Shown here piece by piece: positions 1 through 58,768 of a stretch of 58,768 bases of DNA; positions within the stretch are counted from its first letter, which is position 1, and each line of letters starts with the position of its first letter. The position numbers were made by a program, and so were the translations under genes. Source of the DNA: a virus. Location: the IMG/VR virus record IMGVR_UViG_3300023500_000003, positions 1 to 58,768 of that record. One strand, 5' to 3'. Under the pieces are notes generated by a model, which made no database searches, was not told the origin of the DNA, and saw only the letters and a program-made list of their open reading frames with translations.

Positions 1-34
1 CTACATAATTAAAAGTTTGCTTGTTAATGCTAAA

Positions 35-57
35 TTTCCAGTAGTACTGCCGTATGT
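35..57 (+). promoter_or_regulatory. Weak copy of the GTATGT promoter-like motif
   Basis: GTATGT occurs at 52-57, 22 bases upstream of a start codon with a good ribosome binding site. The upstream half of the motif (GRATCRCTMSTT) is poorly matched here, unlike at 5207, 8721, 16868, 33357 and 42331. It is listed because its position before a gene is the same as in the stronger copies. Confidence 0.3.
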
Positions 58-79
58 AAACAACAAGGAGAATCCAATC

Positions 80-283
80 ATGTCATCAATGTTCACTGGT
101 ATCGAAGAAGCAGAGATAGAAAAATGCTGCAATTGCGGGAGGGTTCTAACAGCATTCGACACGAATGTAGAAGGTGAGGAATTGTGGTGCGACGATTGCC
201 ACAGTGAAACTAGCGAGCCGTACTTGATCGACCCTATGGAAATCGATCGCGACGAACCGCGTCAAATCAAGTTTGACTTCTAA
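80..283 (+). CDS. Small zinc-ribbon-like protein
   Basis: Sixty-seven residues. The start at 80 is chosen over an in-frame upstream ATG because AAGGAG lies at 65-70. Two CxxC pairs (CCNC and CDDC) about 20 residues apart form a likely treble-clef or ribbon zinc site; the tail is acidic. Such small zinc-binding proteins are common in phage early regions, often with unknown regulatory roles. No function is assigned. It lies upstream of a 237-base stretch that holds no convincing gene. Confidence 0.65.
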   Translation: MSSMFTGIEEAEIEKCCNCGRVLTAFDTNVEGEELWCDDCHSETSEPYLIDPMEIDRDEPRQIKFDF

Positions 284-429
284 TCAATACCTTGGCACCA
301 AATTAGAATAAAAACGCGGTACAGTCGACGCTACACCCGTACAAGTAGCATGCATGCCTAATCAGTACCATGCTCATTGTGTGCTGCAACCTTGAAAGTG
401 GCATGCAATGTTAACTAATTGCCAAAGTT

Positions 430-510
430 ATGCTAGAAGAACATCAGCCAAAAAAAAAGATTTCAGAAGAATGGGTGTTATGTCCGTATGTTGTAGCATA
501 CGAGCAATAA
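430..510 (+). CDS. Possible 26-residue peptide
   Basis: Short ORF ending just before the ribosome binding site of the next gene. It has no good ribosome binding site of its own, and a GTATGT string inside it (486-491) could instead be a promoter element. The stretch 284-429 upstream holds nothing I can assign. Weak call. Confidence 0.2.
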   Translation: MLEEHQPKKKISEEWVLCPYVVAYEQ

Positions 511-520
511 GGGGATTCTT

Positions 521-763
521 TTGACACTTGAAATCGGAATGCAACATAAGGGCAGTTTTAGAGGCAAGCGTGTATTGCGCTGCATCGACTTGATTGCACA
601 TGGTAAAGTGTACTTTCGTGACCTTCGCGCATGCTCGCACCAACAAGTAGTTGTGATTACAACTGTTAGTACGTATAGTGCCTGGCTCAAGAAGAATCCA
701 CAACCAGACACTGATCAAGGCTCTCGATCAACAGCCCTTGGTCAGCTAGGACCCCAGTTGTAA
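521..763 (+). CDS. Hypothetical protein, 80 aa, TTG start
   Basis: The TTG start is preceded at good spacing by AAGGGG (509-514), which decides the start; an internal ATG at 539 is the alternative. The product is basic with two cysteines and a hydrophobic strand near its middle, and has no recognisable domain. Its stop codon falls inside a large inverted-repeat structure that extends to just before the putative small terminase gene. Confidence 0.5.
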   Translation: MTLEIGMQHKGSFRGKRVLRCIDLIAHGKVYFRDLRACSHQQVVVITTVSTYSAWLKKNPQPDTDQGSRSTALGQLGPQL

Positions 764-820
764 TGCCTCAGCAGGTCTCCCCCACCCTCTTAATCCTGCT
801 GCTGTGCGTTCCTGGGGTCC
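749..820 (+). promoter_or_regulatory. Nested inverted repeat upstream of putative terS
   Basis: Outer arms GGACCCCAG (749-757) and CTGGGGTCC (812-820) are perfectly complementary over 9 bp. Inside them, CAGCAGG (769-775) and CCTGCTG (795-801) form a second perfect 7-bp stem. The 3' outer arm holds the only G-rich sequence before the ATG at 831, so the fold could mask the start region. It could also be a terminator followed by CTTTTAG, or part of a packaging site. Confidence 0.6.
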
Positions 821-830
821 GCTTTTAGTT

Positions 831-1280
831 ATGAGCCGGCCCACTATCAATAAACGAACGCTAATCAGCAAGAAAACTGCACCTGCTGTAGATACCATAC
901 AGGTAGCTACTCAATATATCCACGATGCGACAGACGCAGAAGGAAAGCTTCTTGGTCTTCGCGCGGGATCAATCGGTATCGCTGAAATCAATTTTCGTAG
1001 AACCAAAAAGATCTTGCAATTGGCAGAAGCTGTAGAAAACCAGCTAATCGAGAAAATGCTTACGGACGGTCTAGACCTACAAACTGACCAGTTGATGTCG
1101 TTGTATCGCACATTGCTGATATCCAACAAGGACGCAGCAATGCAGATCGATTCAGTAATCAAACAGGATGACGCTGCTGCATTGTTACGACTGATCAATA
1201 AGGACGGCCCTGAAGCAGAAGCTGCTCCTGATATTACAGCTGAAGTTGTAGCAGCGTTGCGGCAACTGAATGAGTCTTGA
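831..1280 (+). CDS. Putative terminase small subunit
   Basis: A 149-residue, largely helical protein whose 3' end overlaps the large terminase start by 11 bases. That position is the main reason for the call: small terminases usually precede terL and bind packaging DNA. No HTH is obvious by eye. ATG 831 is preferred to the in-frame GTG at 804, which lies inside the upstream inverted repeat; the ribosome binding site is weak for both. An acidic, alanine-rich C-terminus could contact the large subunit. Confidence 0.5.
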   Translation: MSRPTINKRTLISKKTAPAVDTIQVATQYIHDATDAEGKLLGLRAGSIGIAEINFRRTKKILQLAEAVENQLIEKMLTDGLDLQTDQLMSLYRTLLISNKDAAMQIDSVIKQDDAAALLRLINKDGPEAEAAPDITAEVVAALRQLNES

Positions 1281-3189
1281 CCTTGCTGGACTAGTAGAGA
1301 AGTATGGTGTTGATGAAGTACGGCACATCCTGGCACTGCAATCTGGTTACGCCAGAAGAGTTCCCACTATAGATGAGTTCCTAGACTCCCCAGAGTTCTT
1401 AGGAAGTGTCGAAACAGGATCTTGTGTAATCGACATCTTCCCTGTATGGCGAACTGCATTGCAAGAGCTATTCCCCAATCCTTACAAGTGTAGTAAGAAA
1501 GAAGTCCTGCTAGCAGCCGCTATCGGTAGTGGTAAGACAACGACTGCCTTAATCGCAGCAGCGTACGACACATGCCGCGTTCTGTGCCTCAACGACCCTC
1601 ACAAGTACTTAGGTACAGGTAAAATCAAAGCCCTGACGGTTGCTTGTGTTAACAGGTCACGTGATCTCGCTAAGGCTGTCCTATATGACCAACTGGTACT
1701 GCTTTTCAAGGAATCACCGTTCTTTATTGAAAAGATGAAGGACGCGAAGAAGGCGAAGGCTACTACACTGTTTCCAAACAATGTTGATGTCATTTATGGT
1801 TCACGTGGTAACCAGATTTTAGGTACTGATATTTTCTGTGCTGTACTGTCAGAGCTAGCATTCAGCAATACGACTAAGAAACAAGCGTATGACGTGTATA
1901 CAAACGCCCTACGTAGGTTCCGTTCACGCTTTATGTTTGCTAAGTCCAAGTATGGTCTGTATCCAGGAAGAATGTACATAGACAGCTCTATGGCAGACGA
2001 AGATAGCTTCGTGAATTCTGACTTCTTGAAAGGTAAGCAGCTAGATGAGGAGTGCACTGTGTTGCTGTATCCCTACTGGGAGATACACGGATTCAAAGAA
2101 GGCCTGTATTGCGGTCGCACATTCCCTGTTTTCATTGGTGACTTTGAAAATGACCCAGTTATCATAGACGACAACATTGCTGATTACGACCAGTCGAAAG
2201 TACTCGAAGTTCCTGTGGAGCATAAGAAGGAGTTTGAGGATGACTTGATATCGTCTTTACAAGACATCGCTAATGTGCTCACCAAGTCAACATCAAGCTG
2301 GTTGCCTGGCTCTATAGGAATCGACTTGGCTACGTCCATACCTTGTGGGAAGGACATCTTACAGCTACAGAAGGGAGTAGATCTTGCTATCCCTTACACA
2401 CCAGAGCCTACTGACGCTCCCCGCTTTATAGGATTGGATCTATCGAAGACAGGAGATAAGACAGGCGTAGCAATCAGCTACATCAAAGGATTCAAGGAGT
2501 CAAAATCTGTTGACGGTGCTGTGGTAAGGACACCCCTCGTCCGCACTGAATTTGCAATCGCGATTAAGAATGCTAAGTCCTCAGAGATACCGATAGGAGA
2601 ACTTCGGGACTGGCTCATTGGACTGCATACGTCTGGTACCATTAGCATAGAACTCGTGACCGCGGATCAATTCCAATCTGCAGTTGTAATACAAGACCTC
2701 AATGCCGCAGGCATTACTGCAGAGCTGCTATCAGTGGACCGCACAACTATCCCGTATGACACATTGAGGAGTAACATCACACAAGGCACGTGGGAGTTGC
2801 CGGACAGCCCGCTTCTTAGACAAGAATTGAAAAACCTTGAGATGGTCAAACAAGGCAGAACTAACAAATTGAAGGTAGACCACCCACTAGGCACATACAC
2901 GTGCCCTGAGACGCAAAGGATACTCCCACATTCAAAGGACGTCGCAGATGCCGTTACACAGTCTGGTTACTCTGCTATCACACATTCAGCAGAAGGCACC
3001 ATCACAGGGGGAGCAATATCTGCATACTTCGAATACGTGACTGAAGAAGCACCGACCAAGGCACATAACACGCCTGCTAAGGTAGACACTTCTTCTATTG
3101 AGGAACAAGTAGAAGCGATGGACCTGAGCGAAGAGGAATACGCAGATCTGATGGACGCCCTAGATGACCAAGACATTGCTGACGGTTGA
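1270..3189 (+). CDS. terL: Terminase large subunit (packaging ATPase/nuclease)
   Basis: A 639-residue protein with an N-terminal ATPase and a C-terminal RNase H-like nuclease, the usual TerL layout. Walker A is AAAIGSGKTTT at about residues 82-92. The nuclease begins near FIGLDLSKTGDKTG, with its metal-binding aspartate in GLDLS, and a later HSKDVADAV segment supplies the final aspartate. It drives ATP-dependent DNA translocation into proheads and cuts concatemers. It overlaps the upstream ORF by 11 bases, suggesting translational coupling. The C-terminal 40 residues are very acidic. Finding terL in the replication-gene direction, away from the leftward structural genes, is slightly unusual. 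Confidence 0.9.
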   Translation: MSLDLAGLVEKYGVDEVRHILALQSGYARRVPTIDEFLDSPEFLGSVETGSCVIDIFPVWRTALQELFPNPYKCSKKEVLLAAAIGSGKTTTALIAAAYDTCRVLCLNDPHKYLGTGKIKALTVACVNRSRDLAKAVLYDQLVLLFKESPFFIEKMKDAKKAKATTLFPNNVDVIYGSRGNQILGTDIFCAVLSELAFSNTTKKQAYDVYTNALRRFRSRFMFAKSKYGLYPGRMYIDSSMADEDSFVNSDFLKGKQLDEECTVLLYPYWEIHGFKEGLYCGRTFPVFIGDFENDPVIIDDNIADYDQSKVLEVPVEHKKEFEDDLISSLQDIANVLTKSTSSWLPGSIGIDLATSIPCGKDILQLQKGVDLAIPYTPEPTDAPRFIGLDLSKTGDKTGVAISYIKGFKESKSVDGAVVRTPLVRTEFAIAIKNAKSSEIPIGELRDWLIGLHTSGTISIELVTADQFQSAVVIQDLNAAGITAELLSVDRTTIPYDTLRSNITQGTWELPDSPLLRQELKNLEMVKQGRTNKLKVDHPLGTYTCPETQRILPHSKDVADAVTQSGYSAITHSAEGTITGGAISAYFEYVTEEAPTKAHNTPAKVDTSSIEEQVEAMDLSEEEYADLMDALDDQDIADG

Positions 3190-3212
3190 AGATCATGAGT
3201 TTTCCAGTATGT
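3190..3212 (+). promoter_or_regulatory. GTATGT promoter-like motif
   Basis: AGATCATGAG, TTTTCC and AGTATGT align with the family consensus GRATCRCTMSTT-N4-MGTATGT. It lies in the only gap between terL and the next gene, with the start codon 21 bases downstream of GTATGT (3207-3212). Confidence 0.45.
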
Positions 3213-3232
3213 TATAGATGAGAGGTTTACAC

Positions 3233-3751
3233 ATGGAAGTCATTAGATCTAACAAGCATGGATACATACTGCAAGCCAAAGTGATGCAAGAGCTTTGCGA
3301 CAATAGCAACACGCATGTAATCTGCCCGAAGTCACAAGTAACTATTTATGAGGGCAAGACTTACGTCAGTACAAAGCTAGCCATTTCTGTATGCGCTACC
3401 ATGAAGGACAAGCACCCAAGTTTTGGGTTCATGGAAATGGCTATCAAAGCAGCAGTGGAAGAGCTTGAGAATACAAGAAGTGGCGCCGAACAAAGTCTAG
3501 GAAGTCCCAGAACAGTCACATCCTTCTGCCGGGATATCAGCATCGCACCCAAACAAGTGTTCAACTTGTTATCAAGGAAGTTATATATCTACAAGAAGGA
3601 TGACTATGCAAAGTGGCGTCCGTCAGCATCAGGACTACGAACTGGACTTGTTGCTGCTGTAACGCGACCAAACCGCGCCAACAATGAGGTCTACTTCCAA
3701 CTAGTCCTAACAAGCAAAGGCGAAACATGGATCAAGGAATTGTTCACATGA
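3233..3751 (+). CDS. KilAC-type antirepressor-like DNA-binding protein
   Basis: A 172-residue protein; the start at 3233 is chosen for GAGAGG at 3221-3226. The C-terminal ~80 residues (from about CRDISIAPKQVFNLL to LTSKGETWIKELF) follow the pattern of the phage antirepressor KilAC domain: an HTH-like helix set, then a proline-containing turn, and finally a xVTxKGxxWI strand. The N-terminal part is not a clear Rha or BRO domain. The family binds DNA and modulates phage regulators. It overlaps the helicase gene by ATGA. Role inferred from the fold pattern only. Confidence 0.55.
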   Translation: MEVIRSNKHGYILQAKVMQELCDNSNTHVICPKSQVTIYEGKTYVSTKLAISVCATMKDKHPSFGFMEMAIKAAVEELENTRSGAEQSLGSPRTVTSFCRDISIAPKQVFNLLSRKLYIYKKDDYAKWRPSASGLRTGLVAAVTRPNRANNEVYFQLVLTSKGETWIKELFT

Positions 3752-5199
3752 CCGAACACAGCTATCTGCCCGAAGACATACCAGTACAAGAAGTACAAGA
3801 TCAGTTTGCTATCGATGAAGCCTTTGCCATATTCGCAGAAAAACAATTTGAATTGTCGGGTTGCCAGGAAGCCGCCGCCAAACAATTGCTAGAATGGTTG
3901 TCTCTTGACCAGAATGTGATGATATCACTTACAGGACAAGCAGGGTCAGGGAAGACATTCTTGGCTATCTGTATGTATTTTGCACTTCATACAAAGAAGC
4001 GTGTAGTATTCACAGCATTAACACACAAAGCATGCAACATCTTACGCGGCAACTTTGAAGACTTGGGCATGGCTGAGAAGTTAATCCCAGAAATAACGAC
4101 GCTTCACAGTTACCTCGGTGTAGTATGCAAGGTCGACTACCGCACAGGAACAGAAGAGTTCACCAAAAGTGACGACACTTTCGATATGACCGCCGACATT
4201 GTCTTCGTTGACGAAAGCAGCATGATGGGCGAGGATCTTTACGGCTATGCTACTGCTGCAGCACGAGCGAAAAAAGGAAGGAAGTTTATCCTCGTAGGCG
4301 ACCCCTTCCAGTTGCCACCAGTCAATGAGGACTTATCTCCTGCACTGTTCATGGAACAAACAGTACAGCTACAAGAAGTTAAACGACACAACAATACGAT
4401 TCTTGAGCTGAGCAATGCGCTGGTGCACGCAGTTCGAGATTCTTCCAGCGTTGATATCAAGTCCTTTCATACAGGGTCAGACATTATTGTCTACGAGGAC
4501 CCAGAAGCCTTTGATGCTGCACTCGAAGATCATATGCATGAAGGGTTCAAGGCACGTGATGTGGACTACGCCAAGGCCTTGTCTTACACTAACGCTACCG
4601 TGCAGGAAACTGCTACATTTATACGTGAAAGTTTAGGACTGCCGAAAGACTACCCTGCAGACGGCGAGTGCTTAGTAGCAGCGAACCCGCATGAATCCTT
4701 AACCGAAGACCCCGAGACGGGCGAGTGGAAAAGGGAGTCAGATTTACAGAATGGTCAAGAGGTGTTTGCAAAGAATGCCGTACCTTACAACTACGAAAGT
4801 GAGTGGGGTGTAAGTGTACGGGGCTACAAGGTTGATGTCTTCGAGGACCTGGAAACGTTAGAAGAGTCATACACTGACAAGACAGCACTGCCTAAGTTCT
4901 CAGCGTTCGTCGCTACTGATATTAAAGCCAAAGCCAAGCTGATGCGCACCATTGCCAACGCGGCGAAAGGGAACAAGCGTCTCTGGAAGGAGTATTTCAA
5001 GATTAAGAATTCTATCTTCTGCGACTTGCGGTACGCGCAGAGTAGCACAATACACAAGTCACAAGGAAGCTCGTACAAACATGCGTTCATTGACTTAGTG
5101 AACCTGAGACGTTGTCGCGACCACGACACCTTAAGAAGACTCATGTACGTGGCATGCAGCCGCGCATCGAAGTCACTCCATATTCTTGTATCTTACTAG
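3748..5199 (+). CDS. Dda/RecD-like superfamily 1 helicase
   Basis: 483 residues. Walker A LTGQAGSGKTF lies at residues 61-71, the motif II segment VFVDESSMM near 150, the motif III segment GDPFQLPPV follows, and motif V/VI appears as STIHKSQGSSY and LMYVACSRAS near the C-terminus. This is the layout of phage T4 Dda and RecD2, which are 5'-3' helicases used in replication initiation and fork remodelling. ATG 3748 overlaps the previous stop (ATGA) and is preferred over the in-frame ATG at 3727. The last codons form the left end of a 66-bp direct repeat that recurs at 8695. Confidence 0.88.
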   Translation: MTEHSYLPEDIPVQEVQDQFAIDEAFAIFAEKQFELSGCQEAAAKQLLEWLSLDQNVMISLTGQAGSGKTFLAICMYFALHTKKRVVFTALTHKACNILRGNFEDLGMAEKLIPEITTLHSYLGVVCKVDYRTGTEEFTKSDDTFDMTADIVFVDESSMMGEDLYGYATAAARAKKGRKFILVGDPFQLPPVNEDLSPALFMEQTVQLQEVKRHNNTILELSNALVHAVRDSSSVDIKSFHTGSDIIVYEDPEAFDAALEDHMHEGFKARDVDYAKALSYTNATVQETATFIRESLGLPKDYPADGECLVAANPHESLTEDPETGEWKRESDLQNGQEVFAKNAVPYNYESEWGVSVRGYKVDVFEDLETLEESYTDKTALPKFSAFVATDIKAKAKLMRTIANAAKGNKRLWKEYFKIKNSIFCDLRYAQSSTIHKSQGSSYKHAFIDLVNLRRCRDHDTLRRLMYVACSRASKSLHILVSY

Positions 5200-5246
5200 T
5201 TTCCAAGGATCACTACTTGCACAGTATGTAACACTACAAGCAGAAA
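5181..5246 (+). repeat. Direct repeat, left copy, flanking accessory cassette
   Basis: This 66-bp stretch matches 8695-8760 at about 59 positions by eye. It covers the final codons of the helicase gene and the adjacent GTATGT motif. Everything between the two copies is accessory in character, which suggests gain of the cassette by duplication or homologous exchange. Confidence 0.85.
5207..5229 (+). promoter_or_regulatory. GTATGT promoter-like motif, strong copy
   Basis: GGATCACTACTTGCACA precedes GTATGT (5224-5229). It is one of the best matches to the family, directly after the helicase stop codon and upstream of the methyltransferase block. Confidence 0.55.
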
Positions 5247-5249
5247 GAT

Positions 5250-5312
5250 ATGAAACCACTTAGTGGTGATGACTTGAGAAGTGTCGGTAGTCCTCACAAC
5301 CAGAGGGGTTAA
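5250..5312 (+). CDS. Possible 20-residue leader peptide
   Basis: A short ORF starts 20 bases after the GTATGT motif and ends 54 bases before the methyltransferase. There is only a weak purine stretch before the ATG. It could be a leader peptide or chance. The rest of 5200-5366 holds the promoter-like motif and no other gene. Confidence 0.25.
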   Translation: MKPLSGDDLRSVGSPHNQRG

Positions 5313-5366
5313 AGAGCTACCATTTCGCAGCCGCCAGCCGTAAGGGATAAACAAGGAGATGAAACG

Positions 5367-6404
5367 ATGCTAGTTGAGTTAATACACGGCGAATGCTTAG
5401 CAGAAATGGACAAGCTTATAGATCGCGGTGTTGTTGTTGATGCAATTATTACAGATCCGCCTTATGGCTCAATGAAGGGATTGAATTACAAGGAGCTGGA
5501 AGCTTGCCGTGGAGATGAATGCTTTGGATGGGACGAAACAATAAACCAAGAAGCAATGCTTGATAAATGCAATAAATTATTACGCACAAACGGCGCACTT
5601 ATTCTATTCAGCCAGCAACCCTACACAACTAAGCTTATAAATGACGCACACGGCAATCTTCCATTCAGCTACTGTATGACATGGTTGAAAGATGACTACG
5701 GACATGCTCTGTTGGCAAGAAAAGCACCTTTGAACTATACAGAGGACATTTGCGTATTTTTCAAGAAATACGATACACTGTCACAGCACCCATTGCGCGA
5801 TTATGCTAAAAAGGTGATGTATTTTATTGGGTTAAGTAAAAAGGAAATACACACAGAATTTGGACACCAGGGAGCCGACCACTTTTTTAGAGTTAACAGC
5901 ACGCAGTTCGGGCTATGCACTGAAAAAACATATAACGAACTGACATTAAAATACGGGCTTGATACTCTTGATTGGTTTATGACATTTGAAGAGCTGTCAG
6001 TAATAAACAGGGATTTCAGCAAGGTTTTCAACCTGCCAGAGGGCAAGAAGTACAAAAGCAACGTGCTTGAATACAAAAAAGATTACACAGGATTACACCC
6101 AACGCAGAAGCCTGTTGCGCTGATTGAGGACTTAATCAAGACATACACAAACGAAGGCGGAGTAGTTTTAGATTTCACAGCAGGTTCATTTACAACAGGC
6201 GTAGCTTGTCAAAACACGGGCAGAAACTTCATCGGGATTGAAAAGGACGACAAGTATTTTGAGATAGCACGCGAACGGCTAGAGAATCACCGGAAAGGCC
6301 AAGGTGTCAAAGTACAGAGGGGAAACAACAGTGGCAGCACGGCAGGTGAGCGTGGGTCGGGAGGGGTACTTCGTCTGGGACTAAAAAATAGAACGCTATG
6401 GTAG
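5367..6404 (+). CDS. Beta-class amino-DNA methyltransferase
   Basis: 345 residues. DPPYG at residues 30-34 is the catalytic motif IV and precedes the SAM-binding motif (VLDFTAGSFTTG near residue 266), the beta-class order. This class methylates the exocyclic amine of adenine (N6) or cytosine (N4); which one cannot be told here. AAGGAG before ATG 5367 fixes the start. The last ~35 residues, after the usual RLENH ending, look like unrelated sequence, and the stop lies inside a remnant of another gene (6398-6514). Likely role: protection of phage DNA from restriction. Its first 20 residues recur in a short chimeric ORF at 35854. Confidence 0.85.
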   Translation: MLVELIHGECLAEMDKLIDRGVVVDAIITDPPYGSMKGLNYKELEACRGDECFGWDETINQEAMLDKCNKLLRTNGALILFSQQPYTTKLINDAHGNLPFSYCMTWLKDDYGHALLARKAPLNYTEDICVFFKKYDTLSQHPLRDYAKKVMYFIGLSKKEIHTEFGHQGADHFFRVNSTQFGLCTEKTYNELTLKYGLDTLDWFMTFEELSVINRDFSKVFNLPEGKKYKSNVLEYKKDYTGLHPTQKPVALIEDLIKTYTNEGGVVLDFTAGSFTTGVACQNTGRNFIGIEKDDKYFEIARERLENHRKGQGVKVQRGNNSGSTAGERGSGGVLRLGLKNRTLW

Positions 6405-6514
6405 TTGCTGCAACGTATAACAGTATGTTTATTGCGGTTAGTAACGGTGATAGCAATATCAAATGTGGCAGGACTGTGACTTGGGATTTTGAATGGGAGA
6501 TAGAATATGAATAA
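6398..6514 (+). pseudogene. 5'-truncated copy of the gene at 38959-39408
   Basis: The 38-residue reading MVVAATYNSMFIAVSNGD onward aligns with the C-terminus of the 38959 protein (VVASTSDGQFIAISD onward), and both finish with a WEIE(Y/D)E ending. Both copies are followed by an overlapping ATGAATAAAGA start. The N-terminal three quarters is missing. It has probably been carried along by recombination; it might still be translated as a coupled ORF. Confidence 0.6.
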
Positions 6515-6821
6515 AGAGCAGGCATTAAAGGCAAATACAGCAGCGGCTGAGTTGTTGGGACTTATAAGCCCAAGTTATGGTATATGGATCACCCCTGACG
6601 GGTTTGAAGATGAAGCATGGGAGTTCGACATATTCACCAATCCTGCCGACTGCTTGGATGTAGTGAAGAAGTTAGGGGAAGAGCACGGCATAGCAATAAC
6701 ATTCTACAATGGCCATGAGCAGTGGATAGCTGAAGCGGTATCGGTAGTTAGCAATTTCTCATCTTTGCATGACACCTACGAACAAGCCGTAGGATCCGCT
6801 GTGCTGGAGGTAACAAAATGA
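6507..6821 (+). CDS. Hypothetical phage protein, 104 aa
   Basis: Acidic protein with a helical N-terminus (MNKEQALKANTAAAELLG), then alternating strands with WITPDGF and FYNGHEQW. No family is recognised with certainty. Its start overlaps the stop of the upstream remnant and its end overlaps the next gene by four bases (ATGA), so it belongs to a coupled string. A six-codon remnant of the same start (MNKEQ) recurs at 39401. Confidence 0.6.
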   Translation: MNKEQALKANTAAAELLGLISPSYGIWITPDGFEDEAWEFDIFTNPADCLDVVKKLGEEHGIAITFYNGHEQWIAEAVSVVSNFSSLHDTYEQAVGSAVLEVTK

Positions 6822-7333
6822 GTGAGGCAGTAGAATGGAACTGCAAAGAATGCGAGGCTGATAACTGCTTGTGTACTTGTCATTTAACCAGCGGTGAAAC
6901 CGTGCGATTCAGCAATGAGGATTTGGCTGAAGCCTCGATCAAGATAACTGAGTTCATCGCATCAGGTGAACTGATTGCTTTGATCCCTGAAGGAGTTGAC
7001 GCAGAAGATTTTAATAAGGGGGTGCGTATGCTCCCTGAACTCATCCTCGACCTGCAGGATTCGAGAAAGGGTAACTCAGAGCTGATAGAGCACACTGCTG
7101 CTCTATGGGTTATAGCACACACCTTGAGAGAGCATCTAAATGAGGCGCAGCTTGATGTACTATCGGCTACACCTACGCAATCCCTGATCGAACACGATAA
7201 AACAATCCGCAACAAAGCAATCAGAGAGTGTGCTGCGGCTTGTGAGTCAGTTACAATTACTGGTGCTACCTATGACACGCAACTCGCCATTGTTAAATGT
7301 GCAGAAGCAATAGAGGGGCTTCTTGGTGACTGA
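6818..7333 (+). CDS. Hypothetical protein with N-terminal cysteine cluster
   Basis: 171 residues. The first 25 contain CKEC, CLC and CH in close order, a likely zinc-binding knuckle. The rest is helical and acidic with repeated leucines. Ribosome binding site GGAGG lies before ATG 6818. It overlaps both neighbours by a few bases. Function unknown; typical of accessory early phage genes. Confidence 0.6.
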   Translation: MSEAVEWNCKECEADNCLCTCHLTSGETVRFSNEDLAEASIKITEFIASGELIALIPEGVDAEDFNKGVRMLPELILDLQDSRKGNSELIEHTAALWVIAHTLREHLNEAQLDVLSATPTQSLIEHDKTIRNKAIRECAAACESVTITGATYDTQLAIVKCAEAIEGLLGD

Positions 7334-7526
7334 AAAAGGTTTGCAAATTTGCATAGATAAATCAGAGCTAATTAATAATGGTTTACCTTCCCTTGAATTA
7401 ATGCTTGTTAGATTGAGAAGCCTTTGTGACAACGATTCGCACGTTAGATACATGATGCGTCATCAAGAACCATTCCAAGTAGATGAATTAGGCAACCATG
7501 TTTATGAATTTAGATGGAGTGAGTAA
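7326..7526 (+). CDS. Hypothetical protein, 66 aa, GTG start
   Basis: GTG 7326 is spaced properly from AGAGGGG, while the TTG at 7323 is too close. The product is helical, with a central leucine-rich stretch and an aromatic C-terminus (YEFRW). It overlaps the preceding gene by eight bases. No family recognised. Confidence 0.45.
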   Translation: MTEKGLQICIDKSELINNGLPSLELMLVRLRSLCDNDSHVRYMMRHQEPFQVDELGNHVYEFRWSE

Positions 7527-7528
7527 TA

Positions 7529-7663
7529 ATGACTAACAGCGAATACAAACTACAACACAGAAAAGATAAACTGGTCATCGAAGGGCTTAGGGAGTCACTT
7601 AGGAAGCAAGATAGATACATTGCAAAAACGACACTGGAACAGATTAAAAGGACTGACACATGA
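7529..7663 (+). CDS. Small charged protein, 44 aa
   Basis: Strongly charged, likely one or two helices (EYKLQHRKDKL, then EGLRESLRKQDRY). A diverged copy of its first 21 codons starts another ORF at 8620, which supports a real coding sequence that has been duplicated. It overlaps the next gene by ATGA. Function unknown. Confidence 0.55.
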   Translation: MTNSEYKLQHRKDKLVIEGLRESLRKQDRYIAKTTLEQIKRTDT

Positions 7664-7830
7664 CATTTATAAAGCTTGTGCGGCGAATAGCTGAACGCAA
7701 CGGAATGACCGTAAGTGCTAAAGAAGCTGACTATATATTATGGGAATTCACAGAATTCCCTGTTGCACATATAAAAACAATAGTACGGCAAGTAAGAGAT
7801 TACTTTGCAGCGCAAGCAAAGAGGAGTTGA
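7660..7830 (+). CDS. Small helical protein, 56 aa
   Basis: Coupled to the previous gene by ATGA. The pattern MTVSAKEADYILWEFTEFP then VRQVRDYF suggests a compact helical bundle similar to small phage proteins of unknown role. The ribosome binding site of the following gene (GAGGAG) lies in its last codons. Confidence 0.55.
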   Translation: MTFIKLVRRIAERNGMTVSAKEADYILWEFTEFPVAHIKTIVRQVRDYFAAQAKRS

Positions 7831-7833
7831 AAT

Positions 7834-8163
7834 ATGAGCATAAGACAAGACATACTGAACACAGCAGGATCACTAATATCTGGAGACAGAGCAGAACAAT
7901 ACGGTGACCCCACTGTGATGTTCGGACAGATCGCAGACAACTGGGCGGCGTATGAGGGAGTGCCTGTGTCGGAAGTAGACGCAGCGATGAAAATGGCTTT
8001 GATGAAGATTGCTCGCATCCAGATGGGCAAGGTGGACATTGATTCGTTCATTGATGCGTGCGGGTACATAGCATTGGCGGGTGAGATGGCGATAGAGGGA
8101 GCGGCAGTATCGGGGATGGTTGCACACCAACACAACGCAACAACAGGGAGTTCAAATGGCTGA
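7834..8163 (+). CDS. DUF6378-type (MazG-like) protein
   Basis: 109 residues. RAEQYGDP, FGQIADNWAAY, AMKMALMKIARI and DSFIDACGYIALAGEM follow the conserved pattern of DUF6378, a small all-alpha family found in many phages and related in shape to MazG-type nucleotide pyrophosphohydrolases. The final 20 residues are low-complexity. Nucleotide-pool cleaning is an inference from fold only. GAGGAG precedes the start; the end overlaps the next gene. Confidence 0.7.
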   Translation: MSIRQDILNTAGSLISGDRAEQYGDPTVMFGQIADNWAAYEGVPVSEVDAAMKMALMKIARIQMGKVDIDSFIDACGYIALAGEMAIEGAAVSGMVAHQHNATTGSSNG

Positions 8164-8335
8164 AAAGACTGTATATGAAAAGATAATGGAAGTGCTTGAG
8201 GCAGAAGCTTCGAAACCTGTCGCTGAGTACACAAATCCAAACTTCTTATCCGAATTAGTGGTGTTGCTAGACGATTATGGTGGCTTAGAGATTGATGCTG
8301 TAACTGATTATGCAAATGATATGTGGGGTAGATAA
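8156..8335 (+). CDS. Hypothetical acidic protein, 59 aa
   Basis: The start at 8156 is chosen over an in-frame ATG at 8120 because GGGAG precedes it. The protein is acidic with a tyrosine-rich C-terminus (DYGGLEIDAVTDYANDM). Function unknown. Confidence 0.5.
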   Translation: MAEKTVYEKIMEVLEAEASKPVAEYTNPNFLSELVVLLDDYGGLEIDAVTDYANDMWGR

Positions 8336-8354
8336 TGACAGGCTATATGACAAG

Positions 8355-8413
8355 GTTAGTGCTGTGCGAGAGGGCGTAATAAAAGCGTGCATCCTGCGCT
8401 AAAGTTGTGGGGG
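8355..8413 (+). pseudogene. 3' remnant of the gene at 38605-38922
   Basis: The DNA from GACAAGGTTAGTGCTG to the G-rich end matches the last ~60 bases of the 38605 gene (end of the KLHDKVNAVREGE segment and beyond) but has an in-frame stop and a one-base deletion. It sits between two small genes and no longer codes. Confidence 0.6.
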
Positions 8414-8419
8414 TGATTA

Positions 8420-8620
8420 ATGAATGATATAAGTATAGAAGATGCAAAAAAGATGTTATGCCCACTGATAAGCTGCTGTTCCATAGATAGCAACCTAAGC
8501 ACGTTATGTAGTGCTGACAGGTGTATGAAATGGCGGAGGGCAACAAAAGATCAGTACACTACAAACCAAAGCTGGACGCGTGATGAGAAATGGCTAACGC
8601 ATGGTAGCTGTGGCGCTTGA
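8420..8620 (+). CDS. Small cysteine-rich protein, 66 aa
   Basis: Cysteines at CPL, CC, LC and CMKW resemble a family of small phage proteins that end with a CMxWR segment and probably bind a metal. GGGGGTGA precedes the ATG. It overlaps the next ORF by a TGATG junction. Function unknown. Confidence 0.5.
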   Translation: MNDISIEDAKKMLCPLISCCSIDSNLSTLCSADRCMKWRRATKDQYTTNQSWTRDEKWLTHGSCGA

Positions 8621-8745
8621 TGCCTAACGCAGAATACAAACTACAACACAGAAAAGATAAACTGGCCATCGAAGGACTTAGAGGGGGCAATCCCTATTCT
8701 TCTGTCCTACTAGTTTCCAAGGATCGCTACTTGCGCCGTATGTAA
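8620..8745 (+). pseudogene. Chimeric ORF at cassette junction
   Basis: The first 21 codons copy the 44-residue protein at 7529 (EYKLQHRKDKL, then IEGL). The reading then runs into the right-hand direct repeat and ends within the GTATGT motif. It looks like a duplicate cut off by the recombination that formed the cassette border. It may be translated but is unlikely to be functional. Confidence 0.55.
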
Positions 8746-8760
8746 CAATACAAGCAGAAA
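8695..8760 (+). repeat. Direct repeat, right copy, flanking accessory cassette
   Basis: Counterpart of 5181-5246. It contains a sequence derived from the helicase 3' end plus the promoter-like motif, so the segment between the copies could be lost by homologous recombination while restoring the helicase-to-8774 junction. Confidence 0.85.
8721..8743 (+). promoter_or_regulatory. GTATGT promoter-like motif, strong copy
   Basis: GGATCGCTACTTGCGCC precedes GTATGT (8738-8743). It lies 31 bases before the start codon of the first replication-region gene. Confidence 0.55.
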
Positions 8761-8773
8761 AAGGAGGCCAAAC

Positions 8774-8950
8774 ATGATCATCGTCACATCAAACCAACAG
8801 GTAGCATTGCTACCAAACGTACCAGGACAAAAGAACCCCGCAGCTGCAGGTTACACAGATGTTGTACTGGTAGGAAAGCCGAACAACGTCCTGCGCGTCA
8901 GAGACAGCAACCTGCACCAAGAAAAACCCGCAGCAGCGTTGCAGGAGTAA
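8774..8950 (+). CDS. Hypothetical protein, 58 aa
   Basis: A strong AAGGAGG precedes ATG 8774. The protein begins with a hydrophobic strand (MIIVTSNQQVALLP) and contains a second strand (DVVLVGKPNNVLRV). It is the first gene after a promoter-like motif and directly precedes the DUF932-type gene. Function unknown. Confidence 0.65.
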   Translation: MIIVTSNQQVALLPNVPGQKNPAAAGYTDVVLVGKPNNVLRVRDSNLHQEKPAAALQE

Positions 8951-8953
8951 GCC

Positions 8954-9913
8954 ATGGCACATGAAATTGATATGTCGAACGGGCGTGAAAATGTAGCATT
9001 CATCGGAGTAACACCCTGGCACGGATTGGGTGTGGCGTTGGAAAAAGATGCAGCCATCGATGTTTGGCAGAAGGAAGCAGGACTCGAGTGGGAAGCGAAG
9101 AAATCACCCGTCACCTTCGAGCATGAAAACACAACGCTCACCATGGAAAATAAGAACGTACTTTACCGTAGTGACACACATGCACCCTTAGGGATAGTTT
9201 CAGGTAGGTACCACATCGTACAACCGGCACAAGTGATGGATACGTATAAACAGCTGACAGAAGACTTCAATTGCCAGATGGAAGTAGCAGGCTCGCTCAA
9301 AGGTGGTCAGGTTATCTGGGCACTTGCTTCTACTGGACACGACTTGGAGTTAGGTGATGATAAAGTTAAGGGCTACTTGCTGTTGACAACCACGTTTGAT
9401 GGAAGCTCCTCGACAACAGCGAAATTCACATCAGTTCGTGTAGTGTGCAACAATACCCTAGAACTGAGCCTGAACAGTTCGTCAGCGTCAGATGTTCGCA
9501 TACCACACTCACGTAAGTACCAGAAAGACGAAGTGATGGGAGAGTTAGGACTTCTGGGAGACTCTTGGAAGTCGTACCACAAGCAGGTAGAGGACTTGGC
9601 CTCGACGAAAGTAGGCTTAGCTGAAGCGCAGCAGTGGTTGGTCAACACCTTTGGTGACCCTAAACTGCCACTAGAGGAACAACCAAGTGCCAGGGTCATG
9701 CGAAAAGTGATGGCGTTATATATGGGCGCCGGGTATGGCGCAACAATGGATTCTGCACGCGGTACCGCTTGGGGACTAGTGAATGCTGCTACACAGGTTG
9801 TAGACCACTCGACAACAGCTAGGACGGCAGATTCAAGGCTCTACTCTGCTTGGATGTCAGACGGGGCACGACTGAAGACTAAGGCCTTCAAGAACGCCTT
9901 GGCTATGGTGTGA
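8954..9913 (+). CDS. DUF932-type phage/plasmid protein
   Basis: 319 residues. The opening GVTPWHGLGVALEKD, then NVLYRSDTHAPLGIVSGRYHIVQPAQV, and the RVVCNNTL and HS segments match the conserved DUF932 (TIGR03299) pattern found on many phages and plasmids. Its biochemical role is not established; it often sits near replication genes. AGGAG precedes the start. The 3' end overlaps a small ORF by GTGA. Confidence 0.8.
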   Translation: MAHEIDMSNGRENVAFIGVTPWHGLGVALEKDAAIDVWQKEAGLEWEAKKSPVTFEHENTTLTMENKNVLYRSDTHAPLGIVSGRYHIVQPAQVMDTYKQLTEDFNCQMEVAGSLKGGQVIWALASTGHDLELGDDKVKGYLLLTTTFDGSSSTTAKFTSVRVVCNNTLELSLNSSSASDVRIPHSRKYQKDEVMGELGLLGDSWKSYHKQVEDLASTKVGLAEAQQWLVNTFGDPKLPLEEQPSARVMRKVMALYMGAGYGATMDSARGTAWGLVNAATQVVDHSTTARTADSRLYSAWMSDGARLKTKAFKNALAMV

Positions 9914-10080
9914 CCAAGCGTCCTGCCCTATTCAAGGAACCTAGGCCTAAATTGAAGCTCTGGTGTCTAAGAAATGGAAAGAATCACGGACAATGGCAGC
10001 ATTTGGCTGTATGTACAGATTGTAGGAAACGGCTCAGGTGTAAAGAGCTACAAGGAGAGAAGCGAAAATGGCTAAAATAA
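9910..10080 (+). CDS. Small basic cysteine-containing protein, 56 aa
   Basis: The GTG start overlaps the previous stop (GTGA) and the ORF fills the whole gap to the next gene. It is very basic, with C..CTDC...RC spacing that could bind zinc and nucleic acid. There is no independent ribosome binding site, so expression would depend on coupling. Function unknown. Confidence 0.45.
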   Translation: MTKRPALFKEPRPKLKLWCLRNGKNHGQWQHLAVCTDCRKRLRCKELQGEKRKWLK

Positions 10081-10157
10081 CGTTCAGTGTGAAGTTCATG
10101 TCTATACAAGGAGAAGGGCTGCACATCCAAATGTACGGAAACTCCTGGGGAACCTGA
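10068..10157 (+). CDS. Small protein, 29 aa
   Basis: CAAGGAG precedes ATG 10068, and its stop overlaps the next start (TGATG). The short strand-rich peptide has no family match that I recognise. Confidence 0.4.
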   Translation: MAKITFSVKFMSIQGEGLHIQMYGNSWGT

Positions 10158-10552
10158 TGTCAACAGACTTTATGCCACTTGCCGCGTCAGCTACGCGCTT
10201 AGACCAGCCGTTAACACAGAAGAGTATGAAGGTAGGGCGGTTCCAATTCAACAGCGTTGTCGCGCCGTCTATCGATGACTACAGGGTGCTTCTTTGCCTT
10301 CTGCAGAACCGGGAAGGACCACGAGTGTACTTACCTTCAGCGTTCAAGGAGGGGTGCCGTGCAGCTGCCATCACCCACAGCCTTTCCGTGTATTACCACG
10401 CGACGTTGCAACTTGGTGAGTCAGACCAGAAACTGCTGCACTACCAAGTAGTCGGTGATACTGTCTTCATCTTCCTCGGCACGTGGGCAGAAGAAATATT
10501 CAAGGCAGAGTCATTATCCTTCAGGAAGGGAAAGCATGTCGGTGCTCCTTGA
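10157..10552 (+). CDS. Hypothetical protein, 131 aa
   Basis: Alternating strands and a helix (FNSVVAPSIDDYRVLLCLLQ, then DTVFIFLGTWAEEIF). No recognised domain. It overlaps both neighbours, so it belongs to the replication operon leading to the flap nuclease and DnaB-like helicase. Confidence 0.55.
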   Translation: MSTDFMPLAASATRLDQPLTQKSMKVGRFQFNSVVAPSIDDYRVLLCLLQNREGPRVYLPSAFKEGCRAAAITHSLSVYYHATLQLGESDQKLLHYQVVGDTVFIFLGTWAEEIFKAESLSFRKGKHVGAP

Positions 10553-11024
10553 CACACTTTCAGGGCTACAAAATCTCCGACCTTCAGAACTCGACCAAGT
10601 ATCTAGGGCTGTAGATACACTCCTCAAGACGAAGGCAAGACAAGAGCCTGCTACAGAACTGTATGCGCTCCTTGTTCTTGTATCAAAAGCGTTGGGAGTA
10701 GAGTTTCCTCCATACCACAGGCTGAAGCCAGAAGCAAAAACCGAGGCGCGGAAAGCTGCAAAAGCACTGGACCTGTTCCTAGCGCCGTACAGACTCACAA
10801 AAATAGAAAAAGTCAACGCGCTCCAACTTATATGCAGGACAGCTATCAACAACATCCTAAGTTATCGTGGACAAGTGTATGCTTCTTCAGTGATTAGAAC
10901 ACTCAAGTCCCCTGCTGCTATTTTGTCAACACAGTTTCCTGGCTACACAGAGTTAGGACTATTGCACTTGGTCTTCAAAAGGAAGGCAAGGGTCGCGCGG
11001 ATACGACCAAGAATCGTGATATAG
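10536..11024 (+). CDS. Hypothetical helical protein, 162 aa
   Basis: ATG 10536 follows AGGAAGGG and is preferred over the in-frame upstream start at 10455. The protein is basic and helical (leucine- and alanine-rich), with a basic C-terminal tail (KRKARVARIRPR). Its position directly before the flap nuclease suggests a replication accessory role, but nothing in the sequence proves this. Confidence 0.55.
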   Translation: MSVLLDTLSGLQNLRPSELDQVSRAVDTLLKTKARQEPATELYALLVLVSKALGVEFPPYHRLKPEAKTEARKAAKALDLFLAPYRLTKIEKVNALQLICRTAINNILSYRGQVYASSVIRTLKSPAAILSTQFPGYTELGLLHLVFKRKARVARIRPRIVI

Positions 11025-11034
11025 GAGGTTATAG

Positions 11035-11853
11035 GTGCTAGTAAAACAATTCATTGCCGTGGACTACAGTAACGTGTTCATGCGGGGATTCTACGGGTCC
11101 CGAAGAACAACCGAGGAAGGTGTGCCTATAGGTGGTGTTGAAGCTGTGTTGAAGTCAGTCTCCTCACACATGATCAAGTACAGGACCTCGAAAATAGTGG
11201 TTTGCATGGATACGCCGCCCTACGACAGAAAGAAGAAATACAGCAACTATAAAAGTGACAGGAAGCCCATGGAGCCCGAGCTGTTAGCAAACCTGCAAGA
11301 CTCGAAGAAGATAGGGGACGTCATGCTAAAGATGCTAGGCATTCCAGTGTGGTCGGTAGCAGGGATGGAAGGGGACGACTTACTTGCTGCTTATGCTAAG
11401 AAACACAGAAAGAAGCCACACAAGCGTGTGATCCTCGTAGCAACAGATGACGACCTATATCAGTGTTTGCATCCCAGAGTCCTGCTTTCAACAAAAAATG
11501 GCACATTTACCTTGAGCAGCTTCAAAGCCTTACACCCAGAGCTTGATCCCCATGACTGGCCATTAAGGACAGCATTTGTGGGGAGCCATAACGGCGTCCC
11601 GGGTGTCAAAGGAATCGGACCTGTTGGCGCTAAGAAGTTATTCCTTGATGAAGTATTGCTACAGAAGGCGTATGCTATACATAAGAAGGACGTCGACATG
11701 TACCAGGACCTGGCGGTGCTACCTTTTACTAAAATCAAGGTTCCTGCTTTTGTATGGGGAACAGGATACAATGAAAGAAAATTCACAACCTGGTGTGATA
11801 GTTTAGGTGTTTATGTAGACAATCAAATCTTGTCTGCATTCAGAGGAGTTTAA
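11035..11853 (+). CDS. 5'-3' exonuclease / flap endonuclease
   Basis: 272 residues, the size of T4 RNase H and T5/T7 flap nucleases. The N-terminal VDYSN gives the first metal aspartate, GMEGDDLLAAYAKKH the acidic cluster, VATDDDLYQ the next pair, and GSHNGVPGVKGIGPVGAKKL is the helix-hairpin-helix with the final acidic site just before it. It removes RNA primers and 5' flaps during lagging-strand synthesis. AGGAGG sits before the GTG start at 11035. The next gene follows directly at its stop (TAAGTG). Confidence 0.88.
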   Translation: MLVKQFIAVDYSNVFMRGFYGSRRTTEEGVPIGGVEAVLKSVSSHMIKYRTSKIVVCMDTPPYDRKKKYSNYKSDRKPMEPELLANLQDSKKIGDVMLKMLGIPVWSVAGMEGDDLLAAYAKKHRKKPHKRVILVATDDDLYQCLHPRVLLSTKNGTFTLSSFKALHPELDPHDWPLRTAFVGSHNGVPGVKGIGPVGAKKLFLDEVLLQKAYAIHKKDVDMYQDLAVLPFTKIKVPAFVWGTGYNERKFTTWCDSLGVYVDNQILSAFRGV

Positions 11854-13263
11854 GTGTCAAGGGGAAAACTTTCGAGAGCGGTACAGGAGAACATTCTAGC
11901 CTTAGTATGTTTTCACACAAAAGAAGCAATGATCCTGCGTGGGCTTGTTGATCCAGGGCTGTTCGACATGCGTCCCTACCGACAGATCTGCACGGTAGCG
12001 TACGCGTACTTGGACAGGTACAAGCAGGCCGCGGGTCCTCACATTTATGACGAGCTTGAGGATCTTATTGACGGGAAGGACAGGGAGAAGGCGCAAGCGT
12101 ACACCGAAATCCTTGAGTCTCTCGACGACTTCAAGGACAGTGTGAATGCTGAGTATGTCCTGACACAAGTGCGTGAGTTCGTCCGAAAGCAGCGCATGAA
12201 ACAAGGAATACTCGCTGCTGCTGATCTTTTACAAGAAGATGACTTAGACGGAGCAGAAGCTGTAATTCATGAACATCTCAAGCAGTCGGTTGACCTATTC
12301 GACCCGGGCATTGATCTAAGCTCTGAAAAGGATGTCAGCACGTTACTAGCACACGACGACCAAGACGAGATCTTTCCTACAGGTATAGAGGCTCTTGACC
12401 AGCTGAAAGTAGGACCAGAACGTGGTACACTCTATATACACTTAGGCATCGCCAACTCAGGGAAAAGTTTCGCACTAGGAGCGATAGGCAAGGCCTGCGC
12501 CCTAGCTCGATATAATGTCATTCATATTACACTTGAAATGTCTGAGAAGAAGGTAGCTCGTAGGTACATGCAGGCCTTCCATTCTCTCACGAAGGCGCAA
12601 GCTGAGAAAGTGCAAGTATCTATGCTCAACACATCCGATGGTGTACTGTTGGATATCACCACCGAGGAAATAGAGAGGCCAGGACTCTTTGAAAAGAAGA
12701 GAACAAAGAAACTAGTAGAAAAACACCTGAAGCTTCGAAACACACGGATCACGATAAAACAATTCCCTACAGGAGCAATGACTGTTCCCATGCTCAAGTC
12801 ATACCTCGACGCATACGAAGCGAATACAGGGAAACTGACAGAAGTGGTGATCCTAGATTACGCCGATCTGATGCAATTGAGTCCGCAGAACCTCAGAGTA
12901 GAAACAGGTGCACTATACAAGGAGCTTCGTGGTATCGCTGTTGAGCGTGACATTGCAATGGTTACAGCATCACAGAGTAACAGGTCTTCAAGTTCTGCTC
13001 GAGTTGTTACGATGGAACACCTGTCGGAGGACTTTTCGAAAGCGATGACAGCAGACACTATTGTCTCCTACACGGCTACAACAGAGGAGAAGAGGCTAGG
13101 ACTCGCGAGGCTATTCTTGGCGAAGGTCAGGGATTCTGCAGGCGCTGGTGTCACATCTATCTTGATGACCCAGGCTTATGGTATAGGGCAGTTCTGCTTG
13201 GACTCGATGCGACTGCCGTCAAACTATGCAGAAGTACTTGAAGCTGAAGATGAAGATGAATGA
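11854..13263 (+). CDS. DnaB-like replicative helicase
   Basis: 469 residues. A short helical N-terminal domain (ENILALVCFHTKEAMIL and following) is followed by a RecA-fold motor with Walker A GIANSGKSFA at about 198-207, the HITLEMSEKKVARR segment typical of DnaB, and Walker B VVILDYADLM near 335. It would unwind the fork 5'-3' as a hexamer and cooperate with the primase encoded two genes downstream. GTG start immediately after the flap nuclease stop. Acidic C-terminus. Confidence 0.88.
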   Translation: MSRGKLSRAVQENILALVCFHTKEAMILRGLVDPGLFDMRPYRQICTVAYAYLDRYKQAAGPHIYDELEDLIDGKDREKAQAYTEILESLDDFKDSVNAEYVLTQVREFVRKQRMKQGILAAADLLQEDDLDGAEAVIHEHLKQSVDLFDPGIDLSSEKDVSTLLAHDDQDEIFPTGIEALDQLKVGPERGTLYIHLGIANSGKSFALGAIGKACALARYNVIHITLEMSEKKVARRYMQAFHSLTKAQAEKVQVSMLNTSDGVLLDITTEEIERPGLFEKKRTKKLVEKHLKLRNTRITIKQFPTGAMTVPMLKSYLDAYEANTGKLTEVVILDYADLMQLSPQNLRVETGALYKELRGIAVERDIAMVTASQSNRSSSSARVVTMEHLSEDFSKAMTADTIVSYTATTEEKRLGLARLFLAKVRDSAGAGVTSILMTQAYGIGQFCLDSMRLPSNYAEVLEAEDEDE

Positions 13264-14728
13264 CTACTCGGAGCTGAAGCTTGTTCCTAGGTGGGAGCTT
13301 CTTGAAGAACTGAAGTCCATCTGCCCTAGCATCAAGTTCGCGGTACGTCCACGCACACTCCAGTTAGTGTCGCTGATAGCAACGCTCCTAGAGGATGAGT
13401 ACACACTGCTCCTAGATATGGGGCTAGGCAAGAGCATGTGCGCCCTGGTTACTGCCCAAGCACGTAGGGACATGAATGATGTGCGCAGAATCCTTGTCAT
13501 GGTTCCTAACGAAACAAACATTCACGGCTGGGGAGATGAGGTTACAAAGTTCACAGACTTTTCATCATGTCTTATGAACGGTTCAACCAAAGCAAGGGAG
13601 AAGATGCTCGCAGCGAAAGACAAGGATATCTACATTTTGAACTATCAAGCACTGCCTTGGCTTCTTGGGAAGAAACAGAAAGTCAGAGGAAAGATGACAA
13701 CTGTTGTTGATGAAGCACGCTGTAAAGCATTCGGAGCCATCTTTGACATGGTCGTATTCGACGAGTCGCAAAAACTAAAGAACCCCGAAGCAGTGACAAC
13801 AAGGATTGCTGCAGAGTTTTCACAGTACATTACATACAGATACAGCATGACAGGCACACCTTTCAATCACCCCATTGATCTGTGGTCCCAGTTTTACATC
13901 ATCGACAGGGGTGCTGCTTTTGGTGCGTCCTTTACACAGTTTAAGCGGGAGTACTTTAACGCCTCGCAGGACTACTGGGGAACCTGGACGTACACGTTAA
14001 AGCCGGGAGCAGAGCAGAGACTGCAGGATGTACTACAGCGACACGCACTGCGATACGAGGCGTCTGAATGCACGGACCTCCCCGAGAGCACAACAGTCCA
14101 CGTGCCTTTGGGGTTCGCGGCAGCACAAGGATCAGCATACAAGAAAGCCATGAAAGGTATTATCGAAGCGGGAGGAAAGCAACTGAACGTGGAATCTGCA
14201 TACACACGTCTGCGTCAAATTTCCTCAGGGTTCATCGACATCAAGTCCAAGACTGATCCCGCACTCGAGGTATACCCCAAGAATCCTAAGATTGAGTGGC
14301 TAGTCGAGATGCTGCAAGACGTTCCTGACGGTCGCAAAGTTGTTGTATTTCACACTTTCATAAGGGCGGGAGAACTGATTTGCGCTGCCCTCAAGAAGGC
14401 TAAGATAGAACACGTGAGCTTGAATGCTGATGCTGCGGCTGTTGGGAAATTCACGCAGTCGAAAACGTGTAGGGTTCTTGTCACCAATGTAGACCGTGGA
14501 GGCACAGGACTTAACCTGCAGGCAGCTAACTATACTGTATTTTTCGAACAGCCAACAAGCGCAATGACCAAGAAGCAAGCGGAAAAGAGGACACACAGAG
14601 GTGGGCAAACACGGAGTTGTTTCCAGTATGAATTGTACATGAGGGAATCTATTGAAGTAAAAGTGATAAAAGGGCTGGAAGATGGCAGGGACTTGATAGA
14701 CATGATCGTGGACGGGTCACTCGAGTGA
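13256..14728 (+). CDS. SNF2-family DNA helicase/translocase
   Basis: 490 residues from ATG 13256, which overlaps the previous stop; in-frame ATGs at 13226 and 13250 are alternatives. Motif I LLDMGLGKSM (residues 52-61), the DEAH-like motif VVFDESQKLKN near 167, SMTGTPFNHP (motif III) and HRGGQTRSCFQYEL (motif VI) define the SNF2 superfamily 2 core. Phage homologues act in origin control, fork reversal or recombination, like T4 UvsW, though this one is SNF2-like. It sits between the replicative helicase and the primase. Confidence 0.85.
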   Translation: MNDYSELKLVPRWELLEELKSICPSIKFAVRPRTLQLVSLIATLLEDEYTLLLDMGLGKSMCALVTAQARRDMNDVRRILVMVPNETNIHGWGDEVTKFTDFSSCLMNGSTKAREKMLAAKDKDIYILNYQALPWLLGKKQKVRGKMTTVVDEARCKAFGAIFDMVVFDESQKLKNPEAVTTRIAAEFSQYITYRYSMTGTPFNHPIDLWSQFYIIDRGAAFGASFTQFKREYFNASQDYWGTWTYTLKPGAEQRLQDVLQRHALRYEASECTDLPESTTVHVPLGFAAAQGSAYKKAMKGIIEAGGKQLNVESAYTRLRQISSGFIDIKSKTDPALEVYPKNPKIEWLVEMLQDVPDGRKVVVFHTFIRAGELICAALKKAKIEHVSLNADAAAVGKFTQSKTCRVLVTNVDRGGTGLNLQAANYTVFFEQPTSAMTKKQAEKRTHRGGQTRSCFQYELYMRESIEVKVIKGLEDGRDLIDMIVDGSLE

Positions 14729-15729
14729 CGCCCCGTACATTCCCGTGGGTACGCTTCCTGACCCAGCATGGTGTTCCTTTCACCGAGTCAGGCCCTCATG
14801 TTGTGAAAGGGAATATTGCTGTAAACTGTCCCTTCTGCGCGGATGACGATAAGTACCACCTGGGGATAGCACTTGATAAAGATGCATGGGGATGTTGGCG
14901 GTCAGGTACACACAGAGGCAGATCCCCATTACTGCTAGTCAAAGCGTTGCTGCGCGCAACCACCCAAGACGCTAAGAGCATTGTCGCAGAAGCAACAGGT
15001 GTAACTCTTGAGAGCTTCAGCAGTTTGAGAATGCTGTTGAACGACACAATGGAAGCTGACGCAGAATCCGAGGACATCGTAACTACAATGCCTGTTGAGT
15101 TCGAGGTAATCAAACCATTCAACAGGCACAAGCCCTGCACCGACTACCTAAGGAAGAGAGGATTCTCCGACGCTGTAGAAGCAGCTGACTATTACAACTT
15201 GCGGTACGCTACAAAGGGGTATTGGCGCGGGCGCATAGTGTTCCCTATTGTGTCTGTAGAGCAGGAAGTAGTAACGTGGACTGCAAGACACTTAGGGAAC
15301 TCGGAGTACCGCTACTTATCTCTATCCCAAGATGAAAACAAAAGTGGGTCGCAGGCATCAAAGAATATCAAGGACGTATTGTGGAATGAGGACCTCCTGG
15401 CACAAGGTGGCGATGTTCTTGTTGTCACAGAAGGGCCTTTTGATGCGATGAAAGTTGACTGGTATGCAAAGGACCTCGGCGTTATATGTACTTGCATGTT
15501 TGGAAAGACGCCCACAGAGAACCAACTGCACCTGCTGAAAAAAATATCCGTAGGGTTCGACAAGATTGTATTCGTGCTTGATGAAGGAACGGGAATGGAG
15601 TCGCTGGGACTTTCGTTCTCACTTCCAAATGCTGTATTCCTTCCTGTTCCTTACAACTGTGACGACCTAGGAGATCTTACTGCAGGGCAAGTTGTTTCCT
15701 GGGTGCAAAGAAAGGTGCTAAAGGATTAG
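14725..15729 (+). CDS. DnaG-type primase
   Basis: 334 residues. The N-terminal zinc-binding site has C35PFC38 with H45 and C57 in the following CW segment. A RNA-polymerase-type core (YLRKRGFSD, then GYWRGRIVFPIV) leads to the TOPRIM segment VLVVTEGPFDAMKV near residue 236 and VFVLDEG. It makes RNA primers for lagging-strand synthesis. The GTG start overlaps the previous stop. The protein is short compared with bacterial DnaG because it lacks the helicase-binding C-terminal domain, as in many phage primases. Confidence 0.85.
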   Translation: MTPRTFPWVRFLTQHGVPFTESGPHVVKGNIAVNCPFCADDDKYHLGIALDKDAWGCWRSGTHRGRSPLLLVKALLRATTQDAKSIVAEATGVTLESFSSLRMLLNDTMEADAESEDIVTTMPVEFEVIKPFNRHKPCTDYLRKRGFSDAVEAADYYNLRYATKGYWRGRIVFPIVSVEQEVVTWTARHLGNSEYRYLSLSQDENKSGSQASKNIKDVLWNEDLLAQGGDVLVVTEGPFDAMKVDWYAKDLGVICTCMFGKTPTENQLHLLKKISVGFDKIVFVLDEGTGMESLGLSFSLPNAVFLPVPYNCDDLGDLTAGQVVSWVQRKVLKD

Positions 15730-15840
15730 AGGATGCACAAAATAGAATTGGTAGCATCCTCAGATACGTAGTAAGCGTTCCTCACACAACACCGAGAATC
15801 GTCAACATGGCACAAAGTGTACGGCCTGTTCAAATGAAGT

Positions 15841-15923
15841 ACTTGATATCTTCAAGTATATATGCATAATACGGCCTTGTAGAAGGTGAGAGTTCTACAA
15901 ACCAAAACTAGAGGAGGCACAAA
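15841..15923 (+). promoter_or_regulatory. Sigma70-like promoter plus stem-loop leader, copy 1
   Basis: TTGATA (15843-15848), a 16-bp spacer, and CATAAT (15865-15870) make a good sigma70 promoter. The -35 lies in a perfect inverted repeat (ACTTGA, TATCT, TCAAGT) that could be an operator. The transcript would start with a perfect 8-bp hairpin (TTGTAGAA 15877-15884 with TTCTACAA 15893-15900) followed by GAGGAGG. The same block recurs at 16221, 35058 and, diverged, at 41281. The rest of 15730-15840 shows nothing else. Confidence 0.85.
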
Positions 15924-16130
15924 ATGAACAGAACAATAATAATAAAGAACGCTAAAGAACGGGCAAACTCGCTGTGCATGACCTTGCACTACACGGGCAG
16001 CACTGTGGGATGGATGCTGCAAGACAATAAGATATCAAGGGGCGTAGTGATTGGTCGCACGTTTAAAGACATCGACTACGCTGTTGAAGAATTGATGTTT
16101 AACAGGAAATTAAGAGGAGTGACAACATGA
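15924..16130 (+). CDS. Hypothetical protein, 68 aa
   Basis: It has its own promoter, a 5' stem-loop and a strong ribosome binding site, so it is probably well expressed early. The basic N-terminus is followed by strands containing TLHYTGSTVGWML and a helix. No family recognised. It could act on host functions, as small strongly expressed early phage proteins often do; that is inference from expression signals only. Confidence 0.65.
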   Translation: MNRTIIIKNAKERANSLCMTLHYTGSTVGWMLQDNKISRGVVIGRTFKDIDYAVEELMFNRKLRGVTT

Positions 16131-16167
16131 ATATAGTAAGAGAGTCACTACCTGGTGCTTAACAGAG

Positions 16168-16185
16168 GAAGGCATCTCTGCCTTC
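16168..16185 (+). terminator. Stem-loop after the 68-aa gene
   Basis: GAAGGCA (16168-16174) and TGCCTTC (16179-16185) form a perfect 7-bp stem with a TCTC loop. No U-run follows, so it may be a weak terminator or mRNA-stabilising hairpin between two promoter modules. The remainder of 16131-16220 holds no convincing gene. Confidence 0.4.
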
Positions 16186-16220
16186 ACAGCAAACAACTAA
16201 CCATTACATCTTTGACTAAT

Positions 16221-16303
16221 ACTTGATATCTTCAAGTATATATGCATAATACGGCCTTGTAGAAGGTGAGAGTTCTACAAACCAAAACTAGAGGAGGCAC
16301 AAG
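16221..16303 (+). promoter_or_regulatory. Sigma70-like promoter plus stem-loop leader, copy 2
   Basis: Identical in its core to copy 1: TTGATA, 16 bp, CATAAT, the 8-bp UTR hairpin and GAGGAGG. It drives the sigma-like gene at 16304. Confidence 0.85.
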
Positions 16304-16867
16304 ATGCCACAATTCACGCCACAATTCGACGAAGGACTTCAAGGGTATGCTTGGAAGCAAGCGTATAAGAATCATTGGAAGGTCCGCAACACGCATGAAG
16401 TAGAAGACTTATTTCAAGAATACAGCCTGGTATTTGTTGACGCTGTTCACAGGTACAAAGAAAAAGCAACTAACCAACAGCATTTCATGGCTTTGTATAA
16501 AGCCTGCATCTTTACGCACACAGTGGACTTGGCAAGAGTCGCAACAAAAGAAGGTACGGCTATAACAGAATCTGATTTGCATGACGCCGAAGGAGAAGCT
16601 GTAAACTTGTATGACTCTGCAGTAGGTGAAGCCGACAATGTCGGAGAATTCTTGCATTACTTAACACAGGCTCCTGAAAATGTAAAGCGTGTGCTGGACT
16701 ACGTGTTTGGTACACCTGCTGCAGCGCTACTTGACGCTGAGGTGGCGTGGAAGGCTAAAGGTCGGAAAAAGGTCATGGGCAACACGTACCTCTGTCATCA
16801 ACTTGGAATCAAGGACCCCTATACAATAAATGTAGAACAAGAAACTAGGAAGTTCCTAACAGCCTAA
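16304..16867 (+). CDS. Sigma-region-2-like protein
   Basis: 187 residues. EVEDLFQEYSLVFVDAVHRY followed by QHFMALYKACIFTHTVDLAR resembles sigma70 region 2 (the core-binding DLxQEG helix and the following helices) as seen in small phage sigma-like proteins. The C-terminal half could hold a region-4-like HTH (LDAEVAWKAKGRKKVMG, then LCHQLG), though this is unclear. It is controlled by the conserved sigma70-like leader and followed by a GTATGT motif, and the phage also encodes a beta-prime homologue; together these suggest a role in redirecting transcription. Without a profile search it remains a likely rather than firm call. Confidence 0.55.
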   Translation: MPQFTPQFDEGLQGYAWKQAYKNHWKVRNTHEVEDLFQEYSLVFVDAVHRYKEKATNQQHFMALYKACIFTHTVDLARVATKEGTAITESDLHDAEGEAVNLYDSAVGEADNVGEFLHYLTQAPENVKRVLDYVFGTPAAALLDAEVAWKAKGRKKVMGNTYLCHQLGIKDPYTINVEQETRKFLTA

Positions 16868-16890
16868 GAATCACTAGTTACACAGTATGT
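16868..16890 (+). promoter_or_regulatory. GTATGT promoter-like motif, strong copy
   Basis: GAATCACTAGTTACACA precedes GTATGT (16885-16890). It lies directly after the sigma-like gene and 239 bases before the clamp/polymerase operon. The rest of 16891-17128 has no gene that I can support. Confidence 0.55.
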
Positions 16891-17128
16891 AGTGTTAACT
16901 GCAACCACAACGTAGTTTCTATTTGTCTACACGTGGACAAGTACAACAAACTAAACTTAAAGAACCAATCGGCAACTTGTGTCGATAACAGACATGGAGA
17001 GAAGGTAAGTCTGGGTATTACAATCAATGATTTTATCACTCAGCACATCTCGATGAAGTGTCAAAATGTTGCGCTGATCGCGTGATATGAGAAGTGTATG
17101 AATTTCAAGTAGAAGCAAAAGGAGAAGA

Positions 17129-17656
17129 ATGATGGACATCAAAAAATTAAAAGAGCTAGCAGCAGAACTTTCACCCCGCGACTTAGCATTTCGGATTGAG
17201 GCCGCATCGGATGAAGACTACTACAACCTCCCAAAGTATGCAGTCGCCTGGTATGAAGACGCAGTGCTCAGCTTGAACGCAGGCACTGCCGTAACGCCGT
17301 TCAAGATGCCGGAAGAATCGAAGAAAGCACCAGAAGCGAAGAAGAAGGCCGTTAAAAAGTCTGCACCAGAAGCGAAGAAGAAGGTCGCTAAAAAGTCTGC
17401 GCCAGAAAAGAAGAAGGCACCGGAAAAAGCAACAAAGACTGCAGAAGTGGCAAGTCCCAAATTGTCTGCAAACGATCAACTTCGACTGCATGTATTGCAA
17501 GAAGGACTGTCTTGTACAAAGCAAGATGCGCTAGACTTCGCGGAATCAGAAGATATGGGATTCAAAGGAAAAGGTGCTGTTTACGCTTGGGAGGAAGCAA
17601 TGCGCTTTAACAAGATGCTAGGCAGAGCGAATGTCACGGTGACCTTCAATGAGTAA
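17129..17656 (+). CDS. Histone-H1-like Lys/Ala/Pro-repeat protein
   Basis: 175 residues; ATG 17129 or 17132 after AAAGGAG. A folded N-terminal part (~60 residues) is joined to a C-terminal part by a linker of imperfect repeats (APEAKKKAVKKS, APEAKKKVAKKS, APEKKKAPEK). Such linkers resemble the DNA-compacting tails of histone H1 and AlgP. The gene overlaps the clamp gene by eight bases, so it is co-expressed with the replisome. It may bind DNA or tether replication proteins. Short in-frame repeats of this type vary in number readily. Confidence 0.6.
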   Translation: MMDIKKLKELAAELSPRDLAFRIEAASDEDYYNLPKYAVAWYEDAVLSLNAGTAVTPFKMPEESKKAPEAKKKAVKKSAPEAKKKVAKKSAPEKKKAPEKATKTAEVASPKLSANDQLRLHVLQEGLSCTKQDALDFAESEDMGFKGKGAVYAWEEAMRFNKMLGRANVTVTFNE

Positions 17657-18725
17657 GACATCAATCACAGCTAAACGTGTGACCACATCAGAAATAACTA
17701 CAGCACTGCAAATTGTAGCACATGGCGTAGCCAAAACCGACTTTATACCTGCCTTCCAGAATATCCTTTTCGAAAAAGGAAGAGCTACAGGGTATTGTGG
17801 TTCATTAGGCGTTACCGTCAACATCCACCTCGCGGACGATTGCTTAGCTTCTGGTGAGCTCACTACTAAGATATTCAACTCATTTAAGGGAGCTACAGTT
17901 GCTATTGAAAAGAAGAAAGACGGACTACAACTAACATCTGCAAAGTCCTCTATCAAGCTTCCCATTCAGCCTGTAGAAGACTTCGCGATCAATCGTCCTG
18001 ACATCACAGCAGGAAGTAAATTGCAAGTTAGTAAAAAATTGATTGCAGGGATCAAGGGAGGACTTGTTGTAGCTAGTACTGACGCTACATACCCTAAATT
18101 GATGGGTGTGGCGCTGATAGCCACTGATGGAAAACTAGGTGTGTATGCGTCGGATAATTATGCCTTGTCTGTCGCAGAAGGAGGTATCTCTTATGATGGT
18201 CCGCAGATTGTACTTAGTACCGCCTTCTGTACAGCCTTAATTCAAGCTGTAGATGCGTACGACTCGGAACTTGAAGGTACGTATATTTACGTCAGTGAAG
18301 AAGCTGTGACAGCTACAGTGACCGACAAGGTAGAGCTATTCGCACAGCCTGTACCTACTGATACGCTGCCTGACTACGTGGGCGTGGCTTCAAGCCTCGT
18401 GCCGAATGAAAATGAGTTCACTACCCCTGACCCTGTTTTTGCTGACGCAATTAAACGCGCCTGTTTATTCCATGAGCTTGGTGTCACGCTCGCAATGTCG
18501 CTGTCTGTTGAAAAGAACGAACTTTTCTGTAGCACGGAAACAACCCGAGGGCAAGCGCATGAAACTTTGCCGTTCAAATCGGAAGATGTTGCCATTGCAG
18601 TTGACCCGAATCGTCTGCTTACTGTGTTCAACGACGGCGACGGTATTTACCTCTGTAGCAATAATGCAGTCGTAGTACGCAGCCCATCAGGACACGTGTA
18701 TGCATTAGCAGCCATAAGTATTTAA
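17649..18725 (+). CDS. DnaN-like sliding clamp (beta-clamp type)
   Basis: 358 residues, close to bacterial DnaN (about 366), which suggests three clamp domains per chain rather than the two of T4 gp45. FIPAFQNILFEKGRATGYC resembles the DnaN segment around PILSNVLI, and the C-terminus (VVRSPSGHVYALAAISI) resembles the closing strand of DnaN. It lies immediately before the polymerase and near a clamp loader, which strongly supports the role. It overlaps the upstream gene by eight bases. Confidence 0.65.
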   Translation: MSKTSITAKRVTTSEITTALQIVAHGVAKTDFIPAFQNILFEKGRATGYCGSLGVTVNIHLADDCLASGELTTKIFNSFKGATVAIEKKKDGLQLTSAKSSIKLPIQPVEDFAINRPDITAGSKLQVSKKLIAGIKGGLVVASTDATYPKLMGVALIATDGKLGVYASDNYALSVAEGGISYDGPQIVLSTAFCTALIQAVDAYDSELEGTYIYVSEEAVTATVTDKVELFAQPVPTDTLPDYVGVASSLVPNENEFTTPDPVFADAIKRACLFHELGVTLAMSLSVEKNELFCSTETTRGQAHETLPFKSEDVAIAVDPNRLLTVFNDGDGIYLCSNNAVVVRSPSGHVYALAAISI

Positions 18726-18727
18726 AG

Positions 18728-21184
18728 GTGGGGCTCTTCTTCGAGGCACGTAAAAAGAAAGCGCGAAGTAAGCAAACTGTACCAGCTTCAGTTCTTACTG
18801 CGGGAGGGTGTAAAGTCTGCCCTCTTCGCAGGAAGGACAAGGTTGAGCCACAGGGTCATAAGAACCCTGATGTTTACATCTTGGGACACACGCCGTCTTC
18901 CTCTGATATCGCGTACGGGAAACATTTCGCAGGTGACTCTGCTTCTCTTGTACACCCACTGGTAAGACCAACAAGTGTACGCTTTGGTTTCATCCAAAAG
19001 AGTGCAGGTGAAGCACTTGCTGCCGTTATTTGTTGCAAGAAGCAAGTCATGGAAGACATAGAAAAGTCGAAACCCAAAGTCATCATCGGGTACGGCTGGA
19101 AGGTACTGAGTTGGATGTTACCTACAGCGTCGAACCTTGATGGTTACTGTGGTCGTAGGATCCCTGTAACTATAGGCAGCCACGAGTGCTGGTTTATACC
19201 AACATATGAGCCCTCCTACTTGTTGAAAACGCGTAAAAAGTCAAAAGCAGGAAGGATGTATCCATCTAAGAACGAGGACACGTACAAATGGAACATGCAA
19301 GAAGCACTGAATTTCGCCAAAACCTGTAAGCCACCAAAACTTGTTAACGCCAACGTAAGCGGGATTGTGTCTATCACAGGTAAGAAGGGTCGCGACTTTG
19401 ATAAACTCCACGCACAACTAAAACTACTAGGCGCTGCCCCGGTAGTAGGAGTGGATATAGAAACCACTGGGCTGGCTCCTTACAATTCTGACCAGAAAGT
19501 ACTAACAATCGCAATATCAGACGGCAAGACAACAGTCTCCTTTCCTGTTGACCATCCGAAAGGCTGGGCTACTGAGAAGCTGCAGAAGAAAGTAAGAAAG
19601 TTGCTGTTACAGTATTTACTTCTCCCCCAGGTGAAAGTTTGCCATAACACAGCATTTGAGCTGACGTGGCTGATGTTCAAACTTGGTATGAATAAGCCAG
19701 CAGTTCCTGACCACTGGGACGATACGATGGTTTACGGTTACCTACTTGACGAAAGGAAAGGAATGCTGAATCTCAATACGATGTGTATGGAGCACCTGGG
19801 GTTCTTCTTGAAACAGATGACTACTGTCAACGCGGCTGCGATACTGGACCAGAACTACAATGACGTGCTCGTGTACAATGGTCTCGATGCAAAATACACA
19901 GCCTTACTGCATGCTGTTGTCAAGCGCAAGCTTCCAAAAACCATGAAGGCAGCGCATGCTCGTTTGCTTCGTGCAACAGTCATGATCGCGCAAGTACAAA
20001 ACAATGGCGTCCCTTGCTGCCTTGAAGGACTTGACAGTGTGAGGAAGGAGTTCACAGCGAAAGCAGATAAGCACGAAGCCGCGTTTTTCGACTGCGTTGA
20101 AACTGAAAAGTACAAAAAGAAATACGGAAAGGACTGTAGCATCACAGCGCCTAAGGATGTTCTTAGGATGTTCACAGACGTGATGGGCTTCCCGTTATCC
20201 AGCTCTGACGAAGCTTCCCTCGAGTCTACCAATACAGAAGTAGGGGCTGCTGTAATCGGCCACAGGAAGGCGCAGAAAATCTTGTCTACTTACGTGACGG
20301 GCGTTGCAGACGTTATATACGATGATGGGCTGCTGCATCCAAACTACAGCCTAACACGCACAGCCACCGGTCGCACCTCTTGTGAGCGTTGCAACATGCA
20401 GAACTGGCCCAAGAGGAAAGGAAAACAAGTACGACGATCGATCAAGGTGAATGACGACGAGTGGCTACTTTCTGCTGACTACGGACAGATCGAAGCTCGT
20501 GTGATTGGTATGGCAGCGAAGGACAGAGTCTTCTGCAAAGCGTTGTGGGAGAACTTCGATATACATCTTGAATGGGCGGAGAAGATAGCATACGCGTTCC
20601 CTAGGGTTGTAGGAGGCAAGAAGTTCTTAAAGGACAAAAAAGCCATGGGTGGTTTCAGGTCAAAGATCAAGAATACGTGGGTGTTCCCCCTATTCTTCGG
20701 ATGCCAGCTATACACCGCAGCCAATGGAACAGGCCTTACTGAAGAAGAAGCGGAGCCTTTGTTCAACGAGTTCTGGGCAACCTTCTCCGACACTAAGGAG
20801 TGGCAAGAATCACTGTACAAAGAATACAAGAAGAACATGTATGTAGAAACATTGACAGGCAGACGGCGTAACGGTGTGCTGTCATTGAATGAAGTGGTAA
20901 ACACACCAATACAAGGAACTGCGTCAGATATTGTTGTTAATGCGATGTGCCGTATCTCAGAAGAAACCGACTACAACATCATCATGAACATTCATGACGA
21001 CATCACATCTAGGATACACGAGGACCACATAGATGCGGCAATAGAGGACATCGCAACGATTATGACAAACGCGCCCTTTGACTTCATCAACGTGCCATTA
21101 GCTATTGAAATGGAAGTAGGGAAGGACTGGGCTAACATGGAATCAATAGGAACCTTCACAACAAACCAAGGCTGGATCGACTAG
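18728..21184 (+). CDS. Family A DNA polymerase with N-terminal UDG-like domain
   Basis: 818 residues, GTG start two bases after the clamp stop. Residues 25-200 resemble family-4 uracil-DNA glycosylase: C28/C31, ILGHTPSSSD in place of GEAPG, cysteines at 102-103, KPKVIIGYG, and YEPSYLL in place of HPSYLL. The 3'-5' exonuclease has D243/E245 (VDIETTG), HNTAFELTW and YNGLDAKY. The polymerase has motif A LLSADYGQIEAR (D584), motif B around R644-G658 and motif C IHDDI (D757, D758). It is the replicative polymerase. A UDG-like domain fused to a family A polymerase is known from SPO1-type phages; here key glycosylase residues are changed, so the domain is probably a DNA-binding relic. Confidence 0.9.
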   Translation: MGLFFEARKKKARSKQTVPASVLTAGGCKVCPLRRKDKVEPQGHKNPDVYILGHTPSSSDIAYGKHFAGDSASLVHPLVRPTSVRFGFIQKSAGEALAAVICCKKQVMEDIEKSKPKVIIGYGWKVLSWMLPTASNLDGYCGRRIPVTIGSHECWFIPTYEPSYLLKTRKKSKAGRMYPSKNEDTYKWNMQEALNFAKTCKPPKLVNANVSGIVSITGKKGRDFDKLHAQLKLLGAAPVVGVDIETTGLAPYNSDQKVLTIAISDGKTTVSFPVDHPKGWATEKLQKKVRKLLLQYLLLPQVKVCHNTAFELTWLMFKLGMNKPAVPDHWDDTMVYGYLLDERKGMLNLNTMCMEHLGFFLKQMTTVNAAAILDQNYNDVLVYNGLDAKYTALLHAVVKRKLPKTMKAAHARLLRATVMIAQVQNNGVPCCLEGLDSVRKEFTAKADKHEAAFFDCVETEKYKKKYGKDCSITAPKDVLRMFTDVMGFPLSSSDEASLESTNTEVGAAVIGHRKAQKILSTYVTGVADVIYDDGLLHPNYSLTRTATGRTSCERCNMQNWPKRKGKQVRRSIKVNDDEWLLSADYGQIEARVIGMAAKDRVFCKALWENFDIHLEWAEKIAYAFPRVVGGKKFLKDKKAMGGFRSKIKNTWVFPLFFGCQLYTAANGTGLTEEEAEPLFNEFWATFSDTKEWQESLYKEYKKNMYVETLTGRRRNGVLSLNEVVNTPIQGTASDIVVNAMCRISEETDYNIIMNIHDDITSRIHEDHIDAAIEDIATIMTNAPFDFINVPLAIEMEVGKDWANMESIGTFTTNQGWID

Positions 21185-21206
21185 TCAAAACAAGGGAGAA
21201 CATAAG

Positions 21207-22157
21207 ATGGACAACGCGCCATATCACATAAAGTACAGACCTAAAAAATTCAAACAGTTGCTAGGGCAAGACGCCACAGTAAACTCACTCAGGGGGCTGC
21301 TTAAAGGTGTAACGCCTCACGTGTTCCTGTTCACAGGAGGTGCGGGGTGTGGCAAGACTACGACAGCACGCATCCTGGCATCGGAACTTGGGTGCCTACC
21401 TGCTAACATTATTGAAGTCGATGCTGCTACCCATACAGGCATCGACGCTATGCGCAGCTTAACAGATGGTGTCCGCTACAAAGGGTTCGGGGAGTCGTCA
21501 AAGAAGTTTGTCATTATCGATGAAATCCACGCACTTTCTCGACAGGGATTTTCCTCACTGTTGAAAGATTTGGAAGACACACCAGAACACGTGTACTACG
21601 CGATGTGCACCACTAACCCTGAAAAGATTCCCGCAGCTATTAAGACACGTGCCTTGCATTACATTTTGAATGATGTCAAGCGCGACGACCTGTTTGACTT
21701 GCTAGTGTCAGTTTGTGAGAAAGAAGAACTTGCGCTAGAAGACAAAGAACTCCTGCTTATCGCTAAAGAGTCGAACGGTAGCCCACGGCAGGCCTTGGTG
21801 AACTTGGCCATGTGCAGCTCCTGCGAATCAGTTGACGATATCAAGGCAACGCTACGCTCTGTAGAAGGTGGCGGTGACTTCCTAGCTTTGGCAAAGATCA
21901 TGTCGTCAGGTAAGCCACAAGGCAACGCCGGATACAAGAAGTGCATGAAAATCCTCAGGGGGTTGAGTGACGTGCCTGCCGAGACAATTAGATTGTCGCT
22001 CACTTCTTACCTCACAAAATGTGCCATGGATGAAAACGTAAGGAATGAAGATTGGGTACTGCATGTACTCAGCAATCTTGTGGGAGAGCACTTCAACACG
22101 TCAGAAAAGCTAGCACCGATGATTGTAGCCTTGGCCGATATATACTTGGCTGAATAA
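21207..22157 (+). CDS. Clamp loader ATPase subunit (DnaX/RFC-like)
   Basis: 316 residues. Walker A GGAGCGKTT (44-52), Walker B FVIIDEIHAL near 97-106, sensor 1 CTTNPEKIP, and an arginine-finger region IKTRALHY (usual SRC/SRA changed to TRA). A C-terminal helical collar follows. It loads the clamp encoded at 17649 in an ATP-dependent manner. AGGGAG precedes ATG 21207. Only one loader subunit is visible, so it may form a homomeric or mixed complex. Confidence 0.88.
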   Translation: MDNAPYHIKYRPKKFKQLLGQDATVNSLRGLLKGVTPHVFLFTGGAGCGKTTTARILASELGCLPANIIEVDAATHTGIDAMRSLTDGVRYKGFGESSKKFVIIDEIHALSRQGFSSLLKDLEDTPEHVYYAMCTTNPEKIPAAIKTRALHYILNDVKRDDLFDLLVSVCEKEELALEDKELLLIAKESNGSPRQALVNLAMCSSCESVDDIKATLRSVEGGGDFLALAKIMSSGKPQGNAGYKKCMKILRGLSDVPAETIRLSLTSYLTKCAMDENVRNEDWVLHVLSNLVGEHFNTSEKLAPMIVALADIYLAE

Positions 22158-22161
22158 GCAA

Positions 22162-22184
22162 GAATGCACCATCTACCCGTATGT
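22162..22184 (+). promoter_or_regulatory. GTATGT promoter-like motif, weak upstream half
   Basis: GTATGT (22179-22184) in the gap before the HU gene. The upstream half is only partly matched (GAATGCACCATCTACCC). The start codon follows 45 bases later. Confidence 0.4.
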
Positions 22185-22228
22185 ATAAAAAGAAGTAAAC
22201 TAAGGTTTACATAAAAAGGAGTAACACG

Positions 22229-22495
22229 ATGGCAAATCAAGTACGAGAACAAGTAATCAAGGCAGTTGCAGTAGACGCTGGAATTACCCAAGAAGAAGCA
22301 AAGGTGGCGGTAAGAGCTACATTGTCTGCTATCAAAGACAATCTGGTCACTGCTGGCGACGCATTCCGAGGCACACCACTTGGGACTTTCAAGGTTGTGC
22401 ATCGCCCTTCACGTCAAGCCCGAAACCCCGCAACAGGTGAAACCATAATGACTGCACCTAAAGACGCCATTAAATTCACACAGAGCGTATCATGA
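22229..22495 (+). CDS. HU/IHF-family DNA-binding protein
   Basis: 88 residues, the standard length of HU. An N-terminal helical dimer domain (MANQVREQVIKAVAVDAGIT and following) precedes the beta-arm with R-ARNPATGE, the conserved RxxRNPxTGE/K signature at the minor-groove tip, and the IKFTQSV ending. It bends and coats DNA and could shape origins or recombination sites. AAAGGAG precedes the start; the 3' end overlaps the next gene. Confidence 0.92.
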   Translation: MANQVREQVIKAVAVDAGITQEEAKVAVRATLSAIKDNLVTAGDAFRGTPLGTFKVVHRPSRQARNPATGETIMTAPKDAIKFTQSVS

Positions 22496-22998
22496 CAGCC
22501 TCTCCCGAGCAGTTCGCTGCTGACTTTTTACTCATTAACCAAAGTGACTTGAGTATGGAGGTGGTACGGCATTCATCTTTGTACTTCGAAGCTGCAAAAA
22601 ATCAAGCGCTCGCGAATAGCAGCGTTGACTATATGAAAGCTAAATTTGAAAAGACAGGCGCCACAGTGACAGAACGTACGCGTGTATCATTTGCTGCTCG
22701 TGGAGAGAAAATTACAGAAACGCGGCTTAGCAGCTTGGTACTGCTAGATGCTGAGTACATCCGCGCACACACGGAGCTGCTGGCTGCCAAAAAAGAAGCA
22801 GCAGTATGGCAAGCAACCAAAGACAGTTTCATGTCACGCGGTTTCATGCTCCGAGACTTGTGTAACCTTACGCTGTCTGAATACTCAGCGCAGACGTCAG
22901 TACGTGATGTCAAAACAGAAGAAGGCGACCCTAACCGCAAGGCCCTGGCGCGCACACGAAGAGCAATCAAACGACGAGAGGTGAACAACGATGAGTAA
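22492..22998 (+). CDS. UvsY-like recombination mediator (putative)
   Basis: 168 residues, helical. The central part (EKITETRLSSLVLLDAEYI, a helix, VWQATKDSFMSRGFMLRDL) follows the order seen in T4 UvsY: a TxxL helix, a tryptophan-containing helix and an SRGF turn near the end. The basic tail (RKALARTRRAIKRR) is extra. UvsY loads UvsX on SSB-covered DNA. The gene directly precedes the gp32-like SSB and, after it, the recombinase, which fits. Similarity judged by eye. Confidence 0.55.
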   Translation: MTASPEQFAADFLLINQSDLSMEVVRHSSLYFEAAKNQALANSSVDYMKAKFEKTGATVTERTRVSFAARGEKITETRLSSLVLLDAEYIRAHTELLAAKKEAAVWQATKDSFMSRGFMLRDLCNLTLSEYSAQTSVRDVKTEEGDPNRKALARTRRAIKRREVNNDE

Positions 22999-24013
22999 GA
23001 AAAAATTCAAGTACAAGAAACGTGACGATTCAACGATCAAGAAGCGCGCTGCCCAAACAGGATTCGCTGCTTCTGATGGGTACATCAGCGATGAAGTAAC
23101 CCTGTTTACACCACATGACGGCGACAATCTGCTACGTGTCATACCACCAACATGGGAAAACGCTGACCACTATGGTATGGACCTATTCGTACATTACGGA
23201 ATTGGCCCTGACCGTGCTTCCTACTTATGCTTGGATGCGCACAAAAACGAAGCTTGTCCTGTATGTGACGCCCGTAACGCAGCGGAAGCTGAAGGTGACG
23301 AAGAACTAGTGAAAGAGCTCAGGGCTACCAAACGCGTAGCTTTCTACTTACTTGATCGCGATGCTGAGAAGGACGGTATTTTGCTCTGGGCAGCTCCTTG
23401 GACTATCGATCGTGATCTGTGTCAACTATGCACTGACAAGCGCACTGGCGAGTCCTATCCATTGGACGACCCCGAAGATGGATATGACTTTGAATTTACG
23501 CGCACAGGGAAAGGCATCGGTACTAAGTACTCGGGCATTCAGATCGGTAGGAATCCTTGTGAGCTCGACAATGAGGAAGCGATGGACTTCGCAGTTGCTA
23601 ACCCTATCCCCGAAATGCTGAAGTTCTACGATTACGATCACATTAAAGAAGTGGTGGCTCGTACTCCAACACCTGCAGCATCAGAAGAAGAAGAGGAAGC
23701 GCCCCGCAGCAGGAAGTTGTCTCGCAAGAAACGTGATGACGAGCCACGCAGTCGTAAACGCAAGAAGGCGGAACAAGAGGAAGAGGAGCAAGAGGACGAC
23801 TCTGCGCAGGACAGCAAGGACTTGACGTATGCTGAAGTATTCGAGCTATCTGAAGATGAACTGGTTGAGCTTATAGAAGAGCGCGACCTTGACATTGATG
23901 ACGACTTGGCTGATGACGAGTTGGCTGAGGCCGTATGCGATGAACTGGGCATTGAAAAGCCTGCGCGCAAATCACGTATGGATCGCCTGCGCGACAAGAA
24001 GAAGAAGAAGTAG
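22991..24013 (+). CDS. gp32-like single-stranded DNA-binding protein
   Basis: 340 residues. Zinc ligands H68, C80, C89 and C92 have nearly the same spacing as T4 gp32 (H64, C77, C87, C90), inside an OB-type core. The N-terminus is very basic, as in the gp32 cooperativity arm. The C-terminus is long: alternating acidic runs and basic RKLSRKKR/SRKRKK patches, then a helical acidic segment and a final lysine cluster. An acidic tail normally recruits partners; the extra basic patches are unusual. It overlaps the upstream gene by eight bases. Confidence 0.85.
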   Translation: MSKKKFKYKKRDDSTIKKRAAQTGFAASDGYISDEVTLFTPHDGDNLLRVIPPTWENADHYGMDLFVHYGIGPDRASYLCLDAHKNEACPVCDARNAAEAEGDEELVKELRATKRVAFYLLDRDAEKDGILLWAAPWTIDRDLCQLCTDKRTGESYPLDDPEDGYDFEFTRTGKGIGTKYSGIQIGRNPCELDNEEAMDFAVANPIPEMLKFYDYDHIKEVVARTPTPAASEEEEEAPRSRKLSRKKRDDEPRSRKRKKAEQEEEEQEDDSAQDSKDLTYAEVFELSEDELVELIEERDLDIDDDLADDELAEAVCDELGIEKPARKSRMDRLRDKKKKK

Positions 24014-24025
24014 TACAGCAGTGAT

Positions 24026-24051
24026 GTAGGGCCTGCTTGCGCGGGTCCTAC
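24026..24051 (+). terminator. Strong stem-loop between SSB and recombinase genes
   Basis: GTAGGGCCTGC (24026-24036) pairs with GCGGGTCCTAC (24041-24051) over 11 bp including two G-U pairs, with a TTGC loop. No U-tract follows. It may partially terminate transcription or stabilise the upstream SSB message so that SSB exceeds recombinase. Confidence 0.55.
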
Positions 24052-24091
24052 AATCAGCTGTCCAACACTAATTGAGCAAGGGGGTAATATT

Positions 24092-25135
24092 TTGCGAACA
24101 AAGATCGAACATGAAGACGGCGCACAGGGGTCATACTTCACAGGAAAGAAAGACGTAGCGTTATTTTCGTCGGGGTGTACAGTACTTGATGAGGCGCTAG
24201 GGGGTGGCTTCCCCGAAGGCAGGATGTCCAACATTATTGGATTCCAAGCCAGCGGTAAGAGCTTACTTGCTGTTGAAGCACTAGCGAACTTCAAGGCTAA
24301 ACATGCAAAGGGACAGATATTCTACGTTGAATCTGAATCAGCATTTGATAAAGGCTACGCTGAAGCATTAGGCATTCCTATAGAATCCGTTGTTTTCGCA
24401 AGCGACAATGATCTGGGTGTAGATGACGCTACTGAAACAGTAGAAGGTCTTTTCGAGTACATCAATATCATCACCGAAGATAACATGAAGGCAAAAGTAC
24501 CTACACTCATCATTGTAGACTCCTTGGACGCTTTCTCAGATCGAGAAGAGAAAGCTCGCGACATCGACAAAGGATCATTCGGGGCCAATAAAGCCAAGAA
24601 GATGTCTGAGCTCTTTCGTAGAAACGTCACTGCATTTGAGCGTGCCTGCATTACACTGATTATCGTTAGTCAGGTGCGCGATAACATTGGTGTGACCTTT
24701 GGTAAGAAGACTACAAGGTCTGGAGGCAGAGCATTAGACTTCTATGCTTCAATCATTATGGAACTTGTTGAAGTAGGAAAGATTAAGAAAGTCAGTAGGG
24801 AAGTTGAACGCGTTATCGGCGTCAAGGTAAAGTGCAAGATCACTAAGAATAAAGTTGGGTTGCCATTCCGAGAAGCTGCCTACCCTATATACTTTGGCTA
24901 CGGGATTGACGACGTTGCTGCGTGTGCCACATGGCTCAAGACAGTCAAGTGCTTCCCTTTCAAAGAACTAGGGGTAAAAGACACAGCTATCGGGATGAAC
25001 AGCTTTATCAACAAGACTCGCGATCTGCAAGACAACACGGAACACAAGAGGGTCACTGACTTGTTGATAGCAACAGTCCGAACTGAATGGCGCAAGATAG
25101 AAGAAGGGTTCCTACCGAAGCGGAGAAAATACTAA
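24092..25135 (+). CDS. RecA/UvsX-like recombinase
   Basis: 347 residues from a TTG start behind GGGGGT. Walker A GFQASGKS at 50-57, TLIIVDSLDAFSDREE as Walker B, and ITLIIVSQVRDNIG plus TRSGGRALDFYAS match the RecA core (motifs around QxR and GG-ALKFYAS). It forms filaments on ssDNA and pairs homologues for repair and recombination-driven replication, with the UvsY-like and gp32-like proteins encoded upstream. An ATG start is absent nearby; the rare start may limit its level. Confidence 0.88.
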   Translation: MRTKIEHEDGAQGSYFTGKKDVALFSSGCTVLDEALGGGFPEGRMSNIIGFQASGKSLLAVEALANFKAKHAKGQIFYVESESAFDKGYAEALGIPIESVVFASDNDLGVDDATETVEGLFEYINIITEDNMKAKVPTLIIVDSLDAFSDREEKARDIDKGSFGANKAKKMSELFRRNVTAFERACITLIIVSQVRDNIGVTFGKKTTRSGGRALDFYASIIMELVEVGKIKKVSREVERVIGVKVKCKITKNKVGLPFREAAYPIYFGYGIDDVAACATWLKTVKCFPFKELGVKDTAIGMNSFINKTRDLQDNTEHKRVTDLLIATVRTEWRKIEEGFLPKRRKY

Positions 25136-25729
25136 GTGAAATCTGGTGGGTCGAAAGCCAAAGGTGCTGAATTTGAACGGTTGATCTGCAAAAAACTGTC
25201 CAAGTGGATAACTGGTGGAGAAAGAGACGACGTGCTGTGGCGGTCAGCTATGAGTGGTGGCCGTGCTACAGTGCAGATCAAGAAAGGCATGAAAGCTGAA
25301 GCGCACGCAGGAGACATCAGCTCTACACACTGGCTAGGCTCTTTCTTGACAGAAACATTCAGCTTGGAATTGAAAGCGTACGCGGACCTTGGCTACACTT
25401 CTAGTATGACCAAAAGGAAAGGGGCACTCATCACATTCTGGGGTCAAACAGTGCGTGATGCCAGTTTGAACAACAAGCTCCCGATGCTTATCGCCAAACA
25501 AAATCGACAGCCAACAGTGATTGCATTATCACGAGAAGGGGTGAAAGTAATGCAGCTTGCGGAGTACCCGCTGCTAGCGCCTTTAGGAAGTTTGAATCCT
25601 GAAGTACTCCCACGTATGTATCTGTACAACTTGGAAGAATTTATAGAGGCAACAGACCCTACAGTTCTTGAATTAGCGTGTGGTCACAAAATTACAAAGT
25701 CAAGGAGCCCGATATGCCTACCATCATAG
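25136..25729 (+). CDS. PD-(D/E)XK nuclease, resolvase-like
   Basis: 197 residues, GTG start directly after the recombinase stop. KGAEFERLICKKLSKW supplies the first glutamate helix, GDI the metal aspartate and LELKAY the ExK pair, the restriction-endonuclease fold order used by Hjc-type Holliday junction resolvases and phage repair nucleases. The location between recombinase and SbcD fits branch resolution. The 3' end overlaps the next gene. Exact substrate not known. Confidence 0.65.
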   Translation: MKSGGSKAKGAEFERLICKKLSKWITGGERDDVLWRSAMSGGRATVQIKKGMKAEAHAGDISSTHWLGSFLTETFSLELKAYADLGYTSSMTKRKGALITFWGQTVRDASLNNKLPMLIAKQNRQPTVIALSREGVKVMQLAEYPLLAPLGSLNPEVLPRMYLYNLEEFIEATDPTVLELACGHKITKSRSPICLPS

Positions 25730-26721
25730 CAAGTGACCTGCACCTGGTCTGCACCAAAAATGAAGAGTACAGGTGGGGAGTGTTCAGTGCTATCAAAGAC
25801 GCTGTAGTAAAACACGGCGCCACGAGATTGCTCCTGCTGGGAGATTACACAGATTACAAGGATAGACACCCTGCTGAGCTTTTAAATAAGTTTGTCGCGG
25901 AACTGCGTGGTCTCACGGCTATTGTTGATATTGATGTGCTCTGTGGTAATCATGATTTCACAGTTGACCCGAAAAACGCTTTTCTTAAGTGTGTTGACGA
26001 GATGCAAGCAGTAAGGTGGATCGACACTATCACGGAAGACACTATTGAGGGCATGGACACGCTGTGGTTACCGTTTTCACGTCAGCCCAATTTGGATTGG
26101 AAGGACATCGACTTCTCGAAGTACCAGCTTGTACTTATGCATCAGACAGTAGTGGGGTCAAAAGCGTCTGACTCGTATGAATGCACTAGCGGGCTAGATC
26201 CTGCAGTGTTTTCCGCCCTCAATGGCAAAGTGTTGGCAGGGGACATACACGTCCCGCAGAAGGTAGGGAAAGTGGAGTATATAGGAGCACCTACTCGGTT
26301 ACGCTACGGTGACAGCTACACCCCACGGATCGTACTGCTCGATGGCCAGGAAATTATCACCATTGCAACGGACTGTGCGCTGAAGCATAAGCTAGAAATC
26401 AACTGCGGTGAGGTCCTACCAACCTTCACTAAAGGCGACATGGTTAAGGTAGTAGTTAACCTAACGTCAGTTGACTATGGCGAGTGGGCAGAAGAGAAGA
26501 CACGGATAACTTCTGAATTTGCGAAGCAATGTGTGTATGTAGAATCCATAGCAGCGCGAAGGAAAGTTCGTAGTCGTATAAAGAAAACGACGCAGGGCAT
26601 TACTGTTACATCCTTTACTGACGTACTGAAACGGTACGCAGAGAAGGAACAACTTAGTGAAGAGCTAGTTGACGTAGGAAGAGAAATAGCACTAAACAAG
26701 CAGGAGTCAGCAGATGTATAA
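25714..26721 (+). CDS. SbcD/Mre11/gp47-like nuclease subunit
   Basis: 335 residues. ATG 25714 follows AAGGAG and is preferred to the ATG at 25678. Metallophosphoesterase motifs: SDLHL (7-11), LLLLGDYTDYKDRHP near 45, LCGNHDF near 84, MHQT and GDIHVPQ. Together with the ATPase encoded next it forms the double-strand-end processing nuclease of the gp46/gp47 or SbcCD type, which prepares ends for the recombinase. Confidence 0.9.
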   Translation: MPTIIASDLHLVCTKNEEYRWGVFSAIKDAVVKHGATRLLLLGDYTDYKDRHPAELLNKFVAELRGLTAIVDIDVLCGNHDFTVDPKNAFLKCVDEMQAVRWIDTITEDTIEGMDTLWLPFSRQPNLDWKDIDFSKYQLVLMHQTVVGSKASDSYECTSGLDPAVFSALNGKVLAGDIHVPQKVGKVEYIGAPTRLRYGDSYTPRIVLLDGQEIITIATDCALKHKLEINCGEVLPTFTKGDMVKVVVNLTSVDYGEWAEEKTRITSEFAKQCVYVESIAARRKVRSRIKKTTQGITVTSFTDVLKRYAEKEQLSEELVDVGREIALNKQESADV

Positions 26722-26812
26722 GATAAGTGAATCGTTCCAGTTTTGTTACGGACACAGAGTTTCTAGTGTCACGTGGTCAGAAACACCTAAGACCTCAGCG
26801 GTGTACAGCTAA
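26714..26812 (+). pseudogene. Possible N-terminal remnant of queD-like gene, 32 aa
   Basis: The reading MYKISESFQFCYGHRV resembles the opening of QueD (6-carboxytetrahydropterin synthase), where phage versions have an FCYGHR segment with the first zinc-ligand histidine. The later histidines and catalytic parts are missing. AGGAG precedes the ATG, and the stop abuts the start of the SbcC-like gene (TAATATG), so it may survive as a translated coupler for that gene, which lacks its own ribosome binding site. Confidence 0.4.
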
Positions 26813-26813
26813 T

Positions 26814-28562
26814 ATGAAACTTGTGTCAGTAACATTACAGGGATTTCGGTCATTCCAACAGGAGCAAGTATTCGACTTCACTTCACCTCATGGTGTCAAC
26901 GCGATAACAGGAGTAAATTCTGTAGACAAAGAGTTAGAAGCTAATGGTGCAGGAAAATCTACAATACTTGAAGCTGTGTGCTGGTGTCTGTATGGGAAGA
27001 CAAGTACAGGTGTACGGTCGCCTGCATTACACAACTGGGAAGGTAAGGAGAAGCTGCGGGTAACGGTCCTTGTGATAGTGGGAGGAGAGCAACATGCTAT
27101 ATACAGGTCTTGGTCACCTAACAAGCTAACACTTGATGGGTCTCCTGTAGAACAGGATAAGGTAGACCAAGTGCTACGTCTACACTTAGAAGCTTTCCAA
27201 TTGGTTGTGTACAATAGTCAATTAGGAAACACATTCTTCGATTTGACACCAACAGAGAAGCTTCGAGTTTTCACTGCTGCCCTCAGTCTAGAGAAATGGT
27301 CAACCTACAGCGCAAAGGCTTCTTCGCTGTCTTCATCATACAGAGAAAAGTATTCAATTCTGCAAAATACAGTAACCGCTAGCATCGCAAGGCTTTCCGA
27401 GCTAGAAGACCAATCGTTCCTAAGCGACATGAAGGACTGGGACACGCAGGAGGCCCTTGCCGTGTCAAGGCTCACACTTGACCTCGCTGACATCAAGGAT
27501 CACGCTGCTAGTATAGTTGTAGGAGATCTGCAAACTGCGGTAACGAAAGACGCGTCGAAAGCTGATAGGAAGCTTGCAGACTCCGCAAGCGCAGTAAGCG
27601 ACGTGAAAGCAGACATTCGACATGTGGCACGTGATGCTGCCGCTTTAACAAAAGGCCCTGCAAACTGCAGAACGTGTGGTGCGAAGCTGAAACAGAAGGA
27701 CGTTTCACAGCAGAAAGAGGAGCTCGCTGAAGAACAGCAAGTACTTCAACAGGAGTTGGTCGTAGCTTTGAAGAGCAAGGAAAAGTATGCTGGAAAAGTA
27801 GCAGTAATCAGAGAAGCGAACACTGTGGCACGTGAAGGCGTAGCTGCCCACAATGCTAATGTCTCGGCAAGGGCACGTGAGCTGAAGGAGCTCGAGGCCT
27901 CTGCATACAGAACAGAAACAAGGCTAAACACACGAAGCTCTAATCCATTCACACCAAAGCAGAAAGCACTAGAAGCCCGTCGGGAGGCTGTTGCTAGTAG
28001 CATACAGGAAGCGCAGGAAGACGTAGCAGATATGCAAGTAAACCTGGAAAGCACAGAATACTGGGTGAAAGGGTTCAAGAATATTCAGCTGTTCCTCGTG
28101 GATGAAGCATTGTTACAGCTAGAAGTAGAAGTCAATGCTGCAGTCGAGGCCTTAGGGCTGAAAGGCTGGCGAATCTCCTTTGCAGTAGAACGGGAGACAC
28201 TTTCAAAAACCATCACCAAAGGGTTTTCAGTGCTTATACACAGCCCTCACAATGAGAAACCCGTACCGTGGGAGTCCTGGTCAGGTGGAGAAATGCAACG
28301 ACTCAGACTTGCAGGAAGTTTCGGCGTGTCAAGTCTGCTGGCTTCAAGATTCGGGGCTACAGTAGAAACAGAGTTGTATGACGAACCTACAGCGCACTTA
28401 ACAGAGGGAGGCGTTCTAAGTTTGCTAACGCATTTGAAAGAGCGCGCTATCGACCAGAAGAAATCAATATGGGTGGTGAGTCATATGCAGACTGACTTCG
28501 GCGGATTCACGTCAACTGCGGAGATATCAAAGACTCCCGATGGCTCTAGGGTGCTACAGTGA
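26814..28562 (+). CDS. SbcC/Rad50/gp46-like ATPase
   Basis: 582 residues from ATG 26814. Walker A ANGAGKSTILEA is in the N-terminal quarter, a coiled-coil with a CRTCGAKL zinc hook lies mid-protein, and the signature SGGEMQRLRLA and Walker B ETELYDEPTAHL are near the C-terminus. It is the SMC-like partner of the nuclease encoded just upstream and is as short as T4 gp46. No clear ribosome binding site; coupling through the upstream 32-codon ORF is likely. Confidence 0.9.
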   Translation: MKLVSVTLQGFRSFQQEQVFDFTSPHGVNAITGVNSVDKELEANGAGKSTILEAVCWCLYGKTSTGVRSPALHNWEGKEKLRVTVLVIVGGEQHAIYRSWSPNKLTLDGSPVEQDKVDQVLRLHLEAFQLVVYNSQLGNTFFDLTPTEKLRVFTAALSLEKWSTYSAKASSLSSSYREKYSILQNTVTASIARLSELEDQSFLSDMKDWDTQEALAVSRLTLDLADIKDHAASIVVGDLQTAVTKDASKADRKLADSASAVSDVKADIRHVARDAAALTKGPANCRTCGAKLKQKDVSQQKEELAEEQQVLQQELVVALKSKEKYAGKVAVIREANTVAREGVAAHNANVSARARELKELEASAYRTETRLNTRSSNPFTPKQKALEARREAVASSIQEAQEDVADMQVNLESTEYWVKGFKNIQLFLVDEALLQLEVEVNAAVEALGLKGWRISFAVERETLSKTITKGFSVLIHSPHNEKPVPWESWSGGEMQRLRLAGSFGVSSLLASRFGATVETELYDEPTAHLTEGGVLSLLTHLKERAIDQKKSIWVVSHMQTDFGGFTSTAEISKTPDGSRVLQ

Positions 28563-28786
28563 TCGTGGCCCGTCCAGGAGACCTCGAGGCGCTCGTGGTG
28601 GAGCTTCTGTCCATGCCACTTGGGAGTATGATTGACACAAGGGCAGGAGCAATAACACGAACACACCAGCTGAAGTTCGCGATCACTCCTAACAATAAGA
28701 ATGCTGCACTCTTAGGAACTTTCTTCGAGCAGCAAAAATTCGACATCGAAGATATTTTTCTAGATACAGGAGATTTTGAAGGGTGA
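28559..28786 (+). CDS. Hypothetical protein, 75 aa
   Basis: GTG start overlapping the previous stop by four bases and overlapping the next gene by four. A small mixed alpha/beta protein with a basic central part (RAGAITRTHQLKFAI) and acidic end (DIEDIFLDTGDF). Function unknown; it lies in the operon leading to the beta-prime homologue. Confidence 0.55.
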   Translation: MIVARPGDLEALVVELLSMPLGSMIDTRAGAITRTHQLKFAITPNNKNAALLGTFFEQQKFDIEDIFLDTGDFEG

Positions 28787-29700
28787 GGCGGCGTCCGGCA
28801 TTTCATAGCAATATCGCGTCTCCCGACAACAACAGAAGATTTGAAATACTCAGCATCCAGGCTGCAGCCACAGGCGACGTGGAGCAGCTTCTCCGCTGTA
28901 TCCGTGGCTTTGGTTACACCTCTGAAAAACTAGATATCGCGACGATGAAGTACATGGAGAGACTCCTGTCAAAACAGGAGATGGGCAACCACCTTACATG
29001 TTTGCGAGATCTGGGATATGCAGGCATGCGCAAGGTCACACCTAAACAGAGAAGTGACATCGCGTATCACTCGTCAGAAGTCGATGATGCTTTGGATTAC
29101 TGGGACTGTATGAAAACTAAGAACGCAGAACTTTCAACTGCGCTAGAAATACTTAGCATGACCTTAGTGATGGCTCCAAAGCTGCTGAAGAAATACTTAG
29201 CATCAGAGGCTTGCTCAGTTTCAAAGCTGGTGGTGTACGTATACGTTAAGAATACTATGAGGAGGAACAGGGAAATGACCGTAGGTCCCACAGAGACCAG
29301 GAAAGCACAAATGCTGCAAGCACTATGCACGAAGGAACCACTGCTTGCGGCCTTACTACTAGAAACAAAGAACGTGGCTACTTTCATGTTGTTTTGTTCC
29401 ATGTTTTCTAAAAAGACTATCGAGTTCCCAGACGTAGCAGACGTTGAAAAGCTCATCACAGCGGGTGCCACAAAGAGCCCAACAAAGCCAGCAATGCGCT
29501 ACCTTGCAGCAGCTAACAAGATCGAGGAGGGTGCAGAGGGACGGCCCATGATTTTGGAGACGTTCATACGGACGTCAGTTGAAGCGTTGGTAACAATGCA
29601 GGCGGCAACAGGGGACGCCATTGCGAGCAAGGTCGCTGACGCAACACTTGCCGAGCTACTTACAATTTACAGGGCTACAACAAAAGCGGGTACTATGTAA
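28783..29700 (+). CDS. Unknown 305-aa protein upstream of beta-prime
   Basis: GTG start overlapping the upstream gene; its stop overlaps the beta-prime start by one base (TAATG), so the two are translationally coupled. Mostly helical. I see none of the conserved beta-subunit segments, so it is not an obvious RpoB, and it has no recognised domain. Tight coupling makes it a candidate partner or assembly factor of the polymerase subunit; this is inference from position only. Confidence 0.6.
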   Translation: MRRRPAFHSNIASPDNNRRFEILSIQAAATGDVEQLLRCIRGFGYTSEKLDIATMKYMERLLSKQEMGNHLTCLRDLGYAGMRKVTPKQRSDIAYHSSEVDDALDYWDCMKTKNAELSTALEILSMTLVMAPKLLKKYLASEACSVSKLVVYVYVKNTMRRNREMTVGPTETRKAQMLQALCTKEPLLAALLLETKNVATFMLFCSMFSKKTIEFPDVADVEKLITAGATKSPTKPAMRYLAAANKIEEGAEGRPMILETFIRTSVEALVTMQAATGDAIASKVADATLAELLTIYRATTKAGTM

Positions 29701-32483
29701 TGCGGATGCTGCTGAAGATAATGACAGCTGAGAGTGTTAGGAGAAAGTCGTGCGGAGAAGTGACTGAGGTCAACGCGTACAAAGGATCTGTTCCTAGGGT
29801 AGGCGGTCTTTCATGCTTGCGGATCTTTGGGGCGACTGTGTCGTACAAGTGTGGGTGTGGTGCACTGGAGGGTGTGCACTACTTAGGGAACATCTGCGAT
29901 CACTGCGGTGTTGAAATAGCGCACAACTCGGTAAGAAGAAAAAGGTGGGGACATATCAACCTACCGATACACGTACTGCAGCCGATCTTGCTTGAACCTT
30001 TAGCTAGGGCACTGAAATTGTCACCAGCAGCTTTGAAAAAGATAGCTGTAGGGAAGGCGCGATTTTCGTTAGTAGATGGCCCTATACCAACAAGTATCGG
30101 AGGCATTCGAATTGTGCTTGATCGTGAAGGTGAAGGAACAGGCCCTGTAGATTTGCGAAGTCTGCTTGAGAAGGTAGAGTGGGAAAACCTTGAGTCGCAA
30201 ATCACGCCGGATATTGCGAAGTGTCTCTTCACGAACTGCGTGGGTGTGCTCCCTGCTGACCTCAGACCCGATTCGACTCCTAACAACGACGCCATAGAGC
30301 TTGACGCTATAACACACAAATACGTGTCAGTATTGAATGTGACTAGGGCCTACACCTCTTTGCACAGAGTGGCACCCTTTGTTCCTAAAATCTTAAAGGA
30401 GCTAGCCTTCGGGAGGATACAGGAAGCTGTTCTAAATCTAGTGTTAGGCAGAGGTACCAGTGTTGCACAGGAGGACCCAGGACTGCTTGACTTGCTAACA
30501 GGAAAATCAGGAATGCTCCGAAAAACTGCTCTTGGCAAACGTGTGGATTTCAGTGGCAGGACTGTACTAGGTGGTGCTCCCACGTCAGCTGTAGACCTGA
30601 TGCAACTGCCACGGCACATGGGTAGAGAGCTGTTCAAGCCTTTCATACTTCGTGAACTTGTAGGACAGCAGGGTTTCTCCTATAGAGAATCCTTGCAACT
30701 GTGGAAAGCAGACGCACAAGAAGCGCGTGTTGCGCTGGAGTCAGTAGCAACCTACAGGCGCGTGTTTGTCAACAGAAACCCTTCCCTTCATAAAGCAAGC
30801 GTTGTAGGACTTCGTGTTGAGATAACCGAGGATCTCTGTATGCACTTGCCACATTACGTGTACGCGGGTTTAGCTGCTGATGCTGACGGCGACACCCTCG
30901 CGATACACGTACCAATGTCTGAGGAAGCAATGCAGGAAACACAAACCTTGTTAGCGCCTGAGTACAACCTTCGAACACAAGCAGCAAAGGACCCTGCATA
31001 CGTACCTAGCCATGAATCACTTGGAGGACTGTACCACGCAACAAGCATCCAAGGGAAACCTGGTCCCAGTGTTTACAGAAGTATTGGAGAGCTTGAGATT
31101 CTATTGGACGCAGGAAAGATCAAGTCAAACACAGCTATAACGTGGAAAGAGATCGGGAAGTCTGCTGTTACTACAACCTTGGGGCGGCTAACAATCGCAG
31201 AAATGTGTGGACCGAAGGTGACTTGTGTTCTGGACAAGCAGAGCGTGAAAGAGTACGTGGATTTGATGGTAGAGTCTCTTGATCCGAAACAAGTACTTAT
31301 CGGGCTGCAGAAGCTGCAGGATTACGGCTACGCGGTAGTAACGAAGGCGGGAGTATCAATCGCCCTGCAAGACCTGAAACCACCTGCGAGCAGGGAGGAA
31401 GTATTCAGCAAAGCTAGGATCGCTGCTGAGGGGGCAAGCGTTGATGAGTTACACAGTATCTGGGAGGAAGCAATCGCCAAGGTCTACGCATCGTGGCAAG
31501 CTGAAGGCGGTGATGACCCATCGCATCCTGCGCACTTCTTTAATATCGCAGCAGGAAGATTGTCCGACATCCAAGTACGTCAGCTGATGGTGGCTAAAGG
31601 GCTACAAGCGAACTACAAAGAGGAGCTGCTCAACTTCGTGATAGAAGGATGCCTGAGTGAAGGGCTGTCAATACCTGATTATCTAAGATCCATGTCAGGG
31701 TCGAGGGCCTCACATATTGCTAAAATTGACGCTACACCGAAATCAGGATACATAGCCAGGAAACTTGTCCACATCGGCAGAGACCTGTACATCACAGGAT
31801 TCGACTGTGGGACTACAAACACATTGGATGTTAAAGAGGGGTATGGGAGGTACGACAGCTGTGGTATACAGATAACCACACACGGTAAAGCAAGTGTGAG
31901 GTCGCCTATCTTCTGTGAGGAAGGACAGGGTGTTTGCATCAAGTGTTACGGTGCTATTGGGAAGCTCCACCTTCTCCCTGTGCTGCATGAGCCTGTAGGC
32001 ATCTGCGCGGGGCAGTCCTTCTCTGAGCGTGCTACACAGAAGTCTTTGCAGAAAAAGCACTCAGGCGGCGCAGCTGGGGCAGAATCAGGGATCAATGCGA
32101 TGGATCACGCAGTTGAGCTGCAGGTCAAGTACAAGCACCTAAAGCTAGGAGAATGGTGTGACAATGCAAAAGAACTGTATTCTGTATTTTCAGCAATCGT
32201 AGGAACGTCAGTGGCTTCACAGCATAGTGAGACCCTTGTGCTTGGCATGAGCGCGTTGAGCCTCCAGGGTGACGAGTACGTGTACTGGGAGAAGTTCCCA
32301 GAAGGTAGGCAACTCCTGGGGGCTACATCTTTGATGCGCAGACACCCTTCATGGCTCCGTTCTATAGGATTTGGGTACGTTAAGGAGAAGTTGATATCAA
32401 CAGTGCTACAAGGGAAGACAACGCAGGAAGTGCCAGGGGAGTATATCTTCACAGGACTTCTCGACGTGGTGAGGGTGGAGTGA
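29700..32483 (+). CDS. RNA polymerase beta-prime subunit homologue
   Basis: 927 residues (E. coli RpoC has 1407). In order: SCGEV and the zinc ribbon C51, C53, C66, C69; ALGKRVDFSGRTVL (RpoC GKRVDYSGRSVI); RHMGRELFKPFI; VNRNPSLHK; catalytic AADADGD with D394, D396, D398 (RpoC NADFDGD); bridge-helix region AGRLSDIQVRQLMVAKGLQ; EGLSIPDYLRSMSGSRAS; SGYIARKLV; second zinc site C703, C739, C746, C749; and trigger-loop segment EPVGICAGQSFSERATQKSLQKK (as two parts around residues 766-788). All catalytic aspartates remain. Parts of the large bacterial insertions and C-terminus are absent. No beta subunit is visible in this window. Confidence 0.92.
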   Translation: MRMLLKIMTAESVRRKSCGEVTEVNAYKGSVPRVGGLSCLRIFGATVSYKCGCGALEGVHYLGNICDHCGVEIAHNSVRRKRWGHINLPIHVLQPILLEPLARALKLSPAALKKIAVGKARFSLVDGPIPTSIGGIRIVLDREGEGTGPVDLRSLLEKVEWENLESQITPDIAKCLFTNCVGVLPADLRPDSTPNNDAIELDAITHKYVSVLNVTRAYTSLHRVAPFVPKILKELAFGRIQEAVLNLVLGRGTSVAQEDPGLLDLLTGKSGMLRKTALGKRVDFSGRTVLGGAPTSAVDLMQLPRHMGRELFKPFILRELVGQQGFSYRESLQLWKADAQEARVALESVATYRRVFVNRNPSLHKASVVGLRVEITEDLCMHLPHYVYAGLAADADGDTLAIHVPMSEEAMQETQTLLAPEYNLRTQAAKDPAYVPSHESLGGLYHATSIQGKPGPSVYRSIGELEILLDAGKIKSNTAITWKEIGKSAVTTTLGRLTIAEMCGPKVTCVLDKQSVKEYVDLMVESLDPKQVLIGLQKLQDYGYAVVTKAGVSIALQDLKPPASREEVFSKARIAAEGASVDELHSIWEEAIAKVYASWQAEGGDDPSHPAHFFNIAAGRLSDIQVRQLMVAKGLQANYKEELLNFVIEGCLSEGLSIPDYLRSMSGSRASHIAKIDATPKSGYIARKLVHIGRDLYITGFDCGTTNTLDVKEGYGRYDSCGIQITTHGKASVRSPIFCEEGQGVCIKCYGAIGKLHLLPVLHEPVGICAGQSFSERATQKSLQKKHSGGAAGAESGINAMDHAVELQVKYKHLKLGEWCDNAKELYSVFSAIVGTSVASQHSETLVLGMSALSLQGDEYVYWEKFPEGRQLLGATSLMRRHPSWLRSIGFGYVKEKLISTVLQGKTTQEVPGEYIFTGLLDVVRVE

Positions 32484-32665
32484 TGGATCAATGGTCCCCG
32501 TATATACTAACAAAACTATGCCAGCAGCTAGACCTAAGCAGAGCAAAAACGCACTCGCTACTTGAGATGAAGACCACAGCAACAAAGGATCCACGTGGCG
32601 ATAGCGCAGTTAGCGCACCCTCCGTGGGCACAGGGAGGGTATTTTGGCTGCAAAAGAAAAAATGA
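32483..32665 (+). CDS. Hypothetical protein, 60 aa
   Basis: ATG 32483 overlaps the last base of the beta-prime stop (GTGATG), with an alternative GTG at 32480. Serine/threonine- and lysine-rich; helical start (PYILTKLCQQLDLSRAKTH). Its 3' half contains a hairpin that covers the ribosome binding site of the next gene. Function unknown. Confidence 0.5.
   Translation: MDQWSPYILTKLCQQLDLSRAKTHSLLEMKTTATKDPRGDSAVSAPSVGTGRVFWLQKKK
32617..32640 (+). promoter_or_regulatory. Hairpin masking the next ribosome binding site
   Basis: ACCCTCC (32617-32623) is complementary to GGAGGGT (32634-32640), which is the ribosome binding site for the TTG start at 32644. Ribosomes translating the 60-codon gene would open the stem, giving translational coupling. 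TTTT after the stem also permits a terminator reading. Confidence 0.5.
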
Positions 32666-33318
32666 TAATAAGGAAAGGGACTATGGTGCTTGACATGCGT
32701 TCTCCTTTTTCCGGTAAATTGATAGGAAACGCCGAACGTTCAGCGGCCTTACGGCGGCGCGTAGCACCTGCTGCTGTTGACCCTTTGATCAAAGTGGCTG
32801 ATGGTGTGTACTACGGGCTGAAGCCACTCAGGCACGTGTACACTATTTACAGCACGTCACTGCCTTGGCAGCAAGGAAACGTAGAGTGGCATGACCTGCT
32901 AGAACACGTGTACAGGGAGGAGTCTTCCTTTCTTAGACGCAGGACACTCACACCCTTACAATTGCTAAGTGCTCCCTACGATGTGTTGATATCAGACATG
33001 GAATGGGCGAGTGAAGTGGAAGGTGTAGAGTTCCACCCAATGCCTGAATTGCATGTTACAGAATTCAAGGGACTCCCTCACAAGTATGCGCCTCTAGACC
33101 CAGTACTAGCCTTTCATAAGTCTTTACCACTGCACATACTTCCAGCAGCTGTGTGGCCTTTCATTTCAAAAGTATCAGGCGATCTGCCGTATGTTAAGAA
33201 AGGGGCATCAGTTCTCATAGCCACACTCAGCGCACAATGTGTTGCTGCTTGGATAGCAACACAGTACCCAATTTCGTTGCCTGTAGTGATGCATGCAACA
33301 GCCTTACAAAGGAGTTGA
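32644..33318 (+). CDS. Unknown 224-aa protein downstream of beta-prime
   Basis: TTG start at 32644 behind GGGAGGG, with ATG 32662 as alternative. Proline- and histidine-containing with several hydrophobic strands near the C-terminus (SVLIATLSAQCVAAWIATQ). No family recognised; no RpoB, omega or sigma signature seen. It ends the transcription-related gene block. Confidence 0.6.
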   Translation: MAAKEKMIIRKGTMVLDMRSPFSGKLIGNAERSAALRRRVAPAAVDPLIKVADGVYYGLKPLRHVYTIYSTSLPWQQGNVEWHDLLEHVYREESSFLRRRTLTPLQLLSAPYDVLISDMEWASEVEGVEFHPMPELHVTEFKGLPHKYAPLDPVLAFHKSLPLHILPAAVWPFISKVSGDLPYVKKGASVLIATLSAQCVAAWIATQYPISLPVVMHATALQRS

Positions 33319-33356
33319 ATTTTTGAAAAAATAGTCGTATTGCATCAATCTATGAA

Positions 33357-33379
33357 GAATCGCTCCTTGGCCAGTATGT
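33357..33379 (+). promoter_or_regulatory. GTATGT promoter-like motif, strong copy
   Basis: GAATCGCTCCTTGGCCA precedes GTATGT (33374-33379). It lies 31 bases before a short leader ORF that opens a string of small genes. Confidence 0.55.
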
Positions 33380-33410
33380 TAGCTGTGCAGTCAGAAAAGG
33401 AGGAACAATT

Positions 33411-33440
33411 ATGGAAGACATTGTCGAGAGCAACATATGA
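33411..33440 (+). CDS. Nine-residue leader ORF
   Basis: A strong AAGGAGG precedes ATG 33411; the ORF codes only nine residues and its stop overlaps the next start (ATATGA). It probably serves to deliver ribosomes to the next gene, which has no ribosome binding site of its own. Confidence 0.4.
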   Translation: MEDIVESNI

Positions 33441-33688
33441 AGGTCGTGGAAGAATACTCCACGGCCTTATATTTGTATGTATGCTACGAAGAAGTCATGG
33501 AGGACAACATTAAGCTCTTCCATGAAGTAGTGCTTGGCAACGGTAGGGTAGTAAACATGGACTGGTCGCCTTACCGCATACCAACACAGGAAGAAGTGGC
33601 ACAATGGTTCAAGTTGGGCATGCCTAAACGTGTAGGTATTGCTCCATTGAACAGCGTTGAGTTAGCAAACATGGGAAGCAAGACATGA
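33437..33688 (+). CDS. Hypothetical protein, 83 aa
   Basis: Coupled to the nine-codon leader. Helical start with YLYVCYEEVMED, then strand-turn segments. Function unknown. It overlaps the following gene by ATGA. Confidence 0.55.
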   Translation: MKVVEEYSTALYLYVCYEEVMEDNIKLFHEVVLGNGRVVNMDWSPYRIPTQEEVAQWFKLGMPKRVGIAPLNSVELANMGSKT

Positions 33689-33843
33689 ACGTTTGCATAG
33701 GCGTGCACGGGGAAGTGTGCGGTGAGCCCACAACCAGCCAGACACTACTTTGTGACAAGTGCTACAAGGAGCACAAGAACACGAGTGCGCGTACAAAGAA
33801 AAAAGGAGGTAGTCATGCAAGAAATCAAATTGCTAGGAGCTAG
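33685..33843 (+). CDS. Small zinc-ribbon-like protein, 52 aa
   Basis: C4 and C12, then CDKC at 23-26, form a probable zinc ribbon, followed by a lysine/arginine tail suited to nucleic acid binding. Its 3' end overlaps the start of the next gene, whose AAGGAGG lies within it. Confidence 0.5.
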   Translation: MNVCIGVHGEVCGEPTTSQTLLCDKCYKEHKNTSARTKKKGGSHARNQIARS

Positions 33844-33979
33844 GACATTTACGCTAGACAGCATACTATTTACACGGCTCCGCATCGAGTGCAACAACAA
33901 GAGATCGTTCGTCACATTTACAACAGGAGCGTGCCCTGCGCTGTACGCAAAATTAACACTATACAGGAGCACAATATGA
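33815..33979 (+). CDS. Hypothetical protein, 54 aa
   Basis: AAGGAGG before ATG 33815 decides the start. Strand-rich (TFTLDSILFTRLRIEC, then SFVTFTTGAC). Overlaps the start of the exported protein by four bases (ATATGA). Function unknown. Confidence 0.55.
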   Translation: MQEIKLLGARTFTLDSILFTRLRIECNNKRSFVTFTTGACPALYAKLTLYRSTI

Positions 33980-35016
33980 AAAATTATATCTTAGCGGCTG
34001 CGTTGTCGATGACAATGCCAATCACGGCATCAGCTTTCTGGGGAAACCCTGCACTGGAGGTGAGCGATAAGGACAAGGCGGTTGGCTTGATGGTCCATAT
34101 TGAAGAATCACTACGGGTAGCACCACCCAATTCCTGTGAGGGGTATCGGCAGACTGTTCTTGATTCGTTCGAACTCGACGACCTGGACTACGAGAAAACA
34201 GTTGAATCTGGTATTGCGGCGGCGCCCTTCATCCAAATAGTGTCAGCAGGAGGACGCTGCACTATTACAAGCCTTGAGCGACAAGTATTGGTGGCAGCGC
34301 AAAGGAAACTTGCTGCTGATATGGAAGCTGCAAACACTAAAGCAGCAGCATTGCTTCCCGAATTCGAGATGGCATTTGGTGATGTGACGATGGCGGAGTT
34401 GGGTGACTACTTTCTTGACTACGTCAAAGGTACATACAAAAGTAGGAACCAAGCACTGGGTTTTGCACTGCGGAACGCAGCTGGCGGACCGAACTCCTAC
34501 GATGTAGGCAAGAATGTAAACATAATCCACGCTAATTTCAACGAAGCCATGGACGGTGTCATAGAAGTGCAAAGGGCTCGCAAAGCACACAAGGCCGAGC
34601 TAGCGCGTAAGAATGAAGCTGCTGAAGTAGCTGCCCGAGCCAAGGAAGCCAAGGAGGCTCTGCATGCTGCAGCACGTGCTGCCGAGAGTAAGCGTGTAGA
34701 CGACGAATATCAGGCAGTCAAACAAGTGGCAGCTGATAAACGGGCAGCAATCAAAGCTGATAAGGTAAGAGTGCTAGCCCTCAATATGGCTGCCTACAAC
34801 AAGATGAAAGCATCGTACGACCACATGTGGGAAGTGTGCCACGTGAAGGTGATGCCAGGGAATGTTAGAGATACCTACACGAAAGCACGGCAATGGTTCG
34901 AGGGTGTAACAGCCAACGTTGCAGTAGGAATCTTCGCACGCCCCAAGTCCGCCGCGGTAGTCATGGACTTCATCAACAAAGGCACAGCCGCTTGTGACGA
35001 GGCGGCCACCATATAA
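33976..35016 (+). CDS. Exported coiled-coil protein, 346 aa
   Basis: An N-terminal signal peptide (MKNYILAAALSMTMPITASA, likely cut after ASA) is followed by an acidic domain with two cysteines, then an alanine/lysine/glutamate-rich coiled coil (about residues 210-275), and a C-terminal domain with two more cysteines. It is therefore probably periplasmic. AGGAG precedes the ATG. Expressed among early-type small genes rather than with lysis genes, so a superinfection or envelope-modifying role is possible but unproven. Confidence 0.6.
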   Translation: MKNYILAAALSMTMPITASAFWGNPALEVSDKDKAVGLMVHIEESLRVAPPNSCEGYRQTVLDSFELDDLDYEKTVESGIAAAPFIQIVSAGGRCTITSLERQVLVAAQRKLAADMEAANTKAAALLPEFEMAFGDVTMAELGDYFLDYVKGTYKSRNQALGFALRNAAGGPNSYDVGKNVNIIHANFNEAMDGVIEVQRARKAHKAELARKNEAAEVAARAKEAKEALHAAARAAESKRVDDEYQAVKQVAADKRAAIKADKVRVLALNMAAYNKMKASYDHMWEVCHVKVMPGNVRDTYTKARQWFEGVTANVAVGIFARPKSAAVVMDFINKGTAACDEAATI

Positions 35017-35057
35017 ATGGCCGCAGATCATGCAGAGATTGGATGAACTATACTGGT

Positions 35058-35140
35058 GCTTGATATCTTCAAGTATATATGCATAATACGGCCTTGTAGA
35101 AGGTGAGAGTTCTACAAACCAAAACTAGAGGAGGCACAAG
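35058..35140 (+). promoter_or_regulatory. Sigma70-like promoter plus stem-loop leader, copy 3
   Basis: Same promoter, hairpin and GAGGAGG as copies 1 and 2. The copied block continues through the first five codons of the sigma-like gene (MPQFT), which shows that this unit was duplicated from 16221-16318. Confidence 0.85.
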
Positions 35141-35212
35141 ATGCCACAATTCACGGAAAAAAGAATCAAACACATTGTCACTTACTTTAGCAACGCTGAG
35201 GTGGTGAAATGA
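35141..35212 (+). pseudogene. 23-residue ORF starting with sigma-like gene codons
   Basis: Begins MPQFT as in the protein at 16304, then diverges and stops after 23 residues, overlapping the next start by ATGA. Probably a remnant of the duplicated leader that now acts as a translational starter for the next gene. Confidence 0.5.
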
Positions 35213-35520
35213 ACGAAGCAGAGAATAAATACGAGAATGCACTGCGCGACATGGCTGACCCAAGCGATCTGACCAACATGTTTGGATATGAAGCGGGATT
35301 GAAGCTAATGACAATGACAAGAGAGCAGAGATGTCGGATGTTCGCCCACGCAGTAAAAGCCGCAGAGGACTCTGATTTAGATGAGATCATACAATGTATG
35401 TTCCACCCACGCAATTACGATGCGGAAGTAGGATCTCGGACGGGTAGAGTGCTGGCCCGCTATATGCGACCCTTCATTGTAGCTGACTATCAGCTGTATG
35501 CGGCCAGCCATTGTAGCTGA
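35209..35520 (+). CDS. Hypothetical protein, 103 aa, C-terminus shifted by duplication
   Basis: Helical, acidic product coupled to the upstream mini-ORF. Near its end the DNA carries a 34-bp tandem duplication; the copy changes frame so this protein ends in YQLYAASHCS while the next ORF restarts at the second copy. Without the duplication the two ORFs would make one protein of about 199 residues with a membrane segment. Function unknown. Confidence 0.5.
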   Translation: MNEAENKYENALRDMADPSDLTNMFGYEAGLKLMTMTREQRCRMFAHAVKAAEDSDLDEIIQCMFHPRNYDAEVGSRTGRVLARYMRPFIVADYQLYAASHCS

Positions 35521-35531
35521 CTACGAAAAGA
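35464..35531 (+). repeat. 34-bp imperfect tandem duplication
   Basis: Copies at 35464-35497 and 35498-35531 both begin ATGCG and share CATTGTAGCTGACTA. Length 34 is not a multiple of three, so it breaks the reading frame. The copies differ at several positions, so the event is not very recent or involved a diverged donor. Confidence 0.75.
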
Positions 35532-35842
35532 TCATGCAGCGTGACTATGATGACGACATTGACCATAAGGCAAATCAGGCCGACCAAGACATGCCGAGGT
35601 ACAAAGAAGAACGATTGATGGGGGATGAATTGGTTATTAAATATAGCTGTATAGCAGGAAGCTTAGTGGTAGTAGCAGGAATCTTACTGCTACTAAGCAA
35701 CCTGTACCCGTATCAACCCAAGCAGGAGACAGAATACCTAGAGCCATACACACCTGAGGCTGTCTGTCTAACATGGATTCAGGCTCAGCAGAAGTATGGT
35801 GCGCTTGGTATGGAGTTCATGATTAACCAACGATGCGAATAG
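35498..35842 (+). CDS. Single-pass membrane protein, 114 aa
   Basis: Starts at the second copy of the tandem duplication (MRPAIVADYEK). After a charged part there is one membrane segment (CIAGSLVVVAGILLLLSNLY) and a short C-terminal region with two cysteines. It may be the C-terminal half of a gene split by the duplication. Function unknown. Confidence 0.5.
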   Translation: MRPAIVADYEKIMQRDYDDDIDHKANQADQDMPRYKEERLMGDELVIKYSCIAGSLVVVAGILLLLSNLYPYQPKQETEYLEPYTPEAVCLTWIQAQQKYGALGMEFMINQRCE

Positions 35843-35853
35843 GAGATAATATT

Positions 35854-35994
35854 ATGATGCTAGTTGCGTTAACTCATGGTGAATGTCTTGAAGAAATGGA
35901 CAAGCTGATTGAAGCCGCCGCTGATGCGCTGGTGAGTAAGAACGACAGCCAACAGGGGTTGAAAGATGCGCTACAACGTCACCGTGATAAGTAG
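35854..35994 (+). CDS. 46-aa chimera carrying a methyltransferase N-terminus
   Basis: The first 19 residues (LVALTHGECLEEMDKLIE) match the start of the methyltransferase at 5367, after which the sequence is unrelated and no catalytic motif is present. AGGAG precedes it, so it can be translated. It is a product of fragment shuffling between the two accessory islands. Confidence 0.5.
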   Translation: MMLVALTHGECLEEMDKLIEAAADALVSKNDSQQGLKDALQRHRDK

Positions 35995-36094
35995 GAACAC
36001 AACAATACTCGGCCTCGGCATATTGATTGCTATGGCCGGGTTGGTTTCTGTGATTTGGTGGCCGATTATGAAGATTAAGGAGTTGATGAAATGA
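35966..36094 (+). CDS. Small membrane protein, 42 aa
   Basis: ATG 35966 lies inside the previous ORF in another frame and the stop overlaps the next start (ATGATG). One hydrophobic helix (TILGLGILIAMAGLVSVIWW) with a basic tail. Function unknown. Confidence 0.45.
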   Translation: MRYNVTVISRNTTILGLGILIAMAGLVSVIWWPIMKIKELMK

Positions 36095-36408
36095 TGAACT
36101 GGCGAACAGATAAGCCACCCCAGGATGAAGGAACATTCATTGCAATGGTTGGGTACCCATGGCCAACAATCCTTATCTGGAATGAGTTTGATGAGGATTA
36201 TGCTTACGTTGAGATTGGCGCACAAGAATTGCAAGAATCACCGAATGCGCCTGTAAAAATGGACACATGGTTTGAAAGTGAACATTGCCGTGAAGATGAA
36301 ATTACACATTGGATGCCGATGCCCTCCCTGCCCCTATCATCTAAGATCAAGCGCAATGCGGAGAAGCTGAAAGCGAGGGATGACATGAAAAACGGCGCGA
36401 GGGCATGA
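36091..36408 (+). CDS. DUF551-like protein
   Basis: 105 residues. WRTDKPPQDEGTFIAMVGYPW and the HWMPMPSLP segment match the small phage/host DUF551 family, whose members end in a WMPLP-type motif; function unknown. Coupled to both neighbours by short overlaps. Confidence 0.65.
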   Translation: MMNWRTDKPPQDEGTFIAMVGYPWPTILIWNEFDEDYAYVEIGAQELQESPNAPVKMDTWFESEHCREDEITHWMPMPSLPLSSKIKRNAEKLKARDDMKNGARA

Positions 36409-36411
36409 ACC

Positions 36412-36888
36412 ATGGAAAAGACTTTACCACTATGGAGCTCTTTTCGGGAGCTGGCGGCGGAATCCTCGCATCCAGAATCCTCGGACATAAGCCGCTTGTC
36501 GCAATCGAATGGGATGCCTACTGCTGCCAAGTCCTTAGAGAACGAGTTGCCGAGGGATGTTTCACTGGAATGCAAGTGCGCGAAGGGGACATCAGACTGC
36601 AAGATACATCCGAGTGGCATGGAAGAATATCTTGCATCAATGCGGGTTTCCCATGCACAGATATTAGCGTCGCCGGAAATCAGGCAGGCATTGGAGAAGG
36701 TACGCGGTCTGGACTTTACAAGGAAGTCCTTAGGATTGCCGATGAGGTACGACCTGAATACATCTTCCTGGAAAATGTCGCAGCAATCGTTACTGGAGCC
36801 AGCGGAGAATGGCTCAGAACCATCATTGGCGACCTTGCCGAGCGCGGGTATAGTGCGTGTTGGTGTACGCTCTCGGCGGCAGAAATAG
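36412..36888 (+). other. +1-frame ORF overlapping the methyltransferase N-half
   Basis: 158 codons without a stop, in the +1 frame of the methyltransferase, starting seven bases after it. Its segment YDLNTSSWKMSQQSLL and the following LPSAGIVRVG resemble (by memory of the family) a region that precedes WPTP motifs in many phage methyltransferase-locus proteins. The WPTP-type frame downstream (from 37546) has the same +1 offset to the motif VIII frame. It may be an overprinted coding sequence or a coincidence of conserved DNA. Confidence 0.3.
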
Positions 36889-36936
36889 GGGCGGCTCATA
36901 AACGTAATCGCTGGTGGTTGCTGGCATGGAGAGATA

Positions 36937-37488
36937 ATGGTGAAAAGAAAATTAGCAAGTCAACGAAGATGCAAGAATTGCAGCAGGACATTTCAACCAA
37001 GAGCAGACTTGGTGAGTCAAGGGATGGGTATTTTTTGCGGCATGGAATGCTGTGCAGAATCAAAACGAGGCAGCAAATTAAGCGATTCGGAAATAGTTGC
37101 GATGTATCAAACAGGGTTGACTATGAAGCAGGTTGCGCAGAAAACTGGGATGGGTTGGAAGTCGGTACAGAGAAGGGTTCACGCTGCTGGTGTTGCAATC
37201 AACCCACACAAACGAGCAAAAGCAGAAAGGCCAAGTACGAGAGGAAGAAAGGTCTATCAGTGGGTGGCAGAAAAGAAGTATGGGAGAAGAACAAAAAAAG
37301 GGGAGTGCATTCACCATTTAAACCTGGATTGCACAGACAACGATCAGAGCAATCTGCTTATGATGGGGCTACGAGATCATGCGAAAGTACACCATCAGCT
37401 ACAGGGAGTAGTCTCAAATCTGATAAAAAGTGGGGTGATAGTGTTCAACGAGAAGAAAATGAGGTACGAGAATGCGACAGATTCGTAA
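36937..37488 (+). CDS. HNH homing-type endonuclease 1
   Basis: 183 residues. N-terminal CxxC zinc knuckle pair (CKNC, CGMECC), an HTH-like segment (MKQVAQKTGMGWKSVQRRVHA), and a C-terminal HNH core (GECIHHLNLDCTDNDQSNLLMM, read as two pieces, then HAKVHH). Free-standing phage HNH nucleases cut near their insertion site and spread by gene conversion. It is inserted between two copies of methyltransferase motif VIII. The ORF is in a different frame from both methyltransferase frames. Confidence 0.75.
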   Translation: MVKRKLASQRRCKNCSRTFQPRADLVSQGMGIFCGMECCAESKRGSKLSDSEIVAMYQTGLTMKQVAQKTGMGWKSVQRRVHAAGVAINPHKRAKAERPSTRGRKVYQWVAEKKYGRRTKKGECIHHLNLDCTDNDQSNLLMMGLRDHAKVHHQLQGVVSNLIKSGVIVFNEKKMRYENATDS

Positions 37489-38608
37489 ATGTTTATCCGC
37501 TGCCCAAGTTGGTGCTGCCCACAAGCGAAACAGGTGGTGGCTCTTGGGCTACCCCAAACACGATGGATGTTCTGCCGCCGAAATCGGAGAAATCCCTACA
37601 CAGGGAAATGACGGTAACAAGGCCGGGCAGGAGCAGGCCAGCAAACCTCCGGGATCAGGTCAGCAATATGGACATGTGGGCTACCCCTCAAGCGAGGGAT
37701 TATCGGACAGGAGACAATCCAGAAGGCAAGCGTGCGAAAAGAAAGATAGAACAGGGTTGGACTCAGAATCTAAACGATCAGGTGAGGATGTGGCCAACGC
37801 CAAGCGCCTCGGACAATCGGGACAGAGGGAACGCAGCAACACCTGCGATACACAGAAGAATAGCGAAAGGAAAGCAAGTTATGTTATCCATGATGGTGAG
37901 CGAGACGAGCGACAGATTGAACCCCAAATTTGTGGAATGGTTGATGATGTGGCCGATAGGGTACACAATATGCAGGAAGTTCAAGAAGAAACGGAGGAAA
38001 TAAATGCCTGCCAAGAAGCCGACACCAGAAAAGCATTGTGCGACGTGCAAAGAGAAAATGGAAAGGAAGTGGATAAATACCAGATGGGAGAGCATGAACA
38101 TATTTCTGAAACGCAAGTATTGCGACAGGGTATGCATGGCAAAAGGACAAATGGTAGTGAGTCCAAGCAAAGGTGCCCTACACAAGAGGGCGAGGAAGTT
38201 TATAGGCCAACAGTGCGAAGCGTGTGCAACACTGGAGAGGTTGCAGGTTCACCACAAGGACAGGAATGCGAAGAACAATTCAAAAGCAAACCTGATGACT
38301 CTGTGTGTAGCCTGTCACACGAAATGGCATTGGGAGAACGACAAGATGGAGGGGTACAAGGAGAAGAAGTGCTCCCTTTGCGACACGATAACAAACCATC
38401 TTCGGAGGGGCATGTGTCAGAAGCACTACCAGAGGTGGAAGAGAAGCCAGCCTTCTTATGGAACGATATTGAAGCGCAAGTCGGGCGCACGACAACAGAA
38501 ACAGAAAACAGAGCCAGTAGATTAAGGGCGCTTGGGAACGGACAGGTGCCATTGCAGGCGGCAGTCGCGTTCAGTTTCTTATTGGAAGCGAGTGAGACAA
38601 TCAAATGA
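37472..38608 (+). pseudogene. C5-cytosine methyltransferase, C-half, interrupted by HNH gene
   Basis: Open for 378 codons, overlapping the HNH1 stop. It begins with a second motif VIII (AAQVGAAHKRNRWWLLGYP) coded with different codons from the copy at 36870. It reads VANAKRLGQSGQRE and EPQICGMVDDVADRV, typical of phage Dcm C-halves, before HNH2, and finally the motif IX-X ending RLRALGNGQVPLQAAVAFSFLLE. Across 38004-38525 it is the out-of-frame reading of HNH2. The N-half and this half are in different frames, so a single enzyme cannot be made without splicing or frameshift; a two-chain enzyme is conceivable. Confidence 0.55.
38004..38525 (+). CDS. HNH homing-type endonuclease 2
   Basis: 173 residues, starting one base after the stop of the 36405 ORF. 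CATCKEKM and YCDRVCMAKG provide zinc knuckles; CEACATLERLQVHHKDRNAKN through LMTLCVACHTKWHW is the HNH core with its zinc-binding cysteines. The basic tail suits DNA binding. It is inserted just upstream of methyltransferase motifs IX-X and belongs to a different HNH subtype from HNH1, so the locus was invaded at least twice. Confidence 0.75.
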   Translation: MPAKKPTPEKHCATCKEKMERKWINTRWESMNIFLKRKYCDRVCMAKGQMVVSPSKGALHKRARKFIGQQCEACATLERLQVHHKDRNAKNNSKANLMTLCVACHTKWHWENDKMEGYKEKKCSLCDTITNHLRRGMCQKHYQRWKRSQPSYGTILKRKSGARQQKQKTEPVD

Positions 38609-38922
38609 AACACACAGAAGATGAAAGGCGCGAGATTGCCGAGTTTAGCAATGACACCACCAGCGATGCGGCGATGCGGAAGTATGGCATTGGGACAGTG
38701 AAGATGGCCGCGTACAGAAAAGAGTTTGGCATCGGCAGAAAGGCCAAGGTGTCGAAGTACAGAGGGGCAATAAATGAGGTGATGAACGGACGGCTATCAG
38801 TAACAGCGTCAGCACGGCAGTTCGGCGTGAGCGTGGGCAAACTGCACGACAAGGTTAATGCTGTGCGAGAGGGCGAAATAAAAGGCGTGCATCCTGCGCT
38901 AACGTTGTGGAAGGGTGGTTGA
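38605..38922 (+). CDS. HTH-type small DNA-binding protein, 105 aa
   Basis: Two helix-turn-helix-like segments: DAAMRKYGIGTVKMAAYRKE and TASARQFGVSVGKLHDKVN, each resembling the homeodomain-like or psq class. It overlaps the methyltransferase end by ATGA. A remnant of its 3' end lies at 8355. Probably a regulator or DNA-targeting partner; the exact role is unknown. Confidence 0.55.
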   Translation: MKHTEDERREIAEFSNDTTSDAAMRKYGIGTVKMAAYRKEFGIGRKAKVSKYRGAINEVMNGRLSVTASARQFGVSVGKLHDKVNAVREGEIKGVHPALTLWKGG

Positions 38923-38958
38923 AGATGAATGAACAGGTCAAGTTAAAGGAGAATACTG

Positions 38959-39408
38959 ATGGGTGAAAGTGTGATTGATTTTGTAAGAGATGGAGAAGTA
39001 GGGGACAAGGTTCACAGCCTACGTTTTGGTGATGGATACATCACTCTTATCAGCAGGGGTAATTGCATCATAGAGGCAGAGTTTGAGGCGGGCATAAAGG
39101 GTTTTCGTACTTGTGGTCGTGTAGCCCCCGTAGACAAACACCCATCACTAAGCTGGGGACACAAGGAAGATTACTCCATTGACCAAGGTACGCCTCCTAG
39201 CCGTGAGTCTGGTACGCTAGTCTTTGATGGTACACCTGTTTGGGCATGGGTTTGTGAGAAGCCAGATGACGTACTGAAAAGATTTAGTAGATTTGTGGTT
39301 GCCTCCACGAGTGACGGGCAATTCATTGCGATTTCCGACATGGTAGACAACATTAACTGTGAAGGCGTTACGGTTTGGGAATATGCTTGGGAGATAGAAG
39401 ATGAATAA
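38959..39408 (+). CDS. Hypothetical phage protein, 149 aa
   Basis: A beta-rich protein with an N-terminal VGDKVHSLRFGDGYIT segment typical of SH3-like or KOW-type small barrels, and a C-terminal FVVASTSDGQFIAISD region. The ending is duplicated at 6398-6514. AAAGGAG precedes the ATG. Function unknown. Confidence 0.55.
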   Translation: MGESVIDFVRDGEVGDKVHSLRFGDGYITLISRGNCIIEAEFEAGIKGFRTCGRVAPVDKHPSLSWGHKEDYSIDQGTPPSRESGTLVFDGTPVWAWVCEKPDDVLKRFSRFVVASTSDGQFIAISDMVDNINCEGVTVWEYAWEIEDE

Positions 39409-39421
39409 AGAACAGAATTAA
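39401..39421 (+). pseudogene. Six-codon remnant of the 6507 gene start
   Basis: MNKEQ followed by N and a stop, overlapping the upstream stop exactly as the 6507 gene does. It marks the break point of an exchange with the 5-9 kb cassette. Confidence 0.45.
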
Positions 39422-39425
39422 AGCT

Positions 39426-39497
39426 ATGGGCTTAAATTATACGACAGTTTATAGAATGCTATCAGATGGATATAAGCCGTTTGAGCCGCAAGCATGA
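39426..39497 (+). CDS. Possible 23-aa HTH-like peptide
   Basis: GLNYTTVYRMLSDGYKPFEP looks like a recognition-helix fragment of a small transcriptional regulator. No ribosome binding site; probably a gene fragment. Confidence 0.25.
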   Translation: MGLNYTTVYRMLSDGYKPFEPQA

Positions 39498-39534
39498 TAT
39501 ATTGGCGATATGGATAAAGATAGGGGATGGTTTG

Positions 39535-40227
39535 ATGAAATATGAAACAACCGGTGAAGTTTTTAAGTCCGGTCGTATAACACTAATAAACGACGACTGC
39601 ATGAATATATTAAAGCAAACACCTGACAATTACTATCACCTTTCTTGCGTCGATCCGCCGTTTGGGCTAGGCGAAAAACTAACGAGTGGGGGAACTTGGG
39701 CAGGAAAATACACATCTTCTGATAGTGCGTGGGATATTGCTCCGGGGAAGCCATATTTTGATGAGCTTAGGAGAGCGGCTGAAAATTGGATAGTATGGGG
39801 GGGAAATAATTTCACGCAGTTTTTGCCGCCAGCAAGATGTTTTTTAATATGGGACAAAGTTGCGAAAATGCAAACAATGGCAGACAGTGAACTGGCACTA
39901 ACATCTTTTGATAAAAACGCAAAAACTTTTTCTCATGTGCGTAATACAAGTGAAAGAAGAATACATTTATGCCAAAAACCTGTCAAACTCTATGAATGGC
40001 TCCTAACAAACTACGCTAACAAGGGTGATAGGATACTGGACACGCACTTGGGCTCAGGCTCAAGCGCAATCGCTGCGCATAATCTTGGGTTTGATTTCAC
40101 AGGAGTTGAGCTTGATCAAGACTATTTCAAGGCAGCAATCGCGCGGCTAGAGAATCATCAGAAACAGCCGACACTTTTTAGCCCACCTCTAACCAAGCCA
40201 GAACCCGAACAGGGGGCGCTATTATGA
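39535..40227 (+). CDS. Beta-class amino-DNA methyltransferase 2
   Basis: 230 residues from ATG 39535 (GGGGAT upstream; in-frame ATG 39466 rejected). VDPPFG at 39-44 is catalytic motif IV; ILDTHLGSGSSAIAAHNLG near 168-186 is the SAM site; QKPVKLYEWLL is the usual motif preceding it. Shorter than the enzyme at 5367 and not closely related to it. N6-adenine or N4-cytosine specificity is not resolved. Probably protects phage DNA. Confidence 0.85.
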   Translation: MKYETTGEVFKSGRITLINDDCMNILKQTPDNYYHLSCVDPPFGLGEKLTSGGTWAGKYTSSDSAWDIAPGKPYFDELRRAAENWIVWGGNNFTQFLPPARCFLIWDKVAKMQTMADSELALTSFDKNAKTFSHVRNTSERRIHLCQKPVKLYEWLLTNYANKGDRILDTHLGSGSSAIAAHNLGFDFTGVELDQDYFKAAIARLENHQKQPTLFSPPLTKPEPEQGALL

Positions 40228-40397
40228 GCATCTGCATCAACAGCAGTATTGAATGCGAACGCGAAGCATCAACCATTGGCGGCTTGTGCCATGAATGCGA
40301 TAAGATACAGATGATGAACCCGGAAGACAGGGCTATTGCACGAGGAGGATGTCAACGAGATATAAAAAAGGCGGCCCGAAGGCCGCCCATTGATTAA
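40224..40397 (+). CDS. Small cysteine-rich protein, 57 aa
   Basis: C4, C11 and CHEC form a likely zinc ribbon like that at 33685. Overlaps the methyltransferase by ATGA. Its last ten codons run through the arms of a terminator hairpin, so the C-terminus (KKAARRPPID) may be incidental. Confidence 0.5.
   Translation: MSICINSSIECEREASTIGGLCHECDKIQMMNPEDRAIARGGCQRDIKKAARRPPID
40364..40387 (-). terminator. Rho-independent terminator for leftward mini-operon
   Basis: On the minus strand GGCGGCC, a TTCG tetraloop and GGCCGCC are followed by TTTTTT. Perfect 7-bp GC stem. It stops leftward transcription from 41.1 kb and could partly act rightward. Confidence 0.9.
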
Positions 40398-40427
40398 ACT
40401 GACAAAATTTGCACGCTCAAGCGAATG

Positions 40428-40679
40428 CTAATTCAATGACTCGAGTATCAACGCCGCCGCTTCTTCGACTGTCATTGTCCTGCATTCCACCGCAAGCCAT
40501 GCAGCAGCGATCGGTGAGCACACCCGCGTTTGTTCTTTATTCATAGCGTGGCGGCCAGTTTCATATCCAGAAATTTGACATTGCATGATTGGGTCACGGC
40601 CTGTTTTCTCTGCCAGGAATATGCCAAACTCCGATTGTGTGATGCCCAATGCGCGGCGAGTTGTTTTTGCTAGGCTCAT
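40428..40679 (-). CDS. XRE/Cro-like HTH regulator, 83 aa
   Basis: An HTH core (TRRALGITQSEFGIFLAEKTG, with QISGYETGRHAM as the recognition and following part) typical of phage Cro/C1-type repressors lacking an oligomerisation domain. It is the last gene of a three-gene leftward unit with its own promoter and terminator, opposite to all neighbours. It may regulate the divergent rightward promoter at 41281 or its own promoter through the palindromes in between. Confidence 0.75.
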   Translation of the reverse strand: MSLAKTTRRALGITQSEFGIFLAEKTGRDPIMQCQISGYETGRHAMNKEQTRVCSPIAAAWLAVECRTMTVEEAAALILESLN

Positions 40680-40680
40680 A

Positions 40681-40779
40681 TTAAAAACCGCCCTGTCCGA
40701 TTATGTAAGCTGTACCAAGCGTCAGCCAGAAGATAAGGCCACACGTGAACACTATTAAATCCTGCTTAAATTGTTGCAT
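40681..40779 (-). CDS. Small membrane protein, 32 aa
   Basis: One hydrophobic helix (LIVFTCGLIFWLTLGTAYII) after a short charged start. AAAAGGGG precedes the start on the minus strand, and its stop overlaps the start of the HTH gene region (TAATATG). Function unknown. Confidence 0.5.
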   Translation of the reverse strand: MQQFKQDLIVFTCGLIFWLTLGTAYIIGQGGF

Positions 40780-40852
40780 AATTTACCCCTTTTATGTATT
40801 TTAGCTCATAGACTGGCAGAGACGAACTCGTCTCAAGTGCGCTACTGTCAAG

Positions 40853-41047
40853 CTATGCTAGAATTGCCCTACAAAGCGCGTGCGCTTCCTGTTTGTCAAC
40901 TGCCGTTACGATTGCCTCAGTCCATTCTGACGCTAGATCGCCTTCCAGTACACGGCCAAACTGCCGCCTGTTTGACGATATGATTAGTTTATTTTTAAAC
41001 GTTGCCGCGTTGTAGCTGGCGTTGTTGAATATTGTTTTAGTCATCAT
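40853..41047 (-). CDS. Hypothetical protein, 64 aa, first gene of leftward unit
   Basis: Preceded on the minus strand by AAGGGG and by a sigma70-like promoter. Mixed alpha/beta; the C-terminus is a helix with EWTEAIVTAVDKQEAHAL. No family recognised. A 73-base gap to the next small gene shows nothing else. Confidence 0.5.
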   Translation of the reverse strand: MMTKTIFNNASYNAATFKNKLIISSNRRQFGRVLEGDLASEWTEAIVTAVDKQEAHALCRAILA

Positions 41048-41089
41048 TGTGTTGCCCCTTTTTGCAATCGCTTTGTTCCGATGTGCGAA

Positions 41090-41117
41090 GTATTACAGAA
41101 AGTGCAATATGTGTAAA
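41090..41117 (-). promoter_or_regulatory. Putative sigma70 promoter of leftward unit
   Basis: On the minus strand TTTACA (41112-41117), 16 bp, then TAATAC (41090-41095). Moderately good -35, weaker -10. It is the only promoter candidate for the three leftward genes. Confidence 0.45.
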
Positions 41118-41126
41118 GGGGGAAAG

Positions 41127-41167
41127 ATTACACTATTAGTAATGATGGCAGTGTGAAAAGGCTTTTC
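41127..41167 (+). promoter_or_regulatory. Two palindromes in divergent intergenic region
   Basis: ATTAC (41127-41131) with GTAAT (41139-41143), and GAAAAG (41155-41160) with CTTTTC (41162-41167), are short perfect inverted repeats between the leftward and rightward promoters, candidates for HTH regulator binding. The rest of 41168-41280 shows no gene. Confidence 0.45.
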
Positions 41168-41280
41168 ATACGTGGGAGAAGCAACGGAAGCGGCGTGACC
41201 GAAAATTGCCTTTATAGAATAGAAATAAAATTGGGCTGGTCACAGGTGGCGTGGTAGCCCCCAGATAGAATGGGATGGTG

Positions 41281-41362
41281 CTTGCTATCTTCATGTATAT
41301 ATACATAATAAGGCGCTGTAGATGGTGAGAGTTCTACAAACTAAAGTTAGAGGAGGCACAAA
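41281..41362 (+). promoter_or_regulatory. Sigma70-like promoter plus stem-loop leader, diverged copy 4
   Basis: TTGCTA (41282-41287), 16 bp, CATAAT (41304-41309), then a shortened hairpin TGTAGA/TCTACA and AGAGGAGG. The -35 palindrome of copies 1-3 is lost while promoter, hairpin and ribosome binding site are kept, which supports their function. Confidence 0.75.
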
Positions 41363-41653
41363 ATGAGCCCATCTCAAAACATAGCTATCGGTCTACTCGT
41401 AGGCATCTCGATCACAGCTACTGCTGGAGGGACCTACATAGACAAGCTACACGCTGACAATCTGGCAATGCAGGACAAATGGCTAGACCAACGCTGGGAC
41501 AACAGGATGGACAGTTTACAGCTTGCTAAGTCTAGAGAATTCACGTACGACGACGTGTATGGCAAGCTCAACGCTGCTGGGTGGAGCGATGCCAGCGTTC
41601 GGAAGGCAGCGCTGATTTGTAGCATGGCAGTCTTCGGGGAGATTGACCAGTGA
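41363..41653 (+). CDS. Membrane-anchored small protein, 96 aa
   Basis: An N-terminal hydrophobic helix (IAIGLLVGISITATAGGTYI) is followed by a soluble helical domain. It has its own sigma70-like promoter and strong ribosome binding site. Function unknown; an inner-membrane early protein is plausible. Overlaps the next gene by GTGA. Confidence 0.6.
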   Translation: MSPSQNIAIGLLVGISITATAGGTYIDKLHADNLAMQDKWLDQRWDNRMDSLQLAKSREFTYDDVYGKLNAAGWSDASVRKAALICSMAVFGEIDQ

Positions 41654-42183
41654 GGATTACCCAAGCAGAATTGAATGAACGCTTACATTATAATCCTGAT
41701 ACAGGAATCTTCACTTGGCTTCCTAGACCTATAAAATTATTTGCTAGCACACGTGCTGGTAAAACGTGGAATACTAGATTTGCTGATAAACCTGCCGGGA
41801 GTATTCAAAAAATAACAGGATACTTACGAATAACCATTGATAGGAAGTTATACAAGTCTCATAGACTAGCATTTCTCTATATGTTAGGGGGGTTTCCAAA
41901 AGATCAAGTAGACCACATAAACCATATCCCTGATGATAATAGATGGGAGAACTTACGTGAAGTAAGCCACCAAGAAAACCAGAGGAATCTGTCTCTACGT
42001 AGAAATAATAAATCAGGACACGTTGGCGTGAGCTGGCATAAGCAGGGAAAGAAATGGCAGTCACGTATAAGAGTATCTGGTAAATTTATTCACCTAGGAT
42101 TATTTACTGATAAAGCCGATGCAGTTAAAGCAAGACAGGAAGCCAGTATAAAATATGGATATCATGAAAACCACGGGACGTAG
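41650..42183 (+). CDS. HNH endonuclease with AP2 DNA-binding domain
   Basis: 177 residues. VDHINHIPDDNRWENLREV near residues 80-98 is the HNH core. SGHVGVSWHKQGKKWQSRI through HLGLFTDKADAVKAR is an AP2 domain, the standard partner in phage homing nucleases. Third HNH gene in the window. GTG start overlapping the previous stop. Its intron-less position suggests a free-standing homing enzyme. Confidence 0.85.
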   Translation: MRITQAELNERLHYNPDTGIFTWLPRPIKLFASTRAGKTWNTRFADKPAGSIQKITGYLRITIDRKLYKSHRLAFLYMLGGFPKDQVDHINHIPDDNRWENLREVSHQENQRNLSLRRNNKSGHVGVSWHKQGKKWQSRIRVSGKFIHLGLFTDKADAVKARQEASIKYGYHENHGT

Positions 42184-42330
42184 GTAGAATCTGTCTAATT
42201 AACCGGCTCATACACTCAAACTGGACTCATACAGCTACGGTGACCGCATTTGAATTACTTTTCCATGGTAACATATGCATTTTGACCTAAGTGAACGAAG
42301 GCGCAAATCTAAAGGACAGCAGTGGATGAA

Positions 42331-42353
42331 GAATCACTAGTTGTAGAGTATGT
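42331..42353 (+). promoter_or_regulatory. GTATGT promoter-like motif, strong copy
   Basis: GAATCACTAGTTGTAGA precedes GTATGT (42348-42353), 27 bases before the next start codon. The rest of 42184-42330 has no gene. Confidence 0.55.
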
Positions 42354-42380
42354 ACGTTTGAACCAAGAGGAAGGAGAAAG

Positions 42381-42581
42381 ATGATGGCAATTATTGCAAG
42401 TTTGTTGGGAGTGGCAGCAGCAGTTCTAGTGTGTTGGTTGCGTCCGGGTCAAGGCAAAATCAAGAAGAGTACGTCGCCTGCAGCTACCGCGGCCAACGTA
42501 CGGGGAAACTGCTCCGTCTGCGGTAGGATAACTTGGGGGACGTCAGAAGCAGCACGCCTTCAATGTAAGAATCACAAATGA
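42381..42581 (+). CDS. Membrane-anchored zinc-ribbon protein, 66 aa
   Basis: A hydrophobic N-terminal helix (IIASLLGVAAAVLVCWL) and a C-terminal CSVCG plus CKNH zinc site. AAGGAG precedes the ATG. Overlaps the next ORF by ATGA. Function unknown. Confidence 0.55.
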   Translation: MMAIIASLLGVAAAVLVCWLRPGQGKIKKSTSPAATAANVRGNCSVCGRITWGTSEAARLQCKNHK

Positions 42582-42733
42582 AAGTTGAATTTGAAGAAGC
42601 AGGGAATGATTTTGTCAGGTGTTTGACGTGTTTGAAAATCATCAGAAAGGGTCAAGAGTACCGGCATTCTTATTGCAGTGGCGGGAGCAAGAAGCCGTCA
42701 TTGCATTATGCTTTCCTTCCTAGTAAAAAGTGA
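42578..42733 (+). CDS. Small cysteine-containing protein, 51 aa
   Basis: CLTC and a later HSYC suggest zinc binding. Coupled to the previous gene. Last rightward gene before the convergent late region. Confidence 0.45.
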   Translation: MKVEFEEAGNDFVRCLTCLKIIRKGQEYRHSYCSGGSKKPSLHYAFLPSKK

Positions 42734-42758
42734 AAGGGATGTCAGACGTTAATTCAAC

Positions 42759-42788
42759 AAAAAAAAGGGAGCCGCGTTAACGGCTCCC
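42759..42788 (-). terminator. Terminator of the leftward late operon
   Basis: On the minus strand GGGAGCCG, TTAACG loop and CGGCTCCC form a perfect 8-bp stem followed by eight T residues. It lies seven bases past the stop of the last leftward gene and separates the convergent gene blocks. Confidence 0.92.
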
Positions 42789-42794
42789 CTCAGT

Positions 42795-43316
42795 TCAACT
42801 AGCCACGGCAGCTTTAGCAGCTTCAACAGCTTCAGATTTTGCTTTTTGTCTAGCGGTATAAGCTACACGTGCATTCTCTTTCTGCTTCTCGTCGAAAGCT
42901 TCTGCAGCGGCCAATACTTTATCAGCACGCTCGGCAGCATTCTTCTTTTCTTCAATAGCAAGTTCTGCTTCAATACCTTTGATAGACTTCTGGAGTAGCG
43001 ATACTTGATTGTTGCTGTCTTGAATAGTCTGACGTAATGCTTCGAAGTCTTTCTTCATCTGGGCTTGGTGTGTCCGAGCAAGATCCAGATTACAAGTAGT
43101 TTCCGCCAGCCTTGCTTTCAGTGGGCTAGTATCGGACGTGGACATCGTCTGTACACCCGGAAATGACTGTACGATAGTTTTCACTCTATTAGCATCACGC
43201 GCATCAATACTACAGTGTTCACCGACGCCTAGGATGATTGATCCCGTGTGGTAGAAGTTTAAGCGAAGCATCGCTGTGCCGTTATTGATAATCTCGATTT
43301 GATCTTGTGCAGCCAT
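42795..43316 (-). CDS. Coiled-coil protein, 173 aa
   Basis: An N-terminal beta-rich part (AMLRLNFYHTGSIILGVGEH) is followed by a long heptad-like helix and an alanine/lysine tail. AAAGGAGG precedes the start on the minus strand. Promoter-distal end of the late operon; it could be a minor virion or packaging-associated protein. Function unknown. Confidence 0.6.
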   Translation of the reverse strand: MAAQDQIEIINNGTAMLRLNFYHTGSIILGVGEHCSIDARDANRVKTIVQSFPGVQTMSTSDTSPLKARLAETTCNLDLARTHQAQMKKDFEALRQTIQDSNNQVSLLQKSIKGIEAELAIEEKKNAAERADKVLAAAEAFDEKQKENARVAYTARQKAKSEAVEAAKAAVAS

Positions 43317-43374
43317 TTAGGCCTCCTTTGTGTTGGGTATGTTTGTCACTTCTAGCTATCTACAAGCAATTGTA

Positions 43375-43415
43375 ACGCGTTTTTAATTGAAACTGATGCC
43401 TTAGTATGCTTTAGG
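43375..43415 (-). repeat. 41-bp repeated late intergenic element, copy 1
   Basis: Matches 48314-48354 at 39 of 41 positions by eye. Both copies lie between leftward late genes. On the plus strand the core resembles the GTATGT family (ACTGATGCCTT then AGTATGC). It may be a late promoter for the following leftward gene, or an antisense element. Confidence 0.7.
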
Positions 43416-43842
43416 CTTCCTCTTTTGGCTCTGTGGGTTCAACATCATACACAAACCCCACATCACCATGCCAGTCTGCAAACGCTTCATCTTCACCCTC
43501 AGAATAGGCTTCAGCGTACTCTTCGTCGCCTTGGATGTCCGCGCCTGCGTCTACTTCTAGGACAGCGTCCTTCCATTCTTGAAATACTGTAAATTCCAAG
43601 GTTTCACTATTTTCTTTGATTCCACGAGCTTTCCTAATCCTTAGCGAGATCTTCCTAGCTCTGGATATCTTGGCGCTCTGACCACGTTTCTTTTTAGCTC
43701 CTTTGATAGCAGCTTTCTTCAGCTTTATCTTTTCAGCCCCTAGGATCTTCAAGTACTTGTTCCCTACAATCTTGAAACCCTTCTTGGGAGGGAGGCGCTT
43801 TACAACTTTCCCTGCGCGGATCATCCGTTTTTTAGCTGGCAT
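43411..43842 (-). CDS. Basic/acidic two-part protein, 143 aa
   Basis: The first ~75 residues are dominated by lysine and arginine (GKVVKRLPPKKGFK, then IKLKKAAIKGAKKKRG), the last ~60 by glutamate and aspartate. This charge layout suits a DNA-binding or packaged protein. AGGAGAAG precedes the start, and the gene overlaps the upstream one. No family recognised. Confidence 0.55.
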   Translation of the reverse strand: MPAKKRMIRAGKVVKRLPPKKGFKIVGNKYLKILGAEKIKLKKAAIKGAKKKRGQSAKISRARKISLRIRKARGIKENSETLEFTVFQEWKDAVLEVDAGADIQGDEEYAEAYSEGEDEAFADWHGDVGFVYDVEPTEPKEEA

Positions 43843-44233
43843 GTGCTTCTCCTGTTAACTGTAACTTCATTTCTGGCCAGGACAATTTCTGTCCGCCTTC
43901 ATACTTAACCGCGTACCCTTGGTTTACCATGATGTCGTTCAGACGTTCACCTTCCCCTACAAAGATATCAGCAAGAAGGGTTGCGCTCTTACCGGCTATC
44001 ACGTGTATCGCTATGGTGAACGTATTGTTGGCATCGGTTAGTACCGATGCTACATACTCTGCTACAAGGAGACCTGCTGCTGCTTCTTCCTCGTCCTGTG
44101 AGTTCATCCTAGGAGTATCGATGTCCCTTAATCTGACCGTCCTTGTTATCTTGATGTCGAAGCCAAGATCCATCTCGACGCTTAGTGAATTGCCGGACTC
44201 CACTTTCAATGCTGTAGCTGTAAATGTTTTCAT
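43832..44233 (-). CDS. Degenerate SNase-like protein
   Basis: 133 residues. TRTVRLRDIDTPRM and the C-terminal NDIMVNQGYAVKYEGGQKLSW align with the adjacent SNase-like protein and with staphylococcal nuclease, but the metal-binding VDGDT is replaced by ESGNS and the conserved arginine region is weak. It is probably a catalytically inactive paralogue that keeps the OB fold. It follows the active-looking copy directly. Confidence 0.65.
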   Translation of the reverse strand: MKTFTATALKVESGNSLSVEMDLGFDIKITRTVRLRDIDTPRMNSQDEEEAAAGLLVAEYVASVLTDANNTFTIAIHVIAGKSATLLADIFVGEGERLNDIMVNQGYAVKYEGGQKLSWPEMKLQLTGEAHAS

Positions 44234-44243
44234 GTTTGGTTTC

Positions 44244-44708
44244 CTAGACGGCGTCCCGCGCCTTATTTAGTGTTAGTTTTCTTTCTTTCCACGGTAATTT
44301 TTTATTACCGCCGTAGGGAATGGCCTGCCCGTTTAACAACATTTCGTTGTTGATATCTACACCGTTGTGGTCAAGCAACGTGCCCATGACTCTGCCGTAC
44401 TTGCCTTTCTTGTCGAGGCGAGACTTAATGACGATTCTGCCACCTTCAGCTTTGAGTCTAGCTTTTAGCCACGCTTTAGCTTCTAGTCCATACTTCTTCT
44501 CGTCCAAGTTGCGTGTACGAGATTCGGCAGTATCAATACCTGACAAGCGGACACGAGTTTTGTATTTTACTCCGTATCCCAGGTCTAGTAGAACGTCAAT
44601 CGTATCACCGTCAACGACGCGTAGTAGATCGGCCATGTACAGATGGATATTTGCAGTAATTTTAGACTTCTTCCACAATCTATCTTTCAAAGTTTTAGGC
44701 TTAGCCAT
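44244..44708 (-). CDS. Thermonuclease (SNase)-family nuclease
   Basis: 154 residues. VVDGDTIDVLLDLGYGV (metal aspartate), TRVRLSGIDTAESR (catalytic arginine and aspartate) and YGLEAKAWLKARL with a following GRVMG fit the SNase order. No signal peptide. AAGGAGG precedes the start. A phage late-gene nuclease may degrade host or competitor DNA or process nucleic acids during exit. Such pairs of SNase domains in tandem genes are uncommon. Confidence 0.8.
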   Translation of the reverse strand: MAKPKTLKDRLWKKSKITANIHLYMADLLRVVDGDTIDVLLDLGYGVKYKTRVRLSGIDTAESRTRNLDEKKYGLEAKAWLKARLKAEGGRIVIKSRLDKKGKYGRVMGTLLDHNGVDINNEMLLNGQAIPYGGNKKLPWKERKLTLNKARDAV

Positions 44709-44751
44709 GTGGTCCTCCTTTTTAAGTTGTAGGAGAATGAGTAGGTGGGGT

Positions 44752-44895
44752 TCAGCTTAATAGTACTTCGGCCACACCCATTATGATCAAAAGCAGGATA
44801 ATTGTTGCCCTCGGCAAGAGGAACCCCCATTCAGCATTCATTGAGTTCCCCAAGTTTCTTTTCTTCATTTTTCGGTTCCAAGGGCTCCGGTTCAT
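44752..44895 (-). CDS. Small membrane protein, 47 aa
   Basis: ATG 44895 overlaps the stop of the upstream lipoprotein gene (ATGA). A basic N-terminus (NRSPWNRKMKKRN) and a C-terminal membrane helix (ATIILLLIIMGVAEVLL). An internal ATG at 44841 would give 29 residues. It could belong to the lysis cassette as an antiholin or small holin; unproven. Confidence 0.45.
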   Translation of the reverse strand: MNRSPWNRKMKKRNLGNSMNAEWGFLLPRATIILLLIIMGVAEVLLS

Positions 44896-45413
44896 TTAGG
44901 CTCTCCAACTTCTTTTCCTTTTCCTGCAACTTCTTTTCCGGCTCGTTCAGTGACTCCATGGTCATCTCCTTTTTTGTTTATCTGTTCCAGTAGCTTTAGC
45001 CACCTGTCTTCACGATCAATCATTGTGCGCCAGTTAGCCACTAGGTTCTTGTAGTTCTGCTCGCTCAACCCAATGTACAGGTTACTGTTGCGGTCAATAG
45101 CAGGAATGATACAAGAGCTACTCATCTTCTCCAAAGCTATAACGTCATACGTCTTCTTAGGATCAAGTTTCAACGCCTTGGCTTTATCAAGACAGGACTT
45201 TGAATTAGCTACTACAGCCTTGGTAGTGATTCGAGGGTAATCCCATACTACAGACATCAGCCCTTGCTTGGCAGGCATCCTGTACATGTAGTTCACCTGG
45301 GCTTGTGGTTTCGTAACTGTAGTAACTTCTAACGGTGCTTTGACAGAACCGCACCCTACTAAGCTGGGGAGTAAGAACACCCCAAGGAGTATCAAAATCG
45401 GCATGTCTCGCAT
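44892..45413 (-). CDS. Lipoprotein, candidate outer-membrane spanin
   Basis: 173 residues. A signal peptide ends with the lipobox LVGC, so the mature protein would be lipid-anchored from that cysteine. It follows a candidate inner-membrane spanin gene with a TGATG overlap, the usual Rz/Rz1 arrangement, although it is longer than typical Rz1 and not proline-rich. Two more cysteines lie mid-protein. It may join the membranes at lysis or act in the virion exit route. Confidence 0.6.
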   Translation of the reverse strand: MRDMPILILLGVFLLPSLVGCGSVKAPLEVTTVTKPQAQVNYMYRMPAKQGLMSVVWDYPRITTKAVVANSKSCLDKAKALKLDPKKTYDVIALEKMSSSCIIPAIDRNSNLYIGLSEQNYKNLVANWRTMIDREDRWLKLLEQINKKGDDHGVTERAGKEVAGKGKEVGEPK

Positions 45414-45796
45414 CACTGAACCCCTTTCTTCAACCAGGAAGTATTCCCCTTGCTGATTGAGCGGTTGATAACTTTCAGCACTAACTCCGAATGGCGGCTG
45501 TTTCTTAGTTTGACCATATCCCTAGCCATCAGTTTGTTATTAGCTGCTGCTAGCTTCTGGTTCAGCTCTTGCTCGTACTTACCCATAGCTTCAATGCTGG
45601 CCTGGTAGTTGTTGGCTTCTGTGACCAGGCTAGCTATATTCTCAGATAACGCTCTATTGGCCGCTGCTGCTTTCTCGGTTTCGCTTACCTGTAAAGTAAG
45701 CTCTGCTTGGGCGGTAGCCAATTCCGCTTTGAAGTAGAACATTCCTGCCATACTTGACGCTGTCATAATTCCCATAACCATCACTACATAAATCAT
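45413..45796 (-). CDS. Candidate inner-membrane spanin (Rz-like)
   Basis: 127 residues from ATG 45796, which overlaps the upstream stop by ATGA and has AAGGAG upstream. One N-terminal membrane helix (MIYVVMVMGIMTASSMAGMF) is followed by a long coiled coil, the topology of Rz i-spanins. The lipoprotein gene next to it fits an o-spanin partner. No sequence signature beyond topology. Confidence 0.6.
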   Translation of the reverse strand: MIYVVMVMGIMTASSMAGMFYFKAELATAQAELTLQVSETEKAAAANRALSENIASLVTEANNYQASIEAMGKYEQELNQKLAAANNKLMARDMVKLRNSRHSELVLKVINRSISKGNTSWLKKGVQ

Positions 45797-46221
45797 CGGT
45801 ATGCTGCTCCTTCTGCTAATAGTGCGCGTTTTAATCTCTCTATACATACAGAAGAAGCTATCGAAGCTGACGCAGGTTTCCATGTACGTGCGAGGAGAGT
45901 AGCGGTAACATCATTGCCAACTTGTTGTAAATCAATTACCACGAGTTGTTTCTGGCCATTCCTGAGCTTCTGCTCGTCCAGTGCGATGCGTGCTTCCAGT
46001 TCATGGATAGTAGTCTGCTTTGTCTTCACATCATACGTCAGTTTCATGATTTCTTGCTTCAGGTAACCTTCGTCGTGCTTGCCTATCTGGAGGTAAATCA
46101 TCCCAGCTGCCCCAACTGCCAAACAGAGGTAACTCATGAATTGCAGTGAGGAGCTAGGAGAGATGTCGAACTTTTCTAAGAACCGCTGGTACACTTTAGC
46201 AAACTTTTCAAAAGTAATCAT
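45793..46221 (-). CDS. Membrane protein with coiled coil, 142 aa
   Basis: A cytoplasmic N-terminus, one membrane helix (MSYLCLAVGAAGMIYLQIG) and a periplasmic coiled coil. It lies between endolysin and the Rz-like gene. It may be a second spanin-like or a regulatory lysis protein. GGAGG precedes the start. Confidence 0.55.
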   Translation of the reverse strand: MITFEKFAKVYQRFLEKFDISPSSSLQFMSYLCLAVGAAGMIYLQIGKHDEGYLKQEIMKLTYDVKTKQTTIHELEARIALDEQKLRNGQKQLVVIDLQQVGNDVTATLLARTWKPASASIASSVCIERLKRALLAEGAAYR

Positions 46222-46244
46222 CTGTCGGCCTCCGTGGTCTCAGT

Positions 46245-46916
46245 TTAGAAATCAGTGGTCAAGGTAGATTCAATCCACTTCCTATCAAAACACCTGACAT
46301 CAGCATGGATCCAAGTTGGGCTGATTCGTACGGGTTCAAAAGAAGGTACATTTCTTTTTGACCACCCTACCTGCATCTTATCAAACTGCTTATGCACTTC
46401 TTTGACGATTCGATTGCGGTCGGAAGACTCAGGGTAATGTGGACGCAAGTCGCAGGCTTTACCCATGTGATTAGTTGACATCCTTCCGTGGGCGTTATTG
46501 TCATTCCAGCAACGGTAGCCAGAGCTGTAGCGGAACTGGTACTGTGGGAACACTGCTTGCACCATAACAGCAATCCATACGGTCACTGCACTGATGCCTG
46601 GGTATTCATAGTTGTAGTATGCTTCGCACTCCGGTTTCCCTTCACGGTAGTTGTTCTTAAACTTGCCGTTCCCGAAACCACTACAGCTTCCACAGTCACA
46701 GTCCATATCAGCAAGAGATGGTTTGTATTTGTCCCACGCCTGTTGTAATGCTAACTCTGTAGCAGGGCCTACGATTCCATCAGGGTTGCTATCCCCCATG
46801 ACATGCTGCTGGAAACCTTTAATTGCCATCGTGGTATTCTTACCTGGATAGTTATCCGGCACGCCAGCACCGAAGGCGGCTAGTCTGATTTGGAGTTCTC
46901 TAATAGTTAAAGGCAT
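46245..46916 (-). CDS. Endolysin: peptidoglycan-binding plus M15 peptidase
   Basis: 223 residues. Residues 1-62 are a PG_binding_1 domain (LQIRLAAFG, NTTMAIKGFQQ, DGIVGPATELAL). Residues ~100-223 are a VanY-type M15 peptidase with H150 and D156 in NHMGKACD and H204 in WIHADVR as zinc ligands. It cuts peptide crosslinks of peptidoglycan. No signal peptide, so a holin is needed; one follows upstream. A CDCGSC cysteine cluster in the linker is unusual. Confidence 0.88.
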   Translation of the reverse strand: MPLTIRELQIRLAAFGAGVPDNYPGKNTTMAIKGFQQHVMGDSNPDGIVGPATELALQQAWDKYKPSLADMDCDCGSCSGFGNGKFKNNYREGKPECEAYYNYEYPGISAVTVWIAVMVQAVFPQYQFRYSSGYRCWNDNNAHGRMSTNHMGKACDLRPHYPESSDRNRIVKEVHKQFDKMQVGWSKRNVPSFEPVRISPTWIHADVRCFDRKWIESTLTTDF

Positions 46917-46918
46917 TC

Positions 46919-47623
46919 TTATTCTCCGAGCTTGGCTTTCAGTTTCAGCATTTCAACTTCCTGGGCATGTTCACGTCTGTCAGCAGAATCTGATTGTCTG
47001 TCAGTAACAAACATCTTCACCGTAGCAAGAACACCTGCAATAAACGCCATGACGATACCCATAACTTCTACTGAAACATTCTCGGGTTTCATGGACAAAA
47101 TATCAGTAAGTAGCGTGTTAGTCATGTAAAGCATCATAGCAATTACTGCGATGATTGCTACTCGGAACTCACCATAAATCTTGATGACGTAATCAAGGAT
47201 TCCTTGGGACGCTGTATCAATTCCGCAGGCCATGCGAGTGGCCATGGGAGTCTTCTGTATTGCGTTTGCTACTGCTTCAGGCATGGGAGGAACAGGAACA
47301 TGACCGTCTAGCATGTCTTGTACACCCTGTTCACGTTCTGCTACTTCCAGCTCTCGCGCGTCAATGGTCAGATTCTGGCTGATGGCTCTAGCCTGTACTG
47401 CCTCTGTGATAGCTTCCTTCTCAGCTAGAGCAAGAATACGCTCAGACAGGTCATCCTGCTTAGCCGTCATGTCCGCCACGTCCTGGAGTGCCTGTACTGC
47501 AATATCTTCTACTTCAGAGATAGGCATATCTGCTAAATCAGGGTGACTAGCTGTTGCTACGTCAGCACCATGCAGGTCGACTCCTTTTACTGTAGGTTCT
47601 TCGGGTTTTATAACTGTAGTCAT
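46919..47623 (-). CDS. Putative holin with long N-terminal domain
   Basis: 234 residues. The first ~150 are soluble, acidic and coiled-coil-like; then two membrane helices (VAIIAVIAMMLYMTNTLL and VMGIVMAFIAGVLATVKMFV) and a charged tail. Two-helix proteins with a charged C-terminus beside an endolysin are typically holins. The long N-terminal part is atypical and might regulate timing. Confidence 0.6.
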   Translation of the reverse strand: MTTVIKPEEPTVKGVDLHGADVATASHPDLADMPISEVEDIAVQALQDVADMTAKQDDLSERILALAEKEAITEAVQARAISQNLTIDARELEVAEREQGVQDMLDGHVPVPPMPEAVANAIQKTPMATRMACGIDTASQGILDYVIKIYGEFRVAIIAVIAMMLYMTNTLLTDILSMKPENVSVEVMGIVMAFIAGVLATVKMFVTDRQSDSADRREHAQEVEMLKLKAKLGE

Positions 47624-47901
47624 TTCGGTTCTCCGTGGGCCTTGAAGGCTCTATTTTTGATCTGTTGTTCTAACTTTTTCTTTTTCTTCTCCAATCTTTT
47701 GATCAGGTACAGGTTGAACTTCTTGTACCGGCGTTGGTTAGGAGTAAGGTCGTTCCTTGTCAATGCGACCACACGAGAATGCCTGCGTTCAATTGATTGC
47801 TCTACCCTAGTCAGTTCCGACACCAAGTAACGATCCTCGTAGGTAGCCGCGTGTGTTTGGTAGGACAGCGAAAATACAAGTATCAAGGCCGCGAACTTCA
47901 T
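47620..47901 (-). CDS. Exported small protein, 93 aa
   Basis: A signal peptide (MKFAALILVFSLSYQTHAA) followed by a very basic helical protein with a lysine run. Overlaps both neighbours by four bases. Being between the holin gene and a membrane coiled-coil gene, it may belong to the lysis or secretin unit. Confidence 0.55.
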   Translation of the reverse strand: MKFAALILVFSLSYQTHAATYEDRYLVSELTRVEQSIERRHSRVVALTRNDLTPNQRRYKKFNLYLIKRLEKKKKKLEQQIKNRAFKAHGEPK

Positions 47902-48278
47902 AGTAGCTCTAGCTCTTGTAGTTGCGTATCTATCGATTCTTGCAATTTCAGCAGCCTACCGATTTTCTGCTCTAGTGTCCGAGCATAGACACGTTGGTTG
48001 GCTGTGAGGGTAGCCGAGTTGGATTTCAGAACTTCTAGCTCGCCATTAGCCTCTGACAGATCCATATCCACCCACCTGAGATCACTTGCAAGTCGGTACC
48101 GGTAGAAGTTTGTCAGTCGGGTGTACTCAACCAAAGCTTTTGAGGTTGCAATTCCAGAGGCTTTCTGTTCTGACAAAGATGCTGCAACTCGAGAAGCATT
48201 GGCGTATCTGTCTTCTGCGGCTACGATACCTCCAGCTATTGTAGTCGCGACACCTAGTGTCATCATAAAGTTAGCCAT
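47898..48278 (-). CDS. Coiled-coil protein with hydrophobic N-terminus, 126 aa
   Basis: The start at 48278 is chosen for GTGAGGTGAG upstream and a normal hydrophobic start (MTLGVATTIAGGIVAAE); the longer reading from 48362 runs through the 41-bp repeat. The rest is a helical coiled coil. Function unknown. Confidence 0.5.
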   Translation of the reverse strand: MANFMMTLGVATTIAGGIVAAEDRYANASRVAASLSEQKASGIATSKALVEYTRLTNFYRYRLASDLRWVDMDLSEANGELEVLKSNSATLTANQRVYARTLEQKIGRLLKLQESIDTQLQELELL

Positions 48279-48313
48279 TCTCACCTCACTACACGCGTTT
48301 CTAGTGGTCGTAC

Positions 48314-48354
48314 ACGCGTTTTTAATTGAAACTGACACCTTAGTATGCTTTAGG
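48314..48354 (-). repeat. 41-bp repeated late intergenic element, copy 2
   Basis: Second copy of the element at 43375-43415, again just upstream (minus strand) of a gene start and downstream of another gene's stop. Conservation of a non-coding block 5 kb apart suggests a regulatory site. Confidence 0.7.
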
Positions 48355-48366
48355 GAGCACAAGGCG

Positions 48367-48612
48367 TTAGAATTGGTTCTTCCTGTCTTGAATCAACGTA
48401 TTAAAATCATTCGCCAATATGCCGAAGTTTTTTTTATCAACGCACATATAGGGAGTACCGGTACCAGGGTTGAGCCATTGAAACGGCTTTAGTCCTAAGG
48501 GCACGTACTTCCTCTCTTGCTGCTTGACAGGCACGGGCACGTTCTCTGTTAGTGTTGCTACAGGAGAAGCGCACCCTGCAAGTATCAGTATAAGGATAAT
48601 TAAGTATGTCAC
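48367..48612 (-). CDS. Lipoprotein next to secretin (possible pilotin or o-spanin)
   Basis: 81 residues from a GTG start five bases after the secretin stop. The lipobox LAGC follows a short hydrophobic signal; the mature part has VPVPVKQ and a cysteine. Close coupling to the secretin suggests a pilotin-like lipoprotein that helps its outer-membrane insertion; an Rz1-like spanin is the alternative. Confidence 0.55.
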   Translation of the reverse strand: MTYLIILILILAGCASPVATLTENVPVPVKQQERKYVPLGLKPFQWLNPGTGTPYMCVDKKNFGILANDFNTLIQDRKNQF

Positions 48613-48617
48613 TCGAG

Positions 48618-50363
48618 CTACTCCGGTAGATATAGTAATCCTTTCATGTTAGGAAATAATCTTTCAGTGGTCATCAACCTCTCACCCGTGAGCTCCTGCG
48701 GATGTGTTATAATAGTCGGGTGGATGAATATCATGAGATTGACTTTATTAGTCTTGTTCTCAGTTTGTGCAAACAGTCTCCCTGCAAAAGGGATGTCACC
48801 AAGGAGGGGAATCCCCGCTGTAGTGTCGGTATCAGAATTTTGTACCAACCCACCCAATACTAGTATCCCGCCATCCTCAGCTACTGCTATTGTTTTTAAT
48901 GACCTCTTGTTGGTTATGATATCAGAGGCTATTGTGGAAGGGGAGATGGAGCTGATTTCTTGCTCGATAATTAGTTCAATATCTCCATTTCCTAATGCAC
49001 GAGGGGTGACTACAAGAGACAGTCCCACATCTTTTCTTTCTATTGTTTGGAAAGGATTAGCACCCTGAGTGCCCCCCTGACTTCCAGTAACGAATGGAAC
49101 ATTCTGGCCTACGGAGAGTCTTGCTTCTTCATTACTCAAGACAAGCACGGACGGTACCGATAAGATGTTGGCCTCGGTATTAACTTTCAAAGCCTTCAAA
49201 ATACCGCCAAAAGATAGCGGGTTACCAGTGAACAATCCCACTACTAGACTTTTTCCAGTATCTAGGAGCTGATCTCCAATGGCAACATTCCCTGCACCGA
49301 CCCCTCCGCCAGCTGTAGGGGAGTTGTTTAGAACCCAGTCAATTCCAAACGCCAGTGAAGTATCTCCCGCTACTTCAACTATAATCATCTCTACTAGTAT
49401 CTGCTGCCTGGGTGTATCTAATTTGGATATTAGCAATCTAATCTTTTTCTTGCTGCCTTCTGGTCCGGACAGGACTATGGCGTTCCGGATCTTGTCTACC
49501 GCTATCTCCACTTCTTTGGTAAGGGAGGGCAATGTTGATAGGACGGACAGTACATTATCAGCTTTAGTATGCTCGACCAGAATAAGCTCTACTCGAGATA
49601 AGGATACCGGAGTAGGAGGAAGGTCTACCGCTTTCATCATAGTTACTGCATTTGTAACTGCTGATCTAGCACCTACCAATATTAAAGTATTGTTTACAGT
49701 ATTAGCAATCACCCTCACTTCGTTTTCTTGGTAGAGGGTTTTCACAGATAAAGCTGCTACATCTGCATTCACATTCTTCAATTGAATGACCCTAATAGTA
49801 TTAGCGGAAGACGAGTCAAGTACTTGCAGCAGTGAATACATCTTCTTAATGTTTACGCCGCTATCAGTAATGATGATCATTCCTAACCCCAATGGAGTTA
49901 TAAGTTTCCCATCACGGGATAGGAGAGGTGTGATTATAGCCGCCGCCTTTGTTGGCGAGATGTATAGTAGATTATAAATGGAGGTTACTATATTCTCGCC
50001 TGAGATACCGCCAATACCACCATTTGCTGCAATTCTCGGAACTATCTTCAGGTATCCATTATTCTCAACCGACGTCAGACGGTTCATCTCAAGCACTGAA
50101 TCTAGGAGCAAGCGAAGTTGAGGTTTGGACATACCATTAGTCACATGTACGGTTACTTCCCCTGAAACCTGCTTATCCAGTAGTACGTTCAGATTCAGTA
50201 TTTTTGACACTAGAAGGATAAAACCTTTCAACTCCACCTTGTCAACATTTAGAGTTATCAGATCTGATTTTACCACGCCGGCACCCTCTGCAGAATGCCC
50301 AAAGGTTATCAGTCCTAATAGTACTAGAAAGACTGCTAGTACTTTGGTCGCTCTGTCCATCAT
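48618..50363 (-). CDS. Secretin (GspD/PilQ-type outer-membrane channel)
   Basis: 581 residues. A signal peptide (about 1-27) is followed by an N0 domain (LNVDKVELKGFILLVSKIL), N1-N3 repeats (e.g. IRVIQLKNVNADVAALSVK, VELILVEHTKADNVLSVL) and a C-terminal secretin domain (RQQILVEMIIVEV, then VPSVLVLSNEEARLSVGQNVPFV, LSLVVTPRAL and GGLVQNSDTDTTAGIPLLGDIP). This is the full order of type II secretion GspD, slightly shorter. Secretins form gated outer-membrane rings; filamentous phages use one for exit, but tailed phages normally do not. AAAGGAG precedes the start. No other secretion-system gene is visible here. Confidence 0.9.
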   Translation of the reverse strand: MMDRATKVLAVFLVLLGLITFGHSAEGAGVVKSDLITLNVDKVELKGFILLVSKILNLNVLLDKQVSGEVTVHVTNGMSKPQLRLLLDSVLEMNRLTSVENNGYLKIVPRIAANGGIGGISGENIVTSIYNLLYISPTKAAAIITPLLSRDGKLITPLGLGMIIITDSGVNIKKMYSLLQVLDSSSANTIRVIQLKNVNADVAALSVKTLYQENEVRVIANTVNNTLILVGARSAVTNAVTMMKAVDLPPTPVSLSRVELILVEHTKADNVLSVLSTLPSLTKEVEIAVDKIRNAIVLSGPEGSKKKIRLLISKLDTPRQQILVEMIIVEVAGDTSLAFGIDWVLNNSPTAGGGVGAGNVAIGDQLLDTGKSLVVGLFTGNPLSFGGILKALKVNTEANILSVPSVLVLSNEEARLSVGQNVPFVTGSQGGTQGANPFQTIERKDVGLSLVVTPRALGNGDIELIIEQEISSISPSTIASDIITNKRSLKTIAVAEDGGILVLGGLVQNSDTDTTAGIPLLGDIPFAGRLFAQTENKTNKVNLMIFIHPTIITHPQELTGERLMTTERLFPNMKGLLYLPE

Positions 50364-50399
50364 GTGGATCTCCTTTAATATTCAATTCAGGTAGTTAGT

Positions 50400-52763
50400 T
50401 TAGAATTTCTTCATCTCGAATACGCTATTTACGAAGAAGTCACCCAGTATGCCAGTGAACCTGTACCTGGAAGTGCCATCCGACCAATACAGCGTTTGGT
50501 AATCACCGCCAATGGTGATAGCTATTTGATTGTTCCAAACAGGGGTAAACGTAGAGCCAATAGTCCCTACACGGGGCTGTACTCCCGTTCCTAGTGACCT
50601 ATGATGATAAGTAACACCCTCAGATATGGTAATAGTGCCGCCTGCTCCATCGTTGTAGCGCCACTCGAAGTTTTTGAGGCCTGCCTGAGTAAAACGGAAC
50701 TCATAGTTATCAATCAGTGTTACCACTACTTCCGCATCAGCAACAGCATATACGGAACTTCCCGAAGTACTTACAGGAACAGCCCTATTCCACACGCCGC
50801 CACTGAATATCATCAGTAGCGCATTAGTGGTATCGTACCAAGCATCGCCATTAGCAGGATTGATTGGAGCAGTAGCTTGAGTCACCGCCCCTACTCCTTG
50901 TGCGCCTGCTGCTCCTGATAAACCTTGAATACCTGCAGAGCCAGTTAATCCTTGGGGACCTGTTAAACCTATACTTCCATCTGCGCCTGGTGTACCTGAC
51001 ACTCCTTGTGTGCCTGGCACCCCTTGCGCTCCTGCGGCTCCTACTGAAACTATCGAGAGTGTGCTACCAGTAACAGTTATGTTATCCCCGGCTGAGGAAG
51101 TGAGTACAGATGTGATGACATCACCTGCTGCCACGGTCAGTACTCCTTTCGCTAGTACAAAGGTAGGAGAATTTACTGTTGCTCCGCCCCTTCCTGTGAT
51201 AGTGGATGCTACCCCATTCACGAATATGGTCACCAGTTTATTGTTCGAAGATGCTCTGATAACAACCGAAGACGAGAGAAAGTAAGTACCCGCGCTCACA
51301 ATAGTCAATGAGTTAGTTGTAGTGCTTGCTGTAATACCAGAGGATAATCCTGTGATAGTACCAAACACGAGAGTGTGAGGATATACAGAAACCACAGTGT
51401 CGCCTGAATTTGACATTGACCCATATGCTGCAGCTGCGGAGATGTTTGATCCAGTTGCTCCTACTGCACCTTGAATACCAGCGACACCTTGAACACCCTG
51501 TGATCCCGTTAACCCTGTTGGTCCAGTAGAGCCAGTAGCACCTTGAATACCCTGTGACCCCGTTGGTCCAGTAATACCTTGAATACCCTGTGATCCGGTA
51601 ATGCCCACCAAAGACGAATTACTTACCCACCCTGCTATTGCTTTAGGACCAAACATGGTAGATGTTGTAGTATTTAGATAGAAGTCTCCTAATACTCCGT
51701 CTGCTATGAGGGGATCTGCGCTCCCATTGAGCACAGTGTTTCCGGGAGTTCCAGTAGTACCTGCTAAGCCTTGAATACCGGCAGCTCCCGTTAAACCTTG
51801 AATACCGGCAGCTCCCGTTAAACCTTGAATACCGTCAGCTCCCGTTAAACCCTGAATACCGGTAGCTCCTGCTAAGCCTTGAATACCGGCAGCTCCCGTT
51901 AAACCCTGAATACCGTCAGCTCCTGTAGCACCTGTTAAACCTGTTGGTCCTGCTAAGCCTTGAACACCATCAGCACCTGTTAAACCTTGAGTGCCAGCTT
52001 GTGCTAGTGGTAACCATATAGCAGCGTCCGACGAGGGGATAGTTCCTGTGTTAGCCTGTATTGCGGAGAAGCTTCCACCCGCATGCGAAACAACGTCGAG
52101 GGTTGAGTAAGCAAGGGAAGTATTCCACACGCCTCTCAGCACTAACGTAGCTCCGTCGGTACCATCAACGCCGTCAACTCCTGCTACTCCAGCAACACCT
52201 TGAAGACCGAATGCTCCAGCCTGTCCGACAATCCCATCCTTCCCATCTTTTCCGTCTATGCCATTAGCACCAGGTTCTCCATCTTTCCCATCTTTCCCGT
52301 CGACCCCGTCAGTACCAGTTGTGCCGTCTACGCCGTCAGTACCAGTTGTTCCATCCATGCCGTCAGTACCAGCAGTACCAGTTGTACCGGATCCTGACAT
52401 AGTGACTGTAGGGAGTAAGCGGTCTGACTCCTTCTGTGCTTCGGATAGCAGAGCATCGGGAATTACAGCCTCTCTAACGACCTGGAAAGTATCTGCAGAT
52501 AAGCCCAAGGTGGTGGGGGATACCACAGCCGTGGCTCCTCCTCCTGTTGCAACTGCACCTACGGCCATCAGAATTTTAGCGTTCTCCATAACGAAGTCGT
52601 AGGCTTTACTTGCGCCAGACTTCACGCCATCGAATACAGATGTTACGAGGTTTTGCTGCACCTCAGTATGTAAATCTTTTGCACCGTCAGAAAGTTGAGA
52701 GGCTATTTCTGCCGCTTCATCTTTCAGCAAGCTGGCAGCTTTTTCTGTTATCTCATCCGTCAT
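50400..52763 (-). CDS. Collagen-repeat fibre protein with shared tip domain
   Basis: 787 residues. The N-terminal ~115 are helical with a hydrophobic stretch (ILMAVGAVATGGGATAVV). From ~125 to ~640 there are many Gly-X-Y collagen triplets (TGTDGVDG, GLTGADGIQG and variants) interrupted by a small beta domain near residues 205-255 and another around 440-570. The C-terminal ~110 residues (FEWRYNDGAGG, then YQTLYWSDGTSRY to the end) are homologous to those of the next upstream fibre gene. It is probably a receptor-binding or decoration fibre forming a trimer. Collagen repeats vary easily in number. Confidence 0.75.
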   Translation of the reverse strand: MTDEITEKAASLLKDEAAEIASQLSDGAKDLHTEVQQNLVTSVFDGVKSGASKAYDFVMENAKILMAVGAVATGGGATAVVSPTTLGLSADTFQVVREAVIPDALLSEAQKESDRLLPTVTMSGSGTTGTAGTDGMDGTTGTDGVDGTTGTDGVDGKDGKDGEPGANGIDGKDGKDGIVGQAGAFGLQGVAGVAGVDGVDGTDGATLVLRGVWNTSLAYSTLDVVSHAGGSFSAIQANTGTIPSSDAAIWLPLAQAGTQGLTGADGVQGLAGPTGLTGATGADGIQGLTGAAGIQGLAGATGIQGLTGADGIQGLTGAAGIQGLTGAAGIQGLAGTTGTPGNTVLNGSADPLIADGVLGDFYLNTTTSTMFGPKAIAGWVSNSSLVGITGSQGIQGITGPTGSQGIQGATGSTGPTGLTGSQGVQGVAGIQGAVGATGSNISAAAAYGSMSNSGDTVVSVYPHTLVFGTITGLSSGITASTTTNSLTIVSAGTYFLSSSVVIRASSNNKLVTIFVNGVASTITGRGGATVNSPTFVLAKGVLTVAAGDVITSVLTSSAGDNITVTGSTLSIVSVGAAGAQGVPGTQGVSGTPGADGSIGLTGPQGLTGSAGIQGLSGAAGAQGVGAVTQATAPINPANGDAWYDTTNALLMIFSGGVWNRAVPVSTSGSSVYAVADAEVVVTLIDNYEFRFTQAGLKNFEWRYNDGAGGTITISEGVTYHHRSLGTGVQPRVGTIGSTFTPVWNNQIAITIGGDYQTLYWSDGTSRYRFTGILGDFFVNSVFEMKKF

Positions 52764-52800
52764 TGGGTACTCCTGTTCTGGTATAAGCGCACTCTGGTCT

Positions 52801-52820
52801 GGACACCCTTTCGGATGCCC
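52801..52820 (-). terminator. Intercistronic stem-loop with GAAA tetraloop
   Basis: On the minus strand GGGCATCC, GAAA and GGGTGTCC form an 8-bp stem with G-U pairs and a GNRA tetraloop. No U-run follows; likely an mRNA stability or attenuation element between two fibre genes. The rest of 52764-52856 holds no gene. Confidence 0.5.
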
Positions 52821-52856
52821 AGCTTCAGAAGGCGTTTTGATGTTAGAGTACTAAGC

Positions 52857-54200
52857 TTAATATTTAGTCATCTCGAATACATTACTTACGAAGGCGTTAT
52901 TCAGTATGCCAGTAAACTTGTACCTGGAAATACCATCAGACCAATACAGAGTTTGGTAATCACCACTGATGGTGAGACTGAGGCTTATATCGAGCCAAAC
53001 AGGTACAAAAGTAGAACCAAGACTCCCCGCCCTAGCCTGTGACTGAGTTCCTGATGATATATGAGATAGTGTAACACTATCTGACAGATTGATACTGCCA
53101 CCAACCCCATCGTTGTAGCGCCACTCAAAGTACCTGTTACCAGCAGGGGTAAAGCGGAACTCGTAATTATCAATCATTACTACGTTTACGCCAGAATCAG
53201 CAATCACGTATACGGAACTTCCTGCTGATGTACTGCCTGTTACTGACCACACTGCTGCTCCCGGTGTCGCATTGGTACAGGTGTATGATATTCCTGCGGA
53301 GGTGTCAATCCAGACGGAGCCAGCAGTATAACCTAGGCTGCTGTCATCTGTTATGGCAGGAGGTACTACGGATACCAAGTTATTAGCTATTGACGCGCTC
53401 GTTACGTTCTGGCTAGGGATTTCAGTTAATGACATGTAGGCGCCGTAGACGTCCACGTCGACCTCACTAAAAGCAGAAGATATTATCAGAGTGATAACAT
53501 CGCCAGCTGACAAACTTAGATGCGCTGTGGCAGAGCAAGCGTTAGGGTTATTTGCAATCGCTGAAGTCACTGCGATTACCGTGGATGCGATACCATTAAC
53601 ATGAAGGGTGGCTGTTTTGATATTGGACAGTGCACGGAAGGATGCTCCCAGAGATACCGTATAGTTGCCTGAACGAGCGACGGTCATGCTATTTGTTGCG
53701 GTTGCTACTATGATACCAACGGCGGTTCCTGGAGCGGTATCGAATTCAGCAGTATAAGGGAAAACTACGTTTGTGATTCCAGTAGAGTCCGACACTGATC
53801 CGAAGTGTAGTGCTTGTGCTACTGCTACCGGGCCTCCCGCTGAGATACTCCATACAGCAGCACCAACAGAATTATCCAAGCAGACGTAGCTAGTATCTGT
53901 GGCTGTATCTACCCACGTGGAGCCTACTTCATATAGAGAGGCGGCGTCGTCTGTGATTGCTGGGGCTACGGTAGCCACCATGTTTGATTTCACTGCGTCT
54001 GAGATGCGAACCCAGTGAGCGTCTGTACCCACTGCTGGAATAATTGAGATTCCATTATTGAGATATCCAGCACTTACTTCAAAACGGAACAGTGCGTCCA
54101 GCTCAGCGATGTGGGCTAATTCGTTTGGGCGGCCTACTAGGGCTGCGGCAACAATAGTTGTGATGTTTAGATTGCTTATTTGGTTCTGGTTGAGGCTCAT
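52857..54200 (-). CDS. Fibre protein with shared N-terminal and tip modules
   Basis: 447 residues from 54200, chosen because AGGAGGG precedes it at proper distance (in-frame 54239 rejected). The N-terminus (NQNQISNLNITTIVAAALVG, RPNELAHIAELDALF) is shared with the proteins at 54259 and 57193. Two copies of a ~45-residue repeat with the pattern DD..GYxxGSxW(V/I)DT then YxC then AAVW follow. The C-terminal domain matches the collagen-repeat protein. Probably a tail or head fibre paralogue. Confidence 0.7.
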   Translation of the reverse strand: MSLNQNQISNLNITTIVAAALVGRPNELAHIAELDALFRFEVSAGYLNNGISIIPAVGTDAHWVRISDAVKSNMVATVAPAITDDAASLYEVGSTWVDTATDTSYVCLDNSVGAAVWSISAGGPVAVAQALHFGSVSDSTGITNVVFPYTAEFDTAPGTAVGIIVATATNSMTVARSGNYTVSLGASFRALSNIKTATLHVNGIASTVIAVTSAIANNPNACSATAHLSLSAGDVITLIISSAFSEVDVDVYGAYMSLTEIPSQNVTSASIANNLVSVVPPAITDDSSLGYTAGSVWIDTSAGISYTCTNATPGAAVWSVTGSTSAGSSVYVIADSGVNVVMIDNYEFRFTPAGNRYFEWRYNDGVGGSINLSDSVTLSHISSGTQSQARAGSLGSTFVPVWLDISLSLTISGDYQTLYWSDGISRYKFTGILNNAFVSNVFEMTKY

Positions 54201-54222
54201 TTCATACCCTCCTGAAGGGATA

Positions 54223-54248
54223 GAAGAGGGGCTTTTCAACCCCTCTTC
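54223..54248 (-). terminator. Intercistronic stem-loop before fibre gene
   Basis: GAAGAGGGG and CCCCTCTTC form a perfect 9-bp stem with an 8-base loop, placed between a stop codon and the next ribosome binding site. The same layout recurs at 57152. Confidence 0.65.
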
Positions 54249-54258
54249 CTAGATAGTA

Positions 54259-57129
54259 TTACTTGGTATAGTACAGTACAGCATTAAAGCCGAATTGGAG
54301 GGCTTTACCTGACACAATAATGCTACAGCCATTAAAGACATTAGCAGAGCTGGTTAATATCTTGACATCAACGGAGTTTGCATTGGTACCCCCAGTGTAC
54401 AGGTACTCCCCCGTAGATGCAGTTTTACTTAACCTACCCAAGAAGGACGACTGAGGTAGTAGCTCCGAAATCATAGCTGTAAAGGTCGTGGTGGAAGTTA
54501 TTGCGAGGTTATTTTGGCTTTGGATAACCATCTCATAGATAGATTTTCCATCTATCCAAGTACGGTTGGTAACTCGCTCCGTAGTAGCCATAGCATACGA
54601 CTCAGTTATGATAGTGGTGGAAGACGGGATTTGTTGTACCATGAAAGAGACCCGAGTAGGGGTGTCAAGCTGAGTAGACGATACTAAGTTAACTACCGTT
54701 CCGGCGGTTAAAGACCCTACCCACTCTACAGCAGCAACGTCGCCCATAATATCTGCATATGTTACAGCTACCGTATTAGCCCCCTCAACGATAGAGTAGC
54801 TGACGCCTGGAAAGAGTGTCTGAACGCTGGCGGATAGTCTGTAAACACCGTCCTGTGCTATAGTGAACCCTTGTGCTGCTGCTAAGCCGAACGGGTCATT
54901 TACTGTAGTTGAAGCTGTGTTTAGCAGGCCTCCTGAGAATGTTGCCACAAACGTATTCGCGATAGCTTGTGCATGATGTAATGACACAGGGGTGCCGGCA
55001 GACTCTCCCAGACGTTTAAGTACCCAGAGGGTAGGAGCTACTTCGGTGATGTAAATGATTTGACCATCTATGCTTGCTACTTCAGTGCCATCAAGTACGC
55101 CATTAAGATATTCTCCTGTGGGAACCGCGAAAGTTATCACATTAGTGCTTACGTTGGTGCAGTTAAACTGATACCTACGTTGTGCATTAGAAGCAGTGGG
55201 CATAGTAATAATGAATGGCGAATTTAAGGAGGAGTCTAGGTTATAGATACCATCTTGCAACATGAAGGGAGATGTCTTAGTCCCCCGTTTCTGCATGCCT
55301 GACTCAATGGGCACCCATGTTGATTGGCCTAGATTATCCACACAAATGTATAAAATGCTAGAGCTTGCTACTAACCAGCGTGAACCTACAGAATAACCTT
55401 GCCCAATCCCGTCACTGGACGTTGGGGCTACAGTAGCAGTTAAGTTGTCTAATACACCTCCTCCTGAATCTATCCTGTTCCATACTGCAGCGTTGAGGGT
55501 GGACCTTACGCAGATGTATGAGATTTTTTGAACTACGTTAACCCAGAGTGACCCAGAGATATAGCCCGCTGAATTATCATCAGTATTTGTGGGGTCTACG
55601 ATAGCTGCTAAGTTGTTCTGTGCCCCTGGTGGGATGTCTATCTGGTTCCATGCTGCATCGTTGTTGGTGGATCTTGTGCAGATATAAGACGTCCTAGATG
55701 ACTTATTGACCCAAAGGGATCCTATTTCATAAAGGGAGCTACTGTCGTCAGTGGTAGAGGGGTATGCACTAGTATTGAAGTTATTCTTTGGTCCTGCGGA
55801 CGTACCGTCTATCTGATGCCACACTGATGCACCTGTGGCCGCGTTTACGCAGACATAAGAGACGCTCGCAGAGGTGTCAATCCAGACAGACCCTACAGCG
55901 TATCCAGCAGTATTGTCATCGGATACAGCAGGTGCTGCAGTAGCAATGTAGTTGTTCTGTGTTCCTGTGGCTGCTCCATCTACTTGTGACCACACTGCTG
56001 CGCCTGCTGTTGCATCCACACAGATGTATACTGAACCTGATGCGGTGTTAACCCACTCAGACCCTACAGCGTAACCAGACCCACTGTCATCTGTGACTGT
56101 TGGTGCTGTTGTGGCTGCTAGGTTATTTGTGATGGATGCGGTAGTAGTAGTCTGTGTGGCAATCTCGGTAACAGAGAATGTTGATCTAATACCAATCTCT
56201 CCTACAGTTCCGCTTATGGCGTCAACTCCGACTTCGCTGTTCGCTGTAGGTTTGAAGTAAGCAACCTGAGAAGGTAAGACTCCTACGGCGGTGTTGAGGT
56301 TGCCAGAGAACGGCTGCCAAGCAGAGCCAATCTGCGCGTTAGCGGTGAGGTCCACAAAGCGGAAGACGGTGTCGCCCGTAACAGGCGAGTTTCCCTGGAT
56401 GTTAGCCTCTAGTCTATACAACTTCCCTGCTTTTAGTCCTGTGATCTTTCCGCCAGTATTAGCGGCCCCAATGACAACCGATAGTTCTGTTCCTTGCTTA
56501 AAGGCCTCGGTATCGAAGTTATAATGTGTGTCGCCGAAGTTGTTAGTGGTTGTAGCTAGCGCGGCTTGAACTATAGAAATCTCACCAAAGGTGTTAGAAT
56601 CCTTAATAAGATTCCATACTGCAGCACCGACTGTAGAATCCACACAGATATATGCAGAGTCAGTTAATACATCAACCCACGTGGAACCTACTTCATATAG
56701 AGAGGCGGAATCGTCTGTGATTGCTGGGGCTACGGTAGCATTGTACTTAGACTGTGGTCCACCTGCTCCAGTGGTCGGAGACCATACAGAGGCACCAACA
56801 GAATTGTCCAAGCAGACGTAGCTAGTATCTGTGGCTGTATCTACCCAGACGGATCCTACTTCGTACAGAGAGGCAGAGTCATCTGTGATTGATGGGGCTA
56901 CGACCGCCTCCAGGTTTGATTTCACTGCGTCTGAGATACGAACCCAGTGAGCGTTGACGCCTAAGGCAGGAATAATTGAGATGCCATTGTCGATAGCTCC
57001 AGCATTTACCTCATACCGGTACAGCGCGTCCAGTTCGGCAATATGTGAGACCTCATTCGGTCGGCCTACTAAAGAGGCTGCTGTTACTGTTAGGATGTGG
57101 AAATTGTTTACTTGATTCTGGCTGATCAT
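54259..57129 (-). CDS. Large modular fibre/repeat protein, 956 aa
   Basis: The start at 57129 is preferred because the ATG at 57135 is too close to AGGAGGG. The N-terminal NQVNNFHI and LVGRPNEVSHIAELDAL module is shared with two neighbours. It carries about seven copies of the ~45-residue repeat (DD...YxxGSxWV then YxCVD then AAVW), separated by beta-rich domains, one around residues 190-330 and others in the C-terminal 330 residues. Its C-terminal end differs from those of the other two. It could be an adhesin displayed on the tail, with the repeats as spacer or glycan-binding units. Confidence 0.7.
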   Translation of the reverse strand: MISQNQVNNFHILTVTAASLVGRPNEVSHIAELDALYRYEVNAGAIDNGISIIPALGVNAHWVRISDAVKSNLEAVVAPSITDDSASLYEVGSVWVDTATDTSYVCLDNSVGASVWSPTTGAGGPQSKYNATVAPAITDDSASLYEVGSTWVDVLTDSAYICVDSTVGAAVWNLIKDSNTFGEISIVQAALATTTNNFGDTHYNFDTEAFKQGTELSVVIGAANTGGKITGLKAGKLYRLEANIQGNSPVTGDTVFRFVDLTANAQIGSAWQPFSGNLNTAVGVLPSQVAYFKPTANSEVGVDAISGTVGEIGIRSTFSVTEIATQTTTTASITNNLAATTAPTVTDDSGSGYAVGSEWVNTASGSVYICVDATAGAAVWSQVDGAATGTQNNYIATAAPAVSDDNTAGYAVGSVWIDTSASVSYVCVNAATGASVWHQIDGTSAGPKNNFNTSAYPSTTDDSSSLYEIGSLWVNKSSRTSYICTRSTNNDAAWNQIDIPPGAQNNLAAIVDPTNTDDNSAGYISGSLWVNVVQKISYICVRSTLNAAVWNRIDSGGGVLDNLTATVAPTSSDGIGQGYSVGSRWLVASSSILYICVDNLGQSTWVPIESGMQKRGTKTSPFMLQDGIYNLDSSLNSPFIITMPTASNAQRRYQFNCTNVSTNVITFAVPTGEYLNGVLDGTEVASIDGQIIYITEVAPTLWVLKRLGESAGTPVSLHHAQAIANTFVATFSGGLLNTASTTVNDPFGLAAAQGFTIAQDGVYRLSASVQTLFPGVSYSIVEGANTVAVTYADIMGDVAAVEWVGSLTAGTVVNLVSSTQLDTPTRVSFMVQQIPSSTTIITESYAMATTERVTNRTWIDGKSIYEMVIQSQNNLAITSTTTFTAMISELLPQSSFLGRLSKTASTGEYLYTGGTNANSVDVKILTSSANVFNGCSIIVSGKALQFGFNAVLYYTK

Positions 57130-57151
57130 TTTCATACCCTCCTTAAGGGAT

Positions 57152-57178
57152 AGGACAGGGCCGTAGTAGCCCTGCCCC
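57152..57178 (-). terminator. Intercistronic stem-loop before the large fibre gene
   Basis: AGGACAGGGC and GCCCTGCCCC pair over 10 positions including wobble pairs, with a 7-base loop. The element keeps the same stop-hairpin-RBS arrangement as at 54223, which indicates that gene plus leader was duplicated. Confidence 0.6.
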
Positions 57179-57192
57179 TAGATAGTCTTACT

Positions 57193-57804
57193 TTATCGTA
57201 CAGTGATGGTGTCGCCAAGATACGTGGCAACGGACAGAGAGAAAGTTACAGCGGAGATGTAGGTTACATCAGTGCCTTTCACTAACTCGATGCCATTCAG
57301 TAGTACCTGTACTTTTGACGCGTTGAATGCTGCTGCGTTTGCTCCCAATGCTGCTGTGGTGGTATGCGCGGCGGATGCAGCTACGGTAGCTGCTACTGCG
57401 ATGTTGTCATGTGAAGAAGCCAACGGGTTATCTGCACCTGAAATCAATACCCATACAGCGGATGCAGCAGTACTATCAGTGCATATATACACGTCACTGC
57501 TGGTAGTATCAACCCACTTCGATCCAACTGAGTAGCCTGCTGCTGCGTCGTCAGTTGCTACAGGAGGAACGGTTCCCGCATAGTTATCCTTCAACGAGAT
57601 GTTTCCTACTACCTTCCAGAAGGCGTTCGTGCCAAGTGCTGGAAAAGTAGTTACAGCGTCTGCTACTGCCAGTGCATCGATGGAGTAGTAGAAGTGGTTA
57701 TTCAAGGAAGCTACATATGCTACCTCGTTTGGGCGGCCTACTAGGGCTGCTGCAGCTACGTCTACTACACTGTGGTCTCTGATCTGATTCTGGTTAATTG
57801 CCAA
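57193..57804 (-). CDS. Short fibre-module protein, 203 aa
   Basis: TTG start behind AAAGGAG. The same N-terminal NQNQI and LVGRPNEVAYVASL module as two neighbours, one copy of the DD..GYxxGSxWVDT repeat, and a C-terminal domain (VQVLLNGIELVKGTDVTYIS) that resembles the end of the 57821 protein (VVVQLNGFEQVKSVDALWVS). Possibly an adaptor or small fibre subunit. Confidence 0.6.
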   Translation of the reverse strand: MAINQNQIRDHSVVDVAAAALVGRPNEVAYVASLNNHFYYSIDALAVADAVTTFPALGTNAFWKVVGNISLKDNYAGTVPPVATDDAAAGYSVGSKWVDTTSSDVYICTDSTAASAVWVLISGADNPLASSHDNIAVAATVAASAAHTTTAALGANAAAFNASKVQVLLNGIELVKGTDVTYISAVTFSLSVATYLGDTITVR

Positions 57805-57820
57805 GATTCTTCTCCTTTAG

Positions 57821-58732
57821 TTACGGTTTGATCGTTACAGTGTCACCACTGTAAACTTCGGTGGACAGAGAGAAGGAAGTATTAGAAACCCAGAGGGCAT
57901 CTACACTTTTCACTTGCTCAAATCCGTTCAGCTGTACTACGACAGTACTCGTGTTGAACGTTGGTGCGTCTACTCCCAATGGTACCGATGGCGCTGTGAT
58001 AGCGGTTCCTACAGGCGTGGTAGCTAGGATGTTGATAATGTCAAAACTTGAGGACTGTACTGCTCCTCCTCCCTGCTTCCAGATAGCGGCGCCTGTTGTG
58101 GCGTCCACACAGGTAAACAGTTTATCAGTAGTTGTGTTGATCCATACATCTCCTACAGCATAGCCATTGGCTGCGTCTGTAGTGGCCGTAGGATCAGCTG
58201 TAGCTGACTTTGTACGAACTGATATCGGTAACCACACAGCAGCGCCTGCGGTGACAACACTTGCTAGGAATGTTCTTCCTGTTAAAGTATTATACCAGTT
58301 TGAGCCAACCGCGTATCCTGCTGTTACGTCGTCAGTTACTGTTGGGTTAGCAACGGCGTTCAAGGTATCTGTTCCTGCTGGCGCGCCAGTGGCTACCCAT
58401 ACAGCAGCCCCGGTTGAAGGAGACTGACAGACGAAGACGGTAGAAGTTGCTGTGTTGATCCACCTGGATCCTGCTGCATATCCTGAGGCAGCGTCGTCTG
58501 TTGCAGTAGGGTCGGTAGTAGCGACGAAGTTCTCAGTAATCGCTGTTACACCGGTGCCACCATCCTGGATTACAGTCAATCCTAGCTCAAGGATGATTGT
58601 GCGCATTGCAAAGTAACCATCGTCTGGAATAGTAGTCGAGCCACCGCCAGGCGATAGAGTTAGTGTTGTGCCTCCGTATGCAGCGGGCAGGTCAAACTGC
58701 ACATGTGCAGTTGTGTTATTCGTTAAGATCAT
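57821..58732 (-). CDS. Repeat-containing virion-associated protein, 303 aa
   Basis: AAAGGAGG precedes ATG 58732. A beta-rich N-terminal domain (ILTNNTTAHVQFDLPAA) is followed by three copies of the ~45-residue repeat and the C-terminal VQLNGFEQVKSVDALW domain shared with the gene at 57193. Likely a fibre or baseplate-attached protein. It is the first gene at the right edge; structural genes probably continue beyond the window. Confidence 0.65.
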   Translation of the reverse strand: MILTNNTTAHVQFDLPAAYGGTTLTLSPGGGSTTIPDDGYFAMRTIILELGLTVIQDGGTGVTAITENFVATTDPTATDDAASGYAAGSRWINTATSTVFVCQSPSTGAAVWVATGAPAGTDTLNAVANPTVTDDVTAGYAVGSNWYNTLTGRTFLASVVTAGAAVWLPISVRTKSATADPTATTDAANGYAVGDVWINTTTDKLFTCVDATTGAAIWKQGGGAVQSSSFDIINILATTPVGTAITAPSVPLGVDAPTFNTSTVVVQLNGFEQVKSVDALWVSNTSFSLSTEVYSGDTVTIKP

Positions 58733-58768
58733 CTTTGATCCTCCTTTTATAGAAAATAGGGTTAGTGG

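What the first reader, a model, noticed from the sequence alone, without database searches (positions are those of the whole stretch)
48367..50363. GspD-like secretin plus lipoprotein in a tailed-phage late operon
The protein has a signal peptide, N0-N3-type domains and a complete secretin domain, and is followed by a tightly coupled lipoprotein. Secretins serve type II secretion, pili and filamentous phage exit; their presence next to an endolysin/holin/spanin cassette of a tailed phage suggests an unusual outer-membrane lysis or export route.
Basis: partly seen in the sequence, partly recalled or inferred. Interest (0 to 1): 0.88.

Follow-up and report, generated by a model that had tools for sequence, protein, structure and literature searches.

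The report
GspD-like secretin in tailed-phage late operon
A large tailed phage carries, between its tail-fibre and cell-lysis genes, a complete gated outer-membrane channel protein of the kind bacteria use for protein secretion, which no isolated tailed phage we could search has, so it may reveal a new way for a phage to open or pass the outer membrane.

Summary
The ORF at 48618-50363 (-) encodes a 581-residue secretin with signal peptide, N0-N1-N2-N3 domains, a gated barrel and a short C-terminal tail. A lipoprotein ORF (48367-48612) starts 6 bases after it. The pair lies between collagen-like tail-fibre genes and a holin-like/endolysin/Rz-like cassette, in a 58.8-kb fragment of a large virulent phage.

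It is a deep, long-branch relative of type II secretion GspD: full-length PDB match 1e-68; TIGR02517 at 350.7 bits, just under the 351.35 cut-off; at best about 34% identity to any bacterial GspD. It is not a filamentous-phage pIV. No T2SS or filamentous-phage partner gene is in the window.

Its composition is atypical for the phage, while genes on both sides look phage-like: an acquired gene, not an assembly join. The barrel and gate are conserved, but N0, N1 and N3 have diverged more than in GspDs of equal barrel divergence.

No isolated tailed phage, and none of 50 related IMG/VR contigs, has one.

Best mechanism (inferred): a late-made outer-membrane channel, freed from the T2SS, that helps open the envelope at the end of infection. 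Export, receptor masking and inner-membrane poisoning remain open.

The parts
48618..50363 (-). GspD-like secretin, 581 aa: signal peptide about 1-27, N0 36-112, N1 122-185, N2 188-250, N3 257-320, secretin barrel/gate 321-553, short tail 554-581
48367..48612 (-). 81-aa lipoprotein (lipobox LAGC), 5 bases between the secretin stop and its GTG start; disordered linker then C-terminal helix 60-80 (low-confidence model)
47898..48275 (-). about 125-aa envelope protein (N-terminal hydrophobic segment, coiled coil); ATG at about 48275 is a better start than the TTG of the 154-aa ORF
47620..47901 (-). 93-aa protein with cleavable-looking signal peptide and basic coiled coil, weakly similar to the protein before it (0 of 1000 shuffles)
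46919..47623 (-). 234-aa protein with two C-terminal TM segments, holin-like
   Evidence: function inferred
46245..46916 (-). endolysin: PG_binding_1 plus M15-like peptidase motif (NHMGKACDL...WIHADV)
   Evidence: peptidase assignment by motif only
45793..46221 (-). TM plus coiled coil, Rz-like (weak, phrog_739 0.0047)
45413..45883 (-). TM plus coiled coil, Rz-like inner-membrane spanin candidate (phrog_739 3.8e-5)
44892..45416 (-). 174-aa lipoprotein (LVGC), outer-membrane spanin candidate (weak, phrog_456 0.013)
50400..52763 (-). collagen-repeat tail fibre directly upstream of the secretin
52857..58732 (-). four further repeat-bearing ORFs (phrog_33012; repeats shared with virion/tail-fibre proteins of Roseobacter-group and Rhizobium phages)

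Best explanation
A virulent tailed phage (here a fragment of a larger genome) has acquired a GspD-lineage secretin and expresses it late, with a coupled lipoprotein, as part of its envelope/lysis module. The protein is Sec-exported and would assemble a ring (about 15 subunits in relatives) in the outer membrane. The lipoprotein probably helps it reach or stay in the outer membrane (pilotin-like in role, not in fold) or couples it to the spanin-like proteins. Freed from the type II machine, the channel contributes to opening the outer envelope at the end of infection, with holin, endolysin and spanin-like proteins. Shown: identity, domains, conserved gate, operon position, foreign composition, absence of secretion partners in the window. 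Inferred: assembly, localisation, lipoprotein partnership, lysis role.
For: Full-length GspD architecture; barrel 42-51% identical to GspDs and 65 of 79 strongly conserved GspD columns kept, including VPFVTGS and PFQTIERKDVG. At equal barrel identity, N0/N1/N3 are 28/25/23% identical against 41/36/33% for GspD pairs, as expected if T2SS docking is no longer selected. No GspC, GspF or Zot match, and no GspE match over the cut-off, in the window. Tight placement between fibre and lysis genes. Tail after the barrel 29 aa against 58-162 aa in the GspDs inspected.
Against: No experiment. The gate is intact and N0-N3 are kept, which a pure lysis pore would not need. The cassette already has spanin-like proteins, so an extra outer-membrane opener may be redundant. 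No relative shares the arrangement, so conservation of linkage cannot be tested. The N-domain comparison uses non-independent pairs drawn from this protein's own best hits.
Confidence: 0.38

Rival explanations
1. Gated export conduit: the channel lets a late phage product (free fibre, hydrolase or nuclease) out of the periplasm before lysis, alone or by using the host's type II inner-membrane machine.
For: Intact gate and N0-N3; two signal-peptide/envelope proteins and two nucleases lie in the same operon.
Against: No ATPase, platform or GspC in the window; N domains, the docking side, are the most diverged part.
Confidence: 0.2
2. Receptor masking or superinfection exclusion: the phage uses a secretin as receptor and makes its own or a mixed one to hide or block it.
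For: Gene is next to the fibre genes; phage VP2 binds the T2SS secretin EpsD through its tail fibre gp20 (PMC8101328); phage lipoproteins can block receptors (own knowledge).
Against: Too diverged (about 33%) to co-assemble readily with a host GspD; late position suits lysis better than exclusion.
Confidence: 0.17
3. Inner-membrane killer: without a true pilotin the secretin multimerises in the inner membrane and permeabilises it, acting like a holin or a lysis accelerator.
For: Mislocalised secretins permeabilise the inner membrane and kill psp mutants (PMC5596341); tail after the barrel is short; no known pilotin fold detected.
Against: A holin-like gene is already present; a dedicated lipoprotein follows the gene; many hosts have the Psp defence.
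Confidence: 0.13
4. Passive cargo (moron) or host fragment with no role for the phage, including an assembly artefact.
For: Foreign composition (z -1.8, like the methyltransferase genes; core genes mostly +2 to +4), single occurrence. A chimeric portal-secretin contig exists in IMG/VR (L232).
Against: Gene is intact, with its own Shine-Dalgarno, and phage-like genes lie on both sides (fibre z +2.6; lysis z +1.9 and +2.0), so an artefact needs two exact joins.
Confidence: 0.12

Closest known systems
GspD, type II secretion secretin (PulD, XcpQ, EpsD; TIGR02517)
   Same: N0-N1-N2-N3-secretin order, gate motifs, full-length sequence and fold match
   Different: Just under the equivalog cut-off, at best about 34% identity, diverged N domains, 29-aa tail, no T2SS genes in the window, phage late operon
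pIV of filamentous phages (PHROG 1012)
   Same: Phage-encoded secretin; barrel about 35-40% identical; the PHROG profile it matches (2e-79)
   Different: pIV-type rows lack the N1/N2 region (alignment A1) and sit in small genomes with Zot/pI; all sampled pIVs form one side of a branch that excludes this protein (100/100)
Phage lysis cassettes with spanins; type 10 secretion (holin/endolysin/spanin)
   Same: Operon position and neighbours
   Different: The literature searches showed no paper that describes a secretin as part of such a cassette (titles and abstracts read only)
T2SS pilotins (PulS, AspS)
   Same: Small lipoprotein coupled to a secretin gene
   Different: Mature part 68 aa, no detectable similarity, predicted single C-terminal helix at low confidence

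Membership tests
Secretin superfamily (PF00263) | Secretin barrel/gate domain over the curated cut-off | tested here: met
   152 bits against cut-off 27.5, residues 391-552
GspD (T2SS secretin) | N0-N1-N2-N3-secretin architecture | tested here: met
   Pfam N0, Secretin_N x3, Secretin; XcpQ match 33-554; model
GspD (T2SS secretin) | TIGR02517 equivalog cut-off | tested here: not met
   350.7 bits against 351.35; narrowly missed, and far above all other secretin subfamilies
GspD (T2SS secretin) | Encoded with or serving GspC/E/F machinery | tested here: not met
   No GspC or GspF match; GspE only sub-cut-off matches in the helicase and clamp-loader genes; host genome unknown
GspD (T2SS secretin) | 12-15-mer outer-membrane ring | not testable with these tools
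   only monomer prediction available
pIV (inovirus) | Short secretin grouping with pIV and carried with Zot/pI | tested here: not met
   pIVs form one clade without it, 100/100; no Zot. The AU test cannot say whether it lies just inside or just outside the GspDs
Pilotin (for the 81-aa lipoprotein) | Lipobox and coupling to secretin gene | tested here: met
   LAGC; starts 6 bases after the secretin stop
Pilotin (for the 81-aa lipoprotein) | Known pilotin fold or sequence | tested here: inconclusive
   No PDB sequence match, model pLDDT 62
Outer-membrane spanin (for the 81-aa lipoprotein) | Match to an Rz1-type family | tested here: inconclusive
   phrog_812 E 0.039 only

The most novel reading that the evidence does not exclude
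A tailed phage uses a dedicated secretin ring plus lipoprotein as an outer-membrane stage of lysis or egress, a mode of envelope opening distinct from spanins and disruptins.
Probability: 0.3. Interest if true: 0.85.

Novelty: new variant of a known kind. Interest (0 to 1): 0.62.

Why it matters
Secretins are known in bacterial secretion, pili and filamentous-phage exit. A GspD-type secretin inside a tailed phage's late operon was found nowhere else in 50,697 phage records or in the IMG/VR motif scans. It would link lytic phages to secretin channels, either as a new outer-membrane step of lysis or as an export or receptor device, and the alternatives can be separated with two genes in a laboratory strain.

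Tried and rejected
Acinetobacter phage MD-2021a pulD: host chromosome deposited as phage. L012: GspD next to prophage tail genes, read as host DNA beside a prophage. L237/L241/L253: inovirus-type genes (Zot-like plus pIV) in 47-54 kb contigs. L232: portal fused in frame to a secretin end, judged chimeric. Lipoproteins 81 aa and 174 aa as paralogues: not significant (93 of 1000 shuffles reach the score). Own promoter or terminator for the secretin: nothing beyond chance. Single-protein scans of IMG/VR for close relatives of the polymerase, terminase and fibre: none. A raw tetranucleotide drop at 48-57 kb first suggested a join; after correction for protein sequence only the secretin and a few other genes stay atypical.

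Full report
WHAT WAS CHECKED. The window is a complete IMG/VR record of 58,768 bases, linear, so probably a fragment. The secretin ORF 48618-50363 (-) and the lipoprotein ORF 48367-48612 (-) exist as described. The secretin scores far above chance in Pfam (Secretin 1.1e-44, N0 1.7e-12, Secretin_N in three stretches), PHROG (protein IV of M13, 2e-79), NCBIfam (TIGR02517 GspD 1.5e-104) and PDB sequences (XcpQ 1.3e-68 along residues 33-554).

THE PHAGE. The left arm holds a terminase (about 30-35% identical in tblastn to Rhizobium phages of Kleczkowskaviridae, Acinetobacter phage Ab1-TPeters, E. coli phages IME392 and EP_H11, Thermus phage phiLo, Cobetia phage Carin-5), DNA polymerase, clamp and clamp loader, helicases, primase, UvsX-like recombinase, SbcCD and an RNA polymerase beta'-like protein. 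These relatives have records of about 110-207 kb, so the window is probably a part; capsid, portal and tape-measure genes were not found among the proteins scanned. The right arm is all on the minus strand: repeat fibres, collagen fibre, secretin, lipoprotein, two coiled-coil envelope proteins, holin-like, endolysin, two Rz-like ORFs, a second lipoprotein, two nucleases.

STRUCTURE. With an alignment of 71 bacterial GspDs the AlphaFold2 model has mean pLDDT 80, about 90 in N0-N3 and most of the barrel; the region after the signal peptide, a stretch at 340-373 and the tail are low. Foldseek puts GspD structures first (PulD 6hcg 2.5e-31). In the viral library the significant matches are two filamentous-phage pIV proteins and one unnamed entry, A0A345MS08, whose source I could not identify. 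TM-scores are low because the monomer's domains are flexibly placed.

ORIGIN. In a 54-row tree of the N3/barrel region all pIVs form one side of a branch without this protein (100/100); it sits at the base of the GspD side on a long branch, and the AU test cannot say whether inside or just outside the sampled GspDs (FastTree agrees). So it is GspD-like, not pIV-like, and not a recent copy of a known gspD.

FOREIGN GENE, NOT A JOIN. Tetranucleotide usage was compared with sequences back-translated from the same proteins with the left arm's codon usage. Core genes score mostly z +2 to +4, the endolysin and holin-like genes +1.9 and +2.0, the collagen fibre +2.6, but the secretin -1.8, like the methyltransferase genes at 36.4 kb (0.0) and 39.5 kb (-1.6). 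Two of the other fibre ORFs are also low (+0.2, -1.0). The secretin is thus atypical between phage-like neighbours. These z-scores are modest and the null ignores codon-pair effects.

WHAT SELECTION KEPT. Of 79 columns conserved in at least 93% of GspDs, 65 are kept. The gate and barrel are 42-51% identical to GspDs, while N0, N1, N2, N3 are 28, 25, 23 and 23%; GspD pairs with the same barrel identity have 41, 36, 28 and 33%. The side that docks on the T2SS has diverged most. The tail after the barrel is 29 residues, against 58-162 in the GspDs inspected.

HOW UNUSUAL. tblastn of the whole protein against 50,697 phage records matched 68, none covering 80% of the query; the 60 listed are filamentous-phage-type records, one unannotated 4.4-kb record, and a contaminated Acinetobacter record in two copies; 8 weaker ones were not listed. 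With N0-N3 as query only that contaminated record is matched. Two motif scans of IMG/VR gave mostly inovirus-sized contigs; the longer ones inspected were explained as host or integrated inovirus DNA. Fifty related IMG/VR records had no PF00263 match; many are fragments. The literature library gave no tailed-phage secretin, but it holds only open-licence papers.

HOW IT MAY WORK. Best reading: a late outer-membrane channel that helps open the envelope. The intact gate and retained N0-N3 are the main argument against a simple lysis pore and keep the export reading alive. Receptor masking is suggested by the neighbouring fibres and by phage VP2 binding EpsD (PMC8101328). Inner-membrane poisoning is suggested by the toxicity of mislocalised secretins (PMC5596341). 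None of these steps was tested here.

LIMITS.

Noticed in passing
29700-32483: 927-aa RNA polymerase beta'-like protein (TIGR02386 5e-94) with an ADADGD motif where cellular enzymes have NADFDGD; no beta subunit seen in the window.
   Followed up: partly
36405-40227: DNA methyltransferase genes with composition unlike the phage core, likely acquired.
   Followed up: partly
43832-44708: Two adjacent nuclease ORFs of the same PHROG (452) after the lysis genes.
   Followed up: no
45413-46221: Two Rz-like TM/coiled-coil ORFs overlapping by 91 bases in different frames.
   Followed up: no
52857-58732: A repeat (roughly DD..Y..GS.W.D......C......AAVW) across several fibre ORFs, shared with proteins of Roseobacter-group and Rhizobium phages.
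   Followed up: partly
L232:2186-3715: IMG/VR contig in which a phage portal-like ORF runs in frame into a secretin C-terminus, followed by a CoaE-like kinase; judged an assembly chimera.
   Followed up: partly
L011 (CAKLQH020000023.1): Record named Acinetobacter phage MD-2021a carries bacterial chromosomal genes (hemC, hemD, trpE, T2SS).
   Followed up: yes
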